This document shows positions 1 to 64,000 of a stretch of DNA of 64,000 bases, piece after piece. Made by a program: the position numbers and the translations under genes. Source of the DNA: Skeletonema tropicum (lineage: Eukaryota > Bacillariophyta > Thalassiosirophyceae > Thalassiosirales > Thalassiosiraceae). The notes beneath the pieces were generated by a model. It was not told where the DNA came from and did not search any database. It saw nothing but the letters and a program-made list of their open reading frames with translations. The DNA lies in contig CM074129.1 of the NCBI GenBank assembly GCA_037178625.1, positions 868,001 to 932,000 on the forward strand. Direction: 5' to 3'. The first letter of the stretch is position 1; each line of letters opens with the position of its first letter.

Positions 1-1916
1 CTCCTTCCTCCTACTCAGCTTGCATCTAGTCGTCTCTCACCTCACTTGACGATTGAATTCCAACACGATCCACCGCATCATCAGTAGTATTAGACGCACT
101 ATGTCTCCCCCTATGACGACCAGGAACAGAAGGAGCAGTGCATGGTTGTCCCAGCAAACGGGTCCTGAGTTGGGAAGAACATACCCCGCTGCTGCAGGCT
201 GCAGAGCACCCTCAATTGCAGAGGGAGATGCCGCACGACGATGCCTTGTTTGTGTTTGGCACAATGATTCATGCGTGAACTGTGCCTCAATACTTAAGTA
301 GCAATTCAACACTGATAGTAGAAGATCCATCACTTTATGTATATGTATTACTCGTCATCTCAGGAGAGGACTGACTACTTCTACACAGAAACCAATTCAC
401 TATGAATGGATTTGAATCGAGCTGGGGCCAATCTCCTAGTCTCAGCAGATTGAAGTCTTCGTGTGGGCGGGATGCATTGCACTCGGCTCAGCAGCGCAAA
501 ATTGGACCACTACGATAGACGTTTGGAAGGCTTCATCTTCAATCTCATGAAGACGGAGTCAAACGAGGATCAGCAGGTTGAACTCTCGACATCTTTCATA
601 CGTCTGGATGACTAAACATAGTCAGAGGATGAGACATACAACACAACGCTGCCCACTTCATTATCACAAATTCTCTTAATTGAAGTAAAATTTGGCCACC
701 AAACCTGATAGAGCGAAAGGAAATCACTTCTTCATCTTTCATACATCTGGATGACATGTACCTCTAGAAGGACGATGAGACCACAACAACCTCTCACTCT
801 TGTTTCTCTATCCATAAAAAGCAACAAACAGCAGCAGCAGTGTAGGCGACGTCGGCATTGGTAGCAACACAAACAAGTCGTCCAATTGTGCCGCCGCCTC
901 TGCCAAGGACATTGAAAATGGTGCATCTCGAAGTGAGGAAGCACAGTGAGGAAATAGCAGCGAATGATTTGTGATGTAAAATATTATGGTAAAAAGGAGG
1001 AGCGGTGGAATCACTTTGTTGGTAGCGCCTATTTGAACATTGTTGCTTTAATTTCAGTGGAGGGATAAGAAGTGAAAGCAACAAATAGACATGAAGTGGA
1101 TTGAGCAAGTGTCACAATAGCAATAGAAGCAAGTACATTCACTCTGAGACTTAGAGTGAGAGTGACAACACTTGCATGAGTGAATTTCAAGAGAGCGAAG
1201 ATCAAGATCGCATTGGACTCGCATACTTGGTACTAAAAGCAGTGTCATAAACTAGTTACATCTTTCATAGAAACAATGAGAGACATTATCTAACTACACC
1301 TCACTCCCCATCTGTGAAGGCGGAAACGCCGATCCCCTATCATTCCGCTAGAGAGATAGAGAGGCTGCAAATGTGTCAAATGATACCCGATATGCAATGG
1401 GCTTTGCCTTTGGAGCGCTACTTGGTGTCAGGTGTGACAGGATATGGTGGGCCCTCAACTGCTCGAACAACACGAAGTCTGCACGTCAACAGGCTGTGCT
1501 TGGTCCAAATAGCGGTGGATGAATGGACGGTAGCTGGTCGTGTCGATTGTGTTATGCCGTGTGTGGTGAAAAGTGTGCTCAGAGATGTAAACGTTGAACT
1601 GCTCTTGAGTCACAATGGAAGTAGGAACTACGAAGATGTCAAGTTGGGCAGGAAGATGTGTTGTTAGAAAGATGACTCGAAACGAAAAATAAAGACATGT
1701 CAACAAGAATCTATCGCTATTGACATCAAATTCTTTGGGGAAATATGGGCGGGGGACGTCACACAAGATGCTGACAGGGTTCGAATAACCAAGGTACTCC
1801 GGCAGGCTACAATCCCGGGGTCCTCTTCACCCTCCTAAAGGGATCACTAGATCGCCCGCGCGAGTGCAGCTCTCAGCTTCTCTGACTCTATTACCCTCTT
1901 TTCTAATAGAAAATAC
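1..1916. other. Gene-poor leader with old duplicated sequence
   Basis: I find no convincing gene here. Open frames are short, overlap on both strands and have no recognisable domain. The part from about 1270 to 1600 is a diverged duplicate of about 3010-3330: both contain a GAGACATTATCTA-like stretch, and both contain TGCTTGGTCC followed by GCGGTGGATG. The copies have many substitutions and indels, so this is old repeat or pseudogene material, not coding sequence under selection. Confidence 0.4.
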
Positions 1917-2325
1917 TTAAGCTAATGGACTCTTTGACGGAGGGTTGACCCGATTCTGTCGACACTGCATGTGTGGAATTGAAGTCGCTGGAGCGATTCC
2001 AAGAGACTTGTCTTTGTTTACAGAACCTTGTTGATCGTCACAATTTCTTCCCTCTGTTTTTATGGAGCACACTTTACTCATGGCCTCTTTGATCGACTGA
2101 TAATCTGACTCTGTCGACACTGCCTGTGGAATAGTGCTCGTTGGAGCGATTCCCTGAGAAAGCAAGTAGTAGATGGACTTGTACTCATCCTGTTGCTGCT
2201 GTTGCTGCTTACTTTCTCTCCTCGCTAGTTCTTTCGACGTATGCCGCTCTAGCTGTTGTTGATATTGATGCTGCTCATCATTGTGACTCTCTGCTCTTTC
2301 TCCACTTTTGTCTCTAAATCATCCT
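1917..2325 (-). pseudogene. Coding relic or isolated exon, Q-rich with internal repeat
   Basis: On the minus strand one frame stays open from about 2325 to a TAA at 1917, about 135 codons, with no good start codon at its 5' end. It encodes a charged stretch, a run of glutamines near 2185-2205, then two related modules that both contain L-G-I-A-P followed by T/S-I-P and are about 45 residues apart. The repeat and the long open frame suggest former coding sequence, either a pseudogene or an internal exon. I do not recognise the family. The first internal ATG (2165) would give 82 residues. Confidence 0.3.
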
Positions 2326-3540
2326 CACGCTTCATCTCATAAATAAATACAAAGTTAAACCATTTGACGTCCTTCCTCCTCATCATCATCATCATCATCT
2401 TGCATCATCATCAGCTGCAATATCTACACCAGCTCCATTGCAGTCCGCCCACTATCATCCAGAACCCACAAACTCTCCGGATAACATCATTGAAACTCAT
2501 CATCTACCGCCACAATCGTCGCCATGGAAGCAGAAGACTGCAAATCCTTCTCTTGTGCTGCATTCGGATATGCGTCAAGTATTTTTAGCGTGACGTTAGT
2601 GGAGCAGTTGTTGTGTGGTGCAGCGAGGGGCATTGAGAAGGGTAGGCGGCTTGGCTGGATGTCATCAATTGTTACGCCTATTAGCTATGTATCGTCTTAG
2701 TGATAAATCAATGTAAATGTCTCAGTCGAGAAAAGTAAAGTCAAGAGTAGAATCATTGGCGGCGAAGTCATGTGTGTCATTTTTGTCGGAGGGAAGTTTC
2801 ACTCTGCTGCACTCTATGTAGAGAGCTTGCACTCTCGATACTCTTTGCCGCAGACAATGAACGCAACAAGTAGAGACGAGGACGATATGATCGAGTGATG
2901 TGTATTGGAACTGAGCGTGACGCACACACTTGTTGAGTGGATATCAAGAGGGATAGCATAAGATCAAGCTAGCAGTGGAATTGGACTTATTATTTACATC
3001 TGACAAACATGAGACACATTATCTAAAGACTCATTCCTACGACCGATGGAGACGAAAACGTCAATTCCCAATCATCCCGTCTCTCCATCTCTAGAAAAAG
3101 GCAGCAAATAATGTGCCATAAGACACGCGACGGCGATGGTCGCAACTTGAGAGAAGGCCCTGCTCGACTGCTCAAACTAAACTTGCCGTCTTGTTTCTGC
3201 CCTGCTAGTAAAGGCCTTCCGTCAAGAGTCTCTGCTTGGTCCGAGTTGCGGTGGATGTATAGACGCTGGATGTGTAGCTTGCGATACGCCTTGCGAAGAG
3301 AGTGCCTCTACATGAACTACAAAGCACTGTTTTTAGAAATAGGAAACAAAACAAAGATTCATTAGAGATACAAAATACAAAGAGACAGCAAACAAACAAA
3401 CAAAACAAAGATTTAAAAATGTTGGTGGGGTGCTTTTCAACGAGATCGAACGGTAGTTTAGCGACGGATTTATGGTCTAGCAAACCCTAAAGGAACTGTG
3501 CCAATCTTTCCCTGAGGAGGACGGACACTCTGTTTAAGCC
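2326..3540. other. Non-coding stretch with CAT microsatellite and diverged duplicate
   Basis: A short (CAT)n tract lies near 2382-2412. From about 2700 to 3400 the sequence resembles 800-1680 at a diverged level. No gene is supported. Confidence 0.35.
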
Positions 3541-3660
3541 TGTCAGCACCTTCGAAGGCCGCCGTGACCAACCTTGGAAACCGACCGTTACTATCTCTCT
3601 CGGAACCCCAAATCGAGTACACCCGAAGGCGCAAAGAAAAGCTGGGCCAATTTAATTAAT

Positions 3661-3838
3661 CGCCGGCTAACCTCGGCGATGGGCCTTATTTGTATAGCAC
3701 CGGCTTTGCCTCGGTGCTGGGACTGAGCCCTGGGCCAATTTGTATAGCACCGGCTTCCACGGTGCTGGGCCAATGAGTATAGCACCGGCTTCCACGGTGC
3801 TGGGCCAACTTGTATAGCGCCGGCTTCCACGGTGCTGA
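3661..3838. repeat. Tandem array of short GC-rich hairpins
   Basis: Five consecutive units each hold a small inverted repeat around a CCGGC core. The first is CGCCGGCTAACCTCGGCG (3661-3678). Later ones follow the pattern GCACCGGCTTCCACGGTGC, preceded by a GTATAG spacer and followed by GCTGGGCCAA. Spacing is about 37-55 bp. The stem bases co-vary between units: CGCCG pairs with CGGCG, and GCACCG pairs with CGGTGC. This suggests the fold, not only the sequence, has been kept. Confidence 0.6.
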
Positions 3839-4009
3839 AGTTGTTGCTCGATCTCATCTACTGTTCTTCCCGATCATGAATCATGTAACTCACCTGTAAT
3901 CATCGGCCATCGGCTGCGGTCGCCAGAAAAGCGCCTGCTTCAAGGCGGCGGCGATGCGTGCGGGTGAATGCAGTTGGGAGGGGCGGTGGGATAGCGGCCG
4001 GCGAGCGGA

Positions 4010-4440
4010 GGGCGGAGAGTTGGCCGACATGGTGGTTTGGTAGTGAATGATGTTGACGGTTTGCTCGATGAAAAATTATGAGCTGTGCGCAGCAAGCAGA
4101 GGCAGCGGCATGTGGCTTGCGATAGCAATTTGCCATCCATGATTGAATGAATGGCTGTGAGAGCGCCTCACGAATCAGTCTGTCGGCATGATTGAATGAA
4201 CAAATGGCTGTAAGAGCGCTCAATGCTGCCGGTGTTGGCGACATGATTGATCTCATCTTGTGAGCTCTTTTTGATGATTTTTTTGTGCGAGCGAAGAGCG
4301 GAGAATCGGCCGACATGGTGGTTTGGTAGTGAATGATGTTGACAGTTTGCTCGATGAAAAATTATGAGCACAGCAAGCAGCGGCATGAGGCTTGCAACAG
4401 CAATTTGCCATCCATGATTGAATGAATGGCTGTGAGAGAT
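4010..4440. repeat. Local duplication with GATTGAATGAATGGC motifs
   Basis: About 150 bp starting near 4010 (GGCCGACATGGTGGTTTGG, then a tract ending in TGAAAAATTATGAGC) recurs from about 4298 with roughly 10 percent difference and small indels. Copies of ATGATTGAATGAATGGCTGT are scattered at 4138-4470. No gene is supported. Confidence 0.55.
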
Positions 4441-4469
4441 GCTCACGATGCTGTCTGTCGGCATGATTG

Positions 4470-5791
4470 AATGAATGGCTCTCGGTGCTTTTGGTCGGCA
4501 TGATTGAATTAACGTTGCGATGGTCGGCATGATTGATTTTTTGTGAGCGATTTTGGTGGACACTTCGAGTACCGAGTGATGTTGAAGTTGAAACACACAC
4601 ATTTTCGCATCAAGCAGAAGTATAAGTATACACACGAAGTACTTAAGTATCTCTTCGTTCCTTCTCTCCAGATAAAGTGCTGTCAGGATTATTTCGAACA
4701 TCAAGAACTTTGACAGACAACAATAAAAAACGCTGCAGCCACCGTTGATATAAGAGGCCGCAGCGTCTGCCACAAATTCTGCAACAAACAACAAATCAGC
4801 GGTGTTACAAGATTTCCGCGGCCATCAATGACTCATGCAACAAAGGATTGGCATCAGCCATTCATGTGTTATGCCGTTCCTTCCCTATCTTCATTTTCCT
4901 CTTTATTGCTCAGATGGAACACGAGTTTGACAAGCTTGACAATCAAAGGATGTTGGCCGAAACAATACAATGCTACTGCCGTCTATACTTGTGTCAACAC
5001 AAGAGTTCCTTCACTTCCCATCCTCAACTCTTTTCAATGATACCAATCACCATGATGCTTATTGTACACGGCAAGCAATCAAAGCCAAAAGCACACAACC
5101 ATTTTATCAAATAAGAGGATATCGAACGGTCATAAAAGCTTTAACACGGTCATTTATGTGTTCTTGATCCATGGCAATCATCTCAAACTTGCTACTTCTA
5201 TCCATCAGTGAAGTGACCTGCGGAGAAGATTTCGACAGCTTTGAATGTATCACTTTTGCAGCTTTCTTGTAGAAGGAGATAGTTTGTATCTCGGACTTGA
5301 TCAAAATGGCACAAATAATTATCCTCTGCAGTTGTGTAGAGTCGTTCTTGTCTCATCACAATACAAATTCAACGCAGCGGCAGCGAGCTTCTTCATATTA
5401 GTATCAGACCTTAAAGAGCGAAAGGCCGAGCAAAAGAAAGGAAGAAGGCGGGTAAAGTGCAATAATGTATCGTATTGTAGGCAGGGGCCAAAATAAAAGT
5501 CAACAGGAGCAAAAGAACAACACCAGGGATTCCAATGTGGTCCCCCACCGTAGTACTAACCTGGCCCGACAATATACTTTTTCGAATTTGAAAAACAGTC
5601 AAGAAGACTCAAAAGATGTTGAGCCAGTACTAATTCCTACGTGGAATCTCTACGAGCACCATCGGCCAACGGCCACCGGAAGCACGGAGATACCCTAGTA
5701 ACACTGGACAGAGATTGATCAATAGTAGATAAAGTCGTCTTAGGACCACCTGAGACAATAGTACGAAAATAATAACGACAGTTTTAGCACG
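4470..5791. other. Intergenic sequence and 5' region of the retroelement
   Basis: I see no convincing gene between 4470 and 5791. Short frames on both strands overlap and lack domains. The last few hundred bases probably include the 5' untranslated region of the LINE-like element that starts coding at 5792. Confidence 0.35.
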
Positions 5792-6205
5792 ATGGATAAG
5801 CCAAACCGCCCGTACCGACGTACACCCCACAACGACAATTATCGCCAATCCGGTGGCCGCCCCCAACCGCACCGAAGCGGAAGGGGAAGAGGAGGACAAA
5901 CCCCTACGGGCGGACGGGGGAGTGGACGTGGACGTGGAGAAGGGCCATACGTGTGGGGCATAGATCAGTGGGATGAGTTGGAGCCTCCCATGGTTAGTCA
6001 AATCGATGGAGATAGTGCAGGAAAGAAGGAAGGAGAGGATGCCCCTGAGGAGAAGTTTGTAGGGGAGTTTACGATTGGGACGAGGGAATCCGAACTCACG
6101 TCACAGTCACCACCAAATAAGAAGTCAAGCGAGGTGGAACCAAAGTCAAGTCTATTAACACAACAAGATCCCAAATCCAAAGCAAGGCGACTGTTCCGTC
6201 GATAA
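5792..6205 (+). CDS. LINE-like retroelement ORF1, RGG-rich RNA-binding protein
   Basis: This 137-residue frame starts at an ATG in a fair context and ends TAA. Residues 20-55 are rich in Arg-Gly (repeated R-G, G-R-G and G-R-G-R-G), typical of nucleic-acid-binding tails. The rest is acidic and polar, ending in a basic K-A-R-R-L-F-R-R segment. The endonuclease ORF begins just downstream in a different frame. A short basic ORF1 ahead of an endonuclease-carrying ORF2 is the usual layout of non-LTR retrotransposons, so I read this as ORF1, a nucleic-acid chaperone. It could also be a short upstream exon of the same polyprotein. Confidence 0.55.
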   Translation: MDKPNRPYRRTPHNDNYRQSGGRPQPHRSGRGRGGQTPTGGRGSGRGRGEGPYVWGIDQWDELEPPMVSQIDGDSAGKKEGEDAPEEKFVGEFTIGTRESELTSQSPPNKKSSEVEPKSSLLTQQDPKSKARRLFRR

Positions 6206-6225
6206 GTGTGAATCTACTACTTAAA

Positions 6226-7147
6226 ATGAATAGAAGAGATCAAAGTATCATTGGAACAGTGCCAAACTTGCTTACGAAAGGGGACAAACTACAAAATAGA
6301 CATGACAATGATGGTGTTATACGATTCGGATTTCAAAATACTAACACCATCGCCCAACCAAGTGCTCAAATTATCCCGCAAGAGATAGAAGTTGTCAGAG
6401 ACCTTGGACTTGATGTATGCGGCTTCGTTGAAACGAACCGTCCATGGACAACACAAAACAAAGAGATTTATGAAATTAATATGAGAAATATGTTTGGGAA
6501 CCAAATAAGCACGAAATTTGCATCGTTGCCAGCACCATATGGTACGAAGTATCAGCCAGGAGGGGTTCTTCAAACAATAAATGGATGCACAGTCGGAAGA
6601 ATAGCTGAGTCAGGAGTCGATAAGTATGGGAGGTTTGTGTGGCAGACTTTAAATGGAAGTCGGGACGAAGGAATAGTTATTATCACCGCATACAGGGTAT
6701 GCCAAGCCACGATTGGAGCAATTGGTCCTCACACAGCGTATATGCAACAGTATACGGCGATGCTAAGGGATGGAAGAGCTAGACCGAATCCACGCCAGCA
6801 GATACTTGATGACCTCCTCACGTTGTTACGAGAGAAACGAGAAGCGGGATATCGCCCGATTTTGATGATGGATGCAAATGGAAGTACATTTAGTGATGAG
6901 AAGTTTCGCACATTCCAACAGGAGGCAATCCTTGCGGACCCGTACTACAATAAATTCCAAGAAATGCCACCAACCTATATGAGGGGACCGAATAGACTCG
7001 ATTATATCCTTATGGATGAGGGGCTACTTCCGGCGGTGCGTGAATTAGGATATCTGGGTACTCATCAAGCGGTTCATTCTGATCATGCTATGGCCTGGGT
7101 CGACTTTGATGAAAGACTATTGTTTACGGGAAGCAAGGGAATAACTA
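6226..7147 (+). CDS. LINE-like retroelement ORF2, 5' part: APE-type endonuclease, truncated
   Basis: This frame encodes an endonuclease/exonuclease/phosphatase fold protein of about 305 residues. Catalytic motifs appear in the expected order: an N-terminal Q-N-T-N strand, the metal-binding glutamate in C-G-F-V-E-T, the D-A-N motif in L-M-M-D-A-N-G, the R-L-D-Y-I-L strand, and S-D-H near residues 285-287. In LINEs this domain nicks target DNA and is followed in the same frame by a reverse transcriptase. Here it is not: at 7148 the sequence becomes the satellite unit, and the open frame runs 70 bases into satellite before stopping. I use the ATG at 6226; a GTG at 6208 is in frame. The element is 3' truncated at the array and its missing half may be the fragment at 24270-24650. 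Confidence 0.8.
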
Positions 7148-8313
7148 CTCATCATTGCTGCTGTATCACCTCCATCGGAAGAGGAGTTGTTCGAAGTACT
7201 TCTACTTATATATAATAGCGAGGATCAGATCGCATGGTGAGACAAACGTTATGAATTTCACCCTTGATGATTTTTGTAGCATTGCGTGATATATAATGAT
7301 GATTGTTATTCGTCAGATGTTGTTGTTGTTGTTGCTGCTGCTGTTGACTCGTTTGATAATTATTTGGTTTCACATCAACGCTGTGTAGTTGTGGAGAGGA
7401 GCGCGAGACATTATTTGGAGAACTGCCGGCCATATCCATATCACTTTTATCATTTCGCTGCGGGTGCGGGCTTTTGGTTGTTGCAGTTGTCGCAACCGTG
7501 TGATCGAGAAGAGCCTGAGCCTGAGATGAGTAGGACGAACATGTTGTCGGCGGATGCATTGCAATAATTTGTGCGTGTTGACAAGAAGGGTTTATCTAGA
7601 GATCAGCGCAGTGAATGAACAATGCACAATGCAATGCTAAAATGGCGAACTCGATGGGCCTGCGTGTAGGTATATGAGTAGGTCGATTGCCAGGGAATGG
7701 AGGGTGACAATCTTCATATTCGAATCTATCGACTTCTTCTCATCATTGCTGCTGTATCACCTCCATCGGAAGAGGAGTTGTTCGAAGTACTTCTACTTAT
7801 ATATAATAGCGAGGATCAGATCGCATGGTGAGACAAACGTTATGAATTTCACCCTTGATGATTTTTGTAGCATTGCGTGATATATAATGATGATTGTTAT
7901 TCGTCAGATGTTGTTGTTGTTGCTGCTGCTGTTGACTCGTTTGATAATTATAATTATTTGGTTTCACATCAACGCTGTGTAGTTGTGGAGAGGAGCGCGA
8001 GACATTATTTGGAGAACTGCCGGCCATATCCATATCACTTTTATCATTTCGCTGCGGGTGCGGGCTTTTGGTTGTTGCAGTTGTCGCAACCGTGTGATCG
8101 AGAAGAGCCTGAGATGAGTAGGACGAACATGTTGTCGGCGGATGCATTGCAATAATTTGTGCGTGTTGACAAGAAGGGTTTATCTAGAGATCAGCGCAGT
8201 GAATGAACAATGCACAATGCAATGCTAAAATGGCGAACTCGATGGGCCTGCGTGTAGGTATATGAGTAGGTCGATTGCCAGGGAATGGAGGGTGACAATC
8301 TTCATATTCGAAT

Positions 8314-11300
8314 CTATCGACTTCTTCTCATCATTGCTGCTGTATCACCTCCATCGGAAGAGGAGTTGTTCGAAGTACTTCTACTTATATAATAGCGAGG
8401 ATCAGATCGCATGGTGAGACAAACGTTATGAATTTCACCCTTGATGATTTTTGTAGCATTGCGTGATATATAATGATGATTGTTATTCGTCAGATGTTGT
8501 TGTTGTTGTTGCTGCTGCTGTTGACTCGTTTGATAATTATAATTATTTGGTTTCACATCAACGCTGTTGCAGTTGTCGCAACCGTGTGATCGAGAAGAGC
8601 CTGAGCCTGAGATGAGTAGGACGAACATGTTGTCGGCGGATGCATTGCAATAATTTGTGCGTGTTGACAAGAAGGGTTTATCTAGAGATCAGCGCAGTGA
8701 ATGAACAATGCACAATGCAATGCTAAAATGGCGAACTCGATGGGCCTGCGTGTAGGTATATGAGTAGGTCGATTGCCAGGGAATGGAGGGTGACAATCTT
8801 CATATTCGAATCTATCGACTTCTTCTCATCATTGCTGCTGTATCACCTCCATCGGAAGAGGAGTTGTTCGAAGTACTTCTACTTATATAATAGCGAGGAT
8901 CAGATCGCATGGTGAGACAAACGTTATGAATTTCACCCTTGATGATTTTTGTAGCATTGCGTGATATATAATGATGATTGTTATTCGTCAGATGTTGTTG
9001 TTGTTGTTGCTGCTGCTGTTGACTCGTTTGATAATTATAATTATTTGGTTTCACATCAACGCTGTTGCAGTTGCAGTTGTCGCAACCGTGTGATCGAGAA
9101 GAGCCTGAGCCTGAGATGAGTAGGACGAACATGTTGTCGGCGGATGCATTGCAATAATTTGTGCGTGTTGACAAGAAGGGTTTATCTAGAGATCAGCGCA
9201 GTGAATGAACAATGCACAATGCAATGCTAAAATGGCGAACTCGATGGGCCTGCGTGTAGGTATATGAGTAGGTCGATTGCCAGGGAATGGAGGGTGACAA
9301 TCTTCATATTCGAATCTATCGACTTCTTCTCATCATTGCTGCTGTATCACCTCCATCGGAAGAGGAGTTGTTCGAAGTACTTCTACTTATATAATAGCGA
9401 GGATCAGGTCGCATGGTGAGACAAACGTTATGAATTTCACCCTTGATGATTTTTGTAGCATTGCGTGATATATAATGATGATTGTTATTCGTCAGATGTT
9501 GTTGTTGTTGTTGCTGCTGCTGTTGACTCGTTTGATAATTATAATTATTTGGTTTCACATCAACGCTGTGTAGTTGTGGAGAGGAGCGCGAGACATTATT
9601 TGGAGAACTGCCGGCCATATCCATATCACTTTTATCATTTCGCTGCGGGTGCGGGCTTTTGGTTGTTGCAGTTGTCGCAACCGTGTGATCGAGAAGAGCC
9701 TGAGATGAGTAGGACGAACATGTTGTCGGCGGATGCATTGCAATAATTTGTGCGTGTTGACAAGAAGGGTTTATCTAGAGATCAGCGCAGTGAATGAACA
9801 ATGCACAATGCAATGCTAAAATGGCGAACTCGATGGGCCTGCGTGTAGGTATATGAGTAGGTCGATTGCCAGGGAATGGAGGGTGACAATCTTCATATTC
9901 GAATCTATCGACTTCTTCTCATCATTGCTGCTGTATCACCTCCATCGGAAGAGGAGTTGTTCGAAGTACTTCTACTTATATAATAGCGAGGATCAGATCG
10001 CATGGTGAGACAAACGTTATGAATTTCACCCTTGATGATTTTTGTAGCATTGCGTGATATATAATGATGATTGTTATTCGTCAGATGTTGTTGTTGTTGT
10101 TGCTGCTGCTGTTGACTCGTTTGATAATTATAATTATTTGGTTTCACATCAACGCTGTTGCAGTTGTCGCAACCGTGTGATCGAGAAGAGCCTGAGCCTG
10201 AGATGAGTAGGACGAACATGTTGTCGGCGGATGCATTGCAATAATTTGTGCGTGTTGACAAGAAGGGTTTATCTAGAGATCAGCGCAGTGAATGAACAAT
10301 GCACAATGCAATGCTAAAATGGCGAACTCGATGGGCCTGCGTGTAGGTATATGAGTAGGTCGATTGCCAGGGAATGGAGGGTGACAATCTTCATATTCGA
10401 ATCTATCGACTTCTTCTCATCATTGCTGCTGTATCACCTCCATCGGAAGAGGAGTTGTTCGAAGTACTTCTACTTATATAATAGCGAGGATCAGATCGCA
10501 TGGTGAGACAAACGTTATGAATTTCACCCTTGATGATTTTTGTAGCATTGCGTGATATATAATGATGATTGTTATTCGTCAGATGTTGTTGTTGTTGTTG
10601 CTGCTGCTGTTGACTCGTTTGATAATTATAATTATTTGGTTTCACATCAACGCTGTTGCAGTTGCAGTTGTCGCAACCGTGTGATCGAGAAGAGCCTGAG
10701 CCTGAGATGAGTAGGACGAACATGTTGTCGGCGGATGCATTGCAATAATTTGTGCGTGTTGACAAGAAGGGTTTATCTAGAGATCAGCGCAGTGAATGAA
10801 CAATGCACAATGCAATGCTAAAATGGCGAACTCGATGGGCCTGCGTGTAGGTATATGAGTAGGTCGATTGCCAGGGAATGGAGGGTGACAATCTTCATAT
10901 TCGAATCTATCGACTTCTTCTCATCATTGCTGCTGTATCACCTCCATCGGAAGAGGAGTTGTTCGAAGTACTTCTACTTATATAATAGCGAGGATCAGAT
11001 CGCATGGTGAGACAAACGTTATGAATTTCACCCTTGATGATTTTTGTAGCATTGCGTGATATATAATGATGATTGTTATTCGTCAGATGTTGTTGTTGTT
11101 GTTGTTGCTGCTGCTGCTGTTGACTCGTTTGATAATTATAATTATTTGGTTTCACATCAACGCTGTGTAGTTGTGGAGAGGAGCGCGAGACATTATTTGG
11201 AGAACTGCCGGCCATATCCATATCACTTTTATCATTTCGCTGCGGGTGCGGGCTTTTGGTTGTTGCAGTTGTCGCAACCGTGTGATCGAGAAGAGCCTGA

Positions 11301-11507
11301 GCCTGAGATGAGTAGGACGAACATGTTGTCGGCGGATGCATTGCAATAATTTGTGCGTGTTGACAAGAAGGGTTTATCTAGAGATCAGCGCAGTGAATGA
11401 ACAATGCACAATGCAATGCTAAAATGGCGAACTCGATGGGCCTGCGTGTAGGTATATGAGTAGGTCGATTGCCAGGGAATGGAGGGTGACAATCTTCATA
11501 TTCGAAT
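8314..11507. repeat. Higher-order repeat, 3 units, period 1,591 bp
   Basis: Within the satellite a block of three units (498, 504 and 589 bp) is duplicated in tandem: features at 8314, 8812 and 9316 recur at 9905, 10403 and 10907, each exactly 1,591 bp later. The two short-unit types occur only in this block. The second copy has since gained extra TTG/CTG triplets and a GCCTGA duplication in its third unit. Confidence 0.9.
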
Positions 11508-14498
11508 CTATCGACTTCTTCTCATCATTGCTGCTGTATCACCTCCATCGGAAGAGGAGTTGTTCGAAGTACTTCTACTTATATAATAGCGAGGATCAGA
11601 TTGCATGGTGAGACAAACGTTATGAATTTCACCCTTGATGATTTTTGTAGCATTGCGTGATATATAATGATGATTGTTATTCGTCAGATGTTGTTGTTGT
11701 TGCTGCTGCTGCTGTTGACTCGTTTGATAATTATAATTATTTGGTTTCACATCAACGCTGTGTAGTTGTGGAGAGGAGCGCGAGACATCATTTGGAGAAC
11801 TGCCGGCCATATCCATATCACTTTTATCATTTCGCTGCGGGTGCGGGCTTTTGGTTGTTGCAGTTGTCGCAACCGTGTGATCGAGAAGAGCCTGAGCCTG
11901 AGATGAGTAGGACGAACATGTTGTCGGCGGATGCATTGCAATAATTTGTGCGTGTTGACAAGAAGGGTTTATCTAGAGATCAGCGCAGTGAATGAACAAT
12001 GCACAATGCAATGCTAAAATGGCGAACTCGATGGGCCTGCGTGTAGGTATATGAGTAGGTCGATTGCCAGGGAATGGAGGGTGACAATCTTCATATTCGA
12101 ATCTATCGACTTCTTCTCATCATTGCTGCTGTATCACCTCCATCAGAAGAGGAGTTGTTCGAAGTACTTCTACTTATATAATAGCGAGGATCAGATCGCA
12201 TGGTGAGACAAACGTTATGAATTTCACCCTTGATGATTTTTGTAGCATTGCGTGATATATAATGATGATTGTTATTCGTCAGATGTTGTTGTTGTTGTTG
12301 TTGCTGCTGCTGTTGACTCGTTTGATAATTATAATTATTTGGTTTCACATCAACGCTGTGTAGTTGTGGAGAGGAGCGCGAGACATTATTTGGAGAACTG
12401 CCGGCCATATCCATATCACTTTTATCATTTCGCTGCGGGTGCGGGCTTTTGGTTGTTGCAGTTGTCGCAACCGTGTGATCGAGAAGAGCCTGAGCCTGAG
12501 ATGAGTAGGACGAACATGTTGTCGGCGGATGCATTGCAATAATTTGTGCGTGTTGACAAGAAGGGTTTATCTAGAGATCAGCGCAGTGAATGAACAATGC
12601 ACAATGCAATGCTAAAATGGCGAACTCGATGGGCCTGCGTGTAGGTATATGAGTAGGTCGATTGCCAGGGAATGGAGGGTGACAATCTTCATATTCGAAT
12701 CTATCGACTTCTTCTCATCATTGCTGCTGTATCACCTCCATCGGAAGAGGAGTTGTTCGAAGTACTTCTACTTATATATAATAGCGAGGATCAGATCGCA
12801 TGGTGAGACAAACGTTATGAATTTCACCCTTGATGATTTTTGTAGCATTGCGTGATATATAATGATGATTGTTATTCGTCAGATGTTGTTGTTGTTGTTG
12901 TTGCTGCTGCTGTTGACTCGTTTGATAATTATAATTATTTGGTTTCACATCAACGCTGTGTAGTTGTGGAGAGGAGCGCGAGACATTATTTGGAGAACTG
13001 CCGGCCATATCCATATCACTTTTATCATTTCGCTGCGGGTGCGGGCTTTTGGTTGTTGCAGTTGTCGCAACCGTGTGATCGAGAAGAGCCTGAGCCTGAG
13101 ATGAGTAGGACGAACATGTTGTCGGCGGATGCATTGCAATAATTTGTGCGTGTTGACAAGAAGGGTTTATCTAGAGATCAGCGCAGTGAATGAACAATGC
13201 ACAATGCAATGCTAAAATGGCGAACTCGATGGGCCTGCGTGTAGGTATATGAGTAGGTCGATTGCCAGGGAATGGAGGGTGACAATCTTCATATGTATTC
13301 GAATCTATCGACTTCTTCTCATCATTGCTGCTGTATCACCTCCATCGGAAGAGGAGTTGTTCGAAGTACTTCTACTTATATTTAATAGCGAGGATCAGAT
13401 CGCATGGTGAGACAAACGTTATGAATTTCACCCTTGATGATTTTTGTAGCATTGCGTGATATATAATGATGATTGTTATTCGTCAGATGTTGTTGTTGTT
13501 GTTGCTGCTGCTGTTGACTCGTTTGATAATTATAATTATTTGGTTTCACATCAACGCTGTGTAGTTGTGGAGAGGAGCGCGAGACATTATTTGGAGAACT
13601 GCCGGCCATATCCATATCACTTTTATCATTTCGCTGCGTGCGGGCTTTTGGTTGTTGCAGTTGTCGCAACCGTGTGATCGAGAAGAGCCTGAGCCTGAGA
13701 TGAGTAGGACGAACATGTTGTCGGCGGATGCATTGCAATAATTTGTGCGTGTTGACAAGAAGGGTTTATCTAGAGATCAGCGCAGTGAATGAACAATGCA
13801 CAATGCAATGCTAAAATGGCGAACTCGATGGGCCTGCGTGTAGGTATATGAGTAGGTCGATTGCCAGGGAATGGAGGGTGACAATCTTCATATTCGAATC
13901 TATCGACTTCTTCTCATCATTGCTGCTGTATCACCTCCATCGGAAGAGGAGTTGTTCGAAGTACTTCTACTTATATAATAGCGAGGATCAGATCGCATGG
14001 TGAGACAAACGTTATGAATTTCACCCTTGATGATTTTTGTAGCATTGCGTGATATATAATGATGATTGTTATTCGTCAGATGTTGTTGTTGTTGTTGCTG
14101 CTGCTGTTGACTCGTTTGATAATTATAATTATTTGGTTTCACATCAACGCTGTGTAGTTGTGGAGAGGAGCGCGAGACATTATTTGGAGAACTGCCGGCC
14201 ATATCCATATCACTTTTATCATTTCGCTGCGGGTGCGGGCTTTTGGTTGTTGCAGTTGTCGCAACCGTGTGATCGAGAAGAGCCTGAGCCTGAGATGAGT
14301 AGGACGAACATGTTGTCGGCGGATGCATTGCAATAATTTGTGCGTGTTGACAAGAAGGGTTTATCTAGAGATCAGCGCAGTGAATGAACAATGCACAATG
14401 CAATGCTAAAATGGCGAACTCGATGGGCCTGCGTGTAGGTATATGAGTAGGTCGATTGCCAGGGAATGGAGGGTGACAATCTTCATATGTATTCGAAT

Positions 14499-17400
14499 CT
14501 ATCGACTTCTTCTCATCATTGCTGCTGTATCACCTCCATCGGAAGAGGAGTTGTTCGAAGTACTTCTACTTATATAATAGCGAGGATCAGATCGCATGGT
14601 GAGACAAACGTTATGAATTTCACCCTTGATGATTTTTGTAGCATTGCGTGATATATAATGATGATTGTTATTCGTCAGATGTTGTTGTTGTTGTTGCTGC
14701 TGCTGTTGACTCGTTTGATAATTATAATTATTTGGTTTCACATCAACGCTGTGTAGTTGTGGAGAGGAGCGCGAGACATTATTTGGAGAACTGCCGGCCA
14801 TATCCATATCACTTTTATCATTTCGCTGCGGGTGCGGGCTTTTGGTTGTTGCAGTTGTCGCAACCGTGTGATCGAGAAGAGCCTGAGCCTGAGATGAGTA
14901 GGACGAACATGTTGTCGGCGGATGCATTGCAATAATTTGTGCGTGTTGACAAGAAGGGTTTATCTAGAGATCAGCGCAGTGAATGAACAATGCACAATGC
15001 AATGCTAAAATGGCGAACTCGATGGGCCTGCGTGTAGGTATATGAGTAGGTCGATTGCCAGGGAATGGAGGGTGACAATCTTCATATTCGAATCTATCGA
15101 CTTCTTCTCATCATTGCTGCTGTATCACCTCCATCGGAAGAGGAGTTGTTCGAAGTACTTCTACTTATATAATAGCGAGGATCAGGTCGCATGGTGAGAC
15201 AAACGTTATGAATTTCACCCTTGATGATTTTTGTAGCATTGCGTGATATATAATGATGATTGTTATTCGTCAGATGTTGTTGTTGTTGTTGCTGCTGCTG
15301 TTGACTCGTTTGATAATTATAATTATTTGGTTTCACATCAACGCTGTGTAGTTGTGGAGAGGAGCGCGAGACATTATTTGGAGAACTGCCGGCCATATCC
15401 ATATCACTTTTATCATTTCGCTGCGGGTGCGGGCTTTTGGTTGTTGCAGTTGTCGCAACCGTGTGATCGAGAAGAGCCTGAGCCTGAGATGAGTAGGACG
15501 AACATGTTGTCGGCGGATGCATTGCAATAATTTGTGCGTGTTGACAAGAAGGGTTTATCTAGAGATCAGCGCAGTGAATGAACAATGCACAATGCAATGC
15601 TAAAATGGCGAACTCGATGGGCCTGCGTGTAGGTATATGAGTAGGTCGATTGCCAGGGAATGGAGGGTGACAATCTTCATATTCGAATCTATCGACTTCT
15701 TCTCATCATTGCTGCTGTATCACCTCCATCGGAAGAGGAGTTGTTCGAAGTACTTCTACTTATATTAATAGCGAGGATCAGATCGCATGGTGAGACAAAC
15801 GTTATGAATTTCACCCTTGATGATTTTTGTAGCATTGCGTGATATATAATGATGATTGTTATTCGTCAGATGTTGTTGTTGTTGTTGCTGCTGCTGTTGA
15901 CTCGTTTGATAATTATAATTATTTGGTTTCACATCAACGCTGTGTAGTTGTGGAGAGGAGCGCGAGACATTATTTGGAGAACTGCCGGCCATATCCATAT
16001 CACTTTTATCATTTCGCTGCGGGTGCGGGCTTTTGGTTGTTGCAGTTGTCGCAACCGTGTGATCGAGAAGAGCCTGAGCCTGAGATGAGTAGGACGAACA
16101 TGTTGTCGGCGGATGCATTGCAATAATTTGTGCGTGTTGACAAGAAGGGTTTATCTAGAGATCAGCGCAGTGAATGAACAATGCACAATGCAATGCTAAA
16201 ATGGCGAACTCGATGGGCCTGCGTGTAGGTATATGAGTAGGTCGATTGCCAGGGAATGGAGGGTGACAATCTTCATATTCGAATCTATCGACTTCTTCTC
16301 ATCATTGCTGCTGTATCACCTCCATCGGAAGAGGAGTTGTTCGAAGTACTTCTACTTATATAATAGCGAGGATCAGATCGCATGGTGAGACAAACGTTAT
16401 GAATTTCACCCTTGATGATTTTTGTAGCATTGCGTGATATATAATGATGATTGTTATTCGTCAGATGTTGTTGTTGTTGTTGCTGCTGCTGTTGACTCGT
16501 TTGATAATTATAATTATTTGGTTTCACATCAACGCTGTGTAGTTGTGGAGAGGAGCGCGAGACATTATTTGGAGAACTGCCGGCCATATCCATATCACTT
16601 TTATCATTTCGCTGCGGGTGCGGGCTTTTGGTTGTTGCAGTTGTCGCAACCGTGTGATCGAGAAGAGCCTGAGCCTGAGATGAGTAGGACGAACATGTTG
16701 TCGGCGGATGCATTGCAATAATTTGTGCGTGTTGACAAGAAGGGTTTATCTAGAGATCAGCGCAGTGAATGAACAATGCACAATGCAATGCTAAAATGGC
16801 GAACTCGATGGGCCTGCGTGTAGGTATATGAGTAGGTCGATTGCCAGGGAATGGAGGGTGACAATCTTCATATTCGAATCTATCGACTTCTTCTCATCAT
16901 TGCTGCTGTATCACCTCCATCGGAAGAGGAGTTGTTCGAAGTACTTCTACTTATATAATAGCGAGGATCAGGTCGCATGGTGAGACAAACGTTATGAATT
17001 TCACCCTTGATGATTTTTGTAGCATTGCGTGATATATAATGATGATTGTTATTCGTCAGATGTTGTTGTTGTTGTTGCTGCTGCTGTTGACTCGTTTGAT
17101 AATTATAATTATTTGGTTTCACATCAACGCTGTGTAGTTGTGGAGAGGAGCGCGAGACATTATTTGGAGAACTGCCGGCCATATCCATATCACTTTTATC
17201 ATTTCGCTGCGGGTGCGGGCTTTTGGTTGTTGCAGTTGTCGCAACCGTGTGATCGAGAAGAGCCTGAGCCTGAGATGAGTAGGACGAACATGTTGTCGGC
17301 GGATGCATTGCAATAATTTGTGCGTGTTGACAAGAAGGGTTTATCTAGAGATCAGCGCAGTGAATGAACAATGCACAATGCAATGCTAAAATGGCGAACT

Positions 17401-18071
17401 CGATGGGCCTGCGTGTAGGTATATGAGTAGGTCGATTGCCAGGGAATGGAGGGTGACAATCTTCATATTCGAATCTATCGACTTCTTCTCATCATTGCTG
17501 CTGTATCACCTCCATCGGAAGAGGAGTTGTTCGAAGTACTTCTACTTATATTTAATAGCGAGGATCAGATCGCATGGTGAGACAAACGTTATGAATTTCA
17601 CCCTTGATGATTTTTGTAGCATTGCGTGATATATAATGATGATTGTTATTCGTCAGATGTTGTTGTTGTTGTTGCTGCTGCTGTTGACTCGTTTGATAAT
17701 TATAATTATTTGGTTTCACATCAACGCTGTGTAGTTGTGGAGAGGAGCGCGAGACATTATTTGGAGAACTGCCGGCCATATCCATATCACTTTTATCATT
17801 TCGCTGCGGGTGCGGGCTTTTGGTTGTTGCAGTTGTCGCAACCGTGTGATCGAGAAGAGCCTGAGCCTGAGATGAGTAGGACGAACATGTTGTCGGCGGA
17901 TGCATTGCAATAATTTGTGCGTGTTGACAAGAAGGGTTTATCTAGAGATCAGCGCAGTGAATGAACAATGCACAATGCAATGCTAAAATGGCGAACTCGA
18001 TGGGCCTGCGTGTAGGTATATGAGTAGGTCGATTGCCAGGGAATGGAGGGTGACAATCTTCATATTCGAAT
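14499..18071. repeat. Higher-order repeat, 3 units, period 1,786 bp
   Basis: Three consecutive units repeat with an offset of 1,786-1,787 bp: 14499 to 16285, 15094 to 16880, and the next unit to about 17475. Two marks identify them. The second unit of each block has GGATCAGGTCGC in place of GGATCAGATCGC, and the third has an extra base in its TATAATAG site (TATATTAATAG or TATATTTAATAG). Confidence 0.85.
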
Positions 18072-18672
18072 CTATCGACTTCTTCTCATCATTGCTGCTG
18101 TATCACCTCCATCGGAAGAGGAGTTGTTCGAAGTACTTCTACTTATATAATAGCGAGGATCAGATCGCATGGTGAGACAAACGTTATGAATTTCACCCTT
18201 GATGATTTTTGTAGCATTGCGTGATATATAATGATGATTGTTATTCGTCAGATGTTGTTGTTGTTGTTGTTGTTGCTGCTGCTGTTGACTCGTTTGATAA
18301 TTATAATTATTTGGTTTCACATCAACGCTGTGTAGTTGTGGAGAGGAGCGCGAGACATTATTTGGAGAACTGCCGGCCATATCCATATCACTTTTATCAT
18401 TTCGCTGCGGGTGCGGGCTTTTGGTTGTTGCAGTTGTCGCAACCGTGTGATCGAGAAGAGCCTGAGCCTGAGATGAGTAGGACGAACATGTTGTCGGCGG
18501 ATGCATTGCAATAATTTGTGCGTGTTGACAAGAAGGGTTTATCTAGAGATCAGCGCAGTGAATGAACAATGCACAATGCAATGCTAAAATGGCGAACTCG
18601 ATGGGCCTGCGTGTAGGTATATGAGTAGGTCGATTGCCAGGGAATGGAGGGTGACAATCTTCATATTCGAAT

Positions 18673-21600
18673 CTATCGACTTCTTCTCATCATTGCTGCT
18701 GTATCACCTCCATCGGAAGAGGAGTTGTTCGAAGTACTTCTACTTATATAATAGCGAGGATCAGATCGCATGGTGAGACAAACGTTATGAATTTCACCCT
18801 TGATGATTTTTGTAGCATTGCGTGATATATAATGATGATTGTTATTCGTCAGATGTTGTTGTTGTTGTTGCTGCTGCTGTTGACTCGTTTGATAATTATA
18901 ATTATTTGGTTTCACATCAACGCTGTGTAGTTGTGGAGAGGAGCGCGAGACATTATTTGGAGAACTGCCGGCCATATCCATATCACTTTTATCATTTCGC
19001 TGCGGGTGCGGGCTTTTGGTTGTTGCAGTTGTCGCAACCGTGTGATCGAGAAGAGCCTGAGCCTGAGATGAGTAGGACGAACATGTTGTCGGCGGATGCA
19101 TTGCAATAATTTGTGCGTGTTGACAAGAAGGGTTTATCTAGAGATCAGCGCAGTGAATGAACAATGCACAATGCAATGCTAAAATGGCGAACTCGATGGG
19201 CCTGCGTGTAGGTATATGAGTAGGTCGATTGCCAGGGAATGGAGGGTGACAATCTTCATATTCGAATCTATCGACTTCTTCTCATCATTGCTGCTGTATC
19301 ACCTCCATCGGAAGAGGAGTTGTTCGAAGTACTTCTACTTATATAATAGCGAGGATCAGATCGCATGGTGAGACAAACGTTATGAATTTCACCCTTGATG
19401 ATTTTTGTAGCATTGCGTGATATATAATGATGATTGTTATTCGTCAGATGTTGTTGTTGTTGTTGTTGCTGCTGCTGTTGACTCGTTTGATAATTATTTG
19501 GTTTCACATCAACGCTGTGTAGTTGTGGAGAGGAGCGCGAGACATTATTTGGAGAACTGCCGGCCATATCCATATCACTTTTATCATTTCGCTGCGGGTG
19601 CGGGCTTTTGGTTGTTGCAGTTGTCGCAACCGTGTGATCGAGAAGAGCCTGAGATGAGTAGGACGAACATGTTGTCGGCGGATGCATTGCAATAATTTGT
19701 GCGTGTTGACAAGAAGGGTTTATCTAGAGATCAGCGCAGTGAATGAACAATGCACAATGCAATGCTAAAATGGCGAACTCGATGGGCCTGCGTGTAGGTA
19801 TATGAGTAGGTCGATTGCCAGGGAATGGAGGGTGACAATCTTCATATTCGAATCTATCGACTTCTTCTCATCATTGCTGCTGTATCACCTCCATCGGAAG
19901 AGGAGTTGTTCGAAGTACTTCTACTTATATAATAGCGAGGATCAGATTGCATGGTGAGACAAACGTTATGAATTTCACCCTTGATGATTTTTGTAGCATT
20001 GCGTGATATATAATGATGATTGTTATTCGTCAGATGTTGTTGTTGTTGTTGCTGCTGCTGTTGACTCGTTTGATAATTATAATTATTTGGTTTCACATCA
20101 ACGCTGTGTAGTTGTGGAGAGGAGCGCGAGACATCATTTGGAGAACTGCCGGCCATATCCATATCACTTTTATCATTTCGCTGCGGGCTTTTGATTGTTG
20201 CAGTTGTCGCAACCGTGTGATCGAGAAGAGCCTGAGCCTGAGATGAGTAGGACGAACATGTTGTCGGCGGATGCATTGCAATAATTTGTGCGTGTTGACA
20301 AGAAGGGTTTATCTAGAGATCAGCGCAGTGAATGAACAATGCACAATGCAATGCTAAAATGGCGAACTCGATGGGCCTGCGTGTAGGTATATGAGTAGGT
20401 CGATTGCCAGGGAATGGAGGGTGACAATCTTCATATTCGAATCTATCGACTTCTTCTCATCATTGCTGCTGTATCACCTCCATCGGAAGAGGAGTTGTTC
20501 GAAGTACTTCTACTTATATAATAGCGAGGATCAGATCGCATGGTGAGACAAACGTTATGAATTTCACCCTTGATGATTTTTGTAGCATTGCGTGATATAT
20601 AATGATGATTGTTATTCGTCAGATGTTGTTGTTGTTGTTGCTGCTGCTGTTGACTCGTTTGATAATTATAATTATTTGGTTTCACATCAACGCTGTGTAG
20701 TTGTGGAGAGGAGCGCGAGACATTATTTGGAGAACTGCCGGCCATATCCATATCACTTTTATCATTTCGCTGCGGGTGCGGGCTTTTGGTTGTTGCAGTT
20801 GTCGCAACCGTGTGATCGAGAAGAGCCTGAGCCTGAGATGAGTAGGACGAACATGTTGTCGGCGGATGCATTGCAATAATTTGTGCGTGTTGACAAGAAG
20901 GGTTTATCTAGAGATCAGCGCAGTGAATGAACAATGCACAATGCAATGCTAAAATGGCGAACTCGATGGGCCTGCGTGTAGGTATATGAGTAGGTCGATT
21001 GCCAGGGAATGGAGGGTGACAATCTTCATATTCGAATCTATCGACTTCTTCTCATCATTGCTGCTGTATCACCTCCATCGGAAGAGGAGTTGTTCGAAGT
21101 ACTTCTACTTATATAATAGCGAGGATCAGATCGCATGGTGAGACAAACGTTATGAATTTCACCCTTGATGATTTTTGTAGCATTGCGTGATATATAATGA
21201 TGATTGTTATTCGTCAGATGTTGTTGTTGTTGTTGCTGCTGCTGTTGACTCGTTTGATAATTATAATTATTTGGTTTCACATCAACGCTGTGTAGTTGTG
21301 GAGAGGAGCGCGAGACATTATTTGGAGAACTGCCGGCCATATCCATATCACTTTTATCATTTCGCTGCGGGTGCGGGCTTTTGGTTGTTGCAGTTGTCGC
21401 AACCGTGTGATCGAGAAGAGCCTGAGCCTGAGATGAGTAGGACGAACATGTTGTCGGCGGATGCATTGCAATAATTTGTGCGTGTTGACAAGAAGGGTTT
21501 ATCTAGAGATCAGCGCAGTGAATGAACAATGCACAATGCAATGCTAAAATGGCGAACTCGATGGGCCTGCGTGTAGGTATATGAGTAGGTCGATTGCCAG

Positions 21601-22740
21601 GGAATGGAGGGTGACAATCTTCATATTCGAATCTATCGACTTCTTCTCATCATTGCTGCTGTATCACCTCCATCGGAAGAGGAGTTGTTCGAAGTACTTC
21701 TACTTATATAATAGCGAGGATCAGATCGCATGGTGAGACAAACGTTATGAATTTCACCCTTGATGATTTTTGTAGCATTGCGTGATATATAATGATGATT
21801 GTTATTCGTCAGATGTTGTTGTTGTTGTTGTTGCTGCTGCTGTTGACTCGTTTGATAATTATTTGGTTTCACATCAACGCTGTGTAGTTGTGGAGAGGAG
21901 CGCGAGACATTATTTGGAGAACTGCCGGCCATATCCATATCACTTTTATCATTTCGCTGCGGGTGCGGGCTTTTGGTTGTTGCAGTTGTCGCAACCGTGT
22001 GATCGAGAAGAGCCTGAGATGAGTAGGACGAACATGTTGTCGGCGGATGCATTGCAATAATTTGTGCGTGTTGACAAGAAGGGTTTATCTAGAGATCAGC
22101 GCAGTGAATGAACAATGCACAATGCAATGCTAAAATGGCGAACTCGATGGGCCTGCGTGTAGGTATATGAGTAGGTCGATTGCCAGGGAATGGAGGGTGA
22201 CAATCTTCATATTCGAATCTATCGACTTCTTCTCATCATTGCTGCTGTATCACCTCCATCGGAAGAGGAGTTGTTCGAAGTACTTCTACTTATATAATAG
22301 CGAGGATCAGATTGCATGGTGAGACAAACGTTATGAATTTCACCCTTGATGATTTTTGTAGCATTGCGTGATATATAATGATGATTGTTATTCGTCAGAT
22401 GTTGTTGTTGTTGTTGCTGCTGCTGTTGACTCGTTTGATAATTATAATTATTTGGTTTCACATCAACGCTGTGTAGTTGTGGAGAGGAGCGCGAGACATC
22501 ATTTGGAGAACTGCCGGCCATATCCATATCACTTTTATCATTTCGCTGCGGGCTTTTGATTGTTGCAGTTGTCGCAACCGTGTGATCGAGAAGAGCCTGA
22601 GCCTGAGATGAGTAGGACGAACATGTTGTCGGCGGATGCATTGCAATAATTTGTGCGTGTTGACAAGAAGGGTTTATCTAGAGATCAGCGCAGTGAATGA
22701 ACAATGCACAATGCAATGCTAAAATGGCGAACTCGATGGG
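18673..22740. repeat. Higher-order repeat, 4 units, period 2,365 bp, second copy broken
   Basis: Units at 18673, 19268 and 19854 recur at 21038, 21633 and 22219, all offset by 2,365 bp. Diagnostic variants shared by both copies are the single NY-type ATAATT with no GCCTGA duplication in the second unit. In the third unit they are GGATCAGATTGC, ACATCATTTGG, and loss of GGGTGC with a G-to-A change. The fourth unit of the second copy is cut at 22741, where about 265 bp are missing (GATGGGC is joined directly to GTTGTTGCTGC). Confidence 0.88.
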
Positions 22741-24260
22741 CGTTGTTGCTGCTGCTGTTGACTCGTTTGATAATTATAATTATTTGGTTTCACATCAACG
22801 CTGTGTAGTTGTGGAGAGGAGCGCGAGACATCATTTGGAGAACTGCCGGCCATATCCATATCACTTTTATCATTTCGCTGCGGGCTTTTGGTTGTTGCAG
22901 TTGTCGCAACCGTGTGATCGAGAAGAGCCTGAGATGAGTAGGACGAACATGTTGTCGGCGGATGCATTGCAATAATTTGTGCGTGTTGACAAGAAGGGTT
23001 TATCTAGAGATCAGCGCAGTGAATGAACAATGCACAATGCAATGCTAAAATGGCGAACTCGATGGGCCTGCGTGTAGGTATATGAGTAGGTCGATTGCCA
23101 GGGAATGGAGGGTGACAATCTTCATATTCGAATCTATCGACTTCTTCTCATCATTGCTGCTGTATCACCTCCATCGGAAGAGGAGTTGTTCGAAGTACTT
23201 CTACTTATATAATAGCGAGGATCAGATCGCATGGTGAGACAAACGTTATGAATTTCACCCTTGATGATTTTTGTAGCATTGCGTGATATATAATGATGAT
23301 TGTTATTCGTCAGATGTTGTTGTTGTTGTTGCTGCTGCTGCTGTTGACTCGTTTGATAATTATAATTATTTGGTTTCACATCAACGCTGTGTAGTTGTGG
23401 AGAGGAGCGCGAGACATTATTTGGAGAACTGCCGGCCATATCCATATCACTTTTATCATTTCGCTGCGGGTGCGGGCTTTTGGTTGTTGCAGTTGTCGCA
23501 ACCGTGTGATCGAGAAGAGCCTGAGCCTGAGATGAGTAGGACGAACATGTTGTCGGCGGATGCATTGCAATAATTTGTGCGTGTTGACAAGAAGGGTTTA
23601 TCTAGAGATCAGCGCAGTGAATGAACAATGCACAATGCAATGCTAAAATGGCGAACTCGATGGGCCTGCGTGTAGGTATATGAGTAGGTCGATTGCCAGG
23701 GAATGGAGGGTGACAATCTTCATATTCGAATCTATCGACTTCTTCTCATCATTGCTGCTGTATCACCTCCATCAGAAGAGGAGTTGTTCGAAGTACTTCT
23801 ACTTATATAATAGCGAGGATCAGATCGCATGGTGAGACAAACGTTATGAATTTCACCCTTGATGATTTTTGTAGCATTGCGTGATATATAATGATGATTG
23901 TTATTCGTCAGATGTTGTTGTTGTTGTTGCTGCTGCTGTTGACTCGTTTGATAATTATAATTATTTGGTTTCACATCAACGCTGTGTAGTTGTGGAGAGG
24001 AGCGCGAGACATTATTTGGAGAACTGCCGGCCATATCCATATCACTTTTATCATTTCGCTGCGGGCTTTTGATTGTTGCAGTTGTCGCAACCGTGTGATC
24101 GAGAAGAGCCTGAGCCTGAGATGAGTAGGACGAACATGTTGTCGGCGGATGCATTGCAATAATTTGTGCGTGTTGACAAGAAGGGTTTATCTAGAGATCA
24201 GCGCAGTGAATGAACAATGCACAATGCAATGCTAAAATGGCGAACTCGATGGGCCTGCGT

Positions 24261-24700
24261 ATCCATTTAGCTTTGCTCCGACAGAGACGACGCCGATGCC
24301 CATATCTTCAACTTCTACCATTGACACATCAGCAGAGGTCACCAACCAGCCAACCTCCTGCCTCTCTTCGACAAAGCCATTACTAATGCTGAAGTATACA
24401 TTGCCAACTACTCCACGACAGCTTCCAAGTCCAAGCCTACCGTCAAAGGAAAGAGAGACTCGATCTACTTTCATATTCCTTACCACCAGTAGGACCCCCG
24501 TGCGAAACATTGGCAAGAATTGTGGCAAAAACACATGGTACAACCGATGGGCAAATCACCCCACGAGTATCCGATGTGAGAAAGCCACTTTCCCCACTGA
24601 CAAGATGACAGTTTGCTACAGCCGCCACCTTAACCTTGGGAATCTCCTATCGTACCGTAAGTTAGACAAGTTTAAGGGGAGGAAGGTATCATCATTTCTA
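24261..24700 (+). pseudogene. Decayed coding fragment, probably reverse transcriptase of a LINE-like element
   Basis: Read in one plus-strand frame from about 24276, the sequence codes a plausible protein interrupted by stops. It includes L-L-P-L-F-D-K-A-I, then a stretch ending I-Y-F-H-I-P-Y-H, a stop, then a segment with W-Q-E-L-W-Q-K-H. The I-P-Y-H segment followed by a helix with two tryptophans resembles a conserved stretch in the reverse transcriptase region of diatom LINE-like proteins. That comparison is from memory, not alignment. Strand and order fit the endonuclease half at 6226-7147 on the other side of the satellite. Other frames here (24296-24715 on plus) are probably incidental. 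Confidence 0.35.
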
Positions 24701-24734
24701 CCCCCCGAGAGGTAGCCAAACCATCCTCCCCTTC

Positions 24735-24795
24735 TTTTCCATCGGGAGGATCCAAAGTAGGTAGCTACGCTACTTTGGATCTCCCCGATGGAAAA
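24735..24795. repeat. Long inverted repeat (26-bp arms)
   Basis: The arms are 24735-24760 and 24770-24795 and match at 24 of 26 positions. The central GTAGCTAC (24761-24768) is itself palindromic. The whole could extrude as a cruciform or fold into a strong RNA hairpin. It lies just past the decayed retroelement fragment and may be its 3' end or a separate small element. Confidence 0.75.
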
Positions 24796-24799
24796 GATA

Positions 24800-25392
24800 T
24801 GCCTTGTACGCTGGCCCACGCCCACGATATGCCAACAAAACTTATGACTGTCAGAAATGACAGATGCCACGCCTTTTCTCATTCTTGAGACTTATTGATT
24901 CAAATTTTTTGTGGCCTGTCTCCACGCATTCTTTTATGTGCCCTGCTCCACGCAATTAGAACCGCTGATGAAGGTGGCTAAGCTCCACCGAAACTCGTAA
25001 TTAATGAATCATAAAGAGTTCGGTTATATTGCTTACTACCATCATCTGGAAAAACTCCTAACCTAACTTGTAATAAGGACTTCGTGGCTTATTGCATTCA
25101 AGACATTTCTTTTCACATTGATAAAGATTCTTCTAGCGTTATTGGTACTTTTAAAGTGGCACTTGATATATCCACTCTCGACGTTTTGGATCAATGTGGG
25201 AACGCAGCACGTCATTATGCTCACCGCAGCGTCAGGCATGGCATGGCACCATTGCGCTTCTCTTGGAGTTTGGGCATTGGTAGCCTTTCGTGTCACCTCA
25301 CTGCACAGTGCAATAGGCAAGTAAAATGTAAAAAGGATTACAAAAGCAGTCTTTATATTCATTATGTCCTAGTCTGAATTGAAAGGTGAGAT
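24800..25392. other. Non-coding stretch
   Basis: No gene is supported. A short hairpin, GGTGG paired with CCACC around CTAAGCT, lies at about 24975-24991. Overlapping short frames at 25063-25377 on both strands have no recognisable features. Confidence 0.3.
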
Positions 25393-25998
25393 TGACCTTT
25401 CCACGGCAGCCCCCTTTCATCCCTCATCTACGTTTTTCCCTATTCTGTGGAAATCTGTGGACGCAACTCAATTTTTTCACAATTTTGTTAGAGATTTCAG
25501 TTAGAGAGCAGCTCTCATTGCCAAAATTAAGTTTCAGGAAGATGATTAGCATGCATTTCCAGTAGTACCATCCTTTCGTCGACTTTATTGTCGACTCTAT
25601 ACATATGTTGACTGGCCGAAAATTCCATTTCCTCGCTGAGAAATGCATGTGAGAGTACACTGGCTTTTCGCCATGTAAAAAATTTTGGCCGTCAGCCATC
25701 AAAGATATTACCAAGCTAGAGAGCACCTTCACATGCATATTTCGACGAAAATATACGCTTTCGACACCTACACAGCACAGTATACACTCACTTAATAGTC
25801 ACCTAAAGGATAGTGTCTCGGGGCTAGCATGTAAACCACTTCCCTGAAACTTAATTTTCGCTTGAGAGCTGCTCTCTAACTAAAATCTCTAACAAAATTG
25901 TGAAAAAATCGAGTTGCATCCACAGATTTCCACAGAATAGGGGGAAAAGTAGATGAGACTGCTTAGCCCACTTGGCGTGGCCAACTGTGGAAAGGTCA
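25393..25998. mobile_element. MITE-like element, 606 bp with long inverted arms
   Basis: The outermost 12 bases are inverted copies: TGACCTTTCCAC at 25393-25404 and GTGGAAAGGTCA at 25987-25998. Long inner arms (25425-25539 and 25843-25956) are also inverted repeats at high similarity, including AGAGAGCAGCTCTC matched by GAGAGCTGCTCTCT and CACAATTTTGTTAGAGAT matched by its complement. The unmatched middle is about 300 bp and codes for nothing recognisable. This is the structure of a non-autonomous foldback or MITE-type DNA transposon. I see no clear target-site duplication in the flanks. Confidence 0.65.
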
Positions 25999-26337
25999 TA
26001 AAAATTTTATAAATTAGGTGTTCGCCCTGGCTTCCCCCCTTTCTACTTTAACATCATCAAAGCACTCTCGGCAAGCGTACCAAGCACCCCACTGAAAAGA
26101 ACTTTGATCAACTGATATCCCTGAGGACCTTATCTTGTTTCTTGCCAATCTAAAGTGTCAGATGTACTTCTCTAGAGAGTGGTTTTGGTTGTAGGAGCTA
26201 AAGAGACGAGTATTTTTGTAATTTTACTCGAAGTGAATATTTACACTTGTTTTGGAGCTCGCTCCGTGTGATGTGTCTCGCGGGAGGTGGGAGTTGGAGC
26301 CATCATTGATGCAGATGGTGAATGCGGTGGCTAAAAA

Positions 26338-26428
26338 AAGTAATGGCGACAGCAATTTTCACCCCGCCTCTTTCTAGCTAACTCACTAAATAAACCCCTT
26401 TTACTCAAAGCGGGTGTCGCCATTACTT
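26338..26428. repeat. 14-bp perfect inverted repeat beside the gap
   Basis: AAGTAATGGCGACA (26338-26351) is perfectly inverted at 26415-26428. A third partial direct copy, AAAGTAATGG (26457-26466), runs into the assembly gap. The gap may therefore hide more copies of a repeat. Confidence 0.55.
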
Positions 26429-26466
26429 TAATGCGACACTAACTTTGCCGCACACAAAAGTAATGG

Positions 26467-26966
26467 NNNNNNNNNNNNNNNNNNNNNNNNNNNNNNNNNN
26501 NNNNNNNNNNNNNNNNNNNNNNNNNNNNNNNNNNNNNNNNNNNNNNNNNNNNNNNNNNNNNNNNNNNNNNNNNNNNNNNNNNNNNNNNNNNNNNNNNNNN
26601 NNNNNNNNNNNNNNNNNNNNNNNNNNNNNNNNNNNNNNNNNNNNNNNNNNNNNNNNNNNNNNNNNNNNNNNNNNNNNNNNNNNNNNNNNNNNNNNNNNNN
26701 NNNNNNNNNNNNNNNNNNNNNNNNNNNNNNNNNNNNNNNNNNNNNNNNNNNNNNNNNNNNNNNNNNNNNNNNNNNNNNNNNNNNNNNNNNNNNNNNNNNN
26801 NNNNNNNNNNNNNNNNNNNNNNNNNNNNNNNNNNNNNNNNNNNNNNNNNNNNNNNNNNNNNNNNNNNNNNNNNNNNNNNNNNNNNNNNNNNNNNNNNNNN
26901 NNNNNNNNNNNNNNNNNNNNNNNNNNNNNNNNNNNNNNNNNNNNNNNNNNNNNNNNNNNNNNNNNN
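26467..26966. other. Assembly gap (500 N)
   Basis: Exactly 500 N bases, which is likely a placeholder of arbitrary length. Open frames running across it are artefacts. Confidence 0.99.
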
Positions 26967-27721
26967 TCCAAAACCTAAGCAATGATCATGCGGTGATGAG
27001 ATCACACAGTGCTCCTCTAATGTAACTCGGCTGGTGGAAATGAGAAGCGATTCTTTGGAAACGGAGGATTGATGCCGGTCATGCTCCGCAACGAAGCAGA
27101 GTATTGAAAGTGACACAGAATAAAGTATACAATATGACATTTAATTATATTCATTCATTCGTTCACCTCATCTCTATTATTTAATTGAGCCAAACATAGC
27201 TGCGCCACACGAATCAGCTGCTAGAAGTCATGTACATCATCCCCTCCTCTTCTTCTTCGAACTGACTCTGTTCATTTTATCCTCTTTTGACTTCAGTGCC
27301 TCAGTGTCATTACGTAGACGTAGGTGATCCATTAATTGACCCCTATTTCTACAGACACTTCGTCGTAATGCACATCACTTTGCTTGTTCCTCGTTTTCTC
27401 AAATGCTGATTCATCCTCCTTCTTTTCGTATCCTTAGCACATTCTATGTCGTTTCCACAGATGAAGCGGTCTCTACTTTCCTCTCGATCATTGTGCGATA
27501 TTGGAGCCGCTTGATCACATGTGCCTTCTTCCCCCTCGTGCTGCAAAAAAATATTGCATCGTATTTCCTTGCATAGTCTTCCCCCCCCCCACCAGTTTCC
27601 AAGATAGATGGCACTTCCTTGTGTAACTATTATCAACCCATACACCCACAATAGCTTTCATCCCATCATCGTTCCTACTCAAAAGTGTGCCGGTTTGTTT
27701 CAACAGTCATTCACTACTTAT
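26967..27721. other. Non-coding or unresolved stretch
   Basis: Several short minus-strand frames (for example 27349-27651) are present but show no domain, signal peptide or clear splice structure. No gene is supported. Confidence 0.3.
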
Positions 27722-27916
27722 TCACCAACTTCGTTTAGCGAGGTGTGATAGTACAGCACAACGACTCTGCTTCTTTTTGAATCGTTTCACGGCATCATGC
27801 TTCTTGATTGCAGCCAGCGTCTCGTCCAATCCTTGGAATCTATCCAAAAGATTGAATAGGATGACATATTCATCGTCATCGGAGTCGATTCGACTATTAT
27901 TGTGGTGTGATGTCAA
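27722..27916 (-). CDS. Possible small protein or terminal exon, unknown
   Basis: A 64-codon frame whose composition looks protein-like. It has an acidic D-S-D-D-D-E start, an amphipathic helix with L-L-D-R-F and L-D-E-T-L, then a basic K-R-F-K-K-K-Q segment, ending at TAG. It may be the last exon of a gene whose upstream exons are not evident, or chance. I recognise no family. No ribosomal, plastid or secretion signals are seen. Confidence 0.22.
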   Translation of the reverse strand: MTSHHNNSRIDSDDDEYVILFNLLDRFQGLDETLAAIKKHDAVKRFKKKQSRCAVLSHLAKRSW

Positions 27917-27926
27917 GATATGCTGA

Positions 27927-28491
27927 TTTCGGCGTTTTGTGTCGATGGGTGATTTTGCGAGAGCTCGTTCTCAGCGAGTATAGCGAATTTCGACGTCAAA
28001 CCAGCATTCAAGTGGTGGGGCTATGGGTGTAGAACACAACTGCAGTCTGTTACTGGTGAATGGAATCAATCTCGTCGATCTACTAGGGCATTACGAATGA
28101 TCATTTAACATGGTGAAAGCTAGCAGAGCAAAAATTCTCGATTTTTGTGACGAAATCGACTCTGAACAAGTCATTCTGGCGCGCCCCGCGTAAAATGACC
28201 CTGTCGTATCCCCATAGTTATTCCCTTGGTCACATGTGGGAGTCCTCTTCAGAGGGACTCTGCACATGTGCAGAGACCACATGTGCTGAGTCCTCCAAGT
28301 GACTCAGACAGGTGTCTGAAGATCCTATGTAGGGTGGCGCTGACTCTTGCCACTGCGCCGCCTCTTGCCTCTGGATTCTGGAGTGCGCTTTGCGCTGTTC
28401 TTGCAAGTGCCAAGCGAAGCAAGCCAAGCTACCTCTCTTGTGTTGTTAGTAGGGCAACTATCACCTCTCGTATTCTCCTATCCACCGTCCC
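27927..28491. other. Upstream region of the plastid protein gene, with palindromes
   Basis: No gene is supported here. The interval 28229-28318 is unusually rich in perfect palindromes and is listed separately. The gene at 28492 starts about 175 bp downstream of them. Confidence 0.35.
28229..28318. promoter_or_regulatory. Cluster of palindromes upstream of a gene
   Basis: In 90 bp there are a perfect 14-bp palindrome CTGCACATGTGCAG (28260-28273), two further CACATGTG sites, a 7-bp stem CTGAGTC/GACTCAG (28286-28292 and 28301-28307), a CAGACA/TGTCTG stem (28305-28318), and a GAGTCC/GGACTC pair near 28240-28260. CACATGTG contains the E-box core CANNTG. GACTCA resembles bZIP half sites. They may be transcription-factor sites for the gene at 28492, but this is inference from sequence only. 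Confidence 0.4.
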
Positions 28492-29130
28492 ATGATGACG
28501 AAGGCAACCAACGCTAAGAGCAGTGGTGGCCTCGTCTTCTCTAGATCATTCTTGATTCTGCTGTTCGTAATGGTAACGCTGACGGCAACATCCTGCAGAG
28601 CTTTTCAGATGAGACCTCCTACTGCTACACGACGCATAATGAGATCCTTCACCAGAGCTGCTTCCTCCAAAAACAATGAAGATTTCTCTGACGACCGCCG
28701 TAACTCTATAGGAAATGATGACTCATCCGAAATTTATGACATTCGTAATACCAACAGCGACAACTCAACACCTCCACAGCCGATACGAAAGTTTACTGGA
28801 GCACCCTCCTCAACTTTATTCACCAACAGAAATAATAATGAACAATCTTCATCACCCTCTACCAACCTACAAAGAGAACGAGAGCGAGAATTCAACCTGG
28901 CGAGCAACTTTGAGCGCACCATCGGCATCCAAGCGGTTGTACTTCTTGCGGCATTTATTTACATGGCATCTGTGGGATTGTCGGGCGGTATAACAGATGG
29001 ATCTGAAAGAAATTTTTATGGTGAAGATGAAGTTGATAGTGTTGTGGTGGAGCAGCTAGAGCGCATTAGGACAGATGATGCGGCGGATGTATTGACTCGT
29101 GAATCAGCTGCTACAACAGTAAGAATATGA
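28492..29130 (+). CDS. Plastid-targeted single-pass membrane protein, unknown function
   Basis: A 212-residue single-exon frame with two ATGs at the start. Residues about 17-37 form a hydrophobic signal peptide ending in S-C-R-A followed by F-Q-M-R. This A-F junction and the following Ser/Arg/Thr-rich, acid-poor stretch are the known diatom bipartite plastid-targeting pattern. The middle (about 60-140) is polar and disordered, rich in Asn, Ser and Asp. A hydrophobic helix at about 150-170 (I-G-I-Q-A-V-V-L-L-A-A-F) would anchor the mature protein in a plastid or thylakoid membrane, with an acidic tail. I recognise no catalytic domain. The neighbouring gene is convergent. Confidence 0.75.
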   Translation: MMTKATNAKSSGGLVFSRSFLILLFVMVTLTATSCRAFQMRPPTATRRIMRSFTRAASSKNNEDFSDDRRNSIGNDDSSEIYDIRNTNSDNSTPPQPIRKFTGAPSSTLFTNRNNNEQSSSPSTNLQREREREFNLASNFERTIGIQAVVLLAAFIYMASVGLSGGITDGSERNFYGEDEVDSVVVEQLERIRTDDAADVLTRESAATTVRI

Positions 29131-29518
29131 AAAGAGAGCATGTAGAAGATTCCAAAATGAGATAATTCTTCGACGCTTTATGAGTAAGAAGAGGGTTGTA
29201 ACCAAAGATCTTCTTTCTTGCTGCCGATGTGTAACGTGTAGAGCTCAAGTTTTGGAAAAAAGCTGTGGATTTGTAGCGGTGACTTTACGAGTAAAAAGTG
29301 TTACTACTACAGACCGCAACTGCACATGAAAAAATGGTGTCGGCGATGTGAGTTCTGGTAAAATGTAATTGTCTCGGTGCACAATGAAGTGCTATCGTAC
29401 AAGAATATCTAACCGAATATGCATTCTTTTCAAGAGAATGCAATTACGTAACAAGATAGAAAAACATCTTTTCTTCCATTTACTAATCAGTTTTAATATT
29501 ACAACATTCACACTTCTT
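29131..29518. other. Convergent intergenic region
   Basis: 388 bp between two genes that end toward each other. I see no RNA gene or repeat beyond AT-rich sequence suited to 3' ends. Confidence 0.4.
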
Positions 29519-30145
29519 TCATTCCCAAGTGATAGGAACAGTATCTAATGTACTTTTCTCATTATAAAACATGGCATCCTTGCCTTTGAAGGTACCCGAT
29601 GCAAATGGATTGAGAATTTTGAGAACATTCCACGCCAACCCCCACGTGACATAATTGCATTTAGGTTCAGGCACATTTTCCGCATCAAATGCAAACTTGG
29701 TCATTATATTCATTGGTTCAGTTGATGGCTGGAAGGGAGTTACACCATCGTTCAAATAAATACAGTTCCCATTCAAGCCACAATAGGTTGGCAGTGATTT
29801 CTTTGCATGCATGAATACCAACGTACCACAACACTTTGTATAGGCACGGAATGGATCACCTTGCGGACCAATTCTCAACCATCCCAACAAATCCACATGT
29901 TGTTCCACATCAGTAAAATCAGGTTGATCGAATTCTACATTTGACGCCGTGAAGGAAGTTATGTAGGCTCCTCCATTGCGCAGAACCGAAGTGTTCTTCT
30001 TCTTTTTTGAACCAAACTTTTCATCTGCGTACTGCCCAGCAGCGACACAAGAGTGACAGTGGCAAACGGCAGAGACTGCTGGCAAGCCAGTGAGCTTTGC
30101 TTTGAACTTTCCACAGTTGCAACGATAGACGAAGCTACTCATCAT
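29519..30145 (-). CDS. GFA/CENP-V-like zinc-binding protein
   Basis: A 208-residue single-exon protein. Cysteine motifs of the glutathione-dependent formaldehyde-activating (GFA/CENP-V, Mss4-like) fold are visible: C-N-C-G near residues 9-12, C-H-C-H-S-C near 28-33, and K-C-C-G about residue 104. In that family these cysteines bind two zinc ions. Members include glutathione-linked C1 enzymes, but most are uncharacterised, so I do not assign a reaction. The C-terminal half (about 125-208) is a longer extension than in bacterial GFA proteins. No signal peptide is evident, so the cytosol or nucleus is likely. The neighbour to the left is convergent; the gene to the right (31207) is divergent across 1.06 kb. 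Confidence 0.72.
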   Translation of the reverse strand: MMSSFVYRCNCGKFKAKLTGLPAVSAVCHCHSCVAAGQYADEKFGSKKKKNTSVLRNGGAYITSFTASNVEFDQPDFTDVEQHVDLLGWLRIGPQGDPFRAYTKCCGTLVFMHAKKSLPTYCGLNGNCIYLNDGVTPFQPSTEPMNIMTKFAFDAENVPEPKCNYVTWGLAWNVLKILNPFASGTFKGKDAMFYNEKSTLDTVPITWE

Positions 30146-31206
30146 CTAAAATCAAGATATGAATGCATCGTCTTGTAGTATGTACAGCATGCATTTGAGA
30201 ACTCCGCCATCATGCATGCAATTGTCATGTTGAGAACTCCGCTAAATATCCGCTGGAGTGCTCTTGCATTTGTACGGATGCAAACTTTTTTTTACGAACA
30301 CTTAGCTTTTACTTGAGAACTCTTGAAAATTTCCCGTTGAGATCATCAGAGTTCGCTTTCATGTGATACTTTTAAAGGAGTTCAGGTGCGTTCTCTCCCA
30401 AAAAGCAAGTAGAGCCGCTCTAGCTTGCTTGAATCAACTTGAACAACCAGTTTGGTGCTGGCAAGCTAAGCCGGCCATCTCCGGTCATACCAGGGTCATA
30501 CCTACTTTTAGCAATGCACTTGATACCGGAAGTACAGATGCCAAGACATACAGTAATGACTTCTTGGGCTCAAGAGCGGGTCATCAGGATCCATCAGATC
30601 ATCAGTAAGTATCCATCATTCCAAAGATTCATTGTGAAGAGAAAGAAGGCCGCCATCACACCGCACAGCCACTCATCAAAGTTGAGTGAACGGAGAACGG
30701 AGAACGGTAAGTTGAACGGTGATGGATGTTCTGCCAAGGGTTCCTTGGTCGTAGTTAGTTATGCTCTTGTGAGGTCTGTCCGCAAATTTGAGTACTAATT
30801 CCTTCGTGGACGATCAAGATTCGCGGAAGATTCAGGGAAGATTCATGGAGAACCGGTGCACTTTGCGCCCAAAGTTGAGGCGCATTGATTATCACCTACC
30901 ACATCACACGGAATCTTTCATAAAATCCACAACATAGGTACCATTGCATCCACTGCTGTCATAATTATTTGAATCAAAGCATCAAACGTAAGTAATGAAC
31001 ATCATGCTCCATTGCAATCCACCGCTGTAGGCAATGCGCCTAGTAATGGCAGTGACTCGTTGCGGCAACGTCTGAGTTGTCATTGATTTACGCCAATGAC
31101 TTTTCTAAATGGGAATTGATTGCCTATGATATGAAAATTGGCCTGACGATGACTCACTGATAACTCACGTTCTCACATTCTACTTTCCTATCAACTATCA
31201 CAGACA
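30146..31206. other. Divergent intergenic region
   Basis: 1.06 kb between the starts of the GFA-like and Na+/phosphate cotransporter genes, so it should hold both promoters. GAGAACTC and TTGAGAACTC recur several times at 30190-30330. Short frames at 30363-30798 have no supporting features. Confidence 0.4.
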
Positions 31207-33036
31207 ATGGTCACTGCTGATCCCGTCTACCCCGATGAGCCTATCACGGCAGAACTCACCGATCAAAACTCACGCAAAATGCGCAAAACCGGCTCCACCC
31301 ACTTTGGAGATGTTGACTTCCAAGAAGAAGAAATGGGCGACATTGGTAACGCCACATGGGCCGAAGTAGGACGTGCCTGCTGTGTGCACACCCCCATGGA
31401 ATGGGGAAAGGTCTTCCTCGGAGTCTGCGCCGCATTGTTCTTCCTCTACTTCTTCCTCTTCTCCCTTGAGTTGCTTGGAAACTCTGCCAAGGTCCTCGGT
31501 GGGTGTACTGCCGGAGGTATCATGGGTGATAATGTCAACCCTGTCGCTGCTCTTGTTATTGGTGAGCTTGCCACCGCCCTCGTCCAGTCTTCCAGTACTA
31601 CCACTTCCATTATTGTCTCCCTTGTTGGATCCGACGCCGTGTCCATCAACACCGGTATTTACATGATCATGGGTGCCAACATTGGTACATCAGTCACCAA
31701 CACCATCATTTCCATGGGTCAGATGGCCGATGGAATTCAATTGGAGCGCGCCTTCGCTGGAGCCACTGTCCACGATCTTTTCAACTTTTTGACTGTGGCT
31801 ATCCTCTTCCCCCTCGAGCTCATCACTGGCTACTTGAGGAGGTTCACCAGTATCATGCTCCCAGATCAAGTTAAAGATGATGACAAGTGGACGGGACCCA
31901 TCAAGAAGATTGTCTCCCCTCTTGCTGGACGTGTGCTCAAGGCCAACAAGAACGTTATCAAGGATATTGCCACTGGAAAGGTTGAGAACTGCGATGCATA
32001 CTACCCCGTTTACTGTGTTGATGGTATTGAAGATTACAAGTCCTGCGCCAACAAGTGCGGAGATGGCGAAGAGAAAGGTGTTGACTGTGGTCGCGTTGGT
32101 CTTATCACATGTGACAAGAAATATGGCTGCCCTGCTTTCTTCCAAAATGGTGCTACTAAGCAAGATGATTCAATTGCCGGTGGAGTGTGCCTCGTCCTCT
32201 CCCTCGTCTTTTTGTTGATTTGCTTGATGGGATTGGTCAATGTCTTGCAACGTGGTTTGATGGGTATGTCAACCCGTATTATCTACAAGGCCACCAACGT
32301 TCCTGGAGTTTTAGCTATCGTCATCGGAGGTGCTATCACCGTGTTGGTTCAGTCAAGTTCTATTACTACCTCAGTCTTGACTCCTTTGGTTGGTCTCGGT
32401 GTTATTCAGCTCGAGCAGATGCTTCCACTTACTCTTGGAGCCAATATTGGAACAACTATCACTGGTCTTCTCGCTTCCTTGGTATCTGATAGTGTCGCTG
32501 CCCTTCAAGTCGCCCTTTGCCACTTGTTCTTCAACATTTCTGGTATCATCATCTGGTACCCCATTCCCTTCATGCGCAAGATTCCTTTGAACGGAGCCAG
32601 GGAACTTGGAAAGTGGACTCGCAGATCAAAGGCGATCCCCCCACTCTACATCATTGTGGTCTTCTTCATCTGCCCTCTTCTTCTTTTGGGTATCTCCGAA
32701 TTGTTCGTTCAGAAGAAGGTTGGATGGACTGTATTGGGAACGATCATCGTCATTGCTGTTGCCTTGGGCATCATCCGTTTCGCCTGGTGGTGGAAGAGAC
32801 AGGATGGTCGTTTGAAGTTCATCGCGTTCTTGGACAGGCGTACCTCTAGAAATGCCGCCTTGGCCTCCCTCCCTGAAGATATGCAGTACTTGAAGAGCAA
32901 GGTTGATAAACTTGCTGAGCACACTGGTCTCCCCGAGGATGAGGAGGACGAAGAGAAGGCAGAGGCAGAAGGCACTGATGAGGCCGAAGAAGAGGCCGCT
33001 GAAGCTGTTGCCGAAGAAGCTGAAGAGAAAGCTTAA
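31207..33036 (+). CDS. Sodium/phosphate cotransporter, SLC34/NptA type
   Basis: A 609-residue, single-exon, multi-pass membrane protein. It carries the inverted-repeat signature of type II Na+/Pi cotransporters twice: Q-S-S-S-T-T-T-S at residues 127-134 with N-I-G-T-S downstream, and Q-S-S-S-I-T-T-S at 382-389 with G-A-N-I-G-T-T downstream. In SLC34 proteins these QSSS repeats line the phosphate and sodium sites. A large cysteine-rich loop (about 255-320, at least eight Cys) lies between the two halves, as in the family's extracellular loop. The C-terminus (about 565-609) is strongly acidic and probably cytoplasmic. The role is sodium-driven phosphate uptake at the plasma membrane, a key nutrient system in marine diatoms. 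The start at 31207 follows CAGACA. The downstream neighbour PLRG1 is convergent. Confidence 0.93.
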   Translation: MVTADPVYPDEPITAELTDQNSRKMRKTGSTHFGDVDFQEEEMGDIGNATWAEVGRACCVHTPMEWGKVFLGVCAALFFLYFFLFSLELLGNSAKVLGGCTAGGIMGDNVNPVAALVIGELATALVQSSSTTTSIIVSLVGSDAVSINTGIYMIMGANIGTSVTNTIISMGQMADGIQLERAFAGATVHDLFNFLTVAILFPLELITGYLRRFTSIMLPDQVKDDDKWTGPIKKIVSPLAGRVLKANKNVIKDIATGKVENCDAYYPVYCVDGIEDYKSCANKCGDGEEKGVDCGRVGLITCDKKYGCPAFFQNGATKQDDSIAGGVCLVLSLVFLLICLMGLVNVLQRGLMGMSTRIIYKATNVPGVLAIVIGGAITVLVQSSSITTSVLTPLVGLGVIQLEQMLPLTLGANIGTTITGLLASLVSDSVAALQVALCHLFFNISGIIIWYPIPFMRKIPLNGARELGKWTRRSKAIPPLYIIVVFFICPLLLLGISELFVQKKVGWTVLGTIIVIAVALGIIRFAWWWKRQDGRLKFIAFLDRRTSRNAALASLPEDMQYLKSKVDKLAEHTGLPEDEEDEEKAEAEGTDEAEEEAAEAVAEEAEEKA

Positions 33037-33248
33037 ATTTTGTAGAGATTCAGAAAAGTTTGTGTATACGTTTAACATAAAAGAGAAATGAATGTTGATT
33101 ATTGATCTTTACGCTCCTCTTGTTCATCATAGCTTTTTCGTCATACATGGCTTTACTCCGGTAAGTAATTGCGAACTTACTTAGACAGCCAGAAGCATTG
33201 TGCAAGAGGAGAAGTGAAAAATAAATATATAACTTTTAGTTGATCTTC

Positions 33249-35036
33249 TCAGTAGCGTTTCTTTGCTTCCGCAATACACTTCTTACGCCAACTCTTCATA
33301 TCAATTGGATGGGTTAGCTCTGATGCATGCTCATCCTCTTTCCATATCTTGATAGTTTTGTCAGCTTCACAAGTGATCAATCGCGTCCCAGTCAGATCGA
33401 ACTCAGCCGCAAATATACCATTCTCGGCATCCAAACTTCCAGGTTGTGCGACCGTCATGGACTGTTGAAAACAATGTCCAGTATTGTAATCCCAGAAATT
33501 CATGCTACCATCATCAGCTCCACTTAACAACACTCCATCGTCATTCACAGCCATTGCATTAATCACACCTTTATGCCCTGTAAAACTCTTGATGAAGCGT
33601 CCATCACTCCCCACCCACTTCTTAAGCGAATCAGCAGCACCAGAAATAAACGTATTCTCATACGACGGCATAGCCAACGCCCTTACACTCTTTTTGTGAT
33701 GGGTGAGTGTTGTCATACACTTCCCCGCGGCTAGGTCCCACAACTTTATTGTTGAATCATAAGATCCGGTGACAATTTGAGGATCTGTACTCTTGGTTAA
33801 TAATGCCCCAACAGTGTTGTCATGCCCTGTCAAACAATGCACTTGATGTTTGGTTCTCATATCCCATACACGTGCTACAGCGTCACTGAGAGAGAGAGAG
33901 AGAGAGACAGAAAAGAAAACATGAATACTATGTTAGAAAAAGATCAAGTCATGAATTTCAGAGAGTTGACACAACAAGAAAAGCACTCACCGTCCACCAG
34001 TAACAAGCAAATCCAACGTAGGGTGCAGCGTCAATGCAAACACACCCGACAAATGTCCATGATAATGTCGAATAACCTGATTCGTTTCCAAATCCCAACA
34101 TTTGACCAATTTATCTTCCCCCGCTGAAAACAAATACGGATGACGCTCACTAAACGCCAATCCACGCACCGGACTAATATGTCCTGTCAATGTAATCTTT
34201 AATGCATCTTGAGAAGCCACACATGCCTTGGCCAGGTCGAATATTTTAATCACGCGATCATTTCCACCCGTGGCGAACATGGTGTTGTGTGGATCAAAGG
34301 CGATGGAGCGGACCCAACCGAGGTGGGAGGAAAGGACGGTGGATAGTTTCCATGGGGCGTGCCATTTGGGTGTTGGAATGGTTGTGTTGGTGGAATCGTC
34401 ATCTCGTTTTACTAGGATTCCACCTGATCGGATTGGTTGTCCCTTTTGTTGGTTTGTAGTGGTAGATGTATCTGTTGTATTGTTGCTTCCAGAAATTATC
34501 ATGGCACCTTCACCGACGACACCGCCTTGATTATTCATTATAGATGATTTCATATCAACCTCACGATGAATGACCAACCTACCCTCCGCTCCAACATCAC
34601 TATTATCACCAACTCCAGCGTCAACATAATCTTCACCAGATCTCAACCTATCCAAAGCCTCCCTTCGAATTTCTCTCACTGCACGTGCCGTTGCCGTTTC
34701 TTTTCTCTGCTGTTTCTCAGAACCACCTGCTGCATCCAATTCATTCTCTTCTGCCTGAAATGCCAAATTGGAATATTCTCCAGGATACTGTAATCGTATT
34801 TTGCGTTTGATGGTTTGTTGGTGGAGTTGAGAGTCGAATAGAGGGGGTACGAATGCTTGAGTGGCTGCGGCTAGTGGAGTTGTGTGAGCTGCAGATTTAT
34901 TAGTGGTATTGTCGTTAGTTGAAGAAGAAGATGAGGCGTCAAATAGGATTCTCGATCGTTTGAGAGACGTTTGGGCGGAGAGGGGTGCAAGCTGTTGTTG
35001 CTGGGAGGGTGTAGGAGCGGCCATCATGGTGGACAT
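33249..35036 (-). CDS. PLRG1: WD40 spliceosome protein PLRG1/PRL1 (two exons)
   Basis: Two exons encode 560 residues: 35036-33991 and 33885-33249, with a 105-bp GT-AG intron (33990-33886) that splits an arginine codon. The intron ends in a long CT run before CAG. The N-terminal about 225 residues are polar and low-complexity. The rest is seven WD40 repeats with G-H and W-D pairs, starting at P-W-K-L-S and H-L-G-W-V-R-S-I-A, then G-G-N-D-R and [10 protein letters not shown]. These segments and the C-terminal S-W-R-K end match PLRG1 of animals, PRL1 of plants and Prp46 of yeast. That protein is a core subunit of the Prp19-associated (NTC) complex needed for activation of the spliceosome in the nucleus. 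Length fits the family. Confidence 0.9.
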
Positions 35037-35888
35037 TTGTTCTTTTCACTTGTCACTTGCTTTTGGCTCTTTTGATTTTGATTTTGATTTGCTTGGGCGC
35101 GCGCACAACAAATAAATTGTGTGCGGCAGCGCGCAGCAGCAAGCTTCGGCTCTAAACTCCAGTAGAGACGGACTCCCAAATTCAAAAATTATCTGACGAA
35201 GGAGGAGGAGGAGGAGGAGGAGGAGGAGAAACACCGCAGCAAAATTTGAGCCGAGGGACACCATAATCAAAAGAACTACCTCTAATCTTCTACCGAAGCT
35301 TGGATAAGTATGTACCCCTAGATAGGATCCAGTGTACAGCTACATAATATGAGGGTACCATAAGGAATATAGATACCTATATAAGTATTTTAGTTACCCT
35401 CTAGGACTGTATCCTATAGAAGCATGTACCTGTGTCCCTATTCGAAACTCGAAAGGCCTTCTATTCTGAGAAGTGAGACTCGAATCTTTCGCGGACAAGG
35501 ACTTAGAATCTTTTATTTAGACGTACTTAGAATCTTAGACATAGAATCTTTCGCGATTTTAGATTTTTGGGCTTAAGGTTATCCTCTCCCAACAAGCTTT
35601 TGAAATAAAATGATAAAATATAGGAGTACGTCTCAAAGGGATAACTTTCGGCTGTCTCTCTAGAGAATGTGGTTTTGCATTTTGTCTTTCCTTGATTGGA
35701 AACGGAAGAAGGACGCGAAAGCCGCTGTGACGATGCTGGATTCAAAATCTCGCGAGAAAGTTGTTTTCTGCACCACGCCGCACAACATTTGCGTTTGAGC
35801 GAGAGGGACAAATAAAGCGCCATACTTTCACTTTTCAACGAACCACAACCACAAGTGCAAACAGCAAACAGCAAACAGCATAGAAACA
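35037..35888. other. Divergent intergenic region with GGA microsatellite
   Basis: 850 bp between divergent genes. A (GGA)n tract lies at about 35199-35229. The motif AGAATCTTTCGCG occurs twice (near 35482 and 35544). The minus frame at 35527-35958 overlaps the start of the next gene and is not supported. Confidence 0.4.
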
Positions 35889-36476
35889 ATGGACAGCTCC
35901 TCCTCCTCAATATTGCCATCTCCTGACAACAGCCATCCTCGAGGAAGATGTGTGTCACTGGAGGACAATCTAGACGATGTCGGCGCCGTCATTCTAGCAG
36001 CGCAGGCCAACGATGCGCCGCCTTCCCCTGAAAATCAAGATCAAGACGGCAGTGTGCTGGGTAAAGGCGACTTCAGCTACTTATCATCCATGTATCGTCC
36101 TCGAAGAACAATCTCCGACTCCTCTCACAATTCGGCCTCCGCCGCTGTTGACGCCGCTGCAGCTGCTGATCAAGTCATCTCCTCAACCAAGAAGAGGCAA
36201 TCATCTTCACTTGATTTAGATGTAATCAAGATGGCACCCCGTCCAAAGAAATTATCCCGAAAGAAGAATGGAGCGAGTCAGACCACCCATACTATTAATC
36301 CTACGCAGCTCTTGTTCACCCAATCTCCGAAAGCGCCAAAGAAAGTATCCAAGGCGAAGCGTAGAGTGTTGTGCGCGGCTATCGGATGCTCCAACACATC
36401 TTTCCACAACGGTGGATTGTGCTTCAATCATGGAGGAAATCGCACCATCAATCCTATCAATCTGTTCTCAGATTAA
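35889..36476 (+). CDS. Zinc-knuckle protein, single-domain relative of the gene at 37949
   Basis: A 195-residue single-exon frame starting AACAATGG. The first about 155 residues are disordered and rich in Ser, Ala, Asp and Pro. A basic patch (about 115-130, P-R-P-K-K-L-S-R-K-K) may be a nuclear signal. The C-terminus has one motif of the form C-x4-C-x10-C-x2-H-G (around 161-180). The gene at 37949 has six such motifs in tandem. The motif is known from WRKY19-like and oomycete/diatom proteins and probably binds zinc. A nucleic-acid or protein-interaction role is likely but unproven. Confidence 0.65.
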   Translation: MDSSSSSILPSPDNSHPRGRCVSLEDNLDDVGAVILAAQANDAPPSPENQDQDGSVLGKGDFSYLSSMYRPRRTISDSSHNSASAAVDAAAAADQVISSTKKRQSSSLDLDVIKMAPRPKKLSRKKNGASQTTHTINPTQLLFTQSPKAPKKVSKAKRRVLCAAIGCSNTSFHNGGLCFNHGGNRTINPINLFSD

Positions 36477-37948
36477 CGATCACAACACTGCGCGTAACAA
36501 GCACACTCTGTGCTTAAGGAGAAGAAGATCAACTCATCTACGCTGTATAAAGCTGTCGCTGTTTCATTTCAAAGGAGAAGGCTGTTTATGCTTAAAATCG
36601 AAGCCTTCTGCCTAAGTTATTTCGCTTATGTCTATCGCTATATGTCTATCTTGAAGAGAAAGGAGGTACATTGTTACTTATTGTCTGTACACTAAGATTT
36701 CCAGTTCTATTAAAATTAAGGACACTTGTTTCTCTCAAGGAATACTGTGATTCTATCTACTCTAGTTTAATCATACTGCTCTTTACGACAAAAGACATAA
36801 GTAGACATTAGACGTCTCTAGAGATTGTTTCGTGATGAAGTATTCACAATACAACTTGCTTCACTGTTTATCAACAATGCTAAAGGAAGAATCATGTGTT
36901 TTAAATTCACATGCTTGATGCACTGCAATCAATACTACATAGTATTTTATTTGAATCTGAATGGAACTTTTAACGCACTGTACCCAATGATGTAGGTACA
37001 TGCTTCTCGTCAGATATTAGCAGGTAACATTCTGAGGGGAGTTGTAGAAAGGGTCCTTTCTTCTGAGTATTTTAGAGACTTGCGTTGCCTCTCTTGTTCT
37101 TCCCAAGACGCTGCACTTGCTCGGACCTTTTCTGCAGACTTGAAGCATCTGGTCGGACGTCGGAGTTCAAGCGAGTGCGAATGATAAGATTTCAAGCTGT
37201 TTGTGAAGCGAAGCGAGCGAACGCAACTCTGTACACTGAACATGAAGGGGAGTTGTAGAAAGGGTCCTTTCTTATCTTCTGAGTTTTTGGATACTTGCGT
37301 TGCCTCCTGTTGTCTCTCTTGTTCTTCGGCTGCACCGCTTTTACTGCGCGTGGGTTCTCTCTGGAGCGTTTGACTCTTGTGTCGCTTCTCAATTTTACCG
37401 AGGCACTTGCTCAATTTTACCGAGGCAGTTGCTCGGAAACTTGAAGCGAAAAGCGAATGCATGGCGAACGCGAAGCGAGCGAACACATACAAGAAACATG
37501 AAGGGAAGTTGTAGAAGTGGTCCTTTCTTCGGGTCTTTTCGGTTCTTGCGTCGCTTCTCCCCTGAGCAGCGCGCATACGTAAGCGTCATGGCAAGACCAT
37601 GCAGTTTGTAAAAATTGTAAAGTATCCGGTTTGCGTCAATGATTTTGGATATTGGAATGTCGTTTAGATAATTGGATGAGAAACAGGCGAAGGGTGCAAC
37701 GTCGCTGAAATTGAGAAATGACTGTTTCCTACCCTGTTTCTCACCAGAATTCAAAAATCGCACGAAGTGCATGCTATTTTTGACTGTTAGACACCTTTTT
37801 TGACCCCTGTAGCATGCACTGCGATACATACAACTTGCAACGCATTTATCGTCGATCTTTGTGCGTCGTTGCACTATTTAGATTTTGGTTCTCTGGCTTC
37901 GCCTACTGCCTGGACATCTTCATTATTTCATCTTTAAGAAGATGCACC
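36477..37948. other. Intergenic region with three diverged repeat copies
   Basis: 1.47 kb between two related zinc-knuckle genes. Three diverged copies of a segment beginning GGAGTTGTAGAAAGGGTCC start at 37036, 37247 and about 37500 (208-256 bp apart). The second holds an internal duplication of CAATTTTACCGAGGCA. Short frames here are not supported. Confidence 0.5.
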
Positions 37949-38965
37949 ATGGTTGACACCACGGAAGAGCCATCACCGTTGGAAGAAGGCAAAGAGAATG
38001 ACTTCAAAGTCCTGCTGCGGGCCGCAGAGGCAATAGCATCACCGATGCCGAAAATGGAACCTAACAAAAAGAAGAAATCGTCTTCTCACCACCCGGAAGC
38101 CACCGTTGATGTTGCAAGTCTTAAAAGTGCATCAATGGAGTCATCGGCGTTGCCTGAGCTCTCCATACTCATTTCAAAAGAAGACGATGAGGAGACCTCT
38201 TTTCAGCCAAGTCTTCAGCGACAACCAAGAGTTAGCACGATGCCGCAGCTGCCTGAATCTTCAGCAGCGGTAGTAGCATCGGCATCAATGGAGGTGGAAC
38301 AGGAAGACATTTCTACTTATATTTGCAAAGAGGTCCTGCCCAGCAAGAAGACCGAGACAGATGCTACCGCTACAGCTACTGCTTCTTCGAACTTAAAGAA
38401 GAGCAGCAACTCGCTTAAGAGATCACATCAACCAGGACCAGACTTACCAGACTTATTTACTTTCACAAAGAAAAGAGGTCCCCAAGCTACTAAGGACAGA
38501 AAGTTGTGCTCTTTCGATAATTGTTCAAACATATCCGTCAACAGCGGAGTATGTTACAGGCATGGAGCGAAACGCAGGCTCTGCAAGGCTGAAGGATGCA
38601 CACTTGTAGCTCTTCAGAAAGGAGTTTGCTTGAGACATGGTGCCAAGCATCCGCGCTGCAGCGCTGAAGGATGCGACAAGCAAGCCCAAAATGGAGGAGT
38701 TTGCAGGAAGCATGGTGCCAAGGTCAAACTCTGCAGCAGTGAAGGCTGCACCAATAAAGCGAGGAAAGGAGGAGTGTGTATCAAGCATGGCGCTACGACG
38801 ACACAATGTAGCAGTGCTGGATGCACAAATCAAGTCATGAGTGGAGGAGTTTGCTATGCTCATGGAGCAAAGCGCAGACGTTGCGCACATGGCGACTGTC
38901 CAAATCAAGTCGTCAAAGGAGGACTCTGCCACAGGCATCGCGAACAGTCAAGCAAGTCACCGTAA
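37949..38965 (+). CDS. Protein with six tandem zinc-knuckle repeats
   Basis: 338 residues from the ATG at 37949, chosen because it sits in a strong CACCATGG context. An upstream in-frame ATG (37814) would add a hydrophobic 45-residue stretch and is less likely. Residues 1-180 are disordered and acidic to serine-rich. From about 182 to 331 there are six consecutive repeats of about 25 residues, each C-x4-C-x10-C-x2-H followed by G-A-K or similar. They resemble the WRKY19-like zinc finger found in many copies in diatom and oomycete proteins. The repeats probably form small zinc modules that bind nucleic acid or partner proteins. A single-repeat relative lies 1.5 kb upstream, implying local duplication. 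Confidence 0.75.
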   Translation: MVDTTEEPSPLEEGKENDFKVLLRAAEAIASPMPKMEPNKKKKSSSHHPEATVDVASLKSASMESSALPELSILISKEDDEETSFQPSLQRQPRVSTMPQLPESSAAVVASASMEVEQEDISTYICKEVLPSKKTETDATATATASSNLKKSSNSLKRSHQPGPDLPDLFTFTKKRGPQATKDRKLCSFDNCSNISVNSGVCYRHGAKRRLCKAEGCTLVALQKGVCLRHGAKHPRCSAEGCDKQAQNGGVCRKHGAKVKLCSSEGCTNKARKGGVCIKHGATTTQCSSAGCTNQVMSGGVCYAHGAKRRRCAHGDCPNQVVKGGLCHRHREQSSKSP

Positions 38966-40184
38966 GATGATTTCACATCTTTGTCAATTTCTATGTTTTT
39001 CTATGTTTTTCCTTCCACTGAATTTCAATGCTATTGGATAGCATGATAGTTCAGGAGGGTACAGTGCTAAGAATTGTTTATGTTATTGGATAATATAAAC
39101 AATCGCGGAAGTAAAATAATACATGATCTCTAGCTACATCACGACCTAATGACTTGTTTGACGAAGTCTCACATAATTTGATGGATGCAATTCGCATATG
39201 AACAAGAAGTGAATAATAGCTGGTGGAAAAGAGGCTTCTAGCACAGCAGAAATCGTAGGAAGATGTATGAATACTTATGTATTGGACATTAGATGATGGG
39301 ATGTTTGTGAACCAAACGTTATATGCATCATTATTCTTTTCTTGCACTTGGCTGGTGGAAAAGTGCAACTAACGAAGTCTGATTTTTGCGAGCGAGGAGC
39401 AGGAGCGAGACATACTCGATGAAAGAGATAGCATACACAGTTGCATACACAGTTTTTGCAGAAAGCCATTTTTGTGTTCTCATGTCTCTGTTGTTGGCAC
39501 ATATACTTACTAGCCTCGCTGGCGCTCGTGCTAGCCCGCTGCGCGGGTTAAAGCACCAAAATAGAGGAGAAAGACGTACAAAACTCTAGTTGCCTACACT
39601 TTTATTTACCTCTCTTACCCCGTGAGAAAAAACCGCGAAGCGGGCTTTTTCGAAACGCCCCGGGCGAGCTTGTGGACACCTCCATCAGCAAAAATTAGTC
39701 AAGCCAATCAAAGAAAGAGTCGATCGAAAATGCCCGTGAAGGCCAAAGGACACGCCAAAGGGCCCGGACAGAACGACAGAACGACAGAACGACCGACCGA
39801 CCGACAGAACGACAGAACGACAGAACGAACGACTTAGCTCCTCTCATTATTTAGATATAGATAGAGATAGATTGATAGATTATTCGTACTGTGTACTCAA
39901 GTACAACTGGACCTCTAGAGGTTCTTTCGTGATGGTGACTACAATACCTTCTAAGAAGCTTATTAACTACAGTCTAAAGTCACCCTACCAACAACGTCAG
40001 CTTGGTGTGCCTCAACCAACAGAAAATGGGAGAGGCCATGGTGGCTCGTCTGTCATCACCTGAAATAAAAGTTTGTATTGTAGGCTTACATAAAACAAGC
40101 AAATAATTATTTCACTGAGGCCCGCCGGCGAATGAACTTCTTGTCGTACTACTTAAGTTTATGTCGAGCTACAATACCTCAGCG
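38966..40184. other. Intergenic region with a short-motif repeat
   Basis: 1.2 kb. A run built from GACAGAAC and GACCGACC steps lies at about 39771-39832. Two GC-rich short inverted sequences occur near 39530-39550 (AGCCCGCTGCGCGGGTT) and 39630-39645. No gene is supported. Confidence 0.45.
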
Positions 40185-42166
40185 CTACAAATTCTGTACA
40201 TTGTATAGCTCTCGGGCTGCTGGAGTGACGAAAAATGACCCTCCAGACGTTGCGTATGTGCAGAATGGGTGGCTAAATGGATCATCTGCACAGATCTCAG
40301 GAAAAGGCTCTTTCGATGCCTTGTAAAGGAAGCATCGCTTGTATCCACTGAAGTCGGGTCGGTAATCATCCTGAAGAGAGAAAGCCTTACAATCTCCGTT
40401 ATCGCAGTCGGCCTCACATTCTTCATACGCCTCACTTGGAACGTAGCTACTTCCCATGTCGTAAGGCCACTGAATCAGGTGACACTTGTTTCCGCAAGAG
40501 ATTTCAATATATTTGGGTGCCACAGTAGGGACTATCGTCGGCTCGAGAGTAACTGGTTGTTTTGTCGGCTGTGGTGTCGGCTGAGATGTGGGACTGGACG
40601 TTGGCGAAGCACTGCTAATAACCTCTACACCACACACGGAAGGATCGGTTTCTTCACCAACCACACCTTCAAGCTCTGGTGACACAAGTCCCTTGCAAAC
40701 TCGATTGTTACCACCAGCCGCAAGTGGAGGAGGTGCTGCTCCTCCATCTTCAACAGTATTGAAAGCATAATCTGTCTCGTATCTGGCAGAGACGTTGTTA
40801 CTCCACAACTTGACCTCTTCTGCACTATTCAATACGATTCCACTATATGGCTGACGAGACTTGGATAGATGGACCATCCAATCCTCCATGACGGTTTCTC
40901 CATACTCGAACCGTGGCACAACACCATTATCATAAACGGTGTTTCTCTGCACAACTCCTCTATCAGTTCGATGGAAGACAACTCCATTGATACCATTGCC
41001 ATAGGCAACATTGTCACTCAATTCCATCTGACCGTAGAGGTAGGTATCCGAGTTCCGAGTGACGTAAACACCCTGTGGCAATAGAGGTTAGAAATGAAGT
41101 TAGCTGTGACACCTTTGAACGAGATAAGAAGAAACTGCCATCATGTTTGACAACCACTCACCATACCGTCCACAATGTAATCTTGACTTTTCTTTCCATA
41201 TCGACACTCCCAAGGACAGCCTTCGACAAGCTCTTGCTCACATGCCGTATAGGAGGAACAATCTTCATTCCCAATTGGTGAATAGTCCCAGGCATAATTA
41301 GGATTGTAATACGGAATCTTGTTGATATTGTCATACACAAGATTATTCGTCAATCTCATCTTGATCCAATTGTTCGTATCGACACTGACAGATTCCGCTA
41401 GTACAATGGCACTTTCTGCACTGGATGACCACCAAGTATTCGAATACACCTCACTATCTGCAATAGTAATGTAATCACCCTTATTGACACGAATACCCGA
41501 CGCAGGACAGTGATGAACTTTCATATCATGAATGTAGATGTACGATCCTGCCCAAATGGCGATACCTCGTCCAGAGTAGTACGTTCGTTTGGTTTGTCGA
41601 TCAGCCATGGCCTCCGTATAGGTAATTGCGGCATTCGGCCCACGGATTTCCAACCCAGCGATTTCAATATTCTTGAGTGGATTGGAGGCTGATCCACCAA
41701 AGATTCCGCCTGGTCCGTCAAACTCGAGTATGGGCCTGGATGTCGCGTCTGGATGAGCTAGAAGCTTGAGATCCGATACTCCATTCAAATTGACCACTTT
41801 GTTATTATGATTGAAGGATTGACCGTAGTAATTGTTCTGGTAAACTCCCTCCATGATGTAGATAGTCTGACAATCGAGACGATTGTCTACCGCATGTTGA
41901 ATCGTCCGGAATGGTTTGTCGACACTGAGACCCCAGCCATTGTCTTGACTCCAATTGTTCCCGGTTGGTGAGACGTAGAATGGTTGTGTGGCATATTCGG
42001 CATCTCCACAGGATGGGTTGTCAAATTCAAAGAGATGTCGGTGGTGGTGGTGGTTCTTCGCTTGTTGTTTGTCAGTACCGCGGATAGAGGAGGTGGATTG
42101 GACGACGATGAGTATGGGAAAGGACGACAGCAGCAGAGCTGCTATGGTGGTGCGTGTGGGAACCAT
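40185..42166 (-). CDS. Secreted right-handed beta-helix protein (two exons)
   Basis: Two exons give 630 residues: 42166-41162 and 41072-40185, with an 89-bp GT-AG intron in phase 0. Residues 1-23 are a signal peptide, followed by S-I-R-G and a histidine run. The body (about 55-440) has the spaced hydrophobic/Asn/Gly pattern of parallel beta-helix (PbH1) proteins, with R-T-I-Q-H-A-V near the start and rungs ending in Asn or Asp. Such folds include pectate lyases and other polysaccharide-active enzymes, but I see no diagnostic catalytic residues. A Pro/Thr/Ser linker (near 485-515) leads to a Cys-rich end with six or more cysteines that looks apple/PAN-like. It is probably extracellular or wall-associated. 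The gene to the right is divergent (397 bp). Confidence 0.75.
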
Positions 42167-42563
42167 TTAGCATTCCCTTGCCGACAACACTTCTTTTACT
42201 TTTTTACCATGATGTTGGAAGCAAGCAACATTACATACAAGGTTTTGGCAAAAAACAGAAGCAAAGCGCCAGGCGCAAGCAGGCATCTCATTCCCGAGTG
42301 CAAATCGTGAAAGGAAAGAAGCATTCTCATTCACGGTTCCCTATGTCCAAAATGACCGATTACCTGGCACTCACATCTCACAACTACCTTAAGTATGACT
42401 GTGACAGTTCTGATATTGTAGTATGGATGAGATCTGTGTCGGTGACATGTTACAGCATGAGCATTTTTGTGCAAAAAACAGAAAAGACAAAAGACTGAAG
42501 TCATGGTGAAAAAAGGCGTCAATAACCTCCGCCGCACATTGACTAATACAGCAAAACGCAACA
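42167..42563. other. Divergent promoter region
   Basis: 397 bp between the starts of the beta-helix gene and the membrane protein gene. It should contain both promoters. I see no TATA box or repeat I can defend. Confidence 0.4.
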
Positions 42564-43995
42564 ATGAATGAACTCAATAGCGTAGCATCATCCCGTGCCA
42601 GCAATGGTGGTCGTGGCAACAACAACAACAGCAACGATGACGCCTATTCCACATCAATAGCAAGTGCAACAGCACCAACACCAACAAGATCTACATCTAC
42701 ACGACCGCCGGCATTGGCAACTATTCGATCACCACGAAGGGTATGGTATTGTGCTCTCTTTCTTTCTAGTTTGATTGCCATGGGGTCTACATTTGAGGCT
42801 GTCAAGGTGAGTGGTGATGATGTTAATGTATCGAGTGATAAATTCAAGATTGATTCAACTCTTTAATGCACATATCATGTGCACTTTTTTTTGGAATGAC
42901 CATCCTCTCACATTTCTTCCCCACAACATAACTTTCTCTCACTCTCTCTAGATGCAACGACGATACGCACCACCAACAATGCCACCAACCGCAACACAAC
43001 AATGGTCCGTAGCATCCATAACAATAACCTTCCTCCTAACCTTCCTAACACTCTCACTTCAAATGGTCTCACCGTCATTATCCACCAAATACCTCCACGG
43101 AACAAAATTTGAAATGGGACTACTACTACTCTTAAGTGGATTTACCTGCAGTTCGGTAGGGACAGCCACCAATCCTGCATCAGGCATGGCAATCAATGCT
43201 TCGGGGGGAATAAGCTTTGGTAATCTATTCTATTCAACGTGGGCAAGCTTCATTTCGGCCATGGGGGGACTCCTCTCCTTCCTACGGACAGAGCGCGGGT
43301 TGGATGTGTCGAGTGAGTTATCCTCACGAGGGAATCGATTCCGGACCTGGGCGATATTGATTGTGGTAACATTGATTGTTATGGGGAGTTCGGCATCGTG
43401 TTATGATGCCAAGTGTGATGAAATGTATAATGATGTACGACCGGTCAAGTATTGTCGACGGGCGGCGTTTGGAGTGAGTGCGGGGTGTATTGGGTGTGTG
43501 GCGAGTTTGGCAGTTGTGGCGATGAGGTTGAGTTGTGCGACAATGACGCCGGAGGGACGTGCCAATCGAACTATATTTGTGATTGAGGGTGTATTGAGTG
43601 TCGTACTGTTTTGTATCTTTGGATTTGCGGTGGCGTATGTGACTAGTGAAAAAGGACCTGGGGCACCGTTGGGGAATTTGTATTACTCGTCCTGGGTTGC
43701 ATTTGGATTAACGTTCTTTGTGGCGACATCATGTTTTGAGGAGTTTCAAGCGGCGAAGAATATGATATTGTTGGGGAGACAACCACAACCATCACAAACA
43801 GAGCAGTACGACATTGAACGAGAGGCTCTGAATTCAGAGGCCAATAGTATCGGTATGTCTGATCATGGAACACTATACAATAATGAGAATGCTTCTATTG
43901 CAGAACGGGATGATAGCCAAGCAGGACAAACCTCGTCAGTCTCGTCTGGATTCACACAACGAGTGACAGGTTCAGTGGGAGAGGTTCAGATATAA
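42564..43995 (+). CDS. Multi-pass membrane protein, unknown family (two exons)
   Basis: Exons 42564-42806 and 42952-43995 encode 428 residues. The 145-bp intron begins GTGAGT, ends in a CT-rich tract plus TAG, and is phase 0. An Asn/Ser/Thr-rich N-tail precedes about eight hydrophobic helices. Two helices share the signature G-N-L-F/Y-Y-S-S/T-W, about 160 residues apart, pointing to an internal duplication into two four-helix halves. The C-terminal about 75 residues are polar. I recognise no transporter motif or enzyme. The repeated motif looks like a lineage-specific diatom family, but I cannot confirm that here. Confidence 0.7.
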
Positions 43996-44218
43996 GGTGA
44001 AAGCTCCGCTACTCGATACTCAATTCAAATCATCATTTAGATATCAATTTACAATACAGTTGACAGCAAACATTCTTCGTATGCCTGAAGTGTAAAAAAC
44101 CAAGAAATCCAATACACAGATAACAGAAAGCAATACTTCCAAGATACGCTTTCATCTGTATGACGCTGGAAACACATCAAACAAAATGCACGAGCGCAAA
44201 AGCTCACAAGCCATTGGA

Positions 44219-46019
44219 TTACTCGATGATACAACCGCCAGGAGGGCATTCCTTACCGCAATTGCTCTCGTCTGCCATTACTGCATCCATCCACCACTTC
44301 GGAGAGCCATCCTTGTAGGATCCCATGTTGCAGTTTCCCGCTCGAGAATATCTGCACACTTGAACATGACATTTCTTGTTATCTCCAAGATCCTTGGCCA
44401 TTTCCGCACAACCTACGTGGTCGCTGCCCCTCCAGAGGGCTTGTGTGAAATGTGCATTCGCAGGCCACTCCCAGTTTTGCTCCCATTCGACAAAGCGACT
44501 AAGGATTTGTTCGGTTGAAAATACCTTTGCGTAACTACCGCTGCCTGAGTTGGAGGCAAGATTCTCGCCATAAATCTTGTTGTTTGGGTCGTGGTATAAC
44601 CTTGTTTCGCATGTGTTGAGAAGCTCTTTTGCCCATTCCTGGGAGCTTTGCTTGAGGCCGTTACTCCATTTGAGAGGGACGTATGTCTTGCCATATTTTT
44701 CATGCCTGTGTTGAGATTGATGTTCCGAAAAGAATGAGAGCATTTAGAAGAGGCACAATGAAGAAAAGTAGATATCAAGTACAGAAATAGTAATCAAACA
44801 AGGCCAACGTACCATGTCTTACGCCTGGTGTTATGAGAGTCTAACCACTGACGATCCCTGTCAGTCATATCCTGCGAGCCAAAGGCAAATTCATGTGTTT
44901 TTGTTTTATATTGTTTCCCGCCCTGAAACTGTAAGACACCATCGATATAAACCTTGTAGTAACCCGGACTAATGATGCCATCGCCATAGCTGTCCCGCAT
45001 GGTCAATGTGTATGCGCCTTCAGAAATACAGCCTTCGACTGTGTTAGTTTCATAGTTCTCGTAGGTGCGGCTGTTCTGAAGCACGATGTTTCCATCGCCA
45101 TTTTTCAAGTCCCAAGATATCTCGTTAGCATATTGATCTGCTTTGACGCTAATAGTGAAAAGGCGCTCGTTCCAATTACAATCAGCTAACCTTCCAGCTA
45201 TGTTAGGATCGACAGGTCTAGGTGTCGGCCTGGGAGAGGGCTGGCGTGTTGGCACGGGTGTGGGTCGAGGAGAGGGCCGCGGTGTTGGAGGGGGTGTTGA
45301 CGCAGTACTACAACTGGAAGAGCCATCATCAGGGTATGTGAAGTAGTGAATCTTTCTGTCGCGAAAGTCATCTGCCTTTTGAAAGATCGGGACTCCCTTG
45401 AAATAGCCGGTGTAATTTGGCTGTTGACCATTCGTATCACGCATAACAAATGCATGAGTAGCGGGACAAACACAGATCCTGTTGACGTATCGAGAGTTAT
45501 CATTGTAAGTGGTACCACTGTCTGGTCCTAGACCTACTCTCAACCACTTTGACGTAGAGACGTCATAGCGAAACAACCTCCACCACGTTCCAGACCCATC
45601 GTTTGTTGTGGTCAGATCGATCTTGAAGACTTTTAGATTTTCATCACAAAGTGCCAGCTCTCGATCTTGTTGATCAAATGGAGGCTCCTGTTCCAATGAA
45701 GAAACAGAGGAGTCCGACGGTCGAGCAGAAATGTTAGAAGATTGAGAATGATAAATTTCTAGGTACGTCGCTTACGCTGATTACGTTTGCAGTTCATTCT
45801 TACCAATGCTAACTCTGCTGCATCAAAGTCTCCACGTTCATCAGCTTCAATGGCATTGAGTAAAGCCTCATGCATCTTCGCATCGGACCCGGTACCTCTC
45901 AGAGAGGTCCTTTGGCTGAGTACATCGGCATCCTTGCTAATGTCAGCAGCTGCTGCACCCGACGAGATGGCCGATGCCGCTGCCAAAAGAGTGACTACGA
46001 TGGTTGGAAGGCGCATCAT
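44219..46019 (-). CDS. Secreted CAP (SCP/PR-1) domain protein (three exons)
   Basis: Exons 46019-45804, 45687-44813 and 44705-44219 give 525 residues. The introns are 116 and 107 bp, both GT-AG. Phases agree: the first is phase 0, and the second splits a tryptophan codon inside R-R-K-T-W-H. Residues 1-24 form a signal peptide, followed by T-S-L-R-G. A beta-rich module comes first, then a Pro/Arg/Thr linker, then a module with S-Y-G-D-G-I, then a C-terminal CAP domain (about 355-515). CAP hallmarks seen are S-H-N, G-E-N-L-A, H-F-T-Q-A-L-W and the cysteine-bearing V-C-R-Y. CAP proteins are extracellular and often bind lipids or act in defence or matrix. The role here is unknown. It is convergent with the membrane protein gene. 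Confidence 0.82.
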
Positions 46020-46576
46020 TGTTGTAATGCTAATGTAATAATATGGGTGCTGGCGTAGATGGACGTTGATCAGAGAAGAATTTACAGCAACGTTTGGTGG
46101 AGAGGAGGAAGAGGAGTTGAAACGACAAAGTTTTCTTGCACTCGCCTACATTCTACATACGATGGAAATTGATATTATTGAATTTTAAAATTATATTGGT
46201 TTGAGTAAGTTGGTTTAAAAGTCTGTCCGGTTTTAGTTAATTATGTAAATAATTTTGATGAACAGACTCTTGAGTGATGAGATGTCTTGTTTACTGTTTT
46301 GGTTGGTCACTCTGTCTTGTGCGATGTCACATCTCTCCTCATAAAAACTCTTGCTTTGAATCGACCTGCAGATGAATTCACACATAAAGCACACGGAACA
46401 CTGAGCAGTCTAAGAAGTATCTATCTGCGGTAAAACAATGAATTCACACGTAAAGCAAAACTGAGTTAGCTTATGATGAGAAGGTGCAAGTGAAAGTGGC
46501 AACCTGTTCTCATCAGCAAAGTGACGAAATGCCGAAGACTTTGAACTACGCCTAAGCCAAGACCATCACCATTCAG
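46020..46576. other. Intergenic region upstream of the CAP gene
   Basis: 557 bp. AT-rich. ATGAATTCACACRTAAAGC occurs twice (46371-46389 and 46438-46456). No gene is supported. Confidence 0.4.
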
Positions 46577-48475
46577 CTAAGACCTGTATTTACCGCTTTT
46601 GTAATAGTAACATGTCTTGCAATAAACATTCATAGTAATACCTCCTTCAAAGCTCTCTTTCTTCACGAAACCATACGAATCGTATAGATTATTTGCGTTC
46701 ACCAAAACATCAGGAGTCACTGCCAATAGTTGGACTGACAACCCTTTCCTCTTCTCCTTTTCTGCTATTTCCATATCATTTATCAACACCGAGCCCTGCT
46801 GCAAAGAATACTCGTAAACAGCATTCAGTAAACGCTTTCCAATGCCCTTTCCTCGATGTTTATCATCAACAGCTAGGCGTTGCACTTCATACTCCACAAC
46901 TGGAACTGTTGAAGACAATTCTCCTTCATCGCCTTGATCATCATCTTCGTTCATTTTGCGTTGTCGAACTCCTATGCACCCAACTATATCCGAAGATTCC
47001 ACGTCAAGAGCAATCCAAAATTTCCCTCCTTTTACTTGGAACCTGTTTTGAATTGCCGAAGAACCATTTGTGGAATCTGCCAATAGATCCGTTTTCAATG
47101 CCGACTTGACCATCTTGCGAATCGCAGGATACTTATTGTATAAATGTGCGTAAATTCGACCGTATAGATTACCAACCAGCGTATCTTGCGAAGAATCTTC
47201 AATGGGAGCGATTCTAATTGTCGAAAAGGAATTTTGCATAGATAGATCTAGCCATGGAAGCAAACGTCCAAGATCATCACTTCTTGACCCACCAAATGCA
47301 CAAGCAACAGCGTAGCATTCCAGATTGAGCGCTAATGCAGCGTGCTCATCAAAAGGTTCTTTGGCAATGAGACGACGAGTACGAGACACCTTTGCTACCG
47401 CCCTTCTTAGAGAAACAGCATCAAGGTTGGACATTGAAAAGCCACAAGATATAAGTCTTGCAATGATTGCCTCTCGATTGGACCCAAGAGGGTGAAAGAC
47501 ATCATCATCATCGCTACTACTGTTGCTATTTCCTCGATTTAATTTGCCAAGAAATTGATTGACATAGTCTCTGGCATACGATTCTCTCACAGAAAGGAGT
47601 TGTGTCCTATTGGTAGAATCATGATGTTGCTCAGTCCGTGTCGGAAGCATTGGTTCCAAACAAAGAAACATACTGCATTCATTATCACGTAAAAAGTGTG
47701 TTGCCATCGTTCGTAATATTGCATTTGTACTTTCATATCCAATATATGCAAGAACCAACTCCGAAAGTATTATTGTAGGTTGCGATGGATCAAATCCTGT
47801 CGAATCAAGTGCTTTCTTGAGCAAGTGCTTGTCTTGGCAAATGTGTCTAAAATCCATGGCTATCAAGTGATAATCACTCGGATCATCATTTGATGTAGCT
47901 TTATTGATTGTGCCCTCCATAAGGGTGCAGAATGATGATTCCTTCTTGGCGCTATCTTCATCCTTATTGTTTGTTATTCGGCGTACTTGTACGATCCCCG
48001 ACCTCTCAAATGCATGTTGTTTCAGCACACAATTGTCCCATGCATCAACTTCATACACATTTAACTTTGGTGTTTGATCGTCAGAGTGTTGATGGTATTT
48101 TGTCAAGGTGTCATCGAGAACATTTCTAGACCACAGTCCTAATGCATCCAATCCACAACCCAACACTACCACATTGATTCTTTCATTACTCTCATGTCGT
48201 GATAGCACACTATCAAACCACTTTTCTAACATAAATGTCATCACAGCCATTCGCGCAGCATATCCAGCATTGACCAGAGGAGTCTGCCGTCTTCGCTTGG
48301 ATTGAGGTCCTTCAATCCCATCATGTATCTGTTCCAGAATTTGTGTGTACCCATCAAGGAGGGATGATGAATTATTGTTGCTTAGCCAACCGGCATCTAT
48401 GGCAGATAATTTTGCATGTAGAGAATCGATTGCTGTTTTGGATATTGACTTTGGAATTGCGTACCGGTCGCTCAT
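46577..48475 (-). CDS. Leucine carboxyl methyltransferase-like / GNAT acetyltransferase fusion
   Basis: A 632-residue single-exon protein with two enzyme domains. The N-terminal about 350 residues resemble the LCMT (PPM1) family. There is an SAM-binding strand V-V-L-G-C-G-L-D near 102-109, an acidic V-D-A-W strand after it, and I-L-S-E-L-V-L-A-Y-I-G near 236-246, the family's typical post-I motif. LCMT1 methylates the C-terminal leucine of PP2A; LCMT2/TYW4 acts on wybutosine tRNA. The C-terminal about 200 residues carry a GNAT fold with R-L-A-V-D followed by H-R-G-K-G-I-G near 539-545, the acetyl-CoA loop, and Y-x-S-Y-G-F near the end. Both domains look intact. I do not know the substrates. 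The fusion is odd and worth checking. Confidence 0.78.
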   Translation of the reverse strand: MSDRYAIPKSISKTAIDSLHAKLSAIDAGWLSNNNSSSLLDGYTQILEQIHDGIEGPQSKRRRQTPLVNAGYAARMAVMTFMLEKWFDSVLSRHESNERINVVVLGCGLDALGLWSRNVLDDTLTKYHQHSDDQTPKLNVYEVDAWDNCVLKQHAFERSGIVQVRRITNNKDEDSAKKESSFCTLMEGTINKATSNDDPSDYHLIAMDFRHICQDKHLLKKALDSTGFDPSQPTIILSELVLAYIGYESTNAILRTMATHFLRDNECSMFLCLEPMLPTRTEQHHDSTNRTQLLSVRESYARDYVNQFLGKLNRGNSNSSSDDDDVFHPLGSNREAIIARLISCGFSMSNLDAVSLRRAVAKVSRTRRLIAKEPFDEHAALALNLECYAVACAFGGSRSDDLGRLLPWLDLSMQNSFSTIRIAPIEDSSQDTLVGNLYGRIYAHLYNKYPAIRKMVKSALKTDLLADSTNGSSAIQNRFQVKGGKFWIALDVESSDIVGCIGVRQRKMNEDDDQGDEGELSSTVPVVEYEVQRLAVDDKHRGKGIGKRLLNAVYEYSLQQGSVLINDMEIAEKEKRKGLSVQLLAVTPDVLVNANNLYDSYGFVKKESFEGGITMNVYCKTCYYYKSGKYRS

Positions 48476-49111
48476 TTTCCTGTTATCTCCTCAAGAGTAG
48501 TCATTTACGGGCCTCGGCACATGTGTGGGGTTTGATCATTATATACAATAGTGCCGAGAGCCGGCTTAACCTGCTACTATTATCTATTTCATCGCGGTGA
48601 TGGTGATGGATGCATGGTGATAGATGGTGATGGTGAGTGCGTGGTGCGAAGATGGAAATCTAATTAGATGAGTGCGGGCCATTCGCAAGAAAACGGCAAA
48701 AGTTGCAACAAAATCTTTGTTGGACCGTTGGTGCTCGTGTCAATCTTTCTCAACAAAAGTGCAACTGGTACTCACGGTACAGCGGAATCAATATATAGGA
48801 ATATGAGATGCTAACGAAAAATGCTGATTGAGAAAGTTAGAGTTCTCATTTTTCTCAATTTTGAATTTCAATTTCAAAATATGTTCATGTCGTAGAATGA
48901 CCTTCTTTGCGAACAAGCATAGCAAGGTACCGCCCCCGCCTGCGATGAACAAGAGCGCAACGCGCAACTATTGTACCATAAATAGTAAACAACATCTGCC
49001 AAATTCTGTCTTGCCAGCTCAGTTAGCGAAGATATTTTCACCGTTAAGAGAGAGCGAGTGATACTTACAATAATTTCAATACAAAAACAAAAAGATCTAC
49101 ATGCAATCAAG
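48476..49111. other. Intergenic region with GATG microsatellite
   Basis: 636 bp between the LCMT-GNAT gene and the truncated host gene. A GATGGTGATG-type run lies at about 48595-48650. No gene is supported. Confidence 0.4.
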
Positions 49112-49257
49112 ATGATGCAGCGCCCTCTTATCAATCTAGCCGCAGCGGTCTTTGTCATGGCCATTGGCTCGACAGCAGGCTCGTCGTCGTCGCCATCAAT
49201 AGAAGAAGAGCGGCAAGCTACTCTGCGTGGCAGAGGAGGCTTCGTCGAAGAACAACA
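49112..49257 (+). pseudogene. 5' end of a secreted host protein gene, cut off by gypsy copy A
   Basis: From the ATG pair at 49112/49115 about 48 codons encode a signal peptide with a hydrophobic core (L-A-A-A-V-F-V-M-A-I-G), then an acidic segment ending T-L-R-G, the same layout as other secreted proteins in this window. At about 49258 the sequence becomes gypsy integrase in the opposite orientation, so the rest of the gene is missing. The open frame continuing to 49357 is chimeric. Confidence 0.5.
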
Positions 49258-51962
49258 GCGACCTATCTCACTCCAGTCAGCGACGAACGGAATGTCAAAT
49301 AACATATCACGTCCAAAAATTGCTTCACCAGGAGTAGCCTTGAGCACGGTGTGGTAAGTAGATCGAATTGCCCATGCAGCATTTGTGATAAATTGGTCAA
49401 TTCGGTGGCCATCGACGGTATCATCGTCGTCGAGGCCCGAGGTGCGGAGCATGTCGTTGAAGACTCCGTGAACTCGTTCTAAAATCGCATTAGCTTGCGG
49501 ATTCTTACTGGTAGTCGGCTTACGTCCAATCTGATACTGTTCACACAGATCCTTCAGATGCAGTTCGAATTCAGAACCATTATCACACACCAAATACTTC
49601 GGGCGCGGATAACGACTTAACCAGCATTTATTCAAGAGGTGGGAAACTGTAGCGGAAGTTTTATCAATGATTTCTACTTCGACAGTTTTTCCTGTCCGAG
49701 GACATTTCTTCTCGATCATCCTATTAGGGAGTTCGACTATTTCGAACCATCCAGTAGCAGCGTCAATCATGGTTAAACACATGAAATCCATTTCAGTTCC
49801 ATCTTTTGATTTGATTGTTGTTGGACCGATTAAATCGCAATGGAGCGTCTGCCATGGAACAACGATCGCATCCTTAGGAGGAAGTTGACCGTACTTACGC
49901 TTGCGTGCCTTAGATTTCTGACACCTGGGACAATATTTACACAATCTACGGATTTGTGCACTCATGCCACGCCAATACATGACGGCGCCGATAGTACCTT
50001 CCATACGGTCAGTACCAGGATGTTGCAGATAGTGGTGATACCACATAAGAACTTTAGATTGCAGCTTCTCAGGGATGATGAGCTTCGGACGAGCCGAAGG
50101 TCTGTCCTTTCGAACCAAGACAACAGTGTCGTCTATGATCATCTTCTGATTACGACTGTCGGCACCAGGCCGTTCGAAAATGTGCTTCATCTTTGGATCT
50201 TCCCGTTGGGCATCTGCTATCTCCTTGACGGTGACTGGGTAAATTTCCTCGTCATCGGCTGCTGAATTTGCAAACACATGTGACATGCAATCCTTTGGCT
50301 CTATCACATCTTCTCTATCCAGAACACACTCATCATCGTTTTGATAATGAGAGAAGAGAGAGACCAGCTTATTCCACTTGCGGTGAGAATATTCTGACCT
50401 GAAGTTCCCTTTGCTGTCGAGTTCGTCTTCTGGATGAGGGTTGATTTTTGGGCAATAATCTAATCGACTAATGGCATCAGCAACGGTATTATCAACACCC
50501 TTGATGTACCTAATGTCGGCTCCATACTCATTGAGGAGTAGATTCCATCTCTGCACTCTGTCAGAGGTGCTGCCTAAGCTGTCTCGAACGAGATTCTGAT
50601 GATCTGTATAAATCACCAGCTTCTGTCCAAGCAGCATACCTTTGAATTCTTTCAAGAGTTCGACGATAGAAAGCAATTCAAGTTCCGTCACAGTGTACTT
50701 CATTTGCGCGGCAGTTAACTTCCGGCTGAAAAAGGCAATGGGACGGTTATTTTGCGTAATCACTCCCCCAAGCTGGCGAGTTGAAGCATCAGTAAAGATA
50801 GTGAACTCTTCACCGAAGTTCGGGTAGGCCAGGATAACATCTCGGGCGATTACCTTCTTGATCTCATCAAACGCATCCTGATGAACCTGCTCCCACCGCC
50901 ACGGCGGCTTCTTTTTGGTAGAGCGTTTAGTGGTTCCACATTCTCCAACTAGATCAGTGAGTGGAGCGAGGAGCTGTGTTCTTGACACCCACAGGTCACG
51001 GTAATACTGAATAATACCGAGGCAACGTCGAAGATCTTTCACGTTACGAGGTGGTTTGAGAGCAAGGATAGCGGCGACTTTGGAATGTTGTGGTGCAATT
51101 CCTTGTTTGGTGAGATGATACCCAAGGTAATCAATCTCTACGGCTGCGAATTTACTTTTGGCTGCGTTGACTTGCAGACCAGCGTCGCTTAATTTTTGTA
51201 ATACCACGTCGAGTTTCTCCAGGTGGTCTTCAAAGGTTCCTTTGGATAGGCAGAGCAAATCATCAATGTAAGCCTGCACGTAGTCCAACTCAGCAAAGAG
51301 TGAACTCATTTTACTTTGGAAGATGTCCGGGCTACAAGCAACTCCCATTGGAAGTCTTTTGTACCTGTAAATTCCCCAAGGAAATACAATGGCGCAAATC
51401 TTCATCGTCTCGAGATCAAGCTTCAAATGGTAATATCCCATATTGAGATCAATCGCTGAGGCAAAAGTAAAGCCTTCCATCTGTTGCAACATACCCGATA
51501 CCTTAGGAAGCGGGAAGGGGCGTCGCACTAGCGCTTTGTTAAGCTGGCGGAAGTCGGAGAGGAAGCGGACTGTGCCGTCTGACTTAGGAATAATAAAAGA
51601 TGGACTGAGCCAGTCTGCTTGTTGCACCTGCTCCAGAACTCCTATATCAATTAAGCGTTGAAGTTCTTTCATAATTGTTGCTTTGTGTATCTGTGGGACA
51701 TCAAACGGTCTACCACGGAACGGTTTCACATCTGGCTTAAGCTCAAAATGGACTTCCTCACCTTTCCATTCACCGAGAGATCCGCTAAACATCTTCTCAT
51801 GTTTCTTGAGTAAGTTGAGTAGTTGAAGTCTCTGCATTCTGGAGAGATGAGAGCAATTTTCATCGACGATCTTTTCGAGATCGGCGGCTTCATACTTGGC
51901 ATCCAAAATCTTGACGGCTCTGTCAGTCTCCTCTTTAGTTGACTGACACAGGCTAATAGATG
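49258..51962 (-). mobile_element. Ty3/gypsy retrotransposon copy A, pol fragment
   Basis: Minus-strand pol frame with reverse transcriptase, RNase H and integrase in gypsy order. Both ends are incomplete. On the 3' side it stops at 49258, where copy B continues with 90 more integrase residues. On the 5' side the frame stays open up to the LTR edge at 51963, and protease and gag are absent. It is nearly identical to copies B and C, with no length difference over the overlapping parts (constant offsets of 3,598 and 12,543 bp), so it is recent. Confidence 0.9.
49258..51962 (-). CDS. Gypsy pol: reverse transcriptase, RNase H, integrase (truncated)
   Basis: The frame reads without a stop from the LTR edge to 49258. 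The start of the original protein lies upstream and is lost; the first alternative start codon (51906, TTG) is not a real start. In order: a connector with I-L-D-A-K-Y, RT with the catalytic Y-I-D-D and the upstream L-P-M-G-V box, RNase H beginning F-T-I-F-T-D-A-S with the T-E-L-E-L and Y-T-D-H motifs, the integrase zinc finger H-H-x(n)-C-P-R-C, and the integrase core with D-L-I-G, C-D-N-G and the glutamate in A-I-L-E-R. No chromodomain is seen. All catalytic residues are present, but the missing ends make this copy inactive. Confidence 0.9.
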
Positions 51963-52282
51963 TGTAATGACAACGACGATGAATACAGTATTAATTTACG
52001 TATTTGGAGTAGTTGTGTGCTCTTCGAAGGAGAGAGCTGCAGCTAGCGGTTGAGCTTGCTCATGGAAGATGAGGGGTTCAGAGCTACAGGACAGAATCGT
52101 ACTAATTCCAAGACGTAGAACCTTAGTAACGATTCACGAGGCTGACTACTTCCACGTAGTCAGAATCCAGAGCGGCATGCGTCAGGCATAGAGATCTCGA
52201 TAAGCGATAGCTTAGCGAGCACGTATCCGTATGGTCACAGATACATACGTACCTAAAGGTAGTATGCTACTTGACTATTACA
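51963..52282 (-). repeat. 3' LTR (320 bp) of the gypsy element that contains copies B and C
   Basis: A 320-bp block bounded by TGTAAT and ATTACA, the terminal TG...CA inverted hexamer of an LTR. Read on the minus strand it is preceded directly by the purine-rich tract GCACGGGGGAGAG (52283-52295), the polypurine tract expected before a 3' LTR. It abuts the copy A pol frame at 51962, so this element inserted into copy A. The partner LTR should lie beyond 64000. Confidence 0.65.
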
Positions 52283-53902
52283 CTCTCCCCCGTGCTGTTC
52301 GGATTTAACAGTGGGCTCAGTGAGAGAAAAACCCTGTGGGAAAAATTACTCTCATAGAGGAGTGCGTACGGTATTTTCTTGAATACCGGTGACGTGTACG
52401 TGAAAGACTGTAAGACTGGTTTGCGACAAAAGACACGAGAAGCCAAGGCTGACGTGTGTGTAAGCTTATGATAGGGTTTGATCAAATCAACTGTTGTCTA
52501 GTATGAAATAGTGTTGATGTGTTGGAATAATTCTTCTAATTTCTAGGTTATGAAAGCTGTACACTCCCCCAAGTTATTCATTCTAACTTGCATCGTTGGC
52601 TTCTTCTGCCTCAAAGAAGGGGGTAAGTCGTCGGATATTGATTCGTTCATTGACGGAACCACGTTGAATACGGACAGTACCATTAGTAAAGACATTTGTG
52701 ACCACATACGGTCCCTCATTCTTGTCTAAAGCTTTGCGCTGCTTTTCACCATTGATCTCACTGATGATTAAGCACTTACTCCCTGGAACATAGTCGTATG
52801 GGAGACGCCTTTTGTTTTCTCTGGCGTTGTTCCTGTCCACGAGCTCTTGTCGGCGGCGACCTATCTCACTCCAGTCAGCGACGAACGGAATGTCAAATAA
52901 CATATCACGTCCAAAAATTGCTTCACCAGGAGTAGCCTTGAGCACGGTGTGGTAAGTAGATCGAATTGCCCATGCAGCATTTGTGATAAATTGGTCAATT
53001 CGGTGGCCATCGACGGTATCATCGTCGTCGAGGCCCGAGGTGCGGAGCATGTCGTTGAAGACTCCGTGAACTCGTTCTAAAATCGCATTAGCTTGCGGAT
53101 TCTTACTGGTAGTCGGCTTACGTCCAATCTGATACTGTTCACACAGATCCTTCAGATGCAGTTCGAATTCAGAACCATTATCACACACCAAATACTTCGG
53201 GCGCGGATAACGACTTAACCAGCATTTATTCAAGAGGTGGGAAACTGTAGCGGAAGTTTTATCAATGATTTCTACTTCGACAGTTTTTCCTGTCCGAGGA
53301 CATTTCTTCTCGATCATCCTATTAGGGAGTTCGACTATTTCGAACCATCCAGTAGCAGCGTCAATCATGGTTAAACACATGAAATCCATTTCAGTTCCAT
53401 CTTTTGATTTGATTGTTGTTGGACCGATTAAATCGCAATGGAGCGTCTGCCATGGAACAACGATCGCATCCTTAGGAGGAAGTTGACCGTACTTACGCTT
53501 GCGTGCCTTAGATTTCTGACACCTGGGACAATATTTACACAATCTACGGATTTGTGCACTCATGCCACGCCAATACATGACGGCGCCGATAGTACCTTCC
53601 ATACGGTCAGTACCAGGATGTTGCAGATAGTGGTGATACCACATAAGAACTTTAGATTGCAGCTTCTCAGGGATGATGAGCTTCGGACGAGCCGAAGGTC
53701 TGTCCTTTCGAACCAAGACAACAGTGTCGTCTATGATCATCTTCTGATTACGACTGTCGGCACCAGGCCGTTCGAAAATGTGCTTCATCTTTGGATCTTC
53801 CCGTTGGGCATCTGCTATCTCCTTGACGGTGACTGGGTAAATTTCCTCGTCATCGGCTGCTGAATTTGCAAACACATGTGACATGCAATCCTTTGGCTCT
53901 AT
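52283..53902 (-). mobile_element. Ty3/gypsy copy B: 3' part of the element interrupted by X
   Basis: It carries the 3' untranslated region (52283-52582) and pol from the stop at 52583 to the break at 53902. At the break the sequence reads CTTTGGCTCTAT and then enters element X. In copy A the same site reads CTCTATCACATC, and copy C restarts with ATCACATC at 62846. B and C are therefore the two halves of one element split at one point. A second purine-rich run (near 52565-52572) follows the pol stop. Confidence 0.9.
52583..53902 (-). CDS. Gypsy pol, integrase half (interrupted)
   Basis: About 440 residues of pol: the segment before integrase, the integrase zinc finger, the D-D-E core, and the full C-terminal region ending in D-A-S and a stop at 52583. 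The C-terminal part, absent from copy A, has G-S-K-C and a K-N-E-G-P-Y-V-V strand followed by the I-N-I-R-R-L segment, which fits the SH3-like C-terminal domain of gypsy integrases. The frame extends upstream past 53902 into element X by chance; those residues are not pol. Confidence 0.88.
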   Translation of the reverse strand: MEPKDCMSHVFANSAADDEEIYPVTVKEIADAQREDPKMKHIFERPGADSRNQKMIIDDTVVLVRKDRPSARPKLIIPEKLQSKVLMWYHHYLQHPGTDRMEGTIGAVMYWRGMSAQIRRLCKYCPRCQKSKARKRKYGQLPPKDAIVVPWQTLHCDLIGPTTIKSKDGTEMDFMCLTMIDAATGWFEIVELPNRMIEKKCPRTGKTVEVEIIDKTSATVSHLLNKCWLSRYPRPKYLVCDNGSEFELHLKDLCEQYQIGRKPTTSKNPQANAILERVHGVFNDMLRTSGLDDDDTVDGHRIDQFITNAAWAIRSTYHTVLKATPGEAIFGRDMLFDIPFVADWSEIGRRRQELVDRNNARENKRRLPYDYVPGSKCLIISEINGEKQRKALDKNEGPYVVTNVFTNGTVRIQRGSVNERINIRRLTPFFEAEEANDAS

Positions 53903-53969
53903 AAACAGGGGCGCGCAGAATGGTGCGATAGTAGTGGCGTGCAGCGGTGTATGTGGCGGGTTCAGCGCG

Positions 53970-53982
53970 GGCCCTCGGGGCC
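53970..53982. repeat. Subterminal inverted repeat of element X, left copy
   Basis: GGCCCTCGGGGCC lies 67 bp from the left border. Its inverted copy GGCCCCGAGGGCC (62832-62844) is one base from the right border. Inverted repeats placed at unequal distances from the two ends are described for Helitron2/Helentron elements. Confidence 0.55.
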
Positions 53983-54095
53983 TGTAAAGTATTGTGTCGT
54001 CATCTTGCTCTGTTGGCCATTTGCCGTGTGGCTTGTCAGTAGTCTTTATACAACGGAATTCGGCTATAAAGTTGCTCTGCAATGACGTTGGCCTT

Positions 54096-54132
54096 AATTG
54101 GTATAATTGTGCTGTGCACAATTTTACCAATT
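54096..54132. promoter_or_regulatory. Element X palindrome, best copy
   Basis: Two 17-base arms around a TGT spacer: AATTGGTATAATTGTGC and GCACAATTTTACCAATT, with one mismatch. Related dyads occur at 54287-54309, 55882-55908, 55966-55990, 56040-56066, 58374-58400, 59303-59330, 59385-59413, 62326-62352 and more loosely 62418-62465. All lie in introns or between or after genes. Confidence 0.7.
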
Positions 54133-54314
54133 AGTCTCTTTACAATAGAATACGGCTATAAAGTTGCTCTGCAATGACGTTGTCTTTAATTGTGTTAGAA
54201 TTGTGAAAATCATCTATCTGTCCATCGGCACTAGTATTTGTGTAGGGATTTGAGAGAAGATTGCAGTGCGCCTGATCAAATTATATATAATTGTGCTGTG
54301 CACACTTATACCAA

Positions 54315-56665
54315 TTAGTACATTGTCCGGCAGTCATTCGTCGTCTCAACTGTTTGTTTTCGGATCATGATACCAAGCTTGTTCTTACCAATACTCAATC
54401 TCAAATCATTCGCCATATCTTTGGTTTGCGACATGATGCTGAAGGCATTTAAAGTTTGATCAAGCAAGGCATCTGCGTTGAACAGTTTGGCAGACTCGAC
54501 TGTGTAGACCAACGCTGCAGTACTTGTCGCCATGATCCCTTCAACTGACCTGTCCCATAGTTTAGGCGTGTCATTGTATTTTCCATCAGTATCATCCTTG
54601 GGTATCACAATCGTGTTCACTCCTGATCTTGGCATAATAATTCCGCCTGCCAACATTGCGCTTATCTGCTTTGAGGTAAATAGCTGCATTCCATCAGTTT
54701 CAAGCAATGACTGTACCGCTACCGCGAGTGGGAAAAATCTGGCCATGCTGTGCTCAACAGTCATCGGGTAGTTCCCTGTAGAACCGAAGTTGTCCATATT
54801 ACACTTGACAGGCAATTTGAGTACATCATTTGGTCCTCCACCATCAACTCTGAGCTGCACTTCGTTTTGGCACGTCTCGTATTCACGCATTGGATTCTCG
54901 TAGTATTGAGTGAGCGGCTCTTCGGTGAAACTTGGGTCATCTTCAAACTCTTCAAGTGTCCTTGCCGTTCGCGCTCTCAGCCCCTTTATGGTCAAAACTT
55001 TACCTTTGCTGACTATCTTACCGTTAGTACCAACTTCCTTCTCAGTCCAATCCTCATGGTCTCTTCTCACAGAATTATGCTTAGTTAAGCCTCTGTATAT
55101 ATTTAGTACTGTTGATCCAAGCTTCCTTTTGCTCACGTTCTTGCTTTTCTCGGCTAGAAGAGTTTCCGCGAGGTGAGGCGCGGGGAAAGATTCGGTAGCA
55201 GTCCTTGATGCTACTGTAATGTGAGCGTCGAAGGGGTGGCTCAATATTGCATCACTGTCCGATTTTTTCAATTTCTCAAGAGCATTCTCCATGGCGTCAT
55301 GTTCGTTATCTTCAATTCCTACGAATGAATTGGTCAAGAACGTCGGATCTCCGGGATTGCTTGGCTTGAAGAAGTAGCCTGACTCTCTCTTCACTTTGCA
55401 TCGCAGCAGAGCTGCCAATAATGCTATCAAGCGGTGGTTGCCTTCAACAGCTGTGACATAGAATTTCAATGAAGCAGTGAAGGAAGTGTAGAAATGACCA
55501 AATCCCTCGATACCATCTTGGACTGCCACATTGACTTCATTTTGACTTTCATCTAGCCAATGGTGCTTTCTTGCAGTGCTCAAAAGCTTTCGTTGACCTT
55601 CGACTGTTGTCACATTAGCAGTTAATGCCTCTGATATTTCTCTTTTCGTTTCATCTGTGCCACTACCATCATCTCCGTTGAGTACGTCGATTAAGTGTGA
55701 TAGCTCTGGAACATACGTGAATGGCAATCCGTAAGCCACACTAGTCCTCGCTTCTTCACTGGATGCAATCAATGACATATGAGTTGCATTGACTGGTTCT
55801 GTCTTCTCCTGTTATTAATGTGGAGTAGCATCAATCAAGTGTTAGTTGTGAGTTCAGCAACGGATCTATAAATCAATATTCGTATAATCGCACAGTGAGC
55901 AATTATACAAATCAAGTAGCATGATGTAGTTTGGCTGCAGCAATCGATCGACGAATCAATATTACCAAAATTGTACAGTGATCAAATTTACAAATTCGTT
56001 CTGTGCAACATCGCAATCGATCAACGAATCAACATTCCCAAATTTGTACAGTGATCAATTTTACAAAATGGTTCGTTGCGCAGATTCAACAAAAGTAAAC
56101 TCACGCAATCTTCCGCGGAATCATCCTCCGCTGCTTTCTTGCTGAAGTGTAAGTGTATCTGACTGTCGTTCATTTCTTTGTTGTCGCCGGATTTACCCGT
56201 AGCCACCAGTTTCAATAGCCCGAGTATCTTCTCTTGCTGTGGTACCGCTTGATTTACATTCTCCGCTACCAATTTGCCTTCTTTATCCAAATGGGTGAAG
56301 CAAACGAAAACCGTAGCACTAATTTTTGTTGGCAGGCCCGTATTTGTGCCTTTGATGTAATGCTCAGGTCGATCTTCCTCGACTTGCTGCGTAGTCGTTT
56401 CTGTACCTGCTGTTGGTTTGTCAGGGGTGATAACGTTGTTGGTGGTTGGTCTGGTGACAGCCTCGGCAGTATGATCGGTAGGTGTGTTATTCTTTCCGGG
56501 GGTGTTCATCTGGTTGTCCGGCGGACTCGTTGTCTCCTTTAACGTGCTTTTTGCGTCCACAGCTTCAGCTGCAGATTCAACCGCAGATTCAGTTGCATCT
56601 GTAGCTTCAGGTGAGTTCATGGTGTCGTCGTTATCGTGTTCAGTTGGATGTTGTTTGTCGGTCAT
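54315..56665 (-). CDS. Element X gene 1: 684-aa protein of unknown function (two exons)
   Basis: Exon 1 is 56665-56105 and exon 2 is 55808-54315; the 296-bp intron begins GTGAGT, ends AACAG and is phase 0, giving 684 residues. Without splicing each frame stands alone, so the join is inferred. Residues 1-100 are disordered and rich in Thr, Glu, Asp and Pro. A conserved-looking block follows (about 105-187). In exon 2, residues 305-320 read A-V-E-G-N-H-R-L-I-A-L-L, reminiscent of the D-G-x-H-R motif of ParB/DndB/AIPR-type proteins. The C-terminal 250 residues show no motif I know. If the motif is real the protein could bind or process nucleic acid. The intron contains three palindrome-bearing tandem repeats. 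Confidence 0.55.
55860..56070. repeat. Three tandem units of about 80 bp in the gene 1 intron
   Basis: Each unit contains AATCGATCGACGAATCAA or a variant followed by the element palindrome. The dyads are at 55882-55908, 55966-55990 and 56040-56066, spaced 84 and 74 bp. The last two share TTGTACAGTGATCAA and then TTTACAAA. Confidence 0.6.
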
Positions 56666-57531
56666 GATTTGGTGGAGCGCTGTTGCGTTTTATGCGAGAT
56701 CTGTGCGGCGGATTCGTTGGGTGCGGTGCTTTGCTCTGAATTACTTCCGGAACTTAAACTTGAAGTGTTGGGATTTTCCCCCCTCCTATCCCCGCTGAAA
56801 TGCCCATTTTGATTGTCATTTAGATGCTATATCTTATGATTTAGATCTAAAAATCGCTTGATTTGTGCTAGAAAGGACTTTTCCAGGCTAATTAAGTCAG
56901 ATTGTCGATGAGCTTCTTCGTTCTTTCCGGTGTGCATCCCCGTCACCATCTATTTTCTTCATTTTTTCTCTGAGTGACGTGGTAAACTTCGTTACTTAAG
57001 GAATTAGTACACTTGATTCCAATCGTCTTACGTCACAAAGTACCAGAAGTCAGGTGTTGGCAAAATCCAATGAACAAAAAAGTATTTAAGTTCATGCAGC
57101 AAGTACTCAGGTCGACATTGGCTCAATTACATTATCTGCCGAGTCGTCTATTGATGCAAGTCTAAATAGACGCCGACGTTGGTTGCCGACGTGTTTGCAT
57201 TTGAATAACTGCCGATCTTTGGCCACGTACTGATCAATACGTCAGTTCTTAACTCCACGTCGACGTCTTGTGTTGAGCTGAATCTTTTTGTCGACGTGTT
57301 GTCGATGTGTTGAACCACAAGATCTTGTGTTGCCGACGTAGCTTACGAAGGAACTCGTTTACTTCATGACGTGGTTGGTTATTGATTGCATTGTTCTCTG
57401 CTGATTATTGCGCTGGTGCGTTGGCGACGGTTATGTAGGCAGTTTGTACGTTGTCGAGCCGTTCAACAGCTCTCATAAATTATGCATTGCATCATTTACA
57501 TCATCACATTTCTACATTGTCCGAATAAATA
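56666..57531. promoter_or_regulatory. Bidirectional promoter region of element X
   Basis: 866 bp between the divergent starts of gene 1 and gene 2, and the only large non-coding interval of X without the palindrome. It holds five copies of G-Y-CGACGT at 57172, 57185, 57259, 57290 and 57332, including the perfect palindrome ACGTCGACGT (57257-57266). CGACGT contains the ACGT core recognised by bZIP proteins. Clustered binding sites for a shared regulator are a reasonable inference. No gene is seen. Confidence 0.5.
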
Positions 57532-59595
57532 ATGAAGTTTGGCAACACAAATCCAGTTATATCCACCGTTGGTAGTAATGGTAAGGGCTTCCGTGCCGTG
57601 CGGAATCGGAGCAATGTCGATGCACGTCTTACTTCGTCAGGGGTCAAGACTGCCGCTAAACCGTCGGCTCCTGTCATTGCATTGAGCGTAACAGACATCA
57701 ATTGGCGTTTGGTGCGTACCGACGATCGTATCTTCTCGCTGCTAGCGTCTGTTGCATTAGGCGATGGGTTTGACGTTGCCAAGTTGGAGAAGGAACAACT
57801 GCTCTTTTCTGCTCTTTCCGTCTTTGAAGTCGGGTCAATCAAGTACATCCTGAATGAACTGTCTGAACATTACCCGAATGTCCCAGTTGGTAAGACTGAT
57901 TCTACTGACAAAGATGATCTGGTGTCTGCAGCGGTCAACTTCTTAATGTTTGCCGCTATTGCTCAGAAAGGAGGTACAAGCCAAGCGCCGTACACTTCAA
58001 ATTGTGAGCATTTTTGGTAAGAGAGAAGGTTAACCTTCGTGTGGTTCAATGATTTTGGTATTTTTGTTCATTGTACCGTTTTACAAATTCTGTCTTTCCT
58101 TTTTACTTACAAGTTTTTTTTTCAACCTTCAACTTCACACCAGTGATGAGAACGGGAAACTTGTACTTGAAGACAAAACTCATTCGGGCTCCCGTGATCA
58201 ACCTGTTCAAGATGATGATGAACCGGATTTGTCCGAGAAAGGTGCTGTCACGAAAAAGTCTAAACCGGTACCTGTCCGAGAGAAGGCCTCTCCTGATTCA
58301 ACTATCATGTGAGTTTATTTTGTGTGCATGTGCACTGCCGCACTAAGTATCGCTTGCTTATTGAATCATTTTAGTATAATCGATCACTGAACAATTTTAC
58401 CTAATAAATAAATGCAACTGCCTTCTACATAGCGAGAATGAGTGGGTTGATTACACCCATTCAGATCTCTCGGATGGATGGAAAAGGAAGAGTATCAAGC
58501 GTAAGGGCGGCAAATCCCGCGGAACTATTTACCACCATTACCTCTCCCCTGACAACAAAGTTTTCAAGAGTTTGACGCGAGCGAAGGCACATTCCTCTCC
58601 ATCGAACGTCACTGAGACTGCTCCTCCCTCGTCTAAGTCGAATGGCAATCCTAATGACTTCGTTGATACTGTTGATTTGATTGCAAGAGGTGATATTGCT
58701 GATAGTGTACAACGACTCAGGAAACTCGTTGTAAATGAGTATCAAGAAACTTTTTCTGTTACGGACGATGTTGACAATTTGGCAATGTCGAAATTAGCAA
58801 AGAAGATGCGATTGAAACAAATCATTACAGCTGGTGCGGATCATGTTCAGAGGCCGACCGGTGACAAGTTGGTACCGAGGAACACTTTTAGTATCCTCCA
58901 CGCACTCGCTTGTGTAGTTGATAACGTGGCTCTCAACACAGAGGAGAAACTGCTGCCGTTCGTCGCTGATGTCATGTATATGGCTGCGAATGAACCCTTC
59001 TATCCTCGTATCAAAAGAGTGATGGACGAATTCATTTATGAATGCGAATACTCATACAACAAAGTACATCGCTCGATTGACTGGTATTTCACATTGCTCG
59101 ATGTATTGAGCACAATCATGTGTCTTGAAATTTGTGTGCTGCTGCCACCTGATGGATGCCATGGAGAAAGCGGTGAAACGAGGATTGTTTCCTTCGCTCC
59201 AGGCGGAGGAAACCTGCACTGTGCAAAGGTAAGTGTGCTCTGAAGATGAAAGTTGTCTCTCACACTGAATTCAGTGCAGTTGTGTATTCCGCCATCTTCT
59301 TTGGTAAAACTGTGCGGTGCACAATTTTGCAAATTGAAACAAAATCTTACGCTGGGTAACCTCACTGTATTCCGCCATCGACTTTGGTAAAACTGTGCAG
59401 TGCACAATTTTGCAAATTGAAACAATCGAACACTGTTAACCCCACTGCTAACACAACCTACCGCCACTATTAATTCTCACCTCCCAGCAAAAGCTCCGAG
59501 GATATAAGTGGTGTCCAAACATTGGTGAAAATGTCACTGAACTGGATGACAAGCAAAAGGCTCATCAGCATACAAGAGGCGGTGCACGAGATTGA
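57532..59595 (+). CDS. Element X gene 2: protein with MBD-like domain (four exons)
   Basis: Exons 57532-58016, 58144-58308, 58433-59228 and 59488-59595 give 517 residues. All introns are GT-AG (GTAAGA, GTGAGT, GTAAGT donors) and all phases agree. Around residues 217-265, spanning the start of exon 3, is D-G-W-K-R followed by R-K-G-G-K-S-R-G and Y-L-S-P-D. This spacing fits a methyl-CpG-binding (MBD/TAM) domain. N- and C-terminal parts have no known motif; the linker before the domain is acidic and lysine-rich. A chromatin- or DNA-reading role for the element is inferred. The last exon overlaps the helicase start by 65 bp in another frame, so the two may be alternative splice products or the last exon may be wrong. 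Confidence 0.55.
59283..59425. repeat. Direct repeat carrying two element palindromes
   Basis: A 60-bp segment starting TGTATTCCGCCATC occurs at 59283-59342 and again at 59366-59425 with three differences seen. Each contains a dyad of the form GGTAAAACTGTGC-nnT-GCACAATTTTGC. It lies in the last intron of gene 2, just upstream of the helicase start, and could act on helicase expression. Confidence 0.65.
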
Positions 59596-62326
59596 TAGGC
59601 TGAGTTTAACACTCTGTTCAGATGTGATCACTTACGTGTCGGTTCAGAATTGTCTGAAGCTACGAAAATCATCCGACCCTAAGCCAAACGACTTGGTCTA
59701 TAGCTATGCAAGCAGGGAGGAAAAGTACAGCAAACTGACCTTGGATCAGTACTTTTACAAGGAGTGGTGTAGGAAAAAGTTCATGATAGACCCTGACAGC
59801 AATAGACGCATGAACAGGATACTCATCGCCAAAGGACTCAATTGCAGACCACGTTACCCGGTGGACTACGATTATGCAAGAGGAATGTTGTTACTTCACA
59901 AGCCATGGAGCTTCGACAAACCACTTAATTTACGCGACAGACAGAGAACAATCAATACATTCAAGTTGATGCTGCAGAAAAGACAGGTCCCTACAAGTGT
60001 TTGGACCGAATACCAGAGAGCTGTTAGATACGCGCAAGAAAAAAGGATCGAATGTGTGGCAAGAAAAGGGACAATTCAAGCAGATGTCAACATTGACGAG
60101 CTCGACGATGACGAGGTAGATCAACACCTGAATCATTTGCACTCGACCCAACTCTCTGATAGGAAAGTGGATGAGTTACTTTTGGGGGGCAAGAAAATCG
60201 ACGTAGGATTGAATCACGATTGGTCGAAGAGCTCGTTTGATGGAGAAAGAGACGTAACAATACCAGGGGAGGAGTACACAGTCAAACTCAGAGAGCAACG
60301 TGCCAGAGCCATGATGGACGATCATTCAGGCGCAACAATACCCACGAAATCTGACGGATCAAGTTACAACATCGAGGAACTGTCCGAGGAACAGGCGATG
60401 ATCGTACTCGCCACTGTCGATACTGTGGTGAAATTCCTTGATAATGACGAGGATTACAAGCCGCTACGAGCAACAATTACAGGAATGGGTGGGTGCGGGA
60501 AATCGCTGGTAATTAACACCATCATTTCCATCATCAGGAAGCTGACCGATTCGAACAAGACAGTCCAGGTTGCTGCTCCTTCAGGCAGCGCAGCGTACAA
60601 CGTCAAAGGGTGCACGCTGCACTCACTTCTGGGAATTAACGTACAGGTACCTTACAAATCATTGGACGCAAAAAGAAGAGAAGAAATGTGCAATAAACTG
60701 AAAGAGCTGCTCGTACTGATGGTCGATGAAAGAAGCATGTTGGGCTCACACGTAACATTCGGTGCAGAGGAGCATGTGAGAGATTGCGCATTTAATGGGC
60801 ACAATAAACGGGAGAGGTGGGGCGGTGTCCCGGTTGTGTTGTTCTTCGGTGACGACTACCAGCTGCCACCGTCCAACAAGGGGGGAGCAATAAACGGCTA
60901 CCACGAATACCACAACAACGATAGGCCAAAAACAATGACAGGAAAGAGTAAAAACAATCAAATATGCGATTACGAGGGTAGCAAAATCTTGACTGAGATG
61001 ATGACGGATGTGGTCTTCATGTTGACGAAGAATTTTAGAGCAAAAGACAAGGAGGATAGCGATCTCATGAACAGGATGAGAGTGGGGAACCAGACTGATG
61101 AGGATGCAAAGCGCCTGATCAAACTACACATAGACGAACTCGGAAAATATCATCCAAAACTGAGGGAAGAGGTAGAAAATGACCCAAAGACGTTGTGGGT
61201 ATACGCGAAACGGGACGATATGTCCCAGAAAAATGTAGACATGCTGATCAAAACACACGAACGACTGAAAGTACCAATAGCTAGGCTCAGGTGTCAATTC
61301 AGCAGCAGGATGGCGGGCAATAACACAGCATACCAGTCGCACTTTTACGGCAGGAGGCTATTCTACACCTTTGATGTGTGCGTAGGTGCACATGTTTGCT
61401 TGGAGTCAGCCAACATCGATCCCAACTCAGGATTGTACGTCTCAGCTATTGGGGTAGTTGTCGAGATCGTTTACGATAAGGATCGCTCCGTTGGACCAAA
61501 CGGTAAAGGTGAGGTTAGCCTACCGAAGTACATTGTTGTGGATTTCCCTACATACAAACCACCACCAGGCGAGGACCCATGGGACAAGAACAACCCAACG
61601 GTGAGTAAAAGTTGACACACGAAAGACACAAGACAATTGCCACTCTCTGCGAAAACACTACTAACTCATTTCATACTGATACAAATGCATCCTACCCCAA
61701 CTTATTGCGCACAGCACGTGCCAATCCCACCCTACGAGCAGATTTGCAACAGAGGATGCTGCACCGCATTATTCATGCCATTGCAAATTGCCTACGCCAT
61801 CACCATCCACCGCTGTCAAGGACTCGAAGCTGGATTCGACAAAGGAGACCGCTGGAACCGCATGATAATAGATCCAGCAGATGAGTTGTGGGAGATTAGC
61901 AAGTTTCTTGGAACAATGTACGTGGCTACCAGCAGAGGCAAAACACTTGGCTCCAAAGATCAAGCATACCCGTCGGACAGTGCCATATACTGGACCGGAA
62001 GCAACATTTCAACGAACCGATTAAAAAATTGCAAGAGAAAGCAAAATGGCCAGTTCTGCGAATCGTACAAGAAGCGAGCAAATTGGGTGAAATACTTGGA
62101 GGGGAAGGCAGAAGAGTCGAAGACAAGGTATAGCAAGAGAAAGTTGGAAGAAATCACAGAAACATCGTACGCAGCAGCAATCAAGGGCAATTTCATCAAA
62201 GACAGGACAGACCTGACAACCAGGATTACCAACATCATAACCAACCCGAACAAGAAGTGGAAAGAAGCGAAGAAGGATCATGAAATCCCAAGTGATTACT
62301 TCGCAGGATCTTCATCTGGTGATTAG
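59531..62326 (+). CDS. Element X gene 3: PIF1/Helitron-type SF1B DNA helicase (two exons)
   Basis: Exons 59531-61600 and 61715-62326 encode 893 residues; the 114-bp intron is GT-AG, phase 0. Helicase motifs are intact and in order: Walker A G-M-G-G-C-G-K-S (318-325), Walker B V-D-E-R-S (398-402), G-D-D-Y-Q-L-P-P (440-447), T-K-N-F-R, and, in exon 2, H-R-C-Q-G (722-726) and V-A-T-S-R (760-764). The N-terminal 150 residues include S-I-Q-E-A-V and Y-D-Y-A-R-G-M-L-L-L-H-K-P-W, features I associate with the segment between Rep and helicase in Helitron-like proteins. No HUH nuclease motif precedes it. It would unwind DNA 5' to 3' during element replication. The ATG at 59531 was chosen; the frame is open upstream to 59489. 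Confidence 0.85.
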
Positions 62327-62845
62327 TAAAATTGATCACTGCACAGTTTTACAAAACAGACACTTTCTCAACACAAAGAATACAACAACTCAATTAAGCG
62401 TCTGCATCTGGTGATCAGTAAAACATCTGCAAGCGCACGATTCGATATATCAAGCACAGTTTTACAAAAAGACATTTTCTCGTGACGAAGAAAGACAAAA
62501 ACTAAATCGACTAACGCCCGTGTAAAACCTGTATTTCTTTCTCGTACAGACCGATTTAGATGCTCAAAAAGCGCATCTAGTACAGTCAATTTCTCGCTTT
62601 CAACAGGTACTTCTTGCTTTCTACATAGGAACACATACAGATCCTACGCCGGTAGTCTCTACCGAGGACTCTACGTGTCCCTAAAGTAAACCTTCTCACT
62701 AAAAAACACATGTACTGATTCCTACCTATAACTCTGTAGAATAATGGGGGTGAAAAATAATGAATTTTCCCACCTGTAATAGAAGGGCACCTGCGGCCCC
62801 CTATTACGCTGCTCTGCACTCCATGAACGGGGGCCCCGAGGGCCG
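62327..62845. other. Right terminal region of element X
   Basis: 519 bp after the helicase stop. It begins with two palindrome copies (62326-62352 overlapping the stop codon, and a looser 62418-62465). A stem-loop, GTAATAG (62776-62782) with CTATTAC (62801-62807), sits about 40 bp from the end, followed by GGGGGCCCC and the terminal GGCCCCGAGGGCC (62832-62844). No gene is seen. Confidence 0.6.
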
Positions 62846-64000
62846 ATCACATCTTCTCTATCCAGAACACACTCATCATCGTTTTGATAATGAGAGAAGA
62901 GAGAGACCAGCTTATTCCACTTGCGGTGAGAATATTCTGACCTGAAGTTCCCTTTGCTGTCGAGTTCGTCTTCTGGATGAGGGTTGATTTTTGGGCAATA
63001 ATCTAATCGACTAATGGCATCAGCAACGGTATTATCAACACCCTTGATGTACCTAATGTCGGCTCCATACTCATTGAGGAGTAGATTCCATCTCTGCACT
63101 CTGTCAGAGGTGCTGCCTAAGCTGTCTCGAACGAGATTCTGATGATCTGTATAAATCACCAGCTTCTGTCCAAGCAGCATACCTTTGAATTCTTTCAAGA
63201 GTTCGACGATAGAAAGCAATTCAAGTTCCGTCACAGTGTACTTCATTTGCGCGGCAGTTAACTTCCGGCTGAAAAAGGCAATGGGACGGTTATTTTGCGT
63301 AATCACTCCCCCAAGCTGGCGAGTTGAAGCATCAGTAAAGATAGTGAACTCTTCACCGAAGTTCGGGTAGGCCAGGATAACATCTCGGGCGATTACCTTC
63401 TTGATCTCATCAAAAGCATCCTGATGAACCTGCTCCCACCGCCACGGCGGCTTCTTTTTGGTAGAGCGTTTAGTGGTTCCACATTCTCCAACTAGATCAG
63501 TGAGTGGAGCGAGGAGCTGTGTTCTTGACACCCACAGGTCACGGTAATACTGAATAATACCGAGGCAACGTCGAAGATCTTTCACGTTACGAGGTGGTTT
63601 GAGAGCAAGGATAGCGGCGACTTTGGAATGTTGCGGTGCAATTCCTTGTTTGGTGAGATGATACCCAAGGTAATCAATCTCTACGGCTGCGAATTTACTT
63701 TTGGCTGCGTTGACTTGCAGACCAGCGTCGCTTAATTTTTGTAATACCACGTCGAGTTTCTCCAGGTGGTCTTCAAAGGTTCCTTTGGATAGGCAGAGCA
63801 AATCATCAATGTAAGCCTGCACGTAGTCCAACTCAGCAAAGAGTGAACTCATTTTACTTTGGAAGATGTCCGGGCTACAAGCAACTCCCATTGGAAGTCT
63901 TTTGTACCTGTAAATTCCCCAAGGAAATACAATGGCGCAAATCTTCATCGTCTCGAGATCAAGCTTCAAATGGTAATATCCCATATTGAGATCAATCGCT
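62846..64000 (-). CDS. Gypsy copy C: RT-RNase H half of the interrupted pol
   Basis: It continues the copy B element beyond the X insertion: RNase H, then RT from its C-terminal thumb back through Y-I-D-D to M-G-Y-Y-H, running off the window edge. It matches copy A with a constant offset of 12,543 bp and only two base differences noticed over 1,155 bp (near 63414 and 63634). The frame extends leftwards into X by chance up to 62722. Together B and C would restore one open pol frame if X were absent, which shows X inserted into an intact or recently intact element. Confidence 0.9.

Follow-up and report, generated by a model that had tools for sequence, protein, structure and literature searches.

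The 8.9-kb insert that splits a gypsy pol gene in Skeletonema tropicum is very probably a non-autonomous element derived by internal deletion from a 19.8-kb Helitron; the Helitron2 type is the most likely one, but as a subgroup it is less certain than the Helitron superfamily. The window analysed here is a stretch of 64,000 nucleotides (contig CM074129.1, forward-strand positions 868,001 to 932,000), in which a first-pass annotation had described a multi-gene element of unclear class and put it forward as a candidate for a new mobile system. The family is new and its class is already known: the Helitron Rep that the window copy has lost is still encoded, along with the helicase, in a longer copy that shares both of its ends. 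This is an outcome that the first-pass annotation had itself named as a refutation, and the insert represents neither a new class nor a new mobile system.

Self-comparison of the window gives an insert of 8,945 bp (Table 1). An uninterrupted gypsy copy nearby (copy A) preserves the empty site: its bases 49258-50304 equal window 52856-53902 on the copy B side of the insert (0 differences in 1047), and its bases 50303-51457 differ from window 62846-64000 on the copy C side at 2 of 1155 positions. These alignments bear out the clean insertion into pol, with its borders and empty site, as well as the earlier view that B and C are halves of one split gypsy copy (1047/1047 and 1153/1155 bases match copy A) and the two substitutions noticed between C and A. 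The only run of Ns in the window, a 500-base assembly gap at 26467-26966, is remote from the insert borders. The window also holds a tandem array of ~595-bp units (7145-24260), mostly 97-99% identical in the self-comparison and without an Rfam match; at gathering scores, an Rfam scan of the whole window gave no match.

Table 1. Features of the insert and its empty site, in window coordinates.
Feature	Position	Strand	Remark
Whole inserted element, T...A	53902..62846	-	Empty site in gypsy copy A; same-length copies elsewhere
Gypsy copy A, empty site at 50303/50304	49258..51457	-	Window self-comparison
5' asymmetric terminal inverted repeat GGCCCTCGGGGCC	62832..62844	-	2 bp from 5' end
3' inverted repeat, same 13 bp reversed in orientation	53970..53982	+	68 bp from 3' end
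Weak 3'-terminal hairpin, 4-bp stem	53914..53927	-	~12 nt from 3' end
PIF1-type helicase, C-terminal part of Rep-Hel, predicted intron ~61601-61714	59474..62326	+	PF05970
Two ORFs, 54315-55811 and 56021-56689	54315..56689	-	No Pfam match
Two ORFs, 57529-58020 and 58380-59243	57529..59243	+	
Deletion junction 1	54366..54367		8,986 bp of the 25.4-kb copy absent; ~3.45 kb relative to the copia-free copy
Deletion junction 2	59206..59217		7,452 bp absent; 10-bp filler
Palindrome copies	54101, 54285, 55882, 55965, 56038, 58374, 59304, 59387, 62326		

Identical ends recur at many other sites with differing flanks, so the insert is real and not an assembly join. The search for other full-length copies, proposed in the first-pass annotation, yielded four more of 8,945 bp at other sites, three identical and one with 1 difference. 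Used as query, the first 2 kb of the insert gave 41 matches (40 of 261 candidates scored), five of which span the full 2 kb, most of the others beginning only from window 54367 inward; the last 2 kb gave 42 matches (40 of 363 candidates scored). Allowing 3 mismatches, the genome contains 137 matches to the 37-bp left end and 206 to the 35-bp right end, the reversed control giving 0 for each. Pairing by nearest distance set 75 of the 137 left ends against 85 of the 206 right ends; a partner was identified for 47 of these 75, leaving 28 unpaired, and some of the long pairs (one of 34.6 kb, for example) may be false. The lengths among the 47 pairs include 20 of 3,884-3,932 bp, 5 of 4,655 bp, 4 of 8,945 bp, 3 of 12,159 bp and 3 of 19,833-19,844 bp; the fifth 8,945-bp copy (C40) lies outside these pairs. 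Eight copies assigned to the 12.2-kb class are identical across the 8,250 bp compared. Within a class the copies show near-zero divergence, and the family is recently active. This near-zero divergence, and the position of several copies at the ends of small contigs, might be read as an artefact of assembly, an explanation to which the 23 distinct left and 17 distinct right flanks and the uninterrupted target sites elsewhere in the assembly leave next to no probability. The insert is mobile, young, multi-gene and precisely placed, as had been claimed.

Two further observations concern individual copies. The copies on C62, C17 and C11 (L034, L042 and L045) have one common left flank, perhaps a repeat or a segmental duplication, and the right flanks of the C62 and C17 copies differ. 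In L050 (C12:1956138-1960253), a 3.9-kb derivative, positions 382-725 may be a captured repeat, being 86% identical to window 24755-25129.

The class of the element is given by a copy at C3:374236-399606 (read as L027, L028 and L029), on the same contig as the window insert, which totals 25.4 kb (25,371 bp excluding the outer T and A) and has both ends of the window copy. Its Rep ORF, open over 480 codons, matches PF14214 (Helitron_like_N) at 75.5 bits against a cutoff of 28.9, and finds 452 relatives with E no higher than 0.001. In an alignment of 14 Reps (the query and 13 taken from 120 of these relatives), the HUH residues H266 and H268 (H-L-H) and the tyrosines Y455 and Y459 (Y-x3-Y) are invariant; a PDB sequence search with the Rep, both as a single sequence and as a profile, found no relative. 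The longer copy also encodes a DUF6570 region (81.2 bits, cutoff 24.3) and a Ulp1-type protease (PF02902, 40.1 bits, cutoff 20.7), the latter split across two overlapping ORFs of which the second scores under the cutoff. The features that define the Helitron superfamily—an HUH Rep, two tyrosines and a PIF1-type helicase—are thus together in the 25.4-kb copy, and the window copy has the helicase only. Among 40 Rep loci scored of 51 candidates, 17 are full-length at 99-100% identity, 10 are partial and 11 are at 76%, and two further loci are cut at base 1 of a contig.

The first-pass annotation was correct that no Rep is present in the window copy, since the gene falls in a stretch deleted from it. 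The absence of Rep from an element that nevertheless exists in five near-identical copies could suggest a new kind of element, mobile by means of the helicase and other proteins of the window copy alone; however, Rep is encoded by the longer copy, whose ends are the same, and L050, the 3.9-kb derivative that was read, retains only the helicase end, in a size class that accounts for 20 of the 47 end pairs, so that Rep-free mobility is extremely improbable.

Two deletions separate the window copy from the longer one. Of the first gap, 5.5 kb is a copia-type LTR element nested in the C3 copy (L027 3550-9086; identical 443-bp LTRs, 5-bp repeat). Comparison of 17 loci with that copy shows the copia to be missing from 13 of the 13 that reach its site; three end-to-end pairs that are free of it measure 19.83-19.84 kb. 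The second deletion removes the remainder of a 965-aa ORF, the Ulp1-type protease, DUF6570 and Rep.

Among the genes kept in the window copy, the helicase is the clearest, matching PF05970 at 62.1 bits (cutoff 25.9) and PIF1 structures with a best E of 3.4e-12. Its frame is broken by a single stop, between ORFs of 713 and 236 aa, within a predicted GTGAGT...CACAG intron; since this stop is present in 17 of 17 loci holding the stretch, and the GTGAGT...CACAG stretch aligns poorly between the two lineages described below, the region reads as a predicted intron. The protein of the minus-strand ORF 54315-55811 has five relatives at E up to 0.001 with no Pfam domain listed, and its C-terminal end, beyond junction 54367, derives from the left-end segment. 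ORF 58380-59243 is the truncated start of the 965-aa ORF of the longer copy, which has four relatives at the same threshold and likewise no Pfam domain listed. A methyl-CpG-binding role for the 965-aa protein was considered and finds no support: the sole match to an MBD is below threshold (17.1 bits, cutoff 21) and lies in the truncated window form, and Pfam gave no MBD match in the full ORF or its four relatives. Fold prediction gave no usable model for the minus-strand protein (mean pLDDT 30.4, 6 sequences) or for a relative of the 965-aa protein (30.5, 4 sequences).

The structure of the ends bears on the subgroup. From the position of the inverted repeats we infer that the 5' end is at 62846 and the 3' end at 53902, so that Rep-Hel is antisense relative to the transposon. 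The repeat GGCCCTCGGGGCC is the longest exact one between the outer 120 bp of both ends, and 13 bp was reached in 0 of 1000 dinucleotide shuffles. In transposon orientation the element starts with TC (62846-62845, minus strand); its last 17 bases at the 5' end are GGGGCCCCGAGGGCCGA, and its 3' end is CCTGTTTA, not CTRR. Terminal hairpins are possible and are no better than those of shuffled sequence. The 5' repeat can pair with itself in the terminal 30 nt (stem GGCCC/GGGCC, loop TCG); with these 30 nt folded as DNA, 82 of 200 shuffled sequences reach an equally good fold, and over the terminal 60 nt a different fold is favoured. The self-hairpin of the 3' repeat is equalled by 22 of 200 shuffles, and the 3'-terminal hairpin (-2.6 kcal/mol) by 36 of 200, the latter not being preferred in a 96-nt fold. 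RNA folds of the ends agree with these results.

The target site was read from flanks and from empty sites. We compared 26 left and 17 right flanks (23 and 17 distinct), excluding L001-L005 as repeats of L009-L012 and the window. T is the last base of all 23 distinct left flanks, with A before it in 20 of them and C in the other 3; the right flanks (n=17) have A at +1 in all 17, T (12), C (4) or A (1) at +2, C (11), A (4), T (1) or G (1) at +3, and A (16) or G (1) at +4. Of 54 candidate places for the joined flanks of L010, 40 were scored and all 40 match across the junction; the match spans the full 300 bp in 39 of them and has the exact top score in 3. The joined flanks of L011 are found over the full query at 22 of 26 places, 15 of them at the exact score; a search across the genome with the joined flanks of L009 gave no empty site. 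Insertion without target-site duplication is seen at three empty sites, namely the window locus (context A^T), L010 and L011 (both C^T). The comparison of copy ends with empty sites for which the first-pass annotation had called thus yields, at L010 and L011, empty sites of 100% identity and zero duplication; where it had allowed a target change of up to 2 bp (AT), the change is 0 bp. L010 and L011 exclude both a duplication of 2 bp (AT) and insertion at T^A, and the one-base choice that these empty sites leave is settled by the flank columns, which place the ends of the element at T...A. Read along the transposon, the target becomes T-N-(A/G)^T, for which TNA^T is the best notation.

A canonical Helitron (Helitron1) has a 5' TC, inserts at A^T and carries a 3' hairpin ~10 nt from its end; the TC start and A^T preference in transposon orientation (A^T at the window site, C^T at L010 and L011), and the weak hairpin ~12 nt from the 3' end, agree with such an element. 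It is nonetheless unlikely, given that the 3' end differs from CTRR and that both ends share a 13-bp inverted repeat. Because of the shuffle controls on the hairpins we rate Helitron1 slightly higher, and the Helitron2-type reading slightly lower, than we otherwise would. Helentrons, relatives of Helitron2 that possess an endonuclease domain and insert at TT, resemble the family in their asymmetric inverted repeats and frequent deletion derivatives, as described in part of PMC4067079; yet no endonuclease, OTU or RPA match was found in the 22 distinct ORFs scanned with Pfam (unspliced, longer ORFs), and the empty sites are A^T and C^T rather than TT, which makes a Helentron very improbable.

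The preferred class, Helitron2, was described by Bao and Jurka in 2013 (PMC3627910), and the portion of that account used here gives an asymmetric inverted repeat of 8-15 bp located 0-2 bp from the 5' end, a 3' repeat 20-30 bp from the 3' end and just upstream of a hairpin, and a TTTT^T/C target. The diatom element resembles this description in its 13-bp repeat 2 bp from the 5' end, in its first base T and the lack of target duplication at full-length ends, and in its antisense Rep-Hel, an arrangement sometimes found there (Helitron-2_CRe, Helitron-1_DR). It differs in that its 3' repeat is 68 bp from the end, its terminal hairpins are not better than chance, its target is TNA^T-like, and its length is 19.8 kb, with extra genes including the Ulp1-type protease. 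Helitron2 elements are further marked by a 5' terminal hairpin built from the repeat; here the repeat can form one in the terminal 30 nt, at the strength of shuffled sequence. The distance of the 3' repeat varies within the Helitron2 group, since FoHeli elements have it 38-51 bp from the end (PMC5148889, in part). As described in the same source, FoHeli1 of Fusarium oxysporum also has a TC start and a repeat recurring in inverted form upstream of the 3' end, and FoHeli1/2 and the Helitrons of Chaetomium globosum share with the diatom element a TNAT target, low copy diversity and non-autonomous copies; the diatom element ends in TTTA rather than ATTTT and belongs to another host group, the comparison being one of descriptions only. 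Proto-Helentron-Pi of Phytophthora infestans (~14 kb) is similar in its several extra genes, its duplication-free A^T insertion and its lack of an endonuclease, whereas its ends are 5' TT and 3' CTAG, its extra genes include a SET-domain gene, and the part of PMC4067079 consulted describes no comparable inverted repeat for it.

The genome contains a second Helitron lineage with at least 11 Rep loci, of which the one read, L051 (C17:1191000-1198500), has a Rep 76% identical to that of the first and open Rep and helicase frames. Judged by eye in this one copy, its right side has the same final 17 bases followed by TCA, where family homology stops. Between the lineages, dN is 0.13 for Rep and 0.33 for the ORF upstream of the DUF6570 part, with dS saturated in both, and dN/dS values are 0.20/3.2 and 0.25/1.5 for the larger and smaller parts of the helicase and 0.22/3.0 for the DUF6570 part; dS is close to or beyond saturation, so these ratios are rough. 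They point to protein-level constraint on Rep-Hel and the other parts compared. That the deleted classes are mobilised mainly by this second Rep-Hel, and not by that of the 19.8-kb family, is suggested by the number of its Rep loci and by the end that L051 seems to share; it is doubtful, however, as the 8.9-kb copies match the longer family almost exactly throughout and the C3 copy has an open Rep frame of its own.

For a Helitron2-type element with its own Rep, transposition may be envisaged as follows. Rep supplied by a longer copy would nick at the 62846 end, and the Rep-helicase would peel off or replicate one strand as far as the 53902 end; the strand would then be joined into a TNA^T-like target that is not duplicated. 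Deleted copies such as that in the window, retaining both ends, could be mobilised in trans.

The element carries a 27-bp palindrome of the type GTAAAATTGTGCAGTGCACAATTTTAC, which, with 7 mismatches allowed, is present at 9 places within it and at 0 places elsewhere in the window; the pattern was built from the element's own copies, so these counts are no independent test. There are 12 copies in L027-L029 and none in L051, and genome-wide the palindrome is found at 344 places within 3 mismatches (reversed control 0), some of the variants being unmatched to a known copy. The idea that the palindromes are introner-like introns was dropped, at least one copy lying directly at the helicase stop (62326) and none being present in the 7.5-kb second-lineage piece.

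The Ulp1-type protease, the large unassigned proteins and the ~12 palindromes dispersed over the element (of the type GTAAAATTGTGC..GCACAATTTTAC) could conceivably form an anti-silencing or replication-control module, in which an element protein would recognise the palindromes as VANC/KIU proteins do VANDAL motifs. We regard such a module as a long shot, made less likely by the absence of the MBD-like match from the full 965-aa ORF and its four relatives; if true, it would help explain the recent burst of the family. VANDAL/KIU elements of Arabidopsis, in the part of PMC13317346 drawn on, likewise encode a Ulp1 domain and have short motifs in their own noncoding DNA, but they are Mutator-type DNA transposons and not Helitrons. 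A portion of PMC2836005 attributes Ulp1 domains to Ginger and Mutator elements and OTU domains to some Helitrons. Among the papers listed for Helitrons and Helentrons, including those of diatoms and stramenopiles and those with Ulp1 or Pif1, no title or abstract opening describes the family, which may have been annotated in a diatom genome paper.

One genome thus offers, for one young Helitron family, a natural series of full-length copies, several deletion classes and empty sites—a series in which to study the end sequences required, the Rep responsible for moving deleted copies, and the role of a Ulp1-type protease in a Helitron.
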